From assembly GCA_017443405.1 (NCBI GenBank), contig JAFRXS010000014.1:1-45077 (forward strand): a DNA stretch of 45,077 bases, given 5' to 3'. This stretch comes from Clostridia bacterium (GTDB lineage Bacteria > Bacillota > Clostridia > Oscillospirales > Acutalibacteraceae). Positions 1 to 45,077 of the stretch are shown piece after piece (the first letter of the stretch is position 1; every line of letters begins with the position of its first letter). Both the position numbers and the translations under genes were made by a program. A model generated the notes under the pieces. The model had not been told where the DNA came from. It worked only from the letters and a program-made list of their open reading frames with translations, and did no database searches.

Positions 1-523
1 AGACGACGCCGACCTCCGGACCGAACGCCATAAGGATGATCATGACGGCGTAAAAGGCGAAAGTCGCCGCCTTGCCGTAGATCTCCGCAGCGCCGGGCCT
101 CAGGCCCTTCGAGATCATGACCGCTCCGCCAATGACCATGACGAGCTCCTTGGCGATGAACAGCAGGAAGACCCAGCTGAACGCGTGCATCGCGGCGCTT
201 TCGGCGTGCAGGAACTCAAGGAACATTATAACGGCGAGCGTTATCTGCGTGAGCTTGTCCGCCACAGGGTCGAGAACCTTGCCCAAGGGGCTGACCTGGT
301 TGAATCTCCTCGCAATCTTGCCGTCGAGGAAGTCCGTAAGACCGGAGGCGGCAAGAATGCAGAGCGCCCACCACATTCTGTGATTTTCCACGGTCGAGGT
401 GTAGAAAAGCCACGCGAATACGGGGATGAGGATAATGCGTATGAACGTCAGCACGTTCGGCACCGTCCATACTACCGAGAAAAGGTCGCCGAAGATCGAT
501 TCTTTTTTCTGATTGTTTTCCAT
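1..523 (-). CDS. pgsA: CDP-diacylglycerol--glycerol-3-phosphate 3-phosphatidyltransferase (partial, 3' end outside window)
   Basis: Membrane enzyme that joins CDP-diacylglycerol and glycerol 3-phosphate to give phosphatidylglycerol phosphate, the first committed step to phosphatidylglycerol and cardiolipin. Translating the minus strand from ATG 523 gives at least 174 residues. They carry the full CDP-alcohol phosphotransferase signature D-x2-D-G-x2-A-R-x8-G-x3-D-x3-D (it reads DFLDGKIARRF, then GKVLDPVADK), followed by hydrophobic helices. A GAGG ribosome site lies 7 bases before the ATG. The reading frame runs off the left edge, so the last helices are missing. It is the most downstream visible gene of the leftward operon, 21 bases after the cvpA-like gene. 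The PgsA assignment within the CDP-alcohol family rests on the N-terminal segment with PNVLTFIRI and is likely but not proven. Confidence 0.93.
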   Translation of the reverse strand, partial: MENNQKKESIFGDLFSVVWTVPNVLTFIRIILIPVFAWLFYTSTVENHRMWWALCILAASGLTDFLDGKIARRFNQVSPLGKVLDPVADKLTQITLAVIMFLEFLHAESAAMHAFSWVFLLFIAKELVMVIGGAVMISKGLRPGAAEIYGKAATFAFYAVMIILMAFGPEVGVV

Positions 524-544
524 GATGTTACCTCGCTGTAGTGT

Positions 545-1195
545 TCACCGGATGAGCTTCGCGACGAGTTCGCATATCTTCGATCCCGCCGCTGCGTCGG
601 AAAGGTTCGTTTCTGGGAGCAGAGCGGCGACGGACATGAGCGCCGACGCGAGAACTCCCGCGTAGACGCAGCCCTTTGCCGCGCCGAGCACGCCGCCGAG
701 TATGAGATTGGGCGTCTTGAGCGCGGTTTTTTTGACGCCGGAATCGGCTATTTTTATTATGAGTTTGAGAATAAAAGAGAGTATGATGAATATCAGGACG
801 GCGCACATCACGTTCATGCCCGTCAGCAGGAAGGGCTCGACGTATTTCGTGACGATGAGGGAGGCGGTCGCGTTCGCGTCGAGAGCGACCTCGGGTATCT
901 CGAAGCCGAAGGTCTTTATTAGCGACTGCGCCGTGTCCGGCAGCGCCGAGACGACCTGCGAAACGGAGTTGATCGCGCCCGCCGGTATCCTTTCGACCAC
1001 GGCGTTTATAACGCTGTCCCTGACGTAGGAATTATAGATGTAGCCCGCCGCAAGTTGAGCCAGCTTCGCGGCAGCGAACAGACTCACGGCGACGGCCGCA
1101 AGGTCGAGGACGGTGCGTATAAGTCCTTTTTTCACGCCCATCAGGGCGGTGGCGAGAATGACGATGATGAGGATGATATCGGTCATTGTACCCAT
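545..1195 (-). CDS. CvpA family membrane protein
   Basis: A 216-residue integral membrane protein. The first segment (about residues 5-30, with IILIIVILATALMG and then KKGLIRTVLDLAA) is the typical CvpA-family start: a hydrophobic helix, G-x-x-K-G-x-x-R, then a second helix. Two more helices are visible at about 125-148 and 170-195, with NLILGGVLGAAKG as a family-like loop before the last helix. CvpA proteins are linked to colicin V export and envelope integrity in enterobacteria; in Firmicutes the role is unclear. It lies 50 bases after the DUF5711-like gene and 21 bases before pgsA, so it is probably co-transcribed with both. An ATG at 1186 is an equally possible start, since neither start has a strong ribosome site. 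Confidence 0.8.
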   Translation of the reverse strand: MGTMTDIILIIVILATALMGVKKGLIRTVLDLAAVAVSLFAAAKLAQLAAGYIYNSYVRDSVINAVVERIPAGAINSVSQVVSALPDTAQSLIKTFGFEIPEVALDANATASLIVTKYVEPFLLTGMNVMCAVLIFIILSFILKLIIKIADSGVKKTALKTPNLILGGVLGAAKGCVYAGVLASALMSVAALLPETNLSDAAAGSKICELVAKLIR

Positions 1196-1245
1196 GATTG
1201 CTCAAATACTCCGTTTTCGGTTAAGTTCTGTCTGATTCGTACGCG

Positions 1246-3003
1246 TCAGCCGTCTGCCTCGGAGTCGGCGGGGTAGGAGACCTGCACCGTTTGCGTCGTC
1301 GTCGCTTCGGCGGTCGGGGCTTCCGTTACCGGCTCGGGCTCCGTCCCGCTTGGCTCCGCGTCCGTTTCGTCCGCGGGGGCTTCCTGCTGCGTCCGGCTTT
1401 CGGCGTCGCCCCGGTTCTCCGCGGCCTTCGGTTTCCCGCTCTCGAGCCTGCGGTCGAAGGAAGGTGAGCATTTCGCGAGGCCGTCGGGCGTTATCACGCA
1501 GACCTTTCCGTAGGCGAACAGCGCGCCGCTTATCAGCTTGTCGCAGGTTATCACGGCCTTTTCCTTGCCGGACGAGCCGTGTACCGTCGCCGAGCCGCTG
1601 CCCGCCGTGACGGTCTTTTTGCCGTCGAAGGCGAGAGCGTTCGCTTCGTTCTTTACGTTGAAGCGGGCGCGCTCGGAGCCGCCGGCGCTCAGGACCAGGA
1701 CGGTATCGCCATCGGGGTTGCCGGGGCGCGACAGATAGATCGCCGTCTTTCCCGATCTTCTGTCGTAAACGGTGTGCCTTACGGCTGCGGAATTGAACGG
1801 CACAGTGCGGTCTCTGTTTTTTCCGGTCTCATAGAAAGCCTTGTCGGTTATCTCTATCATTTTGGACGATCCCGCGAGATATACCGCGAGGATGTTTTCG
1901 TTCGTCCTTTCCGGACCGTAGAACACCTCCGCGCCGTCCTTTGAGAAGCTGATGATCTCGGACTTTGAATAGAGCGTCGAATTGTCCTGCGTGGAACCTA
2001 TGAGCGAGACCGCGACCTTTTTGCCGCTGCCCTTCAGGTCCGCGCAGACCGCGTATTCGCTTACGAAACCGCGGTTGTAGAGCTTTTCGCCAGTTTTGCT
2101 GTAAACGTCGATCTGGGTGCGGTAGTTGCTGTCCGACGATTTCGTGATTATCGCGAAGTCGCCGTTTTCCGCCACGGCGCCCGAAATGATGCCGACCGTC
2201 GAAGCGCTGTTGTAAACTATGCCGTTTTTGTTTTCTATCCTGTATCTTGAGGACTCGGTGTCGTAGAGCAGGACGTAATCGCCGTTTGCCTTTATATGCG
2301 GGACGGCGTAGTTGTGCACGTGCTCCTCGCTCTTTCCTTTTTCGGAAATAAACACCGTCGACGTGTCGGTGAGCAGAACGGCGCGATTGTTCACGTAAAG
2401 GGCTTCCCTGACGGTCTGCCCGTCTGTCTCGTAGAAGATATAGTCCGGCGCGGTTATATTCTCGCCCCAGTTGCTGCGGCTCTGCTCGCTTATGACGGCG
2501 GCGCGGATCCACGTGTAGGCGGCTCCGATCAACAGGAGAGCGGCAAGGACCAGGATGAAGACGGTCCTGGGCTCGAATTTGACTTTTTTGCGCTCGCTTT
2601 TGGCTTTTTTCGGTCTGTTCGCGACGGAAGTCTTTATTTTTTCCGCGAGAGCCGCGGCGCGCTTTTTCGTTTCTCCGGTCTTCTTCCTTTTTGGCTTTTT
2701 CTCCTTGGGCGCCTTCGGCTTTTTCTCCCCGGGCCGTTCGGGGGCGGGAGCGGCCTTCGGGGGCTCCTTTTGGGGCTCCGCCGCTTTCGTTCCCGTTTCG
2801 GTTCCCGCGTCCGCGTTTTTCGCGGCGGGGGCGTTTTCCGCTGCGGGGTTCGATATATCCCCGCCGGATTTATCCAAAGCGGCTTTTTCGGTATCATCGG
2901 TCTTTTCCGGGACGGGAGGCGCCGCCGGAGCGGTCTGAGACCCGTTCTTCTGCTGTTCGGCTTTCTTCTGTTCGTCTGCCGCTCTTCTGACCCAGGACGA
3001 CAT
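1246..3003 (-). CDS. DUF5711-like single-pass membrane protein with beta-propeller-like exterior
   Basis: A 585-residue protein of unknown function. Residues 1-145 are low-complexity and charged, rich in Ala, Pro, Lys and Glu and probably cytoplasmic. One transmembrane helix follows at about 147-168 (FILVLAALLLIGAAYTW). The external part (about 185-520) is made of repeated beta-strand pairs such as NGDYVLLYD, NGDFAIITK and GKVCVITPDG, as in WD40/PQQ-like propellers. The end (about 530-585) is an acidic Pro/Thr-rich tail. This build matches clostridial DUF5711 proteins as I remember them; the name is an inference. The start is fixed by AGGAGG seven bases before ATG 3003. The gene sits between truA and the cvpA-like gene in the same orientation. 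The disordered arm could bind a cytoplasmic partner, but nothing in the sequence says which. Confidence 0.65.
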   Translation of the reverse strand: MSSWVRRAADEQKKAEQQKNGSQTAPAAPPVPEKTDDTEKAALDKSGGDISNPAAENAPAAKNADAGTETGTKAAEPQKEPPKAAPAPERPGEKKPKAPKEKKPKRKKTGETKKRAAALAEKIKTSVANRPKKAKSERKKVKFEPRTVFILVLAALLLIGAAYTWIRAAVISEQSRSNWGENITAPDYIFYETDGQTVREALYVNNRAVLLTDTSTVFISEKGKSEEHVHNYAVPHIKANGDYVLLYDTESSRYRIENKNGIVYNSASTVGIISGAVAENGDFAIITKSSDSNYRTQIDVYSKTGEKLYNRGFVSEYAVCADLKGSGKKVAVSLIGSTQDNSTLYSKSEIISFSKDGAEVFYGPERTNENILAVYLAGSSKMIEITDKAFYETGKNRDRTVPFNSAAVRHTVYDRRSGKTAIYLSRPGNPDGDTVLVLSAGGSERARFNVKNEANALAFDGKKTVTAGSGSATVHGSSGKEKAVITCDKLISGALFAYGKVCVITPDGLAKCSPSFDRRLESGKPKAAENRGDAESRTQQEAPADETDAEPSGTEPEPVTEAPTAEATTTQTVQVSYPADSEADG

Positions 3004-3060
3004 AAGTCCCTCCTATATATTAGCTGTTGATTTCTTTTTTATCGCCGTACTCGACCTTCA

Positions 3061-3777
3061 TCAGGTAGAGCCCGCAGGCGGGCAGGGTCCTGCCGGCGCA
3101 GAGCCTGTCGCGTTTTCTATGATCTGCGCGACCGTGTCGGTGATCCTGCCCTCGGATATCTCGACCAGCGTCCCCGCCATGATCCTGACCATGTTGTAAA
3201 GGAAGCCGCTGCCGGTGAAATCCATGACCGTGAGCCCGCCCTCTTCGGATACCCTCGCGGAGTATACCGTCCTGACCTTGCTGCCCGGCACGGAGTGCGA
3301 GGCGCAGAACGAGGTAAAATCGTGTTCCCCCTCGAATTCCTTCGCGGCGCGCGCCATCAGTCCGGCGTCGAGCTTCCCGGGATGGTGGTAAGCCCTGTTC
3401 CTTAAGAACGGATCCGCGACGCGGGAGTCGTAGACGGCGTAGCGGTAGGTCTTGGAGGTCACGTCGTACCTCGCGTTGAACTCCGGCGGCGCTTCCTCGC
3501 ATGACTTGACCACGACCGAGTCCGGCAGGTAGTTGTTGAGCGCTCCGACGAATTTTCCCGTCGGTACGCCGCTTTCGGTCGTGAACGAGCAGACGTAGCC
3601 CTTCGCGTGCACGCCCGCGTCCGTCCTGCCGCAGCCGTAGATGACAGGCCGTTCGGCGGTGACGCTGAATACCGCGTCGGAGAGCACGTTCTGCACCGAG
3701 ACGGCGTTCTCCTGCCACTGCCAGCCGTGAAGCTCAGTCCCGTCGTAAGCGAGTTCAAGTTTGAGGTTGCGTGTCAT
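3061..3777 (-). CDS. truA: tRNA pseudouridine synthase A, frameshifted close to the C-terminus
   Basis: TruA makes pseudouridine at positions 38-40 of the tRNA anticodon arm. The frame shows the N-terminal YDGTELHGWQWQ, the catalytic-aspartate motif GRTDAGVHA, the family segment SKTYRYAVYD and the late motif GSGFLYNMVRIMAGTL. ATG 3777 forms an ATGA overlap with the stop of ecfT, so this start is preferred over an upstream start inside ecfT. The expected end (an R-x-x-A-G-x-T-x-P-A-x-G-L-Y-L-type motif) is not in this frame: after IIEN the frame reads 17 odd residues and stops at 3061. The correct ending AGRTLPACGLYLMKVEY is found in the next frame, stopping at 3020. One missing base near 3112 explains it. 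The catalytic core is intact. The cause is either an assembly error or a recent mutation. Confidence 0.9.
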   Translation of the reverse strand: MTRNLKLELAYDGTELHGWQWQENAVSVQNVLSDAVFSVTAERPVIYGCGRTDAGVHAKGYVCSFTTESGVPTGKFVGALNNYLPDSVVVKSCEEAPPEFNARYDVTSKTYRYAVYDSRVADPFLRNRAYHHPGKLDAGLMARAAKEFEGEHDFTSFCASHSVPGSKVRTVYSARVSEEGGLTVMDFTGSGFLYNMVRIMAGTLVEISEGRITDTVAQIIENATGSAPAGPCPPAGST

Positions 3778-4589
3778 ATCACGGCCTCGAAATAGATATT
3801 GAAAAGGATTATTCCCGCAGCGACTGCCGCCGTTGCGGTGAACGTCACGGCGTCGCGCCAGCCGAGCTTCATGACTCTGAGTCGCGTCCTGCCGTCCCCG
3901 CCGTGGTAGCAGCGGCACTCCATCGCGTAGGCGAGTTCGAACGCGCGCCTGAACGCGTTGACGAAAAGCGGCACGAGGACCGGTATCATCGCTTTCGCGC
4001 GCCTGTGCAGCGGCCCCGTCTCCATATCCGCTCCGCGCGCTTTCTGAGCCGACATTAGGCGGTCGGTCTCGTCGACGAGCGTGGGGATGAAGCGCAGCGC
4101 TATCGTCATCATCATCGCGAGCGTGTGCACCGGCACCTTCAGCTTCGCCAGCGGCGACAGCAGACGCTCGAGCGCGTCCGTGAGCAGGGTGGGGGAGGTC
4201 GTGTAGGTAAGCAGCGAGCTTATGAGTATCAGCGAGCAGATGCGCACCGCCATGAACACCGCCGCCGCGACGCCTTTGTCCGTCGGGGCGAAAAAGCCCC
4301 AGGTGAACAGCACCTCGCCCTGTTTGTTGTAGAAAAGCTGGAGCAGCGAGGTTATCGCGATGATGATATAAAGCGTTTTGAGGCCGCTGAATATCAGCTT
4401 GAACGAAAGTCTTGAAATGAGCACTCCGGTCAGCACGAAAAGAAAGACCAGACCGAGAGCGTAGAAATTACGGCAGAGGAAGATGAGTATCAGCGCCGCG
4501 AAAACGACGAGAATCTTGCTTCTGGGGTCGAGCCTGTGGACGAACGACTCCCCGGGGAAGAACCTGCCGATGGTGATATCTCTGAACAT
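3774..4589 (-). CDS. ecfT: Energy-coupling factor transporter transmembrane protein EcfT
   Basis: The 271-residue membrane scaffold of an ECF-type vitamin importer. It couples two ATPases to a substrate-binding S component. The start MFRDITIGRFFPGESFVHRLDPRSKI carries the conserved LDPR-x-K segment. Several hydrophobic helices follow, then the long cytoplasmic coupling helices with the two diagnostic motifs: SAQKARGAD (ARG) and AMECRCYHGG. The second motif is usually A-R-x; here the alanine is Cys, a mild deviation. The start ATG shares one base with the stop of ecfA2 (TGATG) and the stop overlaps truA, so translation is coupled. No S component is encoded in the window, which fits a shared (group II) module serving several S proteins encoded elsewhere. 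Confidence 0.95.
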   Translation of the reverse strand: MFRDITIGRFFPGESFVHRLDPRSKILVVFAALILIFLCRNFYALGLVFLFVLTGVLISRLSFKLIFSGLKTLYIIIAITSLLQLFYNKQGEVLFTWGFFAPTDKGVAAAVFMAVRICSLILISSLLTYTTSPTLLTDALERLLSPLAKLKVPVHTLAMMMTIALRFIPTLVDETDRLMSAQKARGADMETGPLHRRAKAMIPVLVPLFVNAFRRAFELAYAMECRCYHGGDGRTRLRVMKLGWRDAVTFTATAAVAAGIILFNIYFEAVI

Positions 4590-5467
4590 CAGCCGCGCCC
4601 TCCGTTTTTCTGCCTGTAACAGCGGATGAGCTCTTCCGCCGCCTCCGAGAGGGTGTATATGCCGTGTTTCAGCGGCACTCCCGCGGCGCGCAGCGCGTCG
4701 GTTATCCGGGTGACCTCCGGGACGGAAAGCCCCATCCCGGCCATTTCCGCGCTGTGCGAGAACACCTCGTCCACCGTGCCGTAAATCGCTATCTTTCCGC
4801 GCCGCACGACGGCTATCCTGTCGGCGAGCTCCGCGACGTCGTCCATGCTGTGCGAAACGATGATGACGGTCTTGCCCGTACCCTCGCGGTAGCGCCTTAT
4901 CATATCGAAGGTATCCCTTCGCCCGGCGGGGTCGAGACCCGCGGAGGGCTCGTCGAGGATGAGGACCTCGGGCTTCATCGCCATGACGCCCGCTATCGCC
5001 GCGCGGCGCTTCTGACCGCCCGACAGCTCGAAGGGCGACTTCCCGAAAAGCTCTTCGTCGAGCCCGGCGAGAGCGGCTGCGTCGCGCACGTTGCGGTCGA
5101 CGGAAGCTTCGTCGAGCCCCATGTTTTTCGGACCGAAGGCTATATCCTTATATACCGTGCTTTCAAAAAGCTGATGCTCCGGATACTGGAAGCAAAGCCC
5201 GACCTTGAAGCGTACGTCTCTGGCGGACGCCTTGTTCGCGTTTATGTCCGCGCCTTCGTAAAGCACCTTGCCGGAATCCGGTTTCATAAGTGCGTTGAGC
5301 GTCTGTATGAGCGTCGATTTGCCGCTGCCCGTGTGCCCGATGAGGGCGGTTATCAGACCTTTTTCGATATCAAGGTCGACGCTGTCGAGGGCCCGGACCT
5401 CAAACGGCGTGCCCGAGCCGTAGGTAAAGCTTACGCCGCGGCATTCAATTATTGAATTCTTTTCCAT
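4589..5467 (-). CDS. ecfA2: Energy-coupling factor ABC ATPase EcfA2
   Basis: A 292-residue cytoplasmic ABC ATPase of the ECF importer. Visible motifs are Walker A GHTGSGKST (about residues 43-51), the Q-loop FQYPEHQLFE that is typical of EcfA2 rather than EcfA1, the ABC signature LSGGQKRRAAIAG, Walker B EVLILDEP and the H-loop VSHSMDD. It overlaps ecfA1 by 23 bases and ecfT by one base, in the usual A1-A2-T order. ATP hydrolysis by the A1/A2 pair drives toppling of the S component in the membrane. No strong ribosome site precedes ATG 5467, in line with coupling to the upstream frame. Confidence 0.95.
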   Translation of the reverse strand: MEKNSIIECRGVSFTYGSGTPFEVRALDSVDLDIEKGLITALIGHTGSGKSTLIQTLNALMKPDSGKVLYEGADINANKASARDVRFKVGLCFQYPEHQLFESTVYKDIAFGPKNMGLDEASVDRNVRDAAALAGLDEELFGKSPFELSGGQKRRAAIAGVMAMKPEVLILDEPSAGLDPAGRRDTFDMIRRYREGTGKTVIIVSHSMDDVAELADRIAVVRRGKIAIYGTVDEVFSHSAEMAGMGLSVPEVTRITDALRAAGVPLKHGIYTLSEAAEELIRCYRQKNGGRG

Positions 5468-6299
5468 AAGCGCTGATGAGCCCCGCGGGTGTGATTATGC
5501 CTTCCGGGAGTGCGACGCCCGCCGTTCTGAGCGCCGAAGCCAGCTTCGCGCTCTGCGGGATGTCGAGCCCGAGTGAGATTAGCTCCTTTTCGTTTTTGAA
5601 TACCTCGGACGGCGCGCCCTCGAGAGCGACCGTGCCGTGATCCATGACTATTATTCGGTCGGCTCTCGCCGCCTCTTCCATATAGTGGGTTATGAGCATG
5701 ACGCCGATGCCGTACTCGTCCCTGAGACGGAAGACTGTCGACATGACCTCCTCGCGCCCCTTCGGGTCGAGCATCGCTGTCGGCTCGTCCATGACTACGG
5801 CGCGCGTGCGCATCGCGATGACTCCGGCTATCGCGACTCTCTGCTTCTGACCGCCCGAGAGTCGCGACGGCTCGGCTGAACGCAGGTCGTACATATCGAC
5901 GGCTTTCAGCGCCGCGTCCACGCGCTCGCGAAGCTCCGGGTTCGGTATGCCGAGATTTTCGGGACCGAAAGCCACGTCCTCCTCGACGACCGTCGCGACT
6001 ATCTGATTGTCGGGGTCCTGCATAACGAGGCCGACCGTTTTTCGTATCTCAAGATCGAGCGATTCGTCCGCCGTGTCCATCCCCGCTACGGTGACCTTCC
6101 CGCTTTCGGGGACAGCCATGCCGTTGCACAGCCGCGCCACGGTCGATTTGCCCGAGCCGTTGTGACCGAGCACCGCCAGCACCTCGCCGGCGCGCAGCTC
6201 GAGCGAGACGTTTTTGAGAACGAGCGGAAGAAGCTCGCCGTCCTCATTGTCGTAGCGGTAGCTGACGTTATCGAATTTTATGATGGTTTCAGAGGCCAT
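5445..6299 (-). CDS. ecfA1: Energy-coupling factor ABC ATPase EcfA1
   Basis: A 284-residue ABC ATPase and partner of EcfA2. It shows Walker A GHNGSGKST, a Q-loop region QDPDNQIVATVVEEDVAFG that is characteristic of EcfA1, the signature LSGGQKQRVAIAG, Walker B AVVMDEPTAMLDP and the H-loop LITHYMEE. It begins 24 bases after the methyltransferase stop and overlaps ecfA2. Together with ecfT it forms a complete energizing module without a local substrate-binding protein. Confidence 0.95.
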   Translation of the reverse strand: MASETIIKFDNVSYRYDNEDGELLPLVLKNVSLELRAGEVLAVLGHNGSGKSTVARLCNGMAVPESGKVTVAGMDTADESLDLEIRKTVGLVMQDPDNQIVATVVEEDVAFGPENLGIPNPELRERVDAALKAVDMYDLRSAEPSRLSGGQKQRVAIAGVIAMRTRAVVMDEPTAMLDPKGREEVMSTVFRLRDEYGIGVMLITHYMEEAARADRIIVMDHGTVALEGAPSEVFKNEKELISLGLDIPQSAKLASALRTAGVALPEGIITPAGLISAYGKEFNN

Positions 6300-6323
6300 T
6301 TTCGCTCTTTCCGGGTGAATTAT

Positions 6324-7193
6324 TTAAAAATCTTTTCCGAGGCAGGAGCCGCCGCAGGGCAGCACCGTGCCGGAGGAGCTCACGGGCAGGCCGAGCTCGT
6401 AGGAATCAACGCCCCTGCTCTTTCCGAGAGCCGCCGTCATTATGCAGCTCATGACGGAGGGGGAGAGCCCCGCCGTGTAGGAGTTGTTGAGGAAGGCGAG
6501 CGCGCGGTCGCCGAGAAGCCCGGCGCACGCCGACACGAGGTCGTAAAGCGTGTCCTCGAGCTTCCAGACCTCGCCGCCGGGTCCTCTGCCGTAGGAGGGC
6601 GGGTCCATGATGATTATATCGTAGCGGCTGCCGCGCCTTATCTCTCTCTGCACGAATTTGAAGCAGTCGTCCACTATCCAGCGGACTGGTCTGTCCGCCA
6701 CGCCGCAAAGCGCCGCGTTCTCGCGCGCCCAGGAGACCATGCCCTTCGCCGCGTCCACGTGCGTGACCGCCGCGCCCGCCGCGAGAGCGGACACCGTCGC
6801 CGCGCCGGTATAGGCGAACAGGTTGAGGACCCTGACGTCCGTTCTGCCGGACTTCGCTATGATATCCGCGATAAGGTCCCAGTTCGCCGCCTGCTCGGGG
6901 AAAAGCCCCGTGTGCTTGAAGCCGGTAAGACCTATCTTGAATTTGAGGTTTCCGTAAGAAACCCGGATATCGGACGGCACTTTTTTCAGGTATTCCCACC
7001 TGCCGCCGCCCGATGACGAGCGTATGTATCTCGCGTCGGCGCGTTTCCAGTCGGCGCCCTTCGGCGTTTTCCAGATGACCTGCGGGTCGGGCCTTATCAG
7101 TACCGTTTCGCCCAAGCGCTCCAGCCTTTCGCCGTCCGAGCAGTCGATAAGCTCGTAGTCCCTCCAGCGGGAGGAGATATGTATATCACTCAT
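6324..7193 (-). CDS. Class I SAM-dependent methyltransferase, RlmI-like (COG1092 type)
   Basis: A 289-residue methyltransferase. The SAM-binding motif I is [19 protein letters not shown], followed by an acidic loop HVDAAKG. Motif IV is [11 protein letters not shown], the DPPSYG form seen in the RlmI/Methyltrans_SAM group of 23S rRNA cytosine methyltransferases. The N-terminal segment (about 1-95) lacks an obvious PUA domain, so this is the shorter clostridial form; its RNA target cannot be read from the sequence. ATG 7193 overlaps the last 8 bases of ruvB, giving translational coupling. The longer upstream start (7295) would lie deep inside ruvB and is not used here. Confidence 0.85.
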
Positions 7194-8244
7194 TTTCAAA
7201 AAGGCTCTGCTGGATATCGGTCGCGCCGGTGTATTCGATCCCCAGGTGTATGTACGCCGCGCGCGAGACGACCCTGCCCCGCGGTGTGCGCCCAAGGAAG
7301 CCGATCTGCATAAGGTACGGCTCGTAAACGTCCTCGATCGTGACGGCTTCCTCGCCTATGGTCGCGGCTATCGTCTCGAGACCGACGGGGCCGCCGCCGT
7401 AGTTGTGTATCATAGTGGTGAGCAGGCGCCTGTCGACGTTGTCCAGCCCCAGCTCGTCTATCTCCATGCGCCCAAGAGCCTGCCTCGCGGCGTCGAGGTC
7501 TATCACGCCCTTGCCGCAGACCTGCGCGAAATCGCGCGAGCGCTTGAGCAGCCTGTTGGCTATTCGCGGCGTGCCCCTTGAGCGGGAGGCTATCTCCATC
7601 GCGCCCTCCTCGTCTATGTCTATGCCGAGTATCCCCGCGCTGCGGGTGACGATGCCGGCGAGCTCCTCGGGCTTGTATAATTCAAGGCGCAGTATCACGC
7701 CGAAACGGTCGCGCAGCGGCGCGCTGAGCTGACCCGCTCTCGTCGTCGCGCCGACGAGCGTGAATTTGGGCAGATCGAGCCTTATCGACCTCGCGGACGG
7801 GCCTTTGCCGATGATTATATCGAGCGAGAAATCCTCCATCGCGGGGTAAAGGACCTCCTCCACCTGCCGCGACAGACGGTGTATCTCGTCGATGAACAGT
7901 ATGTCGCCCTCGTTGAGGTTCGTCAGCAGGGCGGCGAGGTCCCCGGGCTTTTCGATAGCCGGACCCGACGTGACTCTTATCTGCACGCTCAGCTCGTTGG
8001 CGATTATGCCCGCGAGCGTGGTCTTGCCCAGTCCGGGAGGGCCGTAGAGCAGCACGTGATCGAGCGTCTCGCCGCGCTGTATCGCCGCCTGGATATATAT
8101 CTTCAGGTTTTCCTTGACCTTTTCCTGGCCGATATAGTCGTTGAGAGTCTTCGGCCTGAGCGTATTGTCGGGATCCGCGGGGTTGAACTGCGGAGCTATT
8201 AGCCTGTCGGCGGGGTCGAAGGCGGGGTCGAAAGTATCGTTCAT
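7186..8244 (-). CDS. ruvB: Holliday junction branch migration DNA helicase RuvB
   Basis: A 352-residue AAA+ motor that drives branch migration at Holliday junctions together with RuvA. Motifs are the family start [19 protein letters not shown], Walker [10 protein letters not shown], Walker [11 protein letters not shown], the sensor segment LVGATTRAG, the arginine-finger segment PLRDRFGV, and the winged-helix end with [18 protein letters not shown]. The start at ATG 8244 is chosen because GGGAGG lies 8 bases upstream; a start at 8262 would sit further into ruvA with no such site. The ruvB start lies within 2 bases of the ruvA stop, as usual for this gene pair. Confidence 0.98.
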
Positions 8245-8245
8245 A

Positions 8246-8851
8246 TCACACGCCTCCCGCAAGTATCTTTAAGGCGGCCTTGATTATCGCCTCGACCGTC
8301 TGCGTGCCGTCCGTCCTGGCGACGGCGGTCGCCGCGTCGGAGGGGGAGTAGCCCAGCACCGTGAGAGCGCTCACCGCCTCGGCGGCGTTGCTCGACGCGG
8401 AGGCTATGCCCGCCGCGTTCTCCGCCGCTTCGGCGGACAGGCCGGCTGTGGCGGAGATCTTGTCCTTGAGCTCGTTCACGACTCGCTGCGCGAGCTTCGG
8501 GCCCACGCCCTGCGCCTTCGTCAGCGCCCTGTAGTCGCCCGAGGCGATGACCACCGCGATACGGTCCGCCGTGAAGGCGGACAGCATCGAGATCGCCGCC
8601 TTCGGGCCCACGCCCGAAACGCCGATGAGCATCCTGAAGCAGTTGAGCTCCGCGAGGTCCGCAAAGCCGTAAAGGTCGACTCCGCTTTCGCTGACGCTCA
8701 GGTACGTGTAGAGCGTGACGCTGTCGCCCGCCGAGCCGCACTCGCTCAGGGTGTTTGCCGACGTGCGGCAGTAAAAGCCTATGCCGGCGCACGAAACGGC
8801 GACAGCTCCGACCTCTCTCGCTATGATCTTGCCTGTAAGACTGTAGAACAT
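8246..8851 (-). CDS. ruvA: Holliday junction branch migration protein RuvA
   Basis: A 201-residue junction-recognition protein that loads RuvB. It shows the N-terminal OB fold ([17 protein letters not shown]), the helix-hairpin-helix motifs with [14 protein letters not shown] and [19 protein letters not shown], and a C-terminal three-helix domain ending in [10 protein letters not shown] that binds RuvB. The start at ATG 8851 is preceded by GAGAGG and gives the normal family N-terminus; the open frame extends 19 codons further upstream into the repeat element, which is not a plausible protein sequence. It is separated from ruvC by an inserted-looking palindromic element. Confidence 0.97.
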
Positions 8852-8885
8852 ATGTTTCCTCTCTTGGGGTTTGCGCTTTTCGCTA

Positions 8886-9086
8886 AATGCGCAATTTGCA
8901 ATTAGCAATGTGCAATTTCGGACGGGCTCCGCCCGTACCCATCTTTATATGAAACGGATCAAAACTACTGATCCTATTGCGCAACTAAGTGTATTTTGCG
9001 CGGTAGCTCGTACTGAAAATATAACGGGGTGCGGGGCACTGCCCCGCCGTTAATTGCACATTGCACATTGCTAATTGCTAATTATG
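8886..9086. repeat. Palindromic AATTGC-type repeat element (MITE/REP-like) between ruvC and ruvA
   Basis: About 200 bases flanked by inverted arms. The left arm (8886-8919) contains ATTAGCAATGTGCAAT; the right arm (9049-9086) contains its reverse complement, built from heptamers ATTGCAC and ATTGCTA, each present twice. Inside are two GC-rich hairpins (GACGGGCTCCGCCCGT at 8921-8936, and CGGGGCACTGCCCCG at about 9033-9047) and no plausible gene. It fits a small non-autonomous mobile repeat of the kind common in clostridial genomes. It splits the normally adjacent ruvC and ruvA. Confidence 0.7.
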
Positions 9087-9115
9087 TTTCGCCACTTCTT
9101 TCTTCCTGCCTGCCT

Positions 9116-9616
9116 CTACCTATGAATGTCCAGTTTCCCCAGATACGACGACGCCGAGTGCGCGTGGCATATCGCCATCGCGAGCGCGTCGGCGGTATCG
9201 TCCGGCTTCGGTATCTTTTCGAGGTTGAGTATGACTCTCGTCATCTCCTGCACCTGCGCTTTTTCCGCCCTGCCGTAGCCCACGACGCTCTGCTTGACCT
9301 GAAGGGGAGTGTACTCGGCTATCGCGAGCCCGGCTTTTTTCGCCGCGAGCACCGTCACGCCCCTCGCCTGCGATACGTCGATCGCGGTCTTCGCGTTGTT
9401 GTTGAAGAACAGCTTCTCTATCGCCATGACCTGCGGGGAATACCGCGCGAACAGCGCCGATATGTCGTCGTATATCTTCTCGAGCCGGTCGGGAAAGTAC
9501 GTGTGCGCCGGCGTCGTCACCGCGCCGTAATCCACGACGCGGAACCTCCCCGCCTCGTAATCGACGACCCCCCAGCCGACTATCGCGTACCCGGGGTCAA
9601 CGCCTGCTATCCTCAT
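9116..9616 (-). CDS. ruvC: Crossover junction endodeoxyribonuclease RuvC
   Basis: A 166-residue Holliday-junction resolvase. The four acidic metal-binding residues are visible: Asp in RIAGVDPG, Glu in MAIEKLFFNNN, and the Asp pair in KPDDTADALA. VKQSVVGYGRAEKAQVQ is the typical DNA-contact segment. The start at ATG 9616 is chosen over 9628 because GGAG lies 6 bases upstream and because the protein then begins MRIAGVDPG as in the family. It is the first gene of the leftward operon, about 27 bases downstream of a consensus promoter, followed by the repeat element and ruvA-ruvB. Confidence 0.97.
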   Translation of the reverse strand: MRIAGVDPGYAIVGWGVVDYEAGRFRVVDYGAVTTPAHTYFPDRLEKIYDDISALFARYSPQVMAIEKLFFNNNAKTAIDVSQARGVTVLAAKKAGLAIAEYTPLQVKQSVVGYGRAEKAQVQEMTRVILNLEKIPKPDDTADALAMAICHAHSASSYLGKLDIHR

Positions 9617-9643
9617 ATTACTCTCCATTTAATTAATTACGTT

Positions 9644-9672
9644 ATTATAGCACACGCTTTTTTGAATGGCAA
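9644..9672 (-). promoter_or_regulatory. Sigma-A promoter of the ruvC operon
   Basis: On the minus strand TTGCCA (9667-9672), a 17-base spacer and a perfect TATAAT (9644-9649) lie just upstream of ruvC. This is close to consensus and probably drives the whole leftward housekeeping run, unless the repeat element interferes. Confidence 0.85.
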
Positions 9673-9961
9673 GACCGCATTATTATAAAATAACCTTAGT
9701 AAATCGGGGGCTTCTGTTCATTTTCCGTTCGACAGTTCGGGCCTTGACCGGAAACAGCGGTTCTCGTGGTCGTATGGCGTGCTTATATCATCTTTTCGGC
9801 AGGGATCGTATGTCATTAAAAAACGGATGCCGGCGGAGCCCGCCCGGGATCGCGCCGCCGATCCCGGGACTGCCCGCTTACCGACAAATTTGACGATTTT
9901 GTTATAAATCGTTCATATTTGTAAAATCTTTTATTTATGCGCCGGGCGGGTTATTATCCGC
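9673..9961. other. Divergent intergenic region with a perfect GC-rich inverted repeat
   Basis: No convincing gene lies between the ruvC promoter and the giant-gene promoter. The only strong structure is a 9-bp perfect inverted repeat, CCCGGGATC at 9843-9851 and GATCCCGGG at 9860-9868, with an 8-base loop and no T-tract after it. It lies about 95 bases upstream of the -35 box of the next promoter. It could be a hairpin or a protein site; its role is unknown. Confidence 0.5.
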
Positions 9962-9990
9962 TTGACATTTTTGCTTTACGGCGTTAGAAT
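9962..9990 (+). promoter_or_regulatory. Sigma-A promoter of the giant surface-protein gene
   Basis: A perfect TTGACA (9962-9967), a 17-base spacer and TAGAAT (9985-9990) predict a start near 9997 and a leader of about 117 bases. The ribosome site GGAGG is at 10101-10105, 8 bases before GTG 10114. A closer ATG at 10107 opens only a 7-codon frame and is too near the GGAGG to be the main start. Confidence 0.85.
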
Positions 9991-10113
9991 GATTATCAGA
10001 TGTAATGGAAAATCGCGCATAGTAGTCTTCTTTTCGCCGGTTTTCCGGTTTGGTTTTGGTATTTATTTTATTCGAGCGGCACGTACTGCCGTATCCTTCG
10101 GGAGGAATGAAAC

Positions 10114-13100
10114 GTGAGCAAAGAGTTTAAACTGCAGGCTAAAAAACGTCTGGCGGTCCTCATGGCTGCGGTCATGGTTCTGTCGGTTTTTGCCGTCTTT
10201 AACGGGGATATCCTTTTCCCCGGGGCGAAGGCCTCCAGCGGCGGGAATTACCAGGTCAGGGTCTACATGAACAACCACAACACGGACTCCGACTCCCACT
10301 TCCAGTGGACCAAGGTCTACGGCTACGACCAGTCTGGATCTTACGGGACGATCTGTGATTCGGCGTATTTCGATGAGCCGACTGGCTCTAATTATTACGC
10401 GGAGTATTCTACGCCCTATTTCCCCACTGAGTTTAATTCCTACTGGGAATCCCACAACTGCGATAAGTCGGACTACGGATGTAACGTTTACATCCAGGTC
10501 TATTATAACGGTGGCTGGCAGAACGTTATGAGTTCGAGCATGTCGTCTAATCAAAACGATACCGGCAAAGCCACGTACAAATGCAGCTGCAGCAGCAGCA
10601 CCGGCACGCGCCCGTCTGTCAACAGCGTATCCATAACCGGCGGCGCGAATCAGACCAAATACGGGAATTACGGCGGGACGATTACATCCGATGCTATTTC
10701 CGCGAGAGCGTACGACCAGTTCGGCGTTCTGTGGTATCAGTATCCCACATGGAGCAAATCGGCAGATACTATCTCCACTACAGGCAACTCCGCCAGTGTG
10801 ACGCTGTCGAGTAGCTCCGGCTCCGATCACAGCGCTACCGTCACCGCTTCTCTCGGCGGCAAATCCGCCTCGACGACGGTCAATTTCAGATGGAAGCACA
10901 AGCTGACCGTTACCAACGCCGGTACCGGCACGAGCGGGACGTTCTATGATTACTCCGGAAACACTGCGTCTGTTTCCGCTGGTTCCCGTACGGGCTACAC
11001 TTTCAGCAGTTGGTCCAAAGGCGGAACCGGATCAGTGAACAGCACGACCGCGTCGACCGTGACGTGGACCTACGGCAACGGCGACGGTACTTTGACCGCT
11101 AACTGGACCGGTATCACGTATTACGTTGCTTACAACGGCAACGGGGCGACAGGCGGTTCGACCGCGACCTCAACACATACGTACGGTACCGCGAAGGCTC
11201 TGACTACGAACGGTTTCACAAGAGCGTATACCGTCACATATAACTACAACGGCAACGGCCAGGCGAATTCCACCGACACGGCGACCTATTCATTCAACGG
11301 CTGGAACACAAACAGCGCCGGCACGGGCACGAACTACTCCAACCAGCAGTCCGTGACCAATCTCACGTCCACGAACGGCGCGACTGTGAACCTGTACGCG
11401 AAGTGGTCGGGCGGAGCGGTAACGCTCCCCACTCCGAGCCGCAACGGTTATAATTTTGCCGGATGGTACACCGATCCGACAAACGGAACGAGCGTTGGCG
11501 GCGGCGGTGCGAGCTATACTCCCACGGCAGCTATTACGCTTTATGCTCATTGGACTACCGTCCCCTATACGATCACGTTTGACTCCGACGGCGGAAGCGC
11601 GGCGACCTCTATTGACTATAATATAGAGTCGACGAACACCCTTCCGTCGAGTTCAAGGACCGGATATACCTTTGGCGGCTGGAAGCCGACGGCGAACTCC
11701 GGCAACTGGTCGAGCTCCTCGACTTACGGCTCCGGTACTTCTGTTAAAGGCAAATACGGAAGCGTTACGCTCAAAGCTCAGTGGACGGCGACCCCTTACA
11801 CTATAACCTTTGACGCGAACGGCGGTAATGCCGTCGGCAATAAGGGCTACACCATCGAGTCTACGGACACCCTGCCTTCGACCACCAGGAACGGCTACAC
11901 CTTCGCGGGCTGGATTCCGACCGCGAACAGCGGGAGCTGGTCGAGCGGCACGACCTATGGCTCCGGCACGTCTCTTACCGGACAATACGGCGACGTCACG
12001 CTCAAGGCGCAGTGGACCAAGATCCCCTATACGATAACCTTCGACGAGGACGGCGGCAGCGACGTCTCCGATATCGACTACGACATCGAGTCTACGGACT
12101 CCCTGCCCACGACCTCGAGGACCGGTTATACATTCGATGGCTGGAAGCCGGTCGCTGCGGCAGGAAACTGGTCAGCCTCCACGAACTATTCTGCCGGCAC
12201 GTCCGTCAACGGCAAATGGGGCAGCGTCACGCTCAAGGCGCAGTGGACTCCCATCAACTATAACATAACCTACGACGCCGACGGCGGAGCTGCCGTAGCC
12301 GACAAGAGCTATACTATCACGTCGACGGACACCCTGCCTTCGACCACCAGGAACGGCTACACCTTCGCGGGCTGGAAGCCGACCGCGAACAGCGGGAGCT
12401 GGTCGAGCGGAGCGACTTATTCCTCCGGCACGTCTCTTACCGATAAATACGGCGACGTCACGCTCAAGGCGCAGTGGACCAAGAACCCCTACACGATAAC
12501 CTTCGACGAGGACGGCGGCAGCGAAGTCACCGATATCGGCTATGATATCGAGTCGAGCGATACTCTGCCCTCGACCTCCAAGACGGGCTATACCTTCGGC
12601 GGCTGGAAGCCGACCTCTGCTGTCGGTAACTGGTCTGCATCTCAGTCCTATGCCGCCGGCACGTCCGTCAACGGCAAATGGGGCAGCGTCACGCTCAAGG
12701 CGCAGTGGACGGCTAATACCTATAATATAGTATACGACGGCAACAGACCCGCCGGTGAGACCGGGACGGTCTCCGGCGTGCCGTCGAGCCAGACCAAGAC
12801 CTACGATACGGACCTTACGCTCGCGTCCGGGACTCCCTCCCTGACCGGCTGGACGTTCGAAGGCTGGAACACGGCTGCGGACGGCAACGGCGACTCTTAC
12901 TCCGCCGACGATACGCTCGGCACCGACTACGCCTCGGCTCAGGGCGCGGAAGTCAAGCTCTATGCGCAGTGGAAGGTCAATAAATACACGATAGCCTACG
13001 ACGGCAACAAGCCTGCGGGCGCTTCCGGGACCGTTTCCGGAACAGTGGCGAGCCAGGAGAAGACCTACGGTCAGAACCTCACTCTCACGTCCGACGAGTT

Positions 13101-16100
13101 CACCCTTGAGGGCTGGACGTTCACGGGCTGGAATACCGCGGCGAACGGCAGCGGCACGGCTTACGCGGCGGGCGCCGTGATGGCTACGGACCACGCCTCC
13201 GCTTCCGGCGATCTCGTCACCCTCTACGCTCAGTGGACCGCCAACACTTATACGGTAGCCTACGACGGCAACAGGCCCGACGCGGCGACGCACAACGTGT
13301 CCGGCGTTCCCGGCAGCCAGTCGAAGACCTATGATGCGGACCTTACTCTTCAGTCCGGCACGCCCACCCTTACCGGTTGGACGTTCACCGGCTGGAACAC
13401 CGACTCCGAAGGCAACGGTACGGCTTACTCCGCCGGCGAGACGATGAACAGGGATCACGCCTCCGTTTCCGGCACTACCGTCACCCTCTACGCTCAGTGG
13501 ACCCCGAACACTTACACGATCTCCTACAACGGCAACGGCAAAACGAGCGGAGAAACTGCTTCCCACTCCGCGACCTACGACGCCGACGTGACGCTTGCCG
13601 CCAACGGCTATACCCGCGAGTATACCGTTTCCTATGATGAGCGCGGCGGCGACACGCTGACCGACACGGTCTCCGCTTACGGATTCGCCGGCTGGAACAC
13701 CGAGGCTGACGGCTCGGGCAGCACTTATAACGCGAGCCAGACGCTCTCCAAGCCAAACTTCGTGACCTCCGGTATGTACGTCCTCCACGCCAAGTGGACC
13801 CCGACCGAGATCGCTCTCGAGACGGCGACCCGCACCGGCTACATATTCGGCGGCTGGGCTGTCAGCGCTGACGACGCAGAGGCGAAGATCAAGACCTACA
13901 ACGGCGGACAGAGGATAACTCCGACGGCGAATATGACGCTCTACGCGATCTGGACGCCGATAACCTACACCGTCGTATTCGATAAGAACGGCGGCTCGGG
14001 CTCGGATATGGATGCGATGAGCTTCACTTACGACGTCGCTCAGAACCTCTCGGGCAATCACTTTGAGAGGACGGGCTACACGTTCCTCGGCTGGAGCACC
14101 GACTCCGGCGCGACCGAGGCGACCTATGAAAATCAGCAGTCCGTCAGCAACCTTACGACCGTCGACGGCGCGACCGTCACCCTTTACGCGGTCTGGGCGG
14201 CAAACCGCTTCACCGTGGAATTTGACAGCAACGGCGGCTCCGGGAGCATGGAGGATCAGGAGTTTGAATACGGCGTTGCCGAGAACCTGACCGCGAACGC
14301 CTTCTCCAGGACCGGCTACGAGTTCACCGGCTGGCTCTACGGCTCGACGAATATCGCCGACGAAGCCGACGGCTCTACGCTTACCTCGGTCAACGGCGCG
14401 ACCGTCACGCTCGTCGCTCAGTGGGCGCCGATAACCTACAAGGTCCACTACGAGGGCAACGGCTCGACCGGCGGCAGCATGGGCGATCAGACGATGGAAT
14501 ACGATCAGTCTTATCAGCTCAGCGTTAATCAGTTCGAAAAGAAATATACCGTTACCTATAATGTCAACCACGACAGCTCGAGCAACGTTACTCTTGACTC
14601 CGAGTACGTCTTCGACGGCTGGACCGGCGAGAACGGCAACGACTACGCCGCCGAAGAAAGCGTCAGCAACCTGAGCTCGGTCAAGAACGACGAGTTCACG
14701 ATGACCGCCAAGTGGACCGGCGGCGCCGTCACGCTTCCCGACCTCACCGGAACCAGGACGGGCTATGACTTCACCGGCTGGTACACGGACCCCGCCGCGG
14801 GCGACTTCGTAATTCAGAGCGGAGCCTACTATCCGACCGGGAATATCCCCGTCTACGCTCACTGGACTCCCAAGACCTACACGGTGACTTATGACAACAA
14901 CGGCGGCGCGGGCACGATAGCCGACGAGACCGCGACCTACAACGCGAGCTTCACGCTCAACAGCGGCGACGATTTCTCCAAGACCGGCTATCACCTTGAC
15001 GGCTGGGCGGAGACCGCCGACGGTCCGAAGCTCACCAACACCGCCTTCACCTGGACCTATGACGGGAACAAGACCTACTACGCGGTCTGGGCCCCCAATA
15101 CCTACACCGTATCCTATAACAACAACGGCGGCACGGGCACGATAGCCGACGAGACCGCGATCTACGACGCGCAGTTCACTCTCAACAGCGGTGCTCTCTT
15201 CTCCAAGACCGGCTACCACTTCGTGGGCTGGTCCGAGACCGAAGGCGGCACGACCGCGGTCGAGAGCCCGTTCACCTGGCAGTTCACGACCGATAAGGAG
15301 TACTTCGCCATCTGGGCGCCCGATACCTACGCCGTAGAGTATGACGCCAACGGCGGCACGGGCAGCTATCCGAACGCCACCGCGACCTACAACGCGAACT
15401 TCACGCTTCCCGACGGGTCCGCTCTCTCCAAGACCGGTTACACCTTCAGAGGCTGGAGCCTGTCGAACGACAATGACCAGAGCGGCATCGTGACGAGCCC
15501 GATCTCTCCGTGGACCTACACCCAGGGCAAGAAGTTCTACGCCGTCTGGGAGATCAACAGCTACACCCTTAAGCTTATAAACGACGGTCAGACCTACAGC
15601 GAGACGACGGTCGTCTATAACTCGCCGATGACCCTTGATAACCTGTCGAAGGAAGGCTATAACTTCATCGGCTGGTTCACCGAGGCCGGCGGAGCGGGCA
15701 CGCAGTATACCAACAATCAGGCAATGCCCGCTAACGACCTCACCCTCTACGCCGCCTACACGCCGATAAACTACAACATCACCTATATACTGGACGGCGG
15801 CACGGTCGACGCGGCTACGCCGAACCCGACGACCTACAACATTGAGACCCCGACCTTCACGCTCAACAACCCGACCAAGACCGGTTACGAGTTCACGGGC
15901 TGGAAGCTCGGCTCCTCCGACGAAGCGAACGAGACCGTCACCGTCGAGACAGGCTCGACCGGCGACAGGATCTACACCGCGACGTGGAGGCTCATCCGCT
16001 ACTATTTCACTTATGATCTCGACGGCGGCTCTGTCTCGCCCGCGAACCCGGAGTATTACGACACCGCCACTGCCGATATAACTCTCAATAACCCGACCAA

Positions 16101-19100
16101 GACCGGTTACATCTTCACAGGCTGGTCCGGAACCGATCTTACCGGCGAAGACAATATGACGGTCACGATCCCGACCGGCTCCTCCGGCGACAGGACCTTC
16201 ACCGCTCACTGGACTCCCATCCATTACGTTGTGACCTTCGCCGCGCCCGACGCGACCGGAGGCTCCGTCCCCGCGAACGTGAATGCGACCTACGACGTCG
16301 ACTTCTCGATGCCCGATAACGGCACGCTCGAGAGGAAGTACACCGTCACCTTCGACGCGAACGGCGGCACCGTTTCCACGGCGAGCTCCGTCGCGGAGTA
16401 CACGTTCAGCAACTGGACCGACGGCGACGCTGACTATAACGCCGGTACGGACTACTCCAACCTCAGCTCCGAAGACGGTGCGAGCGTGGAACTGTCTGCG
16501 GTCTGGCAGTCCGCATCCGTCGCTCTGCCCACTCCCGAATACACCGGCTACGACTTCGACGGCTGGTACGACGAAAACGGCGACAAGGTCGAAGGCTCGA
16601 CCTACACGCCCGACGCCGATACCACTCTCACCGCGCACTGGGCTCCGATAGATTACACCATCAGCTACGACGTTGCCGACGGTGAGAACGCCGCGGCGAA
16701 CCCCGCGACCTACACGATCGAGGACGACGATATCGTCCTTGCCGATCCCTCCAGGAACGGATACACCTTCCTCGGCTGGACGGGCGAAGGCGTAACGACT
16801 CCGACCAAGAACGTCGTGATCGCCTCCGGTTCCATCGGTGACAAGTCCTACGTCGCCGTTTGGGAAGCCATAACCTATTCTATCTCTTATACTCTCGATG
16901 ACGGTACGGTCGAGGGGACGAACCCCGTCGAATACAACATCGAGTCTTCCGCTATAACCCTCATCAACCCGACCAAGACGGGCTGGGATTTCGCGGGATG
17001 GACCGGCACGGGTCTTGAAGGTCAGACGATGAATGTCGTGATCCCGACCGGCTCTTACGGCGACAGGAGCTACTCCGCGACCTGGAGCGTCCACGAGTAT
17101 TCGATCACCTACGATCTCGCGGGCGGCGACCTCGCGGCCGCAAATCCCTACGAATACACCGTACTCTCCGATCCGATCACGCTCAACAACCCGACCAGGA
17201 CAGGTTACACCTTCGCGGGCTGGACCGGCACCGGACTTGACGACGCGACTGTCAGCGTCACCATCCCGACCGGCTCAAGCGGCGACAGAGCGTACACCGC
17301 GACCTGGACGCCCGTTTCCTACAGCATCCGCTTCGACGGCAACGGCGCGACAAGCGGCGAGATGGCGGATCAGTCCTTCACCTACGACGTTTCGACGGCT
17401 CTCAACGCCAATCAGTACGAGCGCGAGTACACCGTGAGCTACAACGCCAACGGCGGCAGCGCCTGCGCTTCCGAGACGGCTGTCTACACGTTCAACCGCT
17501 GGAACCAGAACGCCGACAACTCCTACGACGTGTCCTACAGGGACGGCGCTCAGATACTCAACCTGACGAGCACGGCTGATGACGTCGTCATCTTCTACGC
17601 GCAGTGGAATTCCGACGACGTAGTCCTTCCGGCCACGACACGCGACGGCTACACTTTCGGCGGCTGGTACTCCGACGAGGATCTGACTCAGTTCGTCGGC
17701 AACAACGGCGCGAAATACGTTCCCACCGCAGATATCGAGCTCTACGCCAAGTGGGAAGCTATCGACTATACCGTTACTTATAAGGCGAACGGCGGCGAGG
17801 GCGCCGACGTGACCCGCACGGTCTCGTTCGGTTCCGAATTCTCCGTTATCGACAATCCGTTCACCCGCAACGGCTACACCTTCGAAGGCTGGGCTACCGA
17901 GCCCGACGCCGCGGCGGCGAACTTCACGAGCGGCACTTATTCGACCGTCGGCAACACCGTTGCCTACGCGGTATGGGCGCCCGTGACCTATAGTATAGGC
18001 TACACGCTCAACGACGGTACTGTCGAAGGGACCAACCCCGTCGAGTACACGATCGAATCCGCGAGTATCACTCTCATCAATCCGACCAGGACGGGTTACG
18101 ATTTCGCGGGATGGACCGGCACCGGACTTGACGAAGCCTCCGAGACGGTCACTATCCCGACCGGTTCCACGGGCGACAGGGAATACACCGCCACCTGGAA
18201 CGCGCACGAGTACTCCATCACCTACGATCTCGCGGGCGGCGAACTCGCGACTGCCAATCCCGACAAGTACACTGTCGAATCCTCGGATATCGTTCTCAAC
18301 AACCCGACCATGACCGGCTACACCTTCGCGGGTTGGACCGGCACCGGACTTGACGCCGCGACCGTGAACGTCACTATCGCGACCGGCTCCATCAGCGACA
18401 GAAGCTACGTAGCCGTCTGGGCGCCCGTCAGCTACACCGTCAGCTTCGACAAGAACGACTCTGCTGCGACCGGCGAGATGACGGATCAGACCTTCACCTA
18501 CGACGAGGAGCAGGCTCTTGCCGCCAACGGCTTCTCCAAGGAGGGCTACAGCTTCATCGGCTGGGCCGAGACCGCGAACGGCGAGGTCGTCTACACCAAC
18601 GGCCAGATCGTTTCCAACCTGAGAGATACCGAGGGCACTGTCACGCTCTACGCGAAGTGGGACGTCAACGGCTACACCGTCAGGTTCAACGCCAACGGCG
18701 GCACCGGGACGATGAACCCGCAGTACTTCCCGTATGAACCCGCTCAGGCTCTCAACGCCAACACCTTTGAGCGCACCGGCTATGAGTTCGCCGGCTGGGC
18801 TCTGAGCGCCGACGGCGAGGTCGTCTACGGCGACGAAGAGCCCATTGAGAAGCTCTCCGCGGTAAACGAAGACATCATCGACTTCTACGCGAAGTGGACG
18901 GCCGTTGAATACGAAATCACCTATTCCGGCGTTGAAGGCACGACCGGCGCGGAAGGCAATCCCGCGAAGTATACTATAGAGTCCGACGCCTTCACGCTTG
19001 CCAACCCGAGCAAGGACGGCTACACCTTCGTCGGCTGGTCCGGCACCGGAATCGACGGCACCTCGATGAGCGTGACCGTACCGACCGGCTCCACCGGCGA

Positions 19101-22100
19101 CAGGGAATACACCGCCAACTTTACTCAGAACATCGAGATAATCACCACCGGCACGACCTCCGTCTATGACGGCGAGGATATCGATGCGACCGACCTCGGT
19201 CTCACCGTACAGACCGCCGACGGCACCGACATAACCGCTTCCAGCTCCGTCAGCTACCGTTACGCGGTAGGCGGAAGGTACACCGAGGGCCTGCCCTCCG
19301 ACGCCGGCACGTATACCATCGAGATCACGGTCGCTCCGAACGGCAATATCGAGGGCGGTCAGACCACCGTCGATTACGTCATCACCAAGAGACCCGTCGC
19401 CCTTAACGCGGCAGGCGTTGACAAGACCTATGACGGCAGCAGCGTCATGACGGTCAACTTCTCGCTCGGCGATTATATCTCCGGCGACGAACTCGGGCTT
19501 TCTCCGACCTCCGACGCGGCGGCGACCGCCGACAGCGCGAACGTCGGCGAGAGGAGAGTCACGTTCACGGCTCCCGCCCTTACCGGCGCGGACGCCTCCA
19601 ACTACACTCTCACCGTTCCCGAGTACGCCACTGCGAACATCAGCAAGAGAGCTCTTACGATAACCGCTTCCGGCGCCGACAAGGTCTATGACGGCACCGC
19701 CGGTATCGCGGTCACGTTCACGGCTGAAAATCCCGTTGCCGGCGACGTCATCACTATCGACGGCACGACGGGCACAGCACAGAGCGCTAACGTCGGCACG
19801 TGGAACGTCAGCATCGACACTGCCTCTGTGGAAGTCGAGGGCGCGGGCAACTACGAGTTCACGCTTCCGGCTTCGACGACCGCCACCATCAGCAAGAAGG
19901 CGCTCACGATAACCGCCGCCGGAACCGATAAGGTCTATGACGGCAACGCGGATATCGCGGTCACGATGACCGCCACCGGCATGGTCGAGGGCGAGACGAT
20001 CACCGTCACCGGCGCGACCGGTACCGCGAACGACGCAAACGTCGGCGCGAAGACCGTCACGATCGACAACACCAATACAGCACTCTCCGGCGAAACCGCG
20101 AATAACTACGTCTGCGAGTTCCCGGGCGAGACGACCGCGAACATCACCAAGGCGAACCTCACGGTCACGGCGACCGCTGAACCCAAGGTCTATGACGGCA
20201 ACAAGGATATGACGGTCACGCTGACCGCAGCAGCTCCCGTTGCCGGCAACGAGATCACGATCACCGGCGCGACCGGTACGGCTGACACCAAGAACGTCGG
20301 CACCGGCAAGACCGTCACTATCAACACCGACAGCGTCACCGTCACCGGCGACGGCAACTACAACCTGATCTACCCGGCGTCGGTCTCCGGCGAGATCACT
20401 AAGAAGAACGTTGACCTTATCGCTACGGGCGTCAACAAGACGTACGACGGCAACAAAGTCATGACGGTCAACTTCTCGCTCGGCGAGTACGTCAGCGGCG
20501 ACGAGCTCGGTCTCTCCGCGGCCTCCGATACCGCCGCGACCGCCGACAGCGCGAACATCGGCACGAGGACGATCACGTTCACGGCTCCCACGCTTACGGG
20601 TACCGATAAGGACAACTACGAGCTCGTAGTTCCGGCGAACGCGACCGCCGAGATAACCGGCAAGACGGCGACCGTCACCGCGACCGCGACGAACAAGACC
20701 TACGACGGCAACGGCGATATCACGGTCACCTTCACGCTCACCGGCATAGTCGACGGCGACGACGCGGGCCTTAACACCTACACCGCTACCGGCACGACCG
20801 ACAAGAACGTCGGCACGGGCAAGACCGTTACCTTCACGGCTCCCAGTCTCACCGGCGCGAACGCAGGCAACTACACCATCAACACTGTCACCGAAACGAC
20901 CGTCAACATCACCCCGCTCGAGCTCACGCTCGAAGCCGACGGCAACGACAAGGTCTACGACGCGACGAGGGATATCACCGTGGACCTTACCCTCTCCGGT
21001 ATGGTCGCGGGCGATGACGTCGCGATTGCCGGCGGCAATATCGTCACCGGTCTCGCGTCCGACAAGAACGCCGGTGACGACAAGGAAGTCACCTTCGCTC
21101 AGCCGACTCTGACGGGCGACGACGCGGGCAACTACACTCTTCCCGTTCTGACTGCGACCACCGCTTCTATCTCTAAGGCTGCAGCGACGATCGCCGCGGC
21201 GGGCGAGAGCAAGGTCTACGACGGCGACACCCAGATCAACGTCACGCTTACCCTCTCGGGCATCTATGACGGCGACTCCGTCGAGATAGCGGGCGGCAGC
21301 GCGATCGTCGGCAACACCGATGACGCGAACATCGGCGAAGACAAGACGGTCAGGTTCGCTCAGCCCGCCCTTACGGGCACCGACGCCGGCAACTACACCG
21401 TCAACGAGATCGGTTCGACCACAGCGGATATCACGGCTAAGGCGCTCACGATAACCGCCGCCGGTACCGACAAGGAATATGACGGCACGACGGCTATCGA
21501 GGTCACCCTTACCGCTTCCGGCATGGTCGACGGCGAGACCGTCACGATAACCGGCGCGACCGGTACCGCGAACGACGCGAACGTCGGCGAGAAGACCGTC
21601 ACGATCGCCAACGCGGTAGTCACCGGAGCGGAGAACTACAGCTACACGCTTCCGACTTCGACGACCGCCAACATCACCCCGAAGGCGCTCACGATAACCG
21701 CCGAGCCCGCCGAGAAGGTCTATGATGGCACGACGGCTATCGACGTAACTCTTACCGCTTCCGGCATGGTCGCCGGCGAGACCGTTACGGTCACCGGCGC
21801 GAAGGGTACCGTCGAAAGCAAGAACGTCGGCGATAACTGGCACGTCGATATCGACAATTCCGCTACGGTACTCACCGGCGCGGGGAACTACAGCTACACG
21901 CTCCCGACCGAGACGACCGCCAAAATCACGCCCAAGCCGATCACGATCACCGCTTCCGGCGTCGACAGAGCCTATGAGAAGGACAACAAGACCGTCGGCG
22001 TGACGTTTACCGCTTCCGGCGTAGTCGAGGGCGACGAGATCACCTTCTCGGCTGCCACGGGCGATATGAACGATGACGCCGCCGGCGTCGACAAGTTCGT

Positions 22101-25100
22101 CGCTATAGCCTCCGGCACCGTTGTTACGGGCGCGGAGAACTACAGCTACACGCTTCCGACCGAGACCACGGTCACGATTTACAACAAGGACGTCCACGTG
22201 ACGCCGGTCGACACGACCAAGGTCTATGACGGCAACACCGCCGTTACCGTGAACTTCACCACCGACGACGCCGACATCACGGTCGACGCCTACACGGCTC
22301 AGACCTCTTCCGAGAACGTCGGCAGCTATACCGTCGCCATCGATCCCGCTTCTGTCACCTCGAACGCGGATGCCAACTACAACCTGGTGTTCGACTCCGT
22401 AACGGCAGGCGCGACGATCACTCCGCTCGCCATCACGGTCAGCGGCGAGGGCGTCGACAGGGATTATAACGGAACGAACGCCGTTTCCGTCAACCTTACG
22501 CTCACCGGCGCGCTCGAAGGCGACGACGTCTACGTCGAGAGCCCGACAGCCGCCACGATGACCGACGCTCTTGTCGGCGACGGCAAGACCGCGACCTTCG
22601 CTCAGCCTGTACTCAAGGGCGACGACGCCGGCAACTACACCGTCAACGCTCTTACGAGCGCGTCCGTCAACATCACTCCCGCGAAGCTCACGCTCGGCGC
22701 GACGGGTGTTGACAAGGTCTACGACGGCAGCACGGATATCACCGTCCTTCTCACGCTCACCGGCACCTACGGTCACGACGACGTCGCTCTCGACTGCGGC
22801 AGCTCGACTGTCGGTCACACCGAGAACGCGAACGTCGGTACAAATAAGGCAGTCACCTTCACGCTGCCCGGGCTCGTAGGCGATGACGCCGCGAATTACG
22901 AGATCTATCCCGTGAACACTTCGACCACGGCGAGCATCACGGCGAAGACGCTTGTGATAACCGCCAAGGGCACCGACAAGGTCTATGACGGCAACGCGGA
23001 TATCGCAGTCACGATGACCGCCTCCGGCATGGTCGACGGTGAAGAGATCACCGTCACCGGCGCGAAGGGTACCGCGGACGACGCGAACGTCGGCGACAAT
23101 AAGCACGTAGCGATCAACAACGACGCTACGGCAGTCACCGGCGAGACCGTCGGCAACTACACCTACACGCTCCCGACCGAGACGACCGTCAACATCACAC
23201 CGGCGACGCTTACGATAACCGCCGAGCACGCTGAGAAGGTCTATGACGGCACCACGGCTATCGACGTCACTCTGACCGCCTCAGGCATGATCGGCAGCGA
23301 GAGCATCACGATCACCGGCGCGAAGGGTACCGTCGAAAGCAAGAACGTCGGCGATGACTGGAACGTCGAGATCGACAACAGCGCCACGGTAGTCACCGGC
23401 GCGGGCAACTACACCTATACGCTTCCGGCTGAGACTACTGCGACGATCACCGCGAAGCCGATCACGATCACCGCTTCCGGCGTCGACAGAGCCTATGAGA
23501 AGGACAACACGACCGTCGGCGTGACGTTTACCGCTTCCGGCGTAGTCGAGGGCGATGAGATCACCTTCTCGGCTGCCACCGGCGAGATGAACGACGACGC
23601 GGCAGGCAACGATAAGTACGTTGCCATCGCCTCCGGCACCGTCGTTTCCGGCGCGGAGAATTACAGCTACACGCTTCCGAACGAGACGACAGTCAATATC
23701 AGCTCCAAGGCTGTCCACGTGACGCCTGTCGACACGACCAAGGTCTATGACGGCAGCACCGCCGTTACCGTGACCTTCACGACCGACGACGAGGATATCA
23801 CTGTCGACGCCTACACGGCTCAGACCTCCTCGAAGAACGTCGGCAGCTATACCGTCGATATCGACACAGCTGCCGTCACCTCGAACGCCGACGCGAACAA
23901 CTACAGCCTCGTGTTCGACTCCACGACCGCGGGCGCGACGATCACCGAGAAGTCCATCAACGTTTCCGCCTCCGGCGAGAACAAGGTCTATGACGGCACC
24001 GACGCTATCGTCGTGACGCTGACCGCTGAAGGCGTAGTCGAGGGCGATTCGATCGTCATCACCGGCGCGACCGGTAAGGCGAACGACAAGAACGTCGGCG
24101 ACAAGACCGTCGCTATCAACACCGACAACGTGACTGTGACAGGCGCCGAAAACTACGTTCTTAACTACCCGACCGAGACGACCGCGACGATTTCTAAGAA
24201 GCCGATCGACGTTTCCGCCTCGGGCGAGGACAAGGTCTATGACGGTACCGAAGATATCGTTGTGACCCTGACCGCAACGGAAGGCGTTGTCTCCGGCGAC
24301 TCCATCACCATCACCGGCGCGACCGGCACGGCGAACGACAAGAACGTCGGCGAGAAGACCGTCACGGTCAACACCGATGACGTCATCGTTACGGGCGCCG
24401 AGAACTACACGCTCAGCTATCCGGAGACGACGAGCGCGAACATCTCCAAGAGGGAAGTCGAACTCAACGCCGAGGGCGTTGACAAGACGTACGACGGCAC
24501 CGATGTGATGACTGTCAACTTCTCGCTCGGCGAGTACGTCAGCGGCGACGATCTCTCCGTCGAGCCCGCTTCCGACGCCGCCGCGACAGCCGACAGCGCT
24601 GACGTCGGCACGAGAACGATCGACTTCACGGCTCCCGTTCTCGCCGGAACCGATAAGGACAACTACAACCTTGTCGTTCCCGCGAACGCGTCCGCCCAGA
24701 TCACCGGCAAGACGGCGACCGTCACCGCGACCGCTACGCCCAAGACCTACGACGGCAACGGCCATATCGCGGTCACGTTCACGCTCAGCGGCATAGTCGA
24801 CGGCGACGACGCGGTCCTCAACACCTACACCGCCACCGGCGCGACGGATAAGACCGCGGGCAACGGCAAGACGGTCACGTTCACGGCCCCCGTCCTCACG
24901 GGCGCTGACGCCGCGAACTACACGATCAACACCGTTAGCGAGGCTCTTGTCGACATCTATCCGCTCGAGCTCACGGTCTCCGCTTCCGGCCGCAGCAAGG
25001 TCTACGACGCGACGAAGGACATCACCGTCGACCTGACCCTCTCCGGCATGGTCGCGGGCGACAGCGTAGCGATAGCCGGCGGCAATACGACGACCGGTGA

Positions 25101-27243
25101 AGCGACCGACAAGAACGTCGGCGACAAGGAAGTCACCTTCGCTCAGCCGACTCTGACCGGCGACGACGCGGCGAACTACACCCTTAACGCGCTTACCTCG
25201 ACCACCGCTTCGATCACTCCGGCTTCCGCGAGGATCGACGCTCTTGGCGAGAACAAGGTCTACGACGGCAACACGGCGATCAACGTCGGCCTCAGCCTCA
25301 CGGGCATCTATGACGGCGACGACGTCGCGATAGCAGACGGCGACACGGTTGTCGGCAACACCGGCGATCCCGACGTCGGCGACAACAAGACGGTCACCTT
25401 CGCGCAGCCCGCTCTCACGGGTGACGACGCAGGCAACTACACCGTCAACAGCATCACGGCGGCGACCGCCTCCATCAGACCCAAGACGGTAGTCATCACC
25501 GCAACGCCGGTCAACAGGGATTACGACGGCACGACGGCTGTCACGGTCAACTTCACTGCCGAAGGCCTTGTCGAAGGCGACGGCGCGCAGCTCAGCCCGA
25601 CCTCCGTTGTAGGCGAGGCCGCGAGCAAGAACGCCGGAACGCAGGCTGTATCCTTCGAGGCTCCCGCGATCGTTCTCGACGGCGCCCCCGCGGCGAACTA
25701 CACCTGGAACACCGTCACCGAGGGCAGGGTAGTCATCTCGAAGATCAATGCTTCCGTCTCCGTGACGGCGGCTCCGAGAGCCTACGACGGCACGACGGTT
25801 GTTGAGATCTCGACTTCGACCGAGGGCTTCCTTGACGGCGACGACATCGTTGTCAACGCCTCCGCGACGGGCACGGCGGACTCCAAGAACGCCGGAAGCC
25901 GCACGGTCATCTTCGATCCGATCACCGTGACCGGAGCCGACGCGGTCAACTACAACATCACGGTCGACACGCAGACGACGGTCGAGATCTCGAAGAAGAC
26001 GGTCACGACCACACCGTCCGTCAGCGATAAGTACTACGACGGCAACGACAAGTTCACGGTCAGCTTCACCGCTCCCGACTTTGTCGAGACGGATGACGTC
26101 GCCCTTGTCGAGACCGTTATCGGTCACGCGGACGGCGCGAACGTCGGTGAGCATACGGTCACCTTCGAGGCGCCCGCTCTCACCGGTGAAGACGCGGTGA
26201 ACTACGACCTCGTCATAGAGGACGTCACGCTTACCGCTTCCATCCTTCCCGCCGACTCCGACGTATCCGTCGCGGAAGGCTCGCTCATCATGATAACCTC
26301 TCACACGCCCGATCCCGCGCAGACAGGTCTCATCCTGAATATCGAGGTCGCCGCGGACGACGGTTATCACCTTGACGGCAACCTGACGCTCACGATGGGC
26401 GGCGAGATCCTCACCTCCGGCTACTCCTACACGGGCGTTCTCGGCGACAGGACGGCGACCATCGTCATCGGTACCGTCACCGGAGCAGTCACGGTCGACG
26501 CGGGCACGGTCGAATGCACCTACGGTTACGTCTCGCACAACAACGGCACGCACTCCAAGGTCTGCCAGATCTGCGGCTACACCGAGGAGGCCGACTGCGA
26601 ATTCAGCGTAGTCGTCACCGCTCCGACCTGCACGCTCGGCGGCTACACGACGCACACCTGCGACTACTGCGGCTACTCCTACGTCGACGGTTACACACCG
26701 GCTACCGGCCACAGCTGGGGCGTCTGGACGGACAACGGCAACGGCACTCACTCCAGAGTCTGCGCCAACGATCCGACCCACGTCCAGACTAAGGATCACG
26801 TCTGGAACTCCGGCGTAGTCACCACTGCTCCGACCTGCACGGTCGACGGCGTCAGGACTTACACCTGCGCTGACTGCGGCGCGACCTACACCGAGGCGGT
26901 TCCCGCGATCGGCCACAACTGGGATGACGGCGAGATCGTCTACACTTGGTCCGCGGGCTACACCAAGTGCACCGCAACGCTCTACTGCGCCAACAACTCC
27001 GCTCACACCATCAGCGAGACGAGCGTCGCCTCGGTCGAGACAGACGCGGACGGCAACGCCACCTACACCGCCGAATTCGATAATCCCGTATTCGAGACTC
27101 AGGTCAAGTACGTGCCGAACACTCAGGGCGGCTCTCACGGCAACGTATGCGCGTACTGCGGTCAGGTACACACCGGCTTCTTCGGAGCCATCGCCTACTT
27201 CATCCACTCGATCCTGATGATCTTCAGGAAGCTCTTCGGATAA
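10114..27243 (+). CDS. Giant secreted InlB B-repeat / YDG-repeat surface protein (5,709 aa)
   Basis: An extracellular repeat protein, probably an adhesin or surface filament. Residues 1-41 are a signal peptide (KKRLAVLMAAVMVLSVFAVF, cleavage near KAS). Residues 42-255 form a unique N-terminal region with a few Cys and a bacterial-Ig-like part. Residues about 260-3005 hold about 36 Listeria-Bacteroides (InlB B/Flg_new) repeats, recognisable by YTxTYDxNGG, RTGYTFxGW and LYAQW. About 3005-3090 is a linker, and about 3093-5380 holds about 27 YDG-type repeats (DKVYDGxxxxxVTxTxxG) plus one related unit in the linker. Residues about 5468-5690 carry C-x2-C and H-x-W motifs resembling zinc ribbons, and the end FFGAIAYFIHSILMIFRKLFG is a hydrophobic/basic tail. 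There is no LPXTG motif, so attachment is probably through the tail. GTG start with GGAGG 8 bases upstream. The gene is monocistronic with its own promoter and terminator. Confidence 0.93.
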   Translation: MSKEFKLQAKKRLAVLMAAVMVLSVFAVFNGDILFPGAKASSGGNYQVRVYMNNHNTDSDSHFQWTKVYGYDQSGSYGTICDSAYFDEPTGSNYYAEYSTPYFPTEFNSYWESHNCDKSDYGCNVYIQVYYNGGWQNVMSSSMSSNQNDTGKATYKCSCSSSTGTRPSVNSVSITGGANQTKYGNYGGTITSDAISARAYDQFGVLWYQYPTWSKSADTISTTGNSASVTLSSSSGSDHSATVTASLGGKSASTTVNFRWKHKLTVTNAGTGTSGTFYDYSGNTASVSAGSRTGYTFSSWSKGGTGSVNSTTASTVTWTYGNGDGTLTANWTGITYYVAYNGNGATGGSTATSTHTYGTAKALTTNGFTRAYTVTYNYNGNGQANSTDTATYSFNGWNTNSAGTGTNYSNQQSVTNLTSTNGATVNLYAKWSGGAVTLPTPSRNGYNFAGWYTDPTNGTSVGGGGASYTPTAAITLYAHWTTVPYTITFDSDGGSAATSIDYNIESTNTLPSSSRTGYTFGGWKPTANSGNWSSSSTYGSGTSVKGKYGSVTLKAQWTATPYTITFDANGGNAVGNKGYTIESTDTLPSTTRNGYTFAGWIPTANSGSWSSGTTYGSGTSLTGQYGDVTLKAQWTKIPYTITFDEDGGSDVSDIDYDIESTDSLPTTSRTGYTFDGWKPVAAAGNWSASTNYSAGTSVNGKWGSVTLKAQWTPINYNITYDADGGAAVADKSYTITSTDTLPSTTRNGYTFAGWKPTANSGSWSSGATYSSGTSLTDKYGDVTLKAQWTKNPYTITFDEDGGSEVTDIGYDIESSDTLPSTSKTGYTFGGWKPTSAVGNWSASQSYAAGTSVNGKWGSVTLKAQWTANTYNIVYDGNRPAGETGTVSGVPSSQTKTYDTDLTLASGTPSLTGWTFEGWNTAADGNGDSYSADDTLGTDYASAQGAEVKLYAQWKVNKYTIAYDGNKPAGASGTVSGTVASQEKTYGQNLTLTSDEFTLEGWTFTGWNTAANGSGTAYAAGAVMATDHASASGDLVTLYAQWTANTYTVAYDGNRPDAATHNVSGVPGSQSKTYDADLTLQSGTPTLTGWTFTGWNTDSEGNGTAYSAGETMNRDHASVSGTTVTLYAQWTPNTYTISYNGNGKTSGETASHSATYDADVTLAANGYTREYTVSYDERGGDTLTDTVSAYGFAGWNTEADGSGSTYNASQTLSKPNFVTSGMYVLHAKWTPTEIALETATRTGYIFGGWAVSADDAEAKIKTYNGGQRITPTANMTLYAIWTPITYTVVFDKNGGSGSDMDAMSFTYDVAQNLSGNHFERTGYTFLGWSTDSGATEATYENQQSVSNLTTVDGATVTLYAVWAANRFTVEFDSNGGSGSMEDQEFEYGVAENLTANAFSRTGYEFTGWLYGSTNIADEADGSTLTSVNGATVTLVAQWAPITYKVHYEGNGSTGGSMGDQTMEYDQSYQLSVNQFEKKYTVTYNVNHDSSSNVTLDSEYVFDGWTGENGNDYAAEESVSNLSSVKNDEFTMTAKWTGGAVTLPDLTGTRTGYDFTGWYTDPAAGDFVIQSGAYYPTGNIPVYAHWTPKTYTVTYDNNGGAGTIADETATYNASFTLNSGDDFSKTGYHLDGWAETADGPKLTNTAFTWTYDGNKTYYAVWAPNTYTVSYNNNGGTGTIADETAIYDAQFTLNSGALFSKTGYHFVGWSETEGGTTAVESPFTWQFTTDKEYFAIWAPDTYAVEYDANGGTGSYPNATATYNANFTLPDGSALSKTGYTFRGWSLSNDNDQSGIVTSPISPWTYTQGKKFYAVWEINSYTLKLINDGQTYSETTVVYNSPMTLDNLSKEGYNFIGWFTEAGGAGTQYTNNQAMPANDLTLYAAYTPINYNITYILDGGTVDAATPNPTTYNIETPTFTLNNPTKTGYEFTGWKLGSSDEANETVTVETGSTGDRIYTATWRLIRYYFTYDLDGGSVSPANPEYYDTATADITLNNPTKTGYIFTGWSGTDLTGEDNMTVTIPTGSSGDRTFTAHWTPIHYVVTFAAPDATGGSVPANVNATYDVDFSMPDNGTLERKYTVTFDANGGTVSTASSVAEYTFSNWTDGDADYNAGTDYSNLSSEDGASVELSAVWQSASVALPTPEYTGYDFDGWYDENGDKVEGSTYTPDADTTLTAHWAPIDYTISYDVADGENAAANPATYTIEDDDIVLADPSRNGYTFLGWTGEGVTTPTKNVVIASGSIGDKSYVAVWEAITYSISYTLDDGTVEGTNPVEYNIESSAITLINPTKTGWDFAGWTGTGLEGQTMNVVIPTGSYGDRSYSATWSVHEYSITYDLAGGDLAAANPYEYTVLSDPITLNNPTRTGYTFAGWTGTGLDDATVSVTIPTGSSGDRAYTATWTPVSYSIRFDGNGATSGEMADQSFTYDVSTALNANQYEREYTVSYNANGGSACASETAVYTFNRWNQNADNSYDVSYRDGAQILNLTSTADDVVIFYAQWNSDDVVLPATTRDGYTFGGWYSDEDLTQFVGNNGAKYVPTADIELYAKWEAIDYTVTYKANGGEGADVTRTVSFGSEFSVIDNPFTRNGYTFEGWATEPDAAAANFTSGTYSTVGNTVAYAVWAPVTYSIGYTLNDGTVEGTNPVEYTIESASITLINPTRTGYDFAGWTGTGLDEASETVTIPTGSTGDREYTATWNAHEYSITYDLAGGELATANPDKYTVESSDIVLNNPTMTGYTFAGWTGTGLDAATVNVTIATGSISDRSYVAVWAPVSYTVSFDKNDSAATGEMTDQTFTYDEEQALAANGFSKEGYSFIGWAETANGEVVYTNGQIVSNLRDTEGTVTLYAKWDVNGYTVRFNANGGTGTMNPQYFPYEPAQALNANTFERTGYEFAGWALSADGEVVYGDEEPIEKLSAVNEDIIDFYAKWTAVEYEITYSGVEGTTGAEGNPAKYTIESDAFTLANPSKDGYTFVGWSGTGIDGTSMSVTVPTGSTGDREYTANFTQNIEIITTGTTSVYDGEDIDATDLGLTVQTADGTDITASSSVSYRYAVGGRYTEGLPSDAGTYTIEITVAPNGNIEGGQTTVDYVITKRPVALNAAGVDKTYDGSSVMTVNFSLGDYISGDELGLSPTSDAAATADSANVGERRVTFTAPALTGADASNYTLTVPEYATANISKRALTITASGADKVYDGTAGIAVTFTAENPVAGDVITIDGTTGTAQSANVGTWNVSIDTASVEVEGAGNYEFTLPASTTATISKKALTITAAGTDKVYDGNADIAVTMTATGMVEGETITVTGATGTANDANVGAKTVTIDNTNTALSGETANNYVCEFPGETTANITKANLTVTATAEPKVYDGNKDMTVTLTAAAPVAGNEITITGATGTADTKNVGTGKTVTINTDSVTVTGDGNYNLIYPASVSGEITKKNVDLIATGVNKTYDGNKVMTVNFSLGEYVSGDELGLSAASDTAATADSANIGTRTITFTAPTLTGTDKDNYELVVPANATAEITGKTATVTATATNKTYDGNGDITVTFTLTGIVDGDDAGLNTYTATGTTDKNVGTGKTVTFTAPSLTGANAGNYTINTVTETTVNITPLELTLEADGNDKVYDATRDITVDLTLSGMVAGDDVAIAGGNIVTGLASDKNAGDDKEVTFAQPTLTGDDAGNYTLPVLTATTASISKAAATIAAAGESKVYDGDTQINVTLTLSGIYDGDSVEIAGGSAIVGNTDDANIGEDKTVRFAQPALTGTDAGNYTVNEIGSTTADITAKALTITAAGTDKEYDGTTAIEVTLTASGMVDGETVTITGATGTANDANVGEKTVTIANAVVTGAENYSYTLPTSTTANITPKALTITAEPAEKVYDGTTAIDVTLTASGMVAGETVTVTGAKGTVESKNVGDNWHVDIDNSATVLTGAGNYSYTLPTETTAKITPKPITITASGVDRAYEKDNKTVGVTFTASGVVEGDEITFSAATGDMNDDAAGVDKFVAIASGTVVTGAENYSYTLPTETTVTIYNKDVHVTPVDTTKVYDGNTAVTVNFTTDDADITVDAYTAQTSSENVGSYTVAIDPASVTSNADANYNLVFDSVTAGATITPLAITVSGEGVDRDYNGTNAVSVNLTLTGALEGDDVYVESPTAATMTDALVGDGKTATFAQPVLKGDDAGNYTVNALTSASVNITPAKLTLGATGVDKVYDGSTDITVLLTLTGTYGHDDVALDCGSSTVGHTENANVGTNKAVTFTLPGLVGDDAANYEIYPVNTSTTASITAKTLVITAKGTDKVYDGNADIAVTMTASGMVDGEEITVTGAKGTADDANVGDNKHVAINNDATAVTGETVGNYTYTLPTETTVNITPATLTITAEHAEKVYDGTTAIDVTLTASGMIGSESITITGAKGTVESKNVGDDWNVEIDNSATVVTGAGNYTYTLPAETTATITAKPITITASGVDRAYEKDNTTVGVTFTASGVVEGDEITFSAATGEMNDDAAGNDKYVAIASGTVVSGAENYSYTLPNETTVNISSKAVHVTPVDTTKVYDGSTAVTVTFTTDDEDITVDAYTAQTSSKNVGSYTVDIDTAAVTSNADANNYSLVFDSTTAGATITEKSINVSASGENKVYDGTDAIVVTLTAEGVVEGDSIVITGATGKANDKNVGDKTVAINTDNVTVTGAENYVLNYPTETTATISKKPIDVSASGEDKVYDGTEDIVVTLTATEGVVSGDSITITGATGTANDKNVGEKTVTVNTDDVIVTGAENYTLSYPETTSANISKREVELNAEGVDKTYDGTDVMTVNFSLGEYVSGDDLSVEPASDAAATADSADVGTRTIDFTAPVLAGTDKDNYNLVVPANASAQITGKTATVTATATPKTYDGNGHIAVTFTLSGIVDGDDAVLNTYTATGATDKTAGNGKTVTFTAPVLTGADAANYTINTVSEALVDIYPLELTVSASGRSKVYDATKDITVDLTLSGMVAGDSVAIAGGNTTTGEATDKNVGDKEVTFAQPTLTGDDAANYTLNALTSTTASITPASARIDALGENKVYDGNTAINVGLSLTGIYDGDDVAIADGDTVVGNTGDPDVGDNKTVTFAQPALTGDDAGNYTVNSITAATASIRPKTVVITATPVNRDYDGTTAVTVNFTAEGLVEGDGAQLSPTSVVGEAASKNAGTQAVSFEAPAIVLDGAPAANYTWNTVTEGRVVISKINASVSVTAAPRAYDGTTVVEISTSTEGFLDGDDIVVNASATGTADSKNAGSRTVIFDPITVTGADAVNYNITVDTQTTVEISKKTVTTTPSVSDKYYDGNDKFTVSFTAPDFVETDDVALVETVIGHADGANVGEHTVTFEAPALTGEDAVNYDLVIEDVTLTASILPADSDVSVAEGSLIMITSHTPDPAQTGLILNIEVAADDGYHLDGNLTLTMGGEILTSGYSYTGVLGDRTATIVIGTVTGAVTVDAGTVECTYGYVSHNNGTHSKVCQICGYTEEADCEFSVVVTAPTCTLGGYTTHTCDYCGYSYVDGYTPATGHSWGVWTDNGNGTHSRVCANDPTHVQTKDHVWNSGVVTTAPTCTVDGVRTYTCADCGATYTEAVPAIGHNWDDGEIVYTWSAGYTKCTATLYCANNSAHTISETSVASVETDADGNATYTAEFDNPVFETQVKYVPNTQGGSHGNVCAYCGQVHTGFFGAIAYFIHSILMIFRKLFG
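10891..19128 (+). repeat. Array of about 36 InlB-type B-repeat coding units
   Basis: Divergent in-frame repeats of about 150-230 bases each code for the GxTFxGW...LYAQW units. Some stretches are nearly identical: the two-unit block around 11866 recurs at 12328 (462 bases later, same bases across GACACCCTGCCTTCG and beyond). This points to tandem duplication of two-unit blocks. Some units have a double form, with two strand-turn segments before the closing AKW. Confidence 0.85.
19390..26250 (+). repeat. Array of about 27 YDG-type repeat coding units with long-range block duplications
   Basis: Repeats of about 240-270 bases each contain a (V/T)YDG core; two units have YEK, two have YDA and one has YNG instead. 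Higher-order copies are visible. The block starting near 21666 recurs about 1,521 bases later (near 23187) without indels over several hundred bases. The block starting near 20428 recurs about 4,047 bases later (near 24475), with two independent anchor points giving the same offset. Confidence 0.8.
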
Positions 27244-27257
27244 ACCCACACAAACAG

Positions 27258-27286
27258 ACGGGACGGCGAAAGCCGTCCCGTTTTGT
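27258..27286 (+). terminator. Rho-independent terminator after the giant gene
   Basis: A 10-bp perfect stem (ACGGGACGGC / GCCGTCCCGT) with a GAAA loop (27268-27271) is followed by TTTTG. It begins 15 bases after the stop codon of the giant gene. Confidence 0.92.
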
Positions 27287-27388
27287 ATTATATTGAGCCG
27301 ACCGCTTCGTCGGCCGAAGCCCTATCTTTGGGAATGGAATATAACATCGGCGGATTTCGGGCGAATATAAAAATCTGACGAAGTTTTA

Positions 27389-27417
27389 TTGACTTCCTGC
27401 CGGATTTCGGCGATAAT
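27389..27417 (+). promoter_or_regulatory. Sigma-A promoter of the glycan-utilization operon
   Basis: TTGACT (27389-27394), a 17-base spacer and GATAAT (27412-27417) lie about 50 bases before the GH30 start. The spacing is optimal. No clear operator palindrome is visible beside it. Confidence 0.75.
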
Positions 27418-27469
27418 AAGAGAGTCAACGATCATATTTACAATCATATCCTTGCGGCAGGGGGAAATA

Positions 27470-28807
27470 ATGAAAGTCATGCTCGATCATACACGGACTT
27501 TTCAGCGCTTTGAGGGATTCGGAGCAAGCGGAGCGTGGTGGGCGCAGCTCGTAGGCGGCAGAAGCTACCGCGACGTGATATCGCGCCTGCTGTTCTCAAA
27601 ACGGGACGGTATCGGTCTGCGCACCTACCGCTACAATATCGGCGCGGGCTCGGCGGACTCCGGCAGGGGAGATATCGGCAATCCGCTCAGACGGACGTTC
27701 TCTTTTCTTGACGAAAACGGAGAATACGATTTTCAGAAGGACGAAAACGCCGTAAATATGATGAAGCAGGCTGCAAAGGACGGCGCGGACGAGATCATCC
27801 TGTTCGTTAATTCTCCTCCGGAGTTCCTGACGAAAAATCACAAGTCCCATCTTGACAGATCGCACGTTTTCAGGACCAATCTTAGCGAAAAGAACTACGG
27901 CGCTTTCGCTGACTACTGCCTCGACGTGTGCGAGCATTTCGTTAAAGAAGGTCTGCCGGTCAGATATCTTTCGCCGATAAACGAGCCGTTCTGGATATGG
28001 GTCGGAGGGCAGGAGGGCTGCCACTACTCGCCCCGTCAGGCGGGCAGGCTCATGCGAGTATTCGCGCAAAAGATGAACGGACGTCCGCTGCTTTCGGGCG
28101 TGCGTCTTTCGGGCGTGGAGTCGGGCGATATCCGCTGGTTCAACAAATCCTACACGCGCAACCTGCTCAGGTACCCCGAGACGCGGGCGAGGATCGACGG
28201 GGTGGACTGCCACTCGTATTTTCTTCATTTTCCGCTTCCGTTCTTCAACAACAGGCAGGCGTTTCTGAGAAGGTTCAGGAAGTATATGGACCGCAGATGG
28301 CCCGGTGTACCCGTCAGGATGAGCGAATGGTGCCACATGCAGGGCGGGCGGGACAAGACGATGGATTCCGCGCTCGTCATGGCGAACGTCATGTACGAGG
28401 ATATAAGCATACTCGGCGTGACCTCCTGGCAGCACTGGATAGCCGTGTCGGAGGTCGATTTCTGCGACGGGCTGATCTATATAAATACCGACAATGAAGA
28501 CTATGAACTGACGAAGCGGTATTTCGTCACAGGCAATTTCTCAAAATATATCCCTTACGGCGCGAGAAGGATCGACGTCCGGTGCGGAGACGCTGACCTT
28601 AAGCCCCTCGCCTTTGACGGCGACGACAAAACGGTGTTGGTTATAATAAACGATACCGGAAAGGAAAAAAGCGTGACTCTTCCCGGCGCGGCGTTAAAGA
28701 TCGTCACCGACGCCGAAAGGGATCTTTTCGAGGAAAAGTCCGGTAAAGAGACAGTTCTTACCCCGAGGTCCGTTACGACCTTTATACTCGAGAGGGCCGA
28801 AAAGTGA
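27470..28807 (+). CDS. Glycoside hydrolase family 30 protein
   Basis: A 445-residue TIM-barrel glycosidase with no signal peptide, so probably cytoplasmic. Catalytic residues expected for GH30 are visible: acid/base Glu172 in LSPINEP and nucleophile Glu286 in RMSEWCH. The N-terminal FEGFGASGAWWAQ and the NSPPEF segment resemble the GH30 subgroup containing endo-beta-1,6-galactanases more than the glucosylceramidases; the exact substrate is uncertain. A beta-sandwich C-terminal part (about 365-445) is also typical. The start at ATG 27470 is chosen because CAGGGGGAAATA precedes it; the open frame reaches back to 27389, into the promoter. Its stop overlaps the start of the first transporter (GTGA). 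Confidence 0.85.
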   Translation: MKVMLDHTRTFQRFEGFGASGAWWAQLVGGRSYRDVISRLLFSKRDGIGLRTYRYNIGAGSADSGRGDIGNPLRRTFSFLDENGEYDFQKDENAVNMMKQAAKDGADEIILFVNSPPEFLTKNHKSHLDRSHVFRTNLSEKNYGAFADYCLDVCEHFVKEGLPVRYLSPINEPFWIWVGGQEGCHYSPRQAGRLMRVFAQKMNGRPLLSGVRLSGVESGDIRWFNKSYTRNLLRYPETRARIDGVDCHSYFLHFPLPFFNNRQAFLRRFRKYMDRRWPGVPVRMSEWCHMQGGRDKTMDSALVMANVMYEDISILGVTSWQHWIAVSEVDFCDGLIYINTDNEDYELTKRYFVTGNFSKYIPYGARRIDVRCGDADLKPLAFDGDDKTVLVIINDTGKEKSVTLPGAALKIVTDAERDLFEEKSGKETVLTPRSVTTFILERAEK

Positions 28808-31056
28808 AGGATAAGATAATAAAACTGCTCGGAGACGTAAAGCTCTACTGGAAGGTCCCGCCCAAGGGCAGGTACATGAGCTTCAAGGAGATAGCCTCGC
28901 TGTCCTTCGGCGGCATAGGCGTCAGGCTGATAGTTTACACTATCAGTCAGATGATGATCTCCGTCGGCAACGTGCTTATCGGCAACACGATAGGCATCGA
29001 TCCTTCTTCTCTGTACGTCATTTACATAATCAGCGTGCTGTCCGCCTTCCCGCTGACTGCGCTGCGGGCGAGGATGATAGACAATACCCGCTCGATGAAG
29101 GGCAAATACAGACCCTACCTCATCTCGATGGGCATACCGACGGTCTTGCTCGGCGCGGGCTTCATGTGGATGCCGTACGAAAGAATGAGCGTCGTCATGA
29201 AATGCGCCTCGGTGCTCGCTTTCAACATCGGCTTCCAGTTCTTCTTCAGGTTCTATAACGACGCTTACGACAGTCTGATTAACGTCCTATCGCCCAACAG
29301 TATCGAGCGCTCGGACGTGCTTTCCATCAAGAGCGTGGTCGAAAATCTGTCGCCGTCTATAGTAAGCATTTTTTTGCCGCTCGTGGCAAAGGCGATAACA
29401 GGCGACGACACGCTTTACGACCTGAAGATATACAGGGTGCTTTTTCCGCCGATGCTTCTGGTCGGCTTCCTTATCTCGGTCATAGTTTACGTCAACACCG
29501 AGGAGAAGATAGTCCGGGCAAAGACGCACGTCATCGGCATGAAATTCTCGGACGCCTTCAGGGCGGTCGCGAGAAACAAGTATTTCTGGATCATATCTCT
29601 TGCCGGCTGGCTCGGTTTCCTCGAAGGCTCGTTCGGCAGTATACTGGGCTGGATGTACAACTATCAGCACGCGGCGACCGCGGCGCAGTACTCGCTTATA
29701 ACCGCGATATCCGGCAACGCCTCGTTCTGGCCCAATCTCGTCGCTCCGTTCTTTATCAGAAAGTACGGCAAAAAGAAGATACTCGTTTTTACCAATCTTC
29801 TGAATATCGGGTTTATACTCCTCATGCTTCCGATAGTCAGGATGACGGGTTCAAAAAGCATCATCTGGCTGCTGTTGGGCTGCACGTTCGTCAATCAGTT
29901 CATAACGTCGCTCGGTCATCTGCTGAACCCGAGCGTGAACGCCGATATAAGGGACTATCAACAGTACGTGTCCGGCGAGCGCATAGACGGTATGTTCGCC
30001 GCCGTCGGCCTTATAGGGGAGATCATCACGCTGGCGACGGGCTTCGTTCTCCCGACGCTTTACTCGCGCTCGGGGCTCAACGCTGCCGTCGCTCTGTCTC
30101 TGGGCTACGACGGCTCGAACGTCTACGACGTGCTTTACGATCAGTCGTATTTCGTCAGGATCAGCAGCGTGCTCATAGTCGCGTCGGTCATCGGCGCCGT
30201 CCTCAACGTGCTGCCGATGTTCTTCTACGACCTTACGGAAACGAAGCAGAAAGCGATGGTCAAGGTGCTGAAGATCAGAGCTCTCTTTGAGGACAGGGCA
30301 AACAACGTCCTGAACGACGAAAAGCTTTGCGAAACGGTCGAGATCATCAACTCCGCGAGGGAACACGCGGGCAAAGACCTGCTCCCGACGGACAAAAAGA
30401 AGTTATCGAAGCAGCAGAGAAAGCAAAACATCATTGAAAACGAGGAGATCGAAATCGCGAAAATCGTCAATGAGGAATTGACGAAATACGAAACAGAATA
30501 CGGAAAGTTCAAGCTTGAGAATTCAAGGGCGGTCGTCGCCGCGGGGCTCGACGGCTCCGTTTCGGCGTTCTCGCTGACGCGCGCGCAGGCAAAGGCGATG
30601 CCGCGAACGACTCAGGCCGAGAAGGAAAGGCGCAACGACGCGCTTTTGTCCGTTTCCGACCATAAGGCGGCCGTCAGGGCGAGGAAGAAATACTTCCCCG
30701 ACGGAATAAAGGAATTCGACAGCTCCGTTTTCGACGGGCTTTTCGCGTCGGAGGACGCGCTCGAAAGGGAGATACACGACGCTCTCATGGCGGTAAAAGG
30801 GGCGAGAGAGCACAATGACCGCGGCGAAGCGCGAGAGCTTAAAAAGCAGGTCGAGGCGCTGCGCGTGAAACGCTCTCTCGTGCAGCGGGAGATCAAAAAG
30901 GCGACGGACGGCTACTCCGTCTATTACCGCGCGGCGAAGCCGTATCTCGACGCGAAGCGCACGCTGTCGCAGGCGGAAAACTACGAAAGGCTCGACGATC
31001 TGATGAGCCTTTACTGCGAAGCGAAAGAACGGATAGAGGCGAAAAATGCTCGGTAA
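28804..31056 (+). CDS. GPH-family (MFS_2) sugar symporter with long soluble C-terminal extension, copy 1
   Basis: A 750-residue membrane protein. Residues about 30-475 contain about 12 hydrophobic helices and the loops of the glycoside-pentoside-hexuronide:cation symporters, for example RARMIDNTRSMKGKYRPYL after the second or third helix and DIRDYQQYVSGERIDG before a late helix. Such transporters bring in oligosaccharides or glycosides with Na+ or H+. The remaining 270 residues (about 480-750) are hydrophilic, rich in Lys, Glu and Arg, and helical, with coiled-coil-like stretches. Typical family members stop near 450-500 residues, so this extension is unusual. GTG start, overlapping the GH30 stop by four bases; overlaps the GH2 gene by 11 bases. 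A paralogue with the same build is at 34838. Confidence 0.87.
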   Translation: MKDKIIKLLGDVKLYWKVPPKGRYMSFKEIASLSFGGIGVRLIVYTISQMMISVGNVLIGNTIGIDPSSLYVIYIISVLSAFPLTALRARMIDNTRSMKGKYRPYLISMGIPTVLLGAGFMWMPYERMSVVMKCASVLAFNIGFQFFFRFYNDAYDSLINVLSPNSIERSDVLSIKSVVENLSPSIVSIFLPLVAKAITGDDTLYDLKIYRVLFPPMLLVGFLISVIVYVNTEEKIVRAKTHVIGMKFSDAFRAVARNKYFWIISLAGWLGFLEGSFGSILGWMYNYQHAATAAQYSLITAISGNASFWPNLVAPFFIRKYGKKKILVFTNLLNIGFILLMLPIVRMTGSKSIIWLLLGCTFVNQFITSLGHLLNPSVNADIRDYQQYVSGERIDGMFAAVGLIGEIITLATGFVLPTLYSRSGLNAAVALSLGYDGSNVYDVLYDQSYFVRISSVLIVASVIGAVLNVLPMFFYDLTETKQKAMVKVLKIRALFEDRANNVLNDEKLCETVEIINSAREHAGKDLLPTDKKKLSKQQRKQNIIENEEIEIAKIVNEELTKYETEYGKFKLENSRAVVAAGLDGSVSAFSLTRAQAKAMPRTTQAEKERRNDALLSVSDHKAAVRARKKYFPDGIKEFDSSVFDGLFASEDALEREIHDALMAVKGAREHNDRGEARELKKQVEALRVKRSLVQREIKKATDGYSVYYRAAKPYLDAKRTLSQAENYERLDDLMSLYCEAKERIEAKNAR

Positions 31057-33343
31057 AATACTTCTTGATAAGGATTGGAGATTTCACCTCGGCGACGAGC
31101 CCGACGCCGATTATATGGGCTTTGACGATACCGGGTGGAAAAGCGTAGACCTGCCTCACGACTGGTCGGTAGAACATCCGTTTGACAGATCGTGCTCAAG
31201 CGGAACGGGCTACCTGCCCGGCGGCACCGCCTGGTACAGAAAGCACTTCACGCTGACGGCGGAGTCGGTCGGAAAGCGCGTTTATCTTCTCTTTGAGGGT
31301 GTTTACAGACACTCAAGAGTCTATATCAATTCCAACCACCTCGGCGGCAGAGCCTACGGCTATTCGACCTTCGGCTTCGACGTGAGCGAATTCGTCCGCG
31401 AGGGCGAGAACGTGATAAGCGTCCGAGTCGAGCGTAACGAGACCGCGGACTCCCGGTGGTACACCGGCAGCGGCATATACAGGAACGTATATCTGACCGT
31501 TTCGAATAACGCTTATTTCACACAAAACGGGATATTCATAAGAACGCAAAGCGTCGACTCCGACGGCGCCGCCATACTCTCCGCCGAATATGAAACGGTC
31601 GGCTGCGACGGGGCGGAAGCCGCCGTCGAAGACGAAAACGGCGCGGTGATCGCACGGTCCGAAGCGTCGGGAGAGTCGGGAAGACTTGAGCTGAGAGTCG
31701 AAAACGCGAAGCTCTGGTCGCCGGACAGTCCGTATCTTTATAATATCCGCTTCACGGCCTTTTCGGGCGGCGCGAAGAGCGACGAGGAGGTCATACCGTT
31801 CGGTATCAGAACTATCCGTTTCGACGCGGATAAGGGCTTTTTCCTGAACGGGATAAACATGAAGCTGAAAGGTGTCTGCGTGCATCACGACGCGGGCGCG
31901 CTCGGCGCCGCCGTCCCTCCCGCCGTATGGGAGAGACGTTTAACTGCGTTCAAAGACGCGGGCTGCAATGCTCTGCGCACGGCGCACAATCCCCCCGATC
32001 CTGCACTTCTGGACCTATGCGACAGGCTCGGTTTCCTCGTCATGGACGAGGCGTTCGACGAGTGGGAGGGCGCGAAAAACAAGTGGTGGCAGGGGCACAA
32101 CGTCTATCCGCCCAAGCGTTTCGGATACGCCGAGGATTTTCCCCTCTGGCACAGGGCGGACCTTGAGGACATGATAAAGCGCGACCGCAACCACCCCTGC
32201 GTGATACTCTGGTCGATAGGCAACGAGATAGACTATCCCAACGACCCCTACGTCACGCCGCTGTTTGACGAGGTGCTTGGCAACAACGATAACGGCAAGC
32301 CCGCCTCCGAGAGGAGATACGACCCCAAAAAGCCCGACGCCAAAAGGCTCGCGACGGTCGCGAAGGAGCTTATCGGCATCGTTCACTCGGTCGATACCTC
32401 ACGGCCCGCGCTGTCCGCTATGTCTTTTCCGGAGCTTTCTACCCGCACGGGCTTTGCCGGCACGCTCGACGTCTGGGGCTATAATTACCGGGAGAAGCTT
32501 TACGAAGAGGATCACGGGCGTTTCCCCGATAAGGTCATCTTCGGCAGCGAGAATTCGCACTCTGCGTCGGCGTGGTACGCGGTCCGGGACAACGACTTTA
32601 TCTGCGGTCAGTTCCTGTGGACGGGCGTCGACTTTCTCGGCGAATGCCGCGGCTGGCCCGTGAGGATATCGCAGGCGGGCTTGCTCGACCTCTGCGGTTT
32701 CAAAAAGCCGCTTTTCTATCAGCGGAAGGCGCTCTGGACAGACGAACCTTTCGTGAAGATAGCCGTGTCGAAAGGGGAGCGGGAAAACACTTCCGTCTGG
32801 ACGGACCGCTTCGTCTACTCCGGCAGGGACGGCGAAAAGACGCAGGTGAGCTGCTATACGAACCGCGGCGCCGTCGAGCTTTTCCTCAACGGCAGGAGCC
32901 TCGGTAAAAAAGAACTCGCGGCGTGCGACGGCGGCAGGGCGGTCTTTGAGATACCCTTTGAAAAAGGAACGCTGAAGGCCGTGACAGACGGCGCGGAGGA
33001 CGTCCTCGCGACTCCCGGACAGGCATGCGGACTGAAGCTCGAGCCGTATATTTCGGGAAATATCGCTCAGGTGGAAGTCAGCCTGACGGACGAGGACGGA
33101 AACGTCACGGATGACGACAGGACGGTGAGCTACCGCCTTTCCGGCGGAGGAAAGATACTCGGTATCGAAAACGGCAAGCCGGATGACCTCACGCCTTATT
33201 ACGAGCCGTTCCGTGCGACCTTCAACGGCAGATCGGTCGTATATATCCGCCTTGATGAAAACGGCGGGCCCGCCGCTCTGACTGCCGCCGCGGACGGCGG
33301 AAACGGGCGGACCGGTGAAATCAAAAGCGTTCTTTCGTTTTGA
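31046..33343 (+). CDS. Glycoside hydrolase family 2 protein (beta-galactosidase-like)
   Basis: A 765-residue cytoplasmic exo-glycosidase. Domains in order: jelly-roll sugar-binding domain (about 1-160, with LPHDWSVEHPF and GTAWYRKHF), Ig-like domain (about 165-258), TIM barrel (about 259-550), a DUF4982-like domain (about 553-660, with KPLFYQRKALWTDEP) and a final beta-sandwich (about 662-760). Catalytic residues: acid/base Glu394 in WSIGNEID and nucleophile Glu502 in IFGSEN; RTAHNPPDP is the family substrate-site motif. Substrate (beta-galactoside, beta-glucuronide or other) cannot be settled from sequence. No signal peptide. The start is coupled to the transporter gene with GAGG six bases upstream. 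Confidence 0.92.
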   Translation: MLGKILLDKDWRFHLGDEPDADYMGFDDTGWKSVDLPHDWSVEHPFDRSCSSGTGYLPGGTAWYRKHFTLTAESVGKRVYLLFEGVYRHSRVYINSNHLGGRAYGYSTFGFDVSEFVREGENVISVRVERNETADSRWYTGSGIYRNVYLTVSNNAYFTQNGIFIRTQSVDSDGAAILSAEYETVGCDGAEAAVEDENGAVIARSEASGESGRLELRVENAKLWSPDSPYLYNIRFTAFSGGAKSDEEVIPFGIRTIRFDADKGFFLNGINMKLKGVCVHHDAGALGAAVPPAVWERRLTAFKDAGCNALRTAHNPPDPALLDLCDRLGFLVMDEAFDEWEGAKNKWWQGHNVYPPKRFGYAEDFPLWHRADLEDMIKRDRNHPCVILWSIGNEIDYPNDPYVTPLFDEVLGNNDNGKPASERRYDPKKPDAKRLATVAKELIGIVHSVDTSRPALSAMSFPELSTRTGFAGTLDVWGYNYREKLYEEDHGRFPDKVIFGSENSHSASAWYAVRDNDFICGQFLWTGVDFLGECRGWPVRISQAGLLDLCGFKKPLFYQRKALWTDEPFVKIAVSKGERENTSVWTDRFVYSGRDGEKTQVSCYTNRGAVELFLNGRSLGKKELAACDGGRAVFEIPFEKGTLKAVTDGAEDVLATPGQACGLKLEPYISGNIAQVEVSLTDEDGNVTDDDRTVSYRLSGGGKILGIENGKPDDLTPYYEPFRATFNGRSVVYIRLDENGGPAALTAAADGGNGRTGEIKSVLSF

Positions 33344-33362
33344 CAGTAAAGGGGGATTCGCA

Positions 33363-34847
33363 GTGGACCGGATAACCGCGGACGGGCTGCATTTTACCGA
33401 TGAGCACGGAAGAAAACGGATCTTCAACGGAATGAATATCGACGATAAGCTGATCGGCGATACCTTTCGTTACGATCTGAACGAGGAGTTTTTCCGTAAG
33501 TACGTTGCCAACGGCTTCAACCTTATCCGCCTCGCCGTCCAATGGGCGAATCTGGAACCGCGGATGGGAGAGTACAGCGAAAGCTATCTTCAGTCGATAG
33601 ACGCGATCTTCCGCCTGGCGGAGCGTTACGGCGTCTACATACTTCTCGATATGCATCAGGATCTGTATTCGGGCTTCGGCGGTATCGGCGGCGGCGACGG
33701 CGCGCCGGACTGGGCTTGCCTTACGGACGGCGCAAGACCGAAGCCCTACAGATTCGTTTGGGCGGAGGCCTACGTCTTCGGCAAATGGGTGCATAACTGC
33801 TTCGATCATTTCTGGAACAACGATCCCGTTGCCGGGAAAGGCCTTCAGGACCGCTACGCCGACCTGTGGAAAATGCTCGCCGCGAGATACGGCGACAGCC
33901 CCGCGCTGTTCGGTTTCGATCTTCTCAACGAACCCGCGCCGGGCTCCGCGGCGAAAAAGATGGCGGCCCGTCTTGCCGCCGGAGGCGTCCGGCAGGCGCT
34001 GTTCAGCCGCAAGATCGACCGTCGCGCCATCTTTTCCGCTCTTGTCGGCAAAGACCGGAAGAAGCTGCTTGATTCGATCCCCGGCGCGATCGTGCGCGAC
34101 GCCGTGAGCGGCGTCGACGCTATGGAGGAACGCTTCGACACCGTATATTACGGTCCGTTCCTGAATAAGATCGCGGCTGCGATCCGTGAAGTCACGCCCA
34201 ACGGGTTCCTGATGATCGAGCAGCCGTATCTCTGTAACGGCGGCGTCAGGCTCAGCGTGCCTCCCATCACGGTGAACGGAAAACGCGAGCCCCTGCAGTG
34301 CTTCGGTCCGCACGCCTACGATATGACGGTGGATACGCCGCTTTACAAATACGCAAACGCCGACCGCGTAAAGGCGTTTTTCGGCGAAATGCGCAATTCC
34401 CAGCTGCGGCTTGAAGTGCCAGCCGTGGTGGGCGAATGGGGCGGATGCAGCGATAACAGGGATACCTCCTGGTTCCCGCACGCGAACGAGCTTCTCGATT
34501 ACTTCGATACTAATTTCTGGGGGCAGCTGTACTGGGATTACCACGGCGACGATATGGACGCGCCGCTGATGGATATGCTCAGCCGTTCCTATCCTGTCGC
34601 CGTCGCGGGGCGCGTCCTGCGTTACGGCCGTTCCCCGCAGCGCGATCGCTTTTCTCTGCGCTACGAGGCGGAGACGGGCGGCGAGACCGTGATCTACGCG
34701 CACGCCCCATGCGAAGTCGAAAGCGGCGGCAGCGTGAGGACGCTCGCTTCGTACCCCAACGGAGCGTCGCTTATCGGCGTCACGGCTGACGGCGGCGAAA
34801 ACGAGATCGTACTCGCGTTCAGGAAAGGAGATACTTCATGGACCTGA
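33363..34847 (+). CDS. Glycoside hydrolase family 5 protein (endoglycoceramidase/cellulase-like)
   Basis: A 494-residue (beta/alpha)8 glycosidase without a signal peptide. It begins with DGLHFTDEHGRKRIFNGMNI, a typical GH5 entry. Catalytic residues: acid/base Glu190 in FDLLNEP and nucleophile Glu358 in VVGEWGG; LLDMHQDLYS and FGPHAYD are further active-site segments. The DMHQD and NEPAPG contexts recall the endoglycoceramidase-type subfamilies (GH5_28/29), but a glycosphingolipid substrate is only a guess. The GTG start at 33363 is chosen because GGGGG lies seven bases upstream and the gene then begins 20 bases after the GH2 stop; an in-frame GTG at 33315 inside the GH2 gene is the alternative. 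The C-terminal beta-sandwich ends at 34847, overlapping the next transporter. Confidence 0.87.
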   Translation: MDRITADGLHFTDEHGRKRIFNGMNIDDKLIGDTFRYDLNEEFFRKYVANGFNLIRLAVQWANLEPRMGEYSESYLQSIDAIFRLAERYGVYILLDMHQDLYSGFGGIGGGDGAPDWACLTDGARPKPYRFVWAEAYVFGKWVHNCFDHFWNNDPVAGKGLQDRYADLWKMLAARYGDSPALFGFDLLNEPAPGSAAKKMAARLAAGGVRQALFSRKIDRRAIFSALVGKDRKKLLDSIPGAIVRDAVSGVDAMEERFDTVYYGPFLNKIAAAIREVTPNGFLMIEQPYLCNGGVRLSVPPITVNGKREPLQCFGPHAYDMTVDTPLYKYANADRVKAFFGEMRNSQLRLEVPAVVGEWGGCSDNRDTSWFPHANELLDYFDTNFWGQLYWDYHGDDMDAPLMDMLSRSYPVAVAGRVLRYGRSPQRDRFSLRYEAETGGETVIYAHAPCEVESGGSVRTLASYPNGASLIGVTADGGENEIVLAFRKGDTSWT

Positions 34848-37012
34848 TAAGCAAGGGCGTCGGTTTGGCAAAGGACGTCGTTACCTACTGGAAAAACCCC
34901 AAGTCGGGGAACTATATGTCTTTCCGCGAGGTGCTGGCGTATTCCGTCGGCGGCTTCGGCGCGTACTCCGTGTTCACGATGGCTCAGGCGCTGCTGCTCT
35001 CCACTACTAACGTGATCATCGGCAACACCATCGGCATCCAGCCGATGCATATGTACGTGATGTATATCATCTCCGTGATCACCAATATCCCGCTCACCAT
35101 GGTCCGCGCGAACATGGTGGACAACGTGAAGTACAAGGAGGGAAAATACCGTCCGTATCTATTGAGGATGGGTATCCCGACCGTCGCGATCTCGCTTCTG
35201 TTCGTGTTCACGCCGTATTCATCCGTCCCGTATATCGTCCGCTGCCTCCTGATCTTCATCTACAACTTCGGTCTGCAGTTTTTCTATAATTTCTTTTACG
35301 ACGCCTATGAGAACCTGATCCACGTTCTTTCGCCGAATTCGCAGGAGCGGACGAATGTAACGGCGATCAAGAGCATGATCTATTCTCTTTCGCCCACCGT
35401 CACGAATTTCGTCACGCCGCTCATCGCCTCAAAGGTCGCCGACGGCAACATGTACGACCTGAGGGTGTATCAGTGGCTCTATCCGTTTATCGCGGTGCTC
35501 GGCGTTGGGCTGCTGATATTGGTTTACGCGCGAACCGAAGAAAAGATCGTTATCGCCAAAACGCATCCGATGAAGATAAAGTTCACGGACGCGCTGCGCG
35601 AGGTGGCTAAAAACAAGTATTTCTGGATCATTTCGCTCGCGGGCTGGCTCGGCTTTCTTGAGACCTGCACCTACGTCGTGCTGCAGTGGCTTTATAACTA
35701 CGCCCACCTGTGCACGCCCGAGCAGTATTCCTTCATCACGCTCATCCGCGGCACCGCCTACAGCTGGGGCATGATCCTCGCCCCGTTCGCGGTCAAGCGC
35801 TGGGGAAAGAAAAAGATACTGATCGTCACCAATCTGGTCAATATCCTCTTCCTCGCGCTGGTATATCCTCTGATGGGCTCGATATGGACGGTACTGCTGT
35901 GTATGTATATGAATTCCGTCGCGGATTCCTTCATCCTGGTGCTCAACCCCGCCATACAGGCGGATATCCGCGATTATCAGCAGTATAAGAGCGGAGAGCG
36001 CATCGACGGCATGTTCGGCGCGGTCGCCCTGATCGGTTCGTTCATAACCATGGCGACAAGTTCTGTTCTGCCCGCCGTCTACGAAAAGTACGGCATCTAT
36101 TCCGGCAACGGCTACGAGAACATGTACGACGTCCTCTACGATACGAACGTTCTGTTCAAGCTCGTGGGCGTGCTGGCGATCCTCTCCGCCGTCGGAGCGG
36201 CGCTGAACGTGATCCCGTTTTTCTTCTACGACCTGACGGAAACGAAGCAGAAAAGCATAATCCGCATACTTAAGCTCCGCGCGGCTATCGAGGATTACGG
36301 CAACGGCGTGCTCTCCGGTGAGGATCTGCAAAGCACAGCCGCGATGGTCCGGGACGCGAGAGTCTGCGTCGCGGCGGGCAAGACGGACGTCGCGGAACTG
36401 AAAAAGCGAAAAGTCCCGCGCGAAGAGCTGAAAGCGGCAGCCGAAGCGAACGAGGAATATGAGATATCAAAAGCCGTTCTCGACGAGATGGAGCGCTTCT
36501 CCACTCCCGCGGCGAAGGCAAGACTCGTCTGGGCAGAGCGCGTCGTTGACGCCGGAGAGGAGGGCATACCGGCGCAAAGCGGGACGGTCCTGAGCGACGC
36601 GAGGGCTCTGCCCGCGGCTTCAGCCGAGGAACGGAAGATACGTAAAGAAGCCGTCGCCGACGCCGGGCTGGAACTGCGCTGCAAAAAAGCCGCCCTTAAG
36701 TATTATCCCGACGGTATCGTTTCGTTCGACGAGACGGCGCTCGACGATCTTTACGAGGAGGAAAAGACGCTCGGTGAAAAGAAGGCGGAGCTTTTAAAGG
36801 AAAAGGCGGACCGTTCGGAGATAGACTCTGTGACTCGGAGGCTTAAGGAGCTTTCCCGTAAGATCAAAGAAGCGCAGACGGAGTATCAGCGGTATATGGA
36901 ATGCACAAAGGCGCTCCGTGAAGCGCGGAAGTATCTGACAGAGGCGAAAAACTACGCGATGATAGCCCAAACAGACGGCTTTTTCGCAGGATGCGGCGAA
37001 ACGGACGGGTGA
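34838..37012 (+). CDS. GPH-family (MFS_2) sugar symporter with long soluble C-terminal extension, copy 2
   Basis: A 724-residue paralogue of the transporter at 28804. The first 465 residues match the same pattern: YWKNPKSGNYMSFREV at the start, VRANMVDNVKYKEGKYRPYL, KNKYFWIISLAGWLGFLE and DIRDYQQYKSGERIDGMFGA. Helices are followed by FFFYDLTETKQKS and a charged helical tail of about 257 residues. The tails of both copies share the pattern YYPDG(I)xxFD and EAKNY, so the extension was present before the duplication. AAAGGAGA lies just upstream of ATG 34838, which overlaps the GH5 stop by 10 bases. It is the last gene of the operon, followed by a hairpin at 37031. The two copies may import different oligosaccharides. 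Confidence 0.87.
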   Translation: MDLISKGVGLAKDVVTYWKNPKSGNYMSFREVLAYSVGGFGAYSVFTMAQALLLSTTNVIIGNTIGIQPMHMYVMYIISVITNIPLTMVRANMVDNVKYKEGKYRPYLLRMGIPTVAISLLFVFTPYSSVPYIVRCLLIFIYNFGLQFFYNFFYDAYENLIHVLSPNSQERTNVTAIKSMIYSLSPTVTNFVTPLIASKVADGNMYDLRVYQWLYPFIAVLGVGLLILVYARTEEKIVIAKTHPMKIKFTDALREVAKNKYFWIISLAGWLGFLETCTYVVLQWLYNYAHLCTPEQYSFITLIRGTAYSWGMILAPFAVKRWGKKKILIVTNLVNILFLALVYPLMGSIWTVLLCMYMNSVADSFILVLNPAIQADIRDYQQYKSGERIDGMFGAVALIGSFITMATSSVLPAVYEKYGIYSGNGYENMYDVLYDTNVLFKLVGVLAILSAVGAALNVIPFFFYDLTETKQKSIIRILKLRAAIEDYGNGVLSGEDLQSTAAMVRDARVCVAAGKTDVAELKKRKVPREELKAAAEANEEYEISKAVLDEMERFSTPAAKARLVWAERVVDAGEEGIPAQSGTVLSDARALPAASAEERKIRKEAVADAGLELRCKKAALKYYPDGIVSFDETALDDLYEEEKTLGEKKAELLKEKADRSEIDSVTRRLKELSRKIKEAQTEYQRYMECTKALREARKYLTEAKNYAMIAQTDGFFAGCGETDG

Positions 37013-37030
37013 CCGAAGCGTTTCAACTTA

Positions 37031-37059
37031 AAGACCCGCGCCGATAAGGCGCGGGTCTT
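37031..37059. terminator. Hairpin between convergent genes, probable bidirectional terminator
   Basis: A 12-bp perfect stem (AAGACCCGCGCC / GGCGCGGGTCTT) with a GATAA loop lies between the second transporter gene (plus) and the ArsR-type gene (minus). T-tracts after it are weak on both strands, but position and stem strength support termination of both units. Confidence 0.75.
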
Positions 37060-37071
37060 CATATTTGCTCG

Positions 37072-37623
37072 TTATTTGATCCGCTCGTACCGGTTCCCGT
37101 CGCGGCGCAGTATGCCCTCGCCGATCATATCCCGGCGGATGGTGCAGTAATCCTCGTGGACGGCGGCGATGATCGCGTTGAGCTCTTTCTCCTCATACAC
37201 GCGCCCGGGCTCGAGCTTCGCGGCGATCTCCTCGTAACAGATCAGCTTTTTTTTGCGCTGTACGGGGATGGCGCGCAGCTTGCCGTATTCAAAGAAGGAC
37301 TGCAGTACCTTCCGGCGGTACTCCGCTTCCCGCTTCTGCTGCTCGTCGGGCAGCTCCGGCGCGTAGGCGACAAGCGCGCCGAGGGTCTGGTCCAGCGCCT
37401 CGCGGCGCAGGGAATACACAGTGTAATACTGTTCCTTGCGGGAGGAAACGAGCCCTGCCTCCTCCAGTTTTTTCATGTGGAATGAGACCGTGGACGGGTT
37501 CAGGTCCAGCCGCTCGGCAAGCAGCTCCGTATAGGTATCGCCCTGCGTCAGCGCCTGCATGATGTTGAGCCGCGAAGCGTCCGAAAGGCATTTGAAGATC
37601 CTGAGCGCGTTTTCCTGCGTCAT
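37072..37623 (-). CDS. ArsR-family transcriptional regulator with C-terminal DUF2087 domain
   Basis: A 183-residue two-domain regulator. Residues about 1-75 form an ArsR-type winged helix-turn-helix (LSDASRLNIMQAL, then LNPSTVSFHMKKLEEAGLVSSRKEQYYTVY, with recognition helix and wing). Residues about 110-183 match DUF2087 (YGKLRAIPVQRKKKLICYEEI, then EKELNAII and YCTIRRDMIGEGILRRDG). No metal-binding Cys pair of classic ArsR/SmtB is visible, so the signal is unknown. Its ATG forms an ATGA overlap with the stop of the small upstream gene, so both are expressed together and the protein probably represses its own promoter at 38003-38031. Confidence 0.88.
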   Translation of the reverse strand: MTQENALRIFKCLSDASRLNIMQALTQGDTYTELLAERLDLNPSTVSFHMKKLEEAGLVSSRKEQYYTVYSLRREALDQTLGALVAYAPELPDEQQKREAEYRRKVLQSFFEYGKLRAIPVQRKKKLICYEEIAAKLEPGRVYEEKELNAIIAAVHEDYCTIRRDMIGEGILRRDGNRYERIK

Positions 37624-37958
37624 GACTTTGCCGCCTCTTCAAAGCGCGCTCTCACCTCCGAAAGCGCGGCGAGCTTCGTCTCCTCTACGGCAACAGCCTT
37701 AACGTCGCCGTGATCTTTCGCTTTCTCAAGCGCTGCGCCCCATTCGTTGCCGAAACGCGCGAACAGCGCGCCGACGGCTGCGCTGCCGCCGCCGGGGCGG
37801 TTCATCTGCACCCTGCTCACGGTCCTGCATACGTCGTAGATATTGGCGCGGACCTTTGCAAAGTCGGCGTCGTCCCGCCGTCCGGCAGCCTCCAGCGCGG
37901 CGATCTCCGCGCGGCAGGCTTCGATACGGCCGTCCAGCCAGCAGTAATAATCGTTCAT
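37620..37958 (-). CDS. Small hypothetical protein, probably helical, in operon with the ArsR-DUF2087 gene
   Basis: A 112-residue protein I cannot assign to a named family. It is rich in Ala, Glu and Arg, with predicted long helices (about 1-50 and 70-112) and a glycine loop MNRPGGGSAAVG between them. No membrane segment or signal peptide. Start ATG 37958 has AAAGAGGTGAT upstream, better than an in-frame ATG at 37979. It is the first gene after a consensus promoter and is translationally coupled to the regulator, so it is either a co-regulator or the target whose level the ArsR protein controls. Confidence 0.7.
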   Translation of the reverse strand: MNDYYCWLDGRIEACRAEIAALEAAGRRDDADFAKVRANIYDVCRTVSRVQMNRPGGGSAAVGALFARFGNEWGAALEKAKDHGDVKAVAVEETKLAALSEVRARFEEAAKS

Positions 37959-37983
37959 ACTTATCACCTCTTTGTGCATCTGA

Positions 37984-38063
37984 TTTGATGATCATCGAAA
38001 TAATTATAGCACGGAAACAGTCGCTTGTCAAGAACTGTTTCGATAAATATCAAAATAAATATC
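37984..38063 (-). promoter_or_regulatory. Sigma-A promoter and operator-like repeats of the ArsR-DUF2087 operon
   Basis: On the minus strand TTGACA (38026-38031), a 17-base spacer and TATAAT (38003-38008). A near-palindrome, TTTGATGATCATCGAAA (37984-38000, core GATGATCATC), covers the expected start of transcription. Upstream of the -35 box the 9-mer ATAAATATC is repeated at 38043-38051 and 38055-38063, 12 bases apart. Both are good candidates for binding sites of the ArsR-type protein. Confidence 0.8.
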
Positions 38064-38172
38064 GGCGCACAAAGAAGAGCAGTACTGAAATAAACCGGAA
38101 ACGCTGTTGGAGAGATCCCCGGACTTTGTTTCGGGGAGGGATAAGATCCGTCCGCAACGTCGGATCTGATTG

Positions 38173-38209
38173 AAAACGCCCCGGACTTTACAATTCCGGG
38201 GCGTTTTTT
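38173..38209. terminator. Terminator hairpin after the eight-gene nickel/dehydratase-like operon
   Basis: A 13-bp perfect stem (AAAACGCCCCGGA at 38173-38185 with TCCGGGGCGTTTT at 38195-38207) with a 9-base loop. T-runs flank it on both strands, so it can stop the leftward operon ending at 38246 and also rightward read-through. Confidence 0.88.
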
Positions 38210-38245
38210 CGGAAGAGGACCAAGGTTTGAAAACTGAGCTTTTCT

Positions 38246-38425
38246 TCAGAACCTGCGGTCGCGCGGGACGCGGTCTGTGATCTTATTCAGGATACGGTGC
38301 AGCAGAAACATGAATTTATTATCCAGATTCAGCCAGTAAACAGCCTGGACCGCGGCGAAAACTATCGCGGCCGCGCCGAGGAGGAGCCCGAGAAGCTTAC
38401 AGACCGGAATGATTGCTTTTTTCAT
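38246..38425 (-). CDS. Small single-helix membrane protein at the end of the dehydratase-like operon
   Basis: A 59-residue protein starting MKKAIIPVCKLLGLLLGAAAI: one hydrophobic helix (about residues 4-29) followed by a basic tail ending in RVPRDRRF. GGAGG lies 8 bases before ATG 38425, and the gene starts 11 bases after the stop of the 512-residue subunit, so it belongs to the same transcript. The open frame continues upstream but only this start has a ribosome site. No known family recognised. It could anchor the complex to the membrane, or be unrelated cargo. Confidence 0.65.
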   Translation of the reverse strand: MKKAIIPVCKLLGLLLGAAAIVFAAVQAVYWLNLDNKFMFLLHRILNKITDRVPRDRRF

Positions 38426-38436
38426 ATCGCGCCTCC

Positions 38437-39975
38437 TTACCAGCCCTTGGAATCGTCGAAATCGAGCAATGACGCGTCCAGCGGCTCTTCGTTCATTACC
38501 GTAGACATGAAATCGTTGAACTGCCTTCGCATCTCGCTGCGCGGGATGTTCCGCGGGTCGATGAGATCGTGCGAGATCCACACCAGCGGGATACCGCGCT
38601 CGTTGGCGATATCCTGCACCATGCCGGTGATCGCCTTGCTGCCCTTGCAGGTGATGTTGTCGTAATACACGATCATATCGCAGTTGAACCGCTCGTATTC
38701 CTCAAACAGCTCCAGCATATTCTCGTATCCGCCCACGAGGTGGCGGCGCATGATCGCCTGCTCCCAAAGCTGTGCGACGCCCCAAAGGGCTTCTTCCTTA
38801 TCGTCCTCACAGATATATTCGTGATGCGACAGGTTGTTGAGCACGGCGACGGTGTTCACGCCCCAACATTCGTACATCCAGGTGGAAAAGTGCATATAGT
38901 AGGAGGCCGGCGCGCCGCAAACCAGCGTGCGGTGGCGTGTTTTCGGCCGCACGTTGATCTTTTCGCGCACGCATTTCTCGCAGATGGCGAGCATCTCCCT
39001 GCCGATTTTGGCGCAGTTTTCGTTGAGTCCGCTGGAGAAGGAGAGCTGGAACGAGCGGTACAGCAGATTCGGCACGCTCGGTACGGGATAATAAGGTGAT
39101 TTCGCCAGTTCCCAAAGCTCGTGCTGGATGCGCGTTTCCTCGTTATACTGACGTACCGTTTTGAAAAACGCGTCCCAGTCAAAGGTCTCTCCCGTACAGT
39201 CCTCAATGAACTTTATCACTTCTTTTACGTGAGCCACGGCGTACTCGCGCGTATCCTCGTCCTTCCAGCGCATCGGCGTGCAGCCCTGGATGGAGGGGAT
39301 CTTCAGACGCCGTTCCACTACGGAGGAGTTCATGACCGAGGAATCGCACGGCGCGTTGCTTGTGATAAGACAGGCGCCGTAATACGGCAGCTGGTCGTCG
39401 ATCGCCACGCCGCATACGATGGAGGAATTGCGGCAGGAATCGGACGGCAGTCCGTAGGAATCGATGATATCGGTGAAATAATGCCCGGCGTGCTGATCGT
39501 TGGCGGCGGCAAGTATGCCGAAATAGGGTTCCTCCACGGCGTTCGTGAGGTTCGGAAAGCCGCCGATAAGGATCGGAGAGGTATCCTGCTCGAAAATCAC
39601 CATTTTTTTCGCATACTCGTTTTTGCCGAAGCGCTCGTCCGCGCGGATGATCTTAACAAGCGCGTCCACGTTGCTCTTCAGCAGAAACTGCATGTATTTG
39701 TGGGCGATGAGCAGCGCTTCGCCGTGCGCGTCGTCTATGGTGCGGTCAAGCATGCTGCCGCTGCCGAGGTAGGGGGCAAGCCAGTGATAAGTGGTCAGCG
39801 CTTTGAAAGCGCGCACCGGATCCGCCTTGATCAGTTCGCCGCTGATCTTTTTCTCGGTCAGCCACTCGCGGAAATCGACCCACGAATCCTTGAATCCGCG
39901 CCATTTTCTGTAGCGGGCAAGCTCGTATCCGTCGTAAAAGCGGCTGCGCGTGCCTCTGTCGGTCTTTTTGCTCAT
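38437..39975 (-). CDS. 2-hydroxyacyl-CoA dehydratase family protein, divergent large subunit
   Basis: A 512-residue member of the HgdA/HgdB/BcrB-type iron-sulfur family. The C-terminal half shows the family fold: YYDNITCKGSKAITGMVQDI, then GIPLVWISHDLIDPRNI and MRRQFNDFMSTVM, which matches the usual tail (Gly-Ile-Pro, acidic residue, then a RxxxF-type helix). Many Cys are present (for example 181, 188, 202, 210, 232), more than the three usually needed for one cluster. It is longer than typical subunits (about 380-430). Classic members remove water from 2-hydroxyacyl-CoA after one-electron reduction; relatives include double-cubane cluster reductases. CoA-pathway partners are absent nearby, so its substrate is unknown. 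ATGA overlap with the gene upstream. Confidence 0.85.
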   Translation of the reverse strand: MSKKTDRGTRSRFYDGYELARYRKWRGFKDSWVDFREWLTEKKISGELIKADPVRAFKALTTYHWLAPYLGSGSMLDRTIDDAHGEALLIAHKYMQFLLKSNVDALVKIIRADERFGKNEYAKKMVIFEQDTSPILIGGFPNLTNAVEEPYFGILAAANDQHAGHYFTDIIDSYGLPSDSCRNSSIVCGVAIDDQLPYYGACLITSNAPCDSSVMNSSVVERRLKIPSIQGCTPMRWKDEDTREYAVAHVKEVIKFIEDCTGETFDWDAFFKTVRQYNEETRIQHELWELAKSPYYPVPSVPNLLYRSFQLSFSSGLNENCAKIGREMLAICEKCVREKINVRPKTRHRTLVCGAPASYYMHFSTWMYECWGVNTVAVLNNLSHHEYICEDDKEEALWGVAQLWEQAIMRRHLVGGYENMLELFEEYERFNCDMIVYYDNITCKGSKAITGMVQDIANERGIPLVWISHDLIDPRNIPRSEMRRQFNDFMSTVMNEEPLDASLLDFDDSKGW

Positions 39976-41171
39976 TCTGTCGCACCTCCCGAAAGCTTTT
40001 TGATCTCCAGCGCCTCCACAAACGCCTGGAAGCGCGTGCGCAGCTGACCGACTGATGTATTTACGTATTCTTTTTCAATGCCCATGCAGGGCAGGCCGTA
40101 TTCCTCCTCCATCACTTGCTGGCAGTACATGCGTTCGTATTCCCAGTATTCGCAGAATTTCATCTGCTGCACTATCAGCCCGTCGGCGCGGTATTCCTGC
40201 GCAAGCTGTTTGAAATAGGCCTTTCTGCCGTGCACCTTTTCGGGGTTCATAAAGCGGGGGCACTGGTTGGGTTCGATATAGTGGCGGGCGATCGCGCCGA
40301 GCGCCGTTTCGCCCTCTTTGATCGCGATCTCTTCTCTGCCGGGCAGCGAGCCGAAGCAGTAGCGGTCGGCAACCACAAACGCGCCGGTATCCTCGATCAG
40401 CTTTGTAAAGTCGGGATCGTCGTTCTCGCCGCCGCCGAGTACCACGCGCACGCGGTACCGCGGTTCTTTATCCGGTACGCGCGTCGAAAGCTCCTCAAGC
40501 GTTTCTTTCAGATACGGCAAAATGAGATCATGCGGGCAGCATTCGCTCACAAGCTCTATGAGATGGAACTCATAGCCTGTCAGGGGCGGGTTTTCCTGTT
40601 TTCGGTAGTTCCCGATCCGAGTCACCACACGGCAAAGCTCGTTGTGCTTTTCAATTGCGGTCAACAGGGCCTCTTCGCTTACGTCCACGCCGTAAACCTC
40701 GTGCAGCCGGTCCAGGATATGCTTCCGGAGCTGCCGCTCGTAGTGCTTTACCGCGTAGTCTTTTGTAACGAAGGGAGAATCGAGATGGCAGACGAAGAAC
40801 TTTTCGTTTGTATCTTTTATCAGGTTCAGCATCTCAAAGTGTTCGTGGCACCTGTTCATCATGCTGCAGGTTTCGCTGCTCAAAAGCGCCGCGAAAAAAT
40901 TGTAGCCGCCTTCGATCGCTCTTTCCAGAACGCTGCGGGAATACATGCAGGTTTTTTCGGACATGTAATAGGTGGCGACCGACGTATCCGTGATGCCCGG
41001 CGCGCGCAGCCGCACGGAAAAACAGCCGTCCAGATTCATCAGTACTTCCGGCACGAAATAACAGGAGTAGCCGAGTGCCAGTCTGCCGTCGTCCAGCGCG
41101 CGGTCCACCAGCTCGTTTTTTACATCGTCCAGCAGCCGCTCAAAAAAAATGCGGTATTTCAGGTCTTTCAT
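39972..41171 (-). CDS. 2-hydroxyacyl-CoA dehydratase family protein, canonical-type subunit
   Basis: A 399-residue subunit closer to the standard family. It shows GYSCYFVPEVLMNLDGCFSVRL (Cys37, Cys50), EKTCMYSRSVLERAIEGGYNFF (Cys75), SSETCSMMNRCHE (Cys102, Cys108), MKFCEYWEYERMYCQQ (Cys340, Cys350), and the closing GQLRTRFQAFVEALE. These are the family positions for iron-sulfur ligands and the C-terminal helix. With the 512-residue protein it probably forms a heterodimer receiving electrons from the activase encoded just upstream. Starts 7 bases after GGAG, with an ATGA overlap with the activase stop. Alternative: a double-cubane-type reductase rather than a dehydratase. Confidence 0.88.
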   Translation of the reverse strand: MKDLKYRIFFERLLDDVKNELVDRALDDGRLALGYSCYFVPEVLMNLDGCFSVRLRAPGITDTSVATYYMSEKTCMYSRSVLERAIEGGYNFFAALLSSETCSMMNRCHEHFEMLNLIKDTNEKFFVCHLDSPFVTKDYAVKHYERQLRKHILDRLHEVYGVDVSEEALLTAIEKHNELCRVVTRIGNYRKQENPPLTGYEFHLIELVSECCPHDLILPYLKETLEELSTRVPDKEPRYRVRVVLGGGENDDPDFTKLIEDTGAFVVADRYCFGSLPGREEIAIKEGETALGAIARHYIEPNQCPRFMNPEKVHGRKAYFKQLAQEYRADGLIVQQMKFCEYWEYERMYCQQVMEEEYGLPCMGIEKEYVNTSVGQLRTRFQAFVEALEIKKLSGGATE

Positions 41172-41962
41172 TTTGCTTCTCCTTTTCGGCGGGCAAACTC
41201 CGCCGCGCCGAGCGCGCCCATCAGCTGCGGATCGACGCTCAGTTCAACCAGCTTTGTTTTCAGCACTTTTTCAACGGCCTTTTTCAGCCCCTCGTTTTTG
41301 GCGCACCCGCCCGAAAGAGTGATGCTGCCCAGTGCTCCCGCCTTTTTTGCCATAACGAAGCAGCGCTTTGCCACCGCCATCTGTATGCCCGCGGCGATCT
41401 CCTCCGGCGGTTTGCCCTCGCCCACGAGCGCGATCACCTCGGATTCCGCGAACACAGTGCACTGCGCAGTGATCGGGATCACGTTCTTTGCCTTTAACGA
41501 CAGCGTTGAGAATTCCTCAAGACTCATTTCAAACGAGCGCGCCATCGCTTCGTAAAACCGTCCCGTGCCCGCGGCGCATTTATCGTTCATCGCGAAGTTT
41601 TTCACGGTGCCGTCGGGCGCTACGGCAATGCCCTTAACGTCCTGACCGCCTATATCGATGATCGCCTTTACGGACGGATCCGTGATATGCACGCCCATGG
41701 CGTGGCACGAGATCTCGGAGATGTTTTCCTGCGCGAAGGGAACGCGGTTCCTGCCGTATCCCGTGCCGACGATATAGGCGAGGTCGTCGGGGGAACGCAG
41801 ACCGTCCACCTGTGAAAGGCACTCCTCCATCGCCAGGCGGGAGGATTGCTCTGCGTTCATTTTGCTTCGCATTATCACAGACGCGGCGATACGGCCGTTT
41901 TCGTCGAGGATAACCGCTTTGGTATAGGTGGAACCCACGTCGCATCCGCCAAAGTATCTCAT
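41168..41962 (-). CDS. Acyl-CoA dehydratase activase (BadF/BadG/BcrA/BcrD/HgdC-type ATPase)
   Basis: A 264-residue ASKHA-fold ATPase. Visible motifs are the phosphate loop GGCDVGSTYTKAVI (residues 5-18), IIDIGGQDVKGIAV, NDKCAAGTGRFYEAMA with Cys129, and TAQCTVFAESEVIALVGEG with Cys168. In HgdC-type activators the two equivalent Cys from each monomer hold one [4Fe-4S] cluster at the dimer interface, and ATP hydrolysis lowers its potential for transfer to the dehydratase. The start ATG 41962 has GGAG upstream and overlaps the CooT-like stop (ATGA); a longer start at 42058 would lie inside the cooT-like gene. It is the electron-injecting component of this operon. Confidence 0.95.
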   Translation of the reverse strand: MRYFGGCDVGSTYTKAVILDENGRIAASVIMRSKMNAEQSSRLAMEECLSQVDGLRSPDDLAYIVGTGYGRNRVPFAQENISEISCHAMGVHITDPSVKAIIDIGGQDVKGIAVAPDGTVKNFAMNDKCAAGTGRFYEAMARSFEMSLEEFSTLSLKAKNVIPITAQCTVFAESEVIALVGEGKPPEEIAAGIQMAVAKRCFVMAKKAGALGSITLSGGCAKNEGLKKAVEKVLKTKLVELSVDPQLMGALGAAEFARRKGEAK

Positions 41963-42153
41963 GCGGTTTTCTCCTTTATCAGAATAACGTTTTCCATAAG
42001 GTCGATATCCATGATCTCGCCCGGGATCACCGTGCGGGCGCCCATGAGATCGTAACATACGACTTCGCCCTGCCCGGGGATCACGCGCGCGATGTTTTTA
42101 CACAGGAAAACAGCCTCTCCGTCCGTTTTTTGATATACCGAAGAAAGACACAC
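41959..42153 (-). CDS. CooT-family nickel-binding protein
   Basis: A 64-residue protein starting MCLSSVYQKTDGEAVF and ending in a VIPGEIMDIDLMENVILI segment. This matches the small CooT family: a Cys at position 2, a compact beta fold and a late hydrophobic strand. In Rhodospirillum the Cys2 pair of the dimer binds Ni(II) for CO dehydrogenase maturation. Here it sits between a His-rich small protein and the activase. GTG start with GGGAGG upstream, in the last codons of the preceding gene. A CO dehydrogenase is not encoded nearby, which makes its client unknown. Confidence 0.85.
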   Translation of the reverse strand: MCLSSVYQKTDGEAVFLCKNIARVIPGQGEVVCYDLMGARTVIPGEIMDIDLMENVILIKEKTA

Positions 42154-42156
42154 GGT

Positions 42157-42375
42157 TTATTCCTCCCAACCGGCGATCGCCGTTTCGATTATTTTGCTCG
42201 CCTGCTCCATCAGCGCTGCGGCTTCCTCCAGAAGCGCGGCATCAGGCAGCGAAGCCGCTGTTTGCCGGAGCTCTTCGGCGTGGTGCAGATTATGATGCGC
42301 CATATATCGCAGCAGCGCAAGCGTTTCGGAACGGGTATCGGGCGCTGCGCCGTGTTCGCCGTTTTTATGTTCCAT
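42157..42375 (-). CDS. Small His-rich DUF8180-like protein
   Basis: A 72-residue helical protein with YMAHHNLHHAEEL (His27, 28, 31, 32) plus His3 and His8, then two amphipathic helices rich in Ala and Glu. The H-H-N-x-H-H pattern suggests a metal-binding helix. It resembles the small DUF8180 domain that I recall next to nickel-handling genes in Clostridia; the name is uncertain. It overlaps the upstream gene by 11 bases and ends 3 bases before the CooT start. It may store or pass nickel. Confidence 0.6.
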   Translation of the reverse strand: MEHKNGEHGAAPDTRSETLALLRYMAHHNLHHAEELRQTAASLPDAALLEEAAALMEQASKIIETAIAGWEE

Positions 42376-43096
42376 GTCGTTTTCTCTCTCTTTCTTTTTG
42401 AAAATGAAGTTCTCTCATGCCTTCGATCTCATCACATACCGGCTTCATTTTACACGAGGCGCAATCGAGCGTATCCGGCATAAGCGTACGCTGAACCGTG
42501 TCTGTTATCGCCTTTGCTTTGCGCGCCAGCTCGGCAAGCGCGCGGTAATCGGAGTTCTGATCCGTAATAAATACCGTATTTACGCTCTCCACGTCTTCGT
42601 GTTTCTTCAGCAGCCGGATAAGACTGCAGCCCACGTTCATAAAAGACAGCGGATGCTCCCGCTCCAGGGCGGATCTTGCCACACGCACCTGCTCCCGCCC
42701 CGCGGAGGGCGAAATGCGGATGTGATAGCCTTCGGGATAGAGCTGAAAGACCGAAAAAGCGATCGTTTGCAGCTGTTCGTAACGAAGGTCTTTATCGCTG
42801 TCCTCTCTCAGCTTTATGACCGTAAAATGCGCGAACGGCGTATCGTCCGAAAGCTCGCGCAGGTCTTTGCCGTAAAGAAGGACCTCGTCTCTGTTTTGCG
42901 GCGGATCGCCGAACACAACGCTCTCAACGGCCGCTTTGCCGCTGCCGCCGAGCTCAAACGCCGTATCCGCGCGAAACAGCAGTGCGTTTTTATCGCCCTC
43001 GGGAGCGCAGAGAGCATCGCTGTAGACCGCGGATTTATCCGGCTGCCGGGGCAGAAGCGAATACAAAGAATCCAGAATGACTTTATAGAGATTCAC
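42365..43096 (-). CDS. Stand-alone protein resembling the N-terminal/A-cluster-entry part of acetyl-CoA synthase (CdhC/AcsB)
   Basis: A 243-residue cytoplasmic protein. From memory of CdhC sequences, its order of motifs agrees with the acetyl-CoA synthase subunit: FELGG near residue 47, DEVLLYGKDLRELSDD near 70-85, YHIRISPSAGRE near 124-135, VFITDQ near 175-180, then a Cys cluster C212-x2-C215-x5-C221. In acetyl-CoA synthase the matching place carries C-x2-C-x8-C-x9-C that binds the A-cluster cubane. Here the spacing is shorter, and the protein ends soon after, so the later Cys-Gly-Cys nickel site is absent. It cannot be a complete acetyl-CoA synthase. GTG start with GGGAG upstream; overlaps the CooC-type gene by 14 bases. 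Assignment needs an alignment. Confidence 0.6.
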   Translation of the reverse strand: MNLYKVILDSLYSLLPRQPDKSAVYSDALCAPEGDKNALLFRADTAFELGGSGKAAVESVVFGDPPQNRDEVLLYGKDLRELSDDTPFAHFTVIKLREDSDKDLRYEQLQTIAFSVFQLYPEGYHIRISPSAGREQVRVARSALEREHPLSFMNVGCSLIRLLKKHEDVESVNTVFITDQNSDYRALAELARKAKAITDTVQRTLMPDTLDCASCKMKPVCDEIEGMRELHFQKERERKRHGT

Positions 43097-43853
43097 TTTT
43101 TTCTCCCAACAGAGCTTCCAAAGCCTTTTTTGCGCCCGCGAGGATCGGCGACCCCGGCGGCAGCGTGAATATGCTTTCGCCCTCCATATCCTTTTGCGTC
43201 TGGTTCGGATCGTCTCCGATCACCGCAAGCACAGGCGGCAGTTCATCCGCGTCAGGGGGCGTAAAGCCGGAACGCACCCGGTTGAAGATCATGCCGGTCC
43301 TTTCGCAGGACACCAACCGTGACGCGACGTCCGCGATCGTCTGCGCTACGCTTATCGCCTTGCGGCTGCCGTCGCTCACCGGAACGAGGTATGTTATGCG
43401 CTCCATCACGCGGCGGTTGATCTGCTCGATACCGGCCTCGCCGTCGATCACGATGAAATCGTAATTGTCCGAAAACATTTCGATGACCTGCTTAAGATAG
43501 GCGTTGACCTTGCAATAGCACCCTGCCGCCTCCGGTCGGCCTATGGCAAGGAATGAAAGATTGCCGCGCTCGGCGATGCAATCCGTCATATGGAACCTTG
43601 CTTCGCTCAGAAGCGAGACCGCGTCCGCGGTTTCACCTCTTTCGATGTTCTCTGCGATCCGCATCCTGATATCGTCTACCGTCATGGGCGGAACCATATC
43701 CAAAGCAACGGAGAGTCCGACCGCGGGATCCGCGTCCACGGCAAGGATCTTTTTATCGGGATAACGCTCCCCGAGCAGACGGATGAACGCCGCGGAAAGC
43801 GAGGTCTTGCCCACGCCTCCCTTGCCGACAAAAGCAAAACTCTGCGTACTCAT
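43083..43853 (-). CDS. CooC-type nickel-insertion ATPase
   Basis: A 256-residue P-loop ATPase of the MinD/NifH class. Deviant Walker A GKGGVGKT at residues 10-17, an Asp-rich switch VDADPAVGLS, and YDFIVIDGEAGIEQINR as Walker B region. The GCYCKVN motif places Cys112-x-Cys114 exactly where CooC binds Ni(II) or Zn(II) between monomers. CooC proteins help put nickel into CO dehydrogenase; relatives serve acetyl-CoA synthase (AcsF-type). First gene of the operon, with GGAGG six bases before ATG 43853. No clear consensus promoter was found just upstream; a TATAAT at 43957-43962 (minus strand) is a weak candidate. Confidence 0.87.
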   Translation of the reverse strand: MSTQSFAFVGKGGVGKTSLSAAFIRLLGERYPDKKILAVDADPAVGLSVALDMVPPMTVDDIRMRIAENIERGETADAVSLLSEARFHMTDCIAERGNLSFLAIGRPEAAGCYCKVNAYLKQVIEMFSDNYDFIVIDGEAGIEQINRRVMERITYLVPVSDGSRKAISVAQTIADVASRLVSCERTGMIFNRVRSGFTPPDADELPPVLAVIGDDPNQTQKDMEGESIFTLPPGSPILAGAKKALEALLGEKSESL

Positions 43854-44101
43854 AAAACACCTCCGGACCCGGTTCGCGGAATTTTATACTATCACGCGAT
43901 TTCCCTGAACGTAACGGCAAGACCCGTTGAAAGGCAGGCGAGACCGCGCTCAACCTATTATACTGCCTCTTATATAATTTATCATACAAGACGGAAAAGA
44001 GCAATAGGAAAATCGTCCGGCTTCGCCTCACAGCGAAATAAGAGCCGGACCGGATCGGGGATTCGGCCGGATACCCCGGAACCTTGTCGCCCGCGCCGCG
44101 T
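43854..44101. other. Intergenic region upstream of the CooC-type gene
   Basis: No gene seen. On the minus strand a TATAAT (43957-43962) lies about 105 bases before the CooC-type start, but its best TTGTAT box is about 21 bases away, so it is only a weak promoter candidate. Short GC-rich inverted repeats (for example CCGGCT near 44018 with AGCCGG near 44042) could fold in RNA. Confidence 0.35.
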
Positions 44102-44166
44102 GATTTCACCGCGAAGCGATTTCACCCGCCATAGGCGGATTTCACCCGGCCGTAAGGACGGATTTC
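44102..44166. repeat. Array of small hairpins separated by GATTTC
   Basis: Four copies of GATTTC start at 44102, 44118, 44138 and 44161. Between them lie three short stem-loops: CGC-GAA-GCG, CCGCC-ATA-GGCGG and CCGGCC-GTAA-GGACGG. The modular build suggests a dispersed clostridial repeat or a structured RNA, placed next to the tRNA terminator. Confidence 0.6.
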
Positions 44167-44170
44167 GTTG

Positions 44171-44210
44171 AAAAAAGCACTTTTGTCCGGTAGACAAAAA
44201 GCGCTTTTTT
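44171..44210. terminator. Terminator hairpin of the former tRNA transcript
   Basis: A long stem (AAAAAAGCACTTTTGTC with GACAAAAAGCGCTTTTTT, one mismatch and one bulge) is flanked by A- and T-runs, so it can act on both strands. It lies 2 bases beyond the CCA end of the minus-strand tRNA-Pro fragment, where a tRNA terminator is expected. Confidence 0.75.
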
Positions 44211-44212
44211 CA

Positions 44213-44256
44213 TGGTCGGAGTGAAGGGACTCGAACCCCCGACATCCTGCTCCCAA
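44213..44256 (-). pseudogene. 3' half of tRNA-Pro(UGG), cut in the anticodon loop (attachment-site scar)
   Basis: On the minus strand: anticodon-loop part TTGGGA, stem GCAGG, variable ATGTC, T-arm GGGGG-TTCGAGT-CCCTT, acceptor strand CACTCCG, discriminator A and CCA. The anticodon reads UGG followed by G37, as in tRNA-Pro. Upstream of the loop the sequence no longer pairs with GCAGG and no 5' half (CGGAGTG...) is found, so this is not a working tRNA. The break inside the anticodon loop is a classic crossover point for tyrosine recombinases. Confidence 0.75.
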
Positions 44257-44397
44257 TGGGACTCGAACCTGCTGTTACATGGGCATGAACTACATTTGGC
44301 GCTGTTTAGTCCGGAAAACTTGCTCTCCGGCGCTCTTTTCTCCGCTGTCTCCACACCCTCCAAAGGCGGTTGTGGTCAAACATGTGGTCGTATGAAA

Positions 44398-44443
44398 ACG
44401 CTCCCGTGGATCTGCGGCGTTTTGCCGAGATCCAAGGGAGCGT
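44398..44443 (-). terminator. Large hairpin, probable terminator of the leftward fragment
   Basis: ACGCTCCC (44398) pairs with GGGAGCGT (to 44443), and TGGATCT pairs with AGATCCA inside, with a further CGGC/GCCG tip. On the minus strand it is followed by TTTTC, and it lies about 20 bases after the stop of the decayed frame at 44464. Confidence 0.65.
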
Positions 44444-44463
44444 AATTTTCACTCAATTGTCGT

Positions 44464-45006
44464 TCATTCCAAATTTGATACTGAGTAGCTTTTTCTTAAG
44501 AGATCTGATATGTATACAATAAAGAGTTTATCTGCGTCAATGTTTATTTCAATCTGCCAGTCTGCCTCTGCGATATCATCCAAGGTCGACTCAGACATAA
44601 CGTCAGTATTTTCCGTAACATAGTAGCGTACAGACTGGACACCGGAAAAAGTGTCAACAGGATCGCAAATAACGTCAACAGAACCTTCATTTGAGAACAA
44701 ACCAAACGTTATATAATCAAGAACACGAGACAATGAGGTCTGTTTGTTCTCGGATTTTATTTCTCCGGTCGGAGCTGTAGTATCAATTGCAAATTCATCG
44801 GTATAATCACCGGATATATTGATCTCGCAACCAAGATCTGCTTTGTTTGTATAATTGTTATACAAATACATTTCAAAAACAAAGGAACGTGATAACGTGA
44901 AACACCGAAAAGGGTTTCTTGATTCATCGTAGACAGTCCGCACAGACAGCGGCAGCGCCATACATACCTGATGCAGGTATGAAAATCCAAAAAACAAGGA
45001 GGACAA
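44464..45006 (-). pseudogene. Fragment of a surface protein with an Ig-like domain (decayed)
   Basis: The open frame covers 180 codons, but only the middle looks like protein. DTTAPTGEI, LDYITFGLFSNEGSVDV and SGVQSVRYYVTE match the Ig-like module of clostridial cell-surface proteins (D-T-T-A-P-T, T-F-G-L-F, S-G-V). The usual closing motif (a D-x-A-G-N type turn) is replaced by unrelated residues, and the first 60 residues lack a signal peptide and run through an operator-like palindrome. Base composition is visibly more AT-rich than the rest of the window. Best read as a remnant brought in or broken by the mobile element. Confidence 0.6.
44963..44981 (+). promoter_or_regulatory. Perfect inverted repeat before the HTH gene
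   Basis: Arms CATACCTG (44963-44970) and CAGGTATG (44974-44981) with a 3-base centre lie 28 bases before the start codon at 45010. It is suited to a dimeric repressor or a short hairpin in the leader. No clear -35/-10 pair was identified. Confidence 0.55.
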
Positions 45007-45009
45007 AAC

Positions 45010-45077
45010 ATGAAGAATTCATCCTACAAATCTTACGATGAGCTGCCGCTGTTCCTCAACGCGGAAACAACGGCAAA
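45010..45077 (+). CDS. Helix-turn-helix (excisionase-like) protein, 5' end only
   Basis: The first 22 codons read MKNSSYKSYDELPLFLNAET. The KSYDELPLFLNA start is one I associate with small helix-turn-helix/excisionase-type proteins of clostridial conjugative and integrative elements. GGAGG (44998-45002) lies 7 bases before ATG 45010. The rest is outside the window, so the domain itself is not seen. Together with the tRNA scar at 44213 it supports an integrated element at this edge. Confidence 0.65.
   Translation, partial: MKNSSYKSYDELPLFLNAETTA

Follow-up and report, generated by a model that had tools for sequence, protein, structure and literature searches.

The eight genes at positions 38246 to 43853 of the window, by which we mean the whole stretch of 45,077 nucleotides from a gut-type Clostridia bacterium analysed here, make up a conserved system that is common to many other anaerobes. 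No description of this gene system was found in the literature searched. We give roughly even chances to the reading that its two central products, HgdA and HgdB, form a reductase driven by ATP and probably tethered to the membrane, which belongs to the class I benzoyl-CoA reductase/2-hydroxyacyl-CoA dehydratase/double-cubane superfamily and has a maturation set of its own that most likely adds nickel. The genes are listed below in order from cooC.

43083..43853, minus strand: CooC-type MinD/ParA-family ATPase (cooC), with a Cys112-x-Cys114 (CYC) motif and a family-profile match to CooC 3kje
42365..43096, minus strand: ACS-like protein, with a CdhC/PF03598 domain followed by a short C-x2-C-x5-C...His tail
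42157..42375, minus strand: small His-rich protein of 72 aa (HHNLHH), with relatives in loci L007 and L073
41959..42153, minus strand: CooT-type small protein with Cys2 (PF10133, 1.8e-15, and alignment)
41168..41962, minus strand: HgdC/BadF-type ATP-dependent activase, short start (PF01869, 4.7e-57; TIGR00241 above cut-off)
39972..41171, minus strand: HgdA, BzdN/DCCP-type subunit (PF06050, 1.4e-86; alignment to BzdN and DCCP)
38437..39975, minus strand: HgdB, BzdO/HadB-type subunit (PF06050, 7.8e-38; alignments)
38246..38425, minus strand: small TM protein with one hydrophobic helix (alignment)

All eight genes lie on the minus strand and overlap or nearly touch, as the preliminary description had stated. 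The intergenic spacings from cooC to the TM gene are −14, −11, +3, −4, −4, −4 and +11 bases, the three spacings of −4 being the three ATGA overlaps noted there. Its eight gene calls were retained, except that the activase start at 42058 was given up for a most likely start at 41962, and that the start codon of the ACS-like frame is corrected to GTG. The same set is found again in dozens of genomes, so that it is not a chance arrangement.

The recurrence was assessed in 60 judgeable relative loci, which had 1.5 kb or more of sequence upstream of hgdA and 8 kb or more downstream, for six core genes (cooC, the ACS-like gene, the activase gene, hgdA, hgdB and the TM gene), with the CooT and His-rich genes outside the core. 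All six core genes are present in 42 of the 60 loci, hgdA-hgdB-TM alone in 16 and other sets in 2. The gene order is uniform in 47 of the 49 full loci (one having an additional cooC-type gene), the ACS-like gene standing in front in 2 of the 49, and core genes are separated by 1.2 to 2.8 kb of sequence holding other genes in 8. Among 393 genomes of the class, matches to hgdA at E ≤ 1e-200 and to the short ACS-like gene at E ≤ 2e-42 fall in the same seven genomes, and a close hgdA without a short ACS-like gene occurs in none. The proposal that these parts form one machine is well supported by the frequency of the core set, its common order and this co-occurrence, and the neighbourhood is conserved well beyond the window's genome. 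The module does not regularly accompany CODH: of 50 module genomes, 9 have a CooS that scores above the cut-off and 41 do not. Conservation and CODH company were the two points on which the preliminary description had said that it could be refuted.

Where the hgdA-hgdB locus is short, an ACS-like gene lies elsewhere in 25 of the 28 genomes; no ACS-like match was obtained in the other three. Several hgdA copies can be accompanied by a single ACS-like gene, in ratios of 3:1 in genome G334 and 2:1 in G410 and G483. Taken together, these two observations give CooC, the ACS-like protein and the activase the look of accessories held in common. In the tree, hgdA of the window clusters with the second, short pair of locus L019 (support 0.999), so the accessory set pairs with different HgdAB paralogues. 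Locus L047 reads hgdA-hgdB-acs, with cooC, the activase and the TM gene not in view, and a divergent set in L025 consists of cooC, the ACS-like gene, the activase, hgdA and hgdB, with no TM protein. HgdA of L025 retains just C75, C102 and C340, and positions 202, 370 and 443 of its HgdB are Ala, Glu and His. The partnership with CooC and the ACS-like protein can therefore do without the double-cubane and without C202/C370.

Both subunits carry the HGD-D domain (PF06050) and are encoded with an activase that has two cluster cysteines, which places them in the superfamily of class I benzoyl-CoA reductase, HAD and DCCP. The activase residues C129 and C168, the expected cluster cysteines, are present in 49 of 49 full loci. 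HgdA C37, C75, C102, C272, C304 and C340 align position for position with BzdN Cys36, Cys73, Cys100, Cys263, Cys293 and Cys327, which are described as the ligands of an [8Fe-9S] double-cubane (PMC11971306); all six also align with cysteines of DCCP and are invariant in 49/49 full and 28/28 short loci. By this alignment it is strongly implied that HgdA would hold a double-cubane and take part in ATP-driven electron transfer, and the activase and the six-cysteine set speak for the earlier reading of an ATP-driven low-potential reductase. At the catalytic-cubane positions, HgdB C181 corresponds in the alignment to BzdO Cys95 and C443 to Cys380, and C210 is one residue off Cys128; the C443–Cys380 match lies in a very weak second segment (1.5 bits), and DCCP and MbdO also place a Cys at C443. 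HgdB has two additional cysteines, C202 and C370, and all five are invariant in 49/49 full loci and in all 26 short loci with a full-length frame. The TM protein, which may serve as a membrane tether, has a conserved Y-(F/W)-x-N-L-D-x-K motif after its hydrophobic helix and accompanies hgdA-hgdB in 58 of the 60 judgeable loci.

HgdAB thus resembles BzdNO with its BzdPQ activase in having two unlike subunits, a BadF-type activase, the double-cubane cysteines of the N subunit and the three catalytic-cubane positions of the O subunit. It differs in scoring far below the curated class I benzoyl-CoA reductase models (TIGR03190, 82 vs 453.8; TIGR03191, 33.1 vs 448.6), in the CooC, ACS-like and TM partners, and in HgdB, which has C202 and C370, an N-terminus longer by about 85–95 residues, and no His equivalent to BzdO His131 (acid/base, near the catalytic cubane), the residues after C210 being DGS in the family and DSS in the window. 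The DCCP model NF040772 is the best NCBIfam match of both subunits, and the six HgdA cysteines are shared with it; unlike DCCP, HgdAB falls below the equivalog cut-off of 350 (scores 137.9 and 40.9), has two unlike subunits and comes with dedicated maturation-type partners.

The CooC-type protein combines a GKGGVGKTS P-loop with the CYC motif, as a MinD-type ATPase with a CxC site; Cys112-x-Cys114 is as first described, and the CxC is present in 49/49 full loci. With a three-row family profile its best solved relative is the CooC entry 3kje (7e-18, CYC aligned), from C. hydrogenoformans. The window's ACS-like protein alone has no CdhC match in Pfam; a three-row profile of its family matches solved ACS at 3e-8, and 42 of 49 family members match PF03598 (CdhC), so that the original label is right. 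Like AcsB/CdhC, the protein includes the CdhC domain just before the A-cluster, but it has ~240 aa as against about 710–730: the N-terminal domain is missing, and so is all that follows the first A-cluster cysteines. Its A-cluster cysteine set is incomplete, with no CGC motif; what remains is the C-x2-C-x5-C tail, in which C212, C215 and C221 are found in 49/49 members and H231 in 48/49. The CGC motif and the remaining A-cluster domain have a role in ACS, and their absence disfavours an acetyl-CoA-synthase role.

The CooT-type protein begins MCLS and scores 57.4 bits against a cut-off of 27 for PF10133. The His-rich protein has no convincing family in Pfam and NCBIfam searches, and is possibly a CooJ analogue; its relatives in L007 and L073 each adjoin a CooT-type frame. 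In R. rubrum, cooC, cooT and cooJ are described as serving nickel loading of CODH (PMC6006190). The window's operon is like this set in its CYC ATPase, its CooT with Cys2 and its small His-rich protein, and unlike it in that no CODH client was found in the window's genome (88.5% complete; no Prismane/CooS-family match) and no CooJ homology was detected in the His-rich protein. CooC, the ACS-like protein, CooT and the His-rich protein are probably a maturation set for HgdAB, probably for nickel. The earlier term "nickel-containing" is plausible, and is weakened in that CooT and the His-rich protein were detected, by two-seed profiles of limited reach, in just 2 of 89 relative loci (L007 and L073) besides the window.

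In the working that we propose, ferredoxin-level electrons would pass to the activase and be driven on by ATP hydrolysis to the [8Fe-9S] double-cubane of HgdA, from which they would reach a site-differentiated cluster in HgdB, where a substrate, perhaps lipophilic, would be reduced. We infer that CooC (CxC, ATP) and the ACS-derived CxxC-x5-C protein prepare this HgdB centre, most likely by nickel addition; in the window, CooT and the His-rich protein would assist them. E. coli with a plasmid that is described as encoding BzdNO served to produce this enzyme (PMC11971306), and the double-cubane alone therefore does not seem to need CooC or the ACS-like protein. A tentative, more specific version is that HgdB holds a heterometallic Ni-Fe-S centre fed by the ATP-driven double-cubane, with the ACS fragment repurposed as a nickel scaffold or carrier.

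A reductase without nickel, in which CooC and the ACS-like protein would use ATP for iron-sulfur assembly, repair or gating in an HgdAB that contains iron only, is rather unlikely in our judgement. It would suit CooC as a MinD/ParA/NifH-like ATPase, the rarity of CooT and His-rich genes beside the relative loci, and L025, where CooC and the ACS-like protein are kept with different cluster cysteines. Nickel is instead indicated by the CYC motif and the best solved match to CooC (C. hydrogenoformans CooC-1 is described as a nickel donor; PMC6006190), by the nickel enzyme from which the ACS-like protein descends and by CooT in the window's operon, and the available text on BzdNO production in E. 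coli (PMC11971306) does not mention such helpers. HgdAB might also be a reductive activator or maturase of another enzyme's protein-bound metal centre, above all that of the IsrA-type nickel-associated oxidoreductase, and this we hold to be distinctly improbable. In 25 of 89 loci an IsrA-type protein is encoded near the module, often together with HypA; these proteins share six invariant cysteines, two CxC pairs among them. Among full loci, IsrA-type genes occur in 14/49 and HypA in 12/49. IsrA (E ≤ 1e-200) is present in 5 of 7 module genomes vs 31 of 386 others (Fisher p 9e-5), and other flanking families, as judged, either vary in their distance or are confined to near relatives. However, the module is present with neither IsrA at this threshold nor HypA in G317 and in the window's own genome, those 31 genomes have IsrA without the module, and HgdAB has duplicated and diverged within single genomes, a pattern more fitting for an enzyme than for a maturase. 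IsrA, a putative isoprene reductase, is of a different enzyme family; the available text of PMC10134865 gives HypA, HypB, TetR and DUF5692 as its gene neighbours, the module not being among them, and HypA associates with the IsrA-type oxidoreductase rather than with the module, a point against our main reading as well.

The preliminary description had also considered a CO/acyl enzyme, which is disfavoured here. That HgdAB is a CO- or acyl-forming nickel enzyme substituting for CODH/ACS would fit the union of an ACS-derived domain and CooC in one unit, the 41 module genomes without CooS above the cut-off, and a Lachnospiraceae member without CODH/ACS genes whose cultures are reported to show CODH activity and to place 13C-bicarbonate in the carboxyl group of acetate (PMC7000372). 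The partial-pathway organisms named in the same source include Pseudobutyrivibrio xylanivorans and Butyrivibrio fibrisolvens, and the module is carried by P. xylanivorans (L069) and B. fibrisolvens 16/4 (L062, with hgdB split over two frames). Yet a strong corrinoid-protein (CdhD) match is present in just 5 of 49 module genomes and missing in 44 (in the window's genome it is weak and below cut-off), the ACS-like protein is truncated as described, and one ACS-like copy serves several HgdAB; we regard this reading as highly improbable. Still less probable is that HgdAB performs CO2/CO-level or other very low-potential chemistry in anaerobes without CODH/ACS and is the source of unexplained CODH activity as in 'Ca. 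Galacturonibacter soehngenii'. Equally hard to credit is an (R)-2-hydroxyacyl-CoA dehydratase of the ordinary kind that serves amino-acid fermentation, lying beside nickel genes by chance: both subunits and the activase do fall in the dehydratase superfamily, and the cysteines of HgdA in the divergent L025 set resemble those of a dehydratase, but scores are far under the HadB/HadC equivalog cut-offs (35.2 vs 750, 76.3 vs 700), Cys is absent from the positions of C37 and C272 in the aligned 3o3m beta subunit whereas HgdA has all six double-cubane cysteines, and CooC and the ACS-like gene accompany most judgeable loci, the latter usually lying elsewhere in the genome where absent.

To our knowledge, the benzoyl-CoA reductase/dehydratase superfamily is known only with iron-sulfur clusters. 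If the nickel-dependent reductase is real, it would add a nickel-dependent member to this superfamily, give the CooC-type maturase a non-CODH client, and explain ACS-like and CooC-type genes without CooS in many gut and rumen anaerobes. Cultured strains carrying the system are named, which makes experiment possible. In genome surveys, ACS-like and CooC-type genes of this kind could pass for partial Wood-Ljungdahl pathways.

The eight minus-strand genes described in the preliminary description as overlapping or nearly touching are real, and the system to which they belong is conserved. They form one stretch of the window:

43853 to 38246, minus strand: eight-gene module, as called among the window genes (cooC-type, ACS-like, His-rich, CooT, activase, hgdA, hgdB and a small one-helix membrane (TM) protein)

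The successive spacings are -14, -11, +3, -4, -4, -4 and +11 bases, and all three -4 overlaps read ATGA. In a Pfam and NCBIfam profile search of the window, CooT, the BadF/HgdC-type activase and the two HGD-D subunits, HgdA and HgdB, scored above the Pfam cut-offs; a genome search found these two HGD-D proteins and no others. The CooC-type protein, used as a three-row family profile, has the CooC of 3kje as its best match (7e-18), with the CYC motif aligned. The 243-aa ACS-like protein has by itself no convincing Pfam match. At the family level there is homology to the CdhC domain (PF03598) of acetyl-CoA synthase (ACS): the solved ACS is matched at 3e-8 with three rows and at 6e-11 with 49 rows, and 42 of 49 members match PF03598.

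In the neighbourhood of the module, glycoside hydrolase genes (GH30, GH2, GH5) and MFS sugar-transporter genes at 27389-37012 have an ArsR-type regulator (37623-37072) after them, and no link of either to the module was seen. The plus strand at 10114-27243 carries a 5709-aa open frame with Listeria-Bacteroides repeats (PF09479; 11 stretches within the first 1500 aa, the part scanned); the long open frames antisense to it are probably not genes.

The module is not private to the window's genome. The concern that the neighbourhood might be confined to it was not borne out, as the set recurs in many other genomes, in dozens of loci. From a scan of named genomes, which turned up at least 555 loci, the best 80 were retained, and with nine others 89 loci were examined. 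The best 80 belong above all to Lachnospiraceae, including Pseudobutyrivibrio xylanivorans, P. ruminis, Butyrivibrio and Faecalicatena orotica; among them the full set also occurs in Pseudoflavonifractor and spirochaete records, and a short set in Mogibacterium, Oscillospiraceae and Solobacterium records. Of the 89 loci, 49 are full, 28 short and 12 neither. A full locus is one in which all six core genes (cooC, hgdA, hgdB, activase, TM and the short ACS-like acs) pass length thresholds, so the presence of each in 49 of 49 is true by definition; 41 were reached via hgdA and eight via the ACS-like gene. Loci L020 and L074 apparently come from one genome (the same 918978-base contig), as do genomes G483 and G593, so that a duplicate is counted twice within the 49 full loci and the 50 module genomes. 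A short locus has an hgdA of at least 370 aa and no cooC, activase or acs match, mostly with hgdB and TM. The twelve others comprise L050 and L062, whose frames are split, and ten more; these ten include L025 and L047 and are otherwise mostly truncated at contig ends.

A count free of these definitions took the 60 loci in which hgdA is flanked by 1.5 kb or more upstream and 8 kb or more downstream; 16 of the 28 short loci have such a flank, and several of the 28 lie near contig ends. All six core genes are present in 42 of the 60, hgdA-hgdB-TM only in 16, five genes in L025 and hgdA-hgdB-acs in L047. The parts had been proposed to form one machine, and the module is very probably one functional unit. 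The order cooC-hgdA-hgdB-activase-TM-ACS-like holds in 47 of the 49 full loci, once with an extra cooC-type gene; the ACS-like gene leads in the other two, and eight of the 49 have further genes lying between the core ones. L047 (1735-5188) is an exception to the module, with no cooC, activase or TM in view. An opposite-strand gene of roughly 580 aa recurrently adjoins the ACS-like end of the module (L037, L042, L043, L050).

Near the window the system is patchy, since the ACS-like protein occurs in only three of 148 genomes of the closest relatives, the window's own included. Across the class (393 genomes), the short ACS-like protein (E<=2e-42) and a close hgdA (E<=1e-200) mark the identical seven genomes. 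The Fisher p of 4e-15 is flattering, because the hgdA matches of these genomes were known beforehand: of the ten rows of the hgdA profile, one came from the window and seven from the six other genomes that the ACS-like search had already given. The independent part of the co-occurrence is the absence of a close hgdA at E<=1e-200 from all 386 remaining genomes. The thresholds were chosen after the scores had been seen, and the gaps are wide (2e-42 then 1.9e-13 for the ACS-like protein, 1.5e-206 then 3.5e-65 for hgdA). Further matches of the ACS-like search are G523, which is the divergent set L025; G260 and G364, with 716-aa frames (for G260, locus L027 shows a true ACS); and G411, at 8.6e-4, whose locus L026 has no cluster of this kind. 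A family sample of 175 genomes contains 14 with the short ACS-like gene and six with full-length ACS frames, one genome having both.

According to the available text of PMC11971306, the [8Fe-9S] cluster of BzdN is bound by Cys36, Cys73, Cys100, Cys263, Cys293 and Cys327, and the catalytic cubane of BzdO by Cys95, Cys128 and Cys380. C37, C75, C102, C272, C304 and C340 of HgdA align exactly with the six BzdN ligands and are invariant in 49/49 full and 28/28 short loci; HgdA very likely holds a double-cubane cluster. As in BzdNO, all six [8Fe-9S] ligand positions are found in HgdA and three catalytic-cubane positions in HgdB, where C181 aligns with Cys95, C443 with Cys380 (in a weak segment) and C210 falls one residue off Cys128. 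C202 and C370 are additional cysteines of HgdB, likewise invariant (49/49 full and 26/26 short loci). As described in PMC11971306, loss of one double-cubane sub-cluster gives rise to new functions in the superfamily; we suggest that in HgdB a nickel site might fill a space of this kind. Against this, HgdB of L025 lacks both extra cysteines and its HgdA three of the six, yet they are accompanied by CooC and the ACS-like protein. This divergent hgdA-hgdB-activase-ACS-like-cooC set (8845-13704) keeps three of the six HgdA cysteines, has a His at the HgdB C443 position and an ACS-like protein matching CdhC at 1.4e-18; it looks like another branch of this partnership, one of a dehydratase-like kind.

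Several genomes have more than one hgdA for a single short ACS-like gene (3:1 in G334, 2:1 in G410 and G483). An ACS-like gene lies elsewhere in 25 of the 28 short-locus genomes, in one of them seen only in part, where a contig ends; the other three gave no ACS-like match. In the hgdA tree the window's gene clusters with L019's second, short pair (support 0.999) and not with the standard one, which fits the different gene order of the window. That second hgdA-hgdB-TM set (1137-4336) diverges from the full module, and its hgdA is the closest to the window's in this tree. These ratios, locations and the tree lead us to infer HgdA-HgdB-TM as the working enzyme, with CooC, the ACS-like protein and the activase as shared helpers able to serve different HgdAB pairs.

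On the best reading, HgdAB would be a double-cubane reductase driven by ATP, and the CooC/ACS-derived proteins would be its maturation set, probably for nickel; any particular substrate can be named only with low confidence. The module is not a CODH/ACS. That its nickel genes serve a CODH elsewhere is rejected: the window's genome (88.5% complete) has no match to the Prismane/CooS family PF03063, which also covers hybrid-cluster proteins, and the regular pairing with a CODH envisaged at the outset did not appear, with CooS above cut-off in nine module genomes out of 50 (a count in which one genome appears twice) and matched at all at E<=0.001 in 15. Of twelve genomes tested, nine have PF03063; the three without it, G022, G317 and G334, are 99-100% complete. 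The ACS-like tail C-x2-C-x5-C stands where the A-cluster motif C-x2-C-x8-C of ACS begins; the remainder of the A-cluster domain, including CGC, is missing. Strong matches to the corrinoid protein CdhD occur in only 5 of 49 module genomes; nine more pass the cut-off weakly, within frames of about 800 aa or more taken for methionine-synthase-like proteins. ACS-type catalysis is therefore rejected, and the CO/acyl enzyme once considered is improbable.

For nickel itself the chances are about even. HgdAB is accompanied by CooC and an ACS-derived protein, and the window operon adds CooT (with Cys2) and a His-rich protein with HHNLHH; the available text of PMC6006190 has cooC, cooT and cooJ serving nickel loading of CODH in R. 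rubrum, and the first two kinds are present in the window. However, CooT and His-rich matches occur in none of the 89 loci (best 80 of at least 555, plus nine) except L007 and L073, where they lie side by side.

No literature describing the gene combination was found by title and start of abstract, in a search outside which most subscription journals lie. PMC10418091 turned out to have no bearing on the subject. The subject of PMC11338639 and PMC13056359, in their available text, is real CODH, and the words 'dehydratase' and 'BadF' are absent from the main text of the latter. The open puzzle that comes close is in PMC7000372, which reports that a member of the Lachnospiraceae shows CODH activity and incorporates 13C-bicarbonate while having no CODH/ACS genes, with P. 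xylanivorans and B. fibrisolvens among organisms with partial pathways. Both carry the module (L069, and L062 with hgdB split over two frames); a link to that activity is improbable.

A flavin/iron-sulfur oxidoreductase of about 900-980 aa lies near the module in 25 of the 89 loci (best 80 of at least 555, plus nine) and 14 of the 49 full ones, and HypA in 19 and 12, respectively. The oxidoreductase fits the description of IsrA, a putative isoprene reductase (PMC10134865, available text), with six invariant cysteines, two CxC pairs among them, before the ferredoxin-type sites; it is seen, often with HypA, at L074 (14515-17454) and the other loci of its 25-locus cluster. IsrA is enriched in module genomes (5/7 versus 31/386 others). 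IsrA (at E<=1e-200) and HypA are absent from the window's genome and from G317, both with the module. Since HypA keeps company with the IsrA-type gene, and the window's genome lacks HypA, it is rejected as direct nickel evidence for the module. The IsrA-type oxidoreductase is a frequent and possibly functional companion of the module, not part of it; L007 and L019 have a bilirubin-reductase/BaiCD-like flavoenzyme after the module instead. In the available text of PMC10134865, Acetobacterium wieringae has an extra CODH/ACS beta subunit gene, ISORED2_01878, away from its CODH/ACS operon, and this may be the short ACS-like gene.
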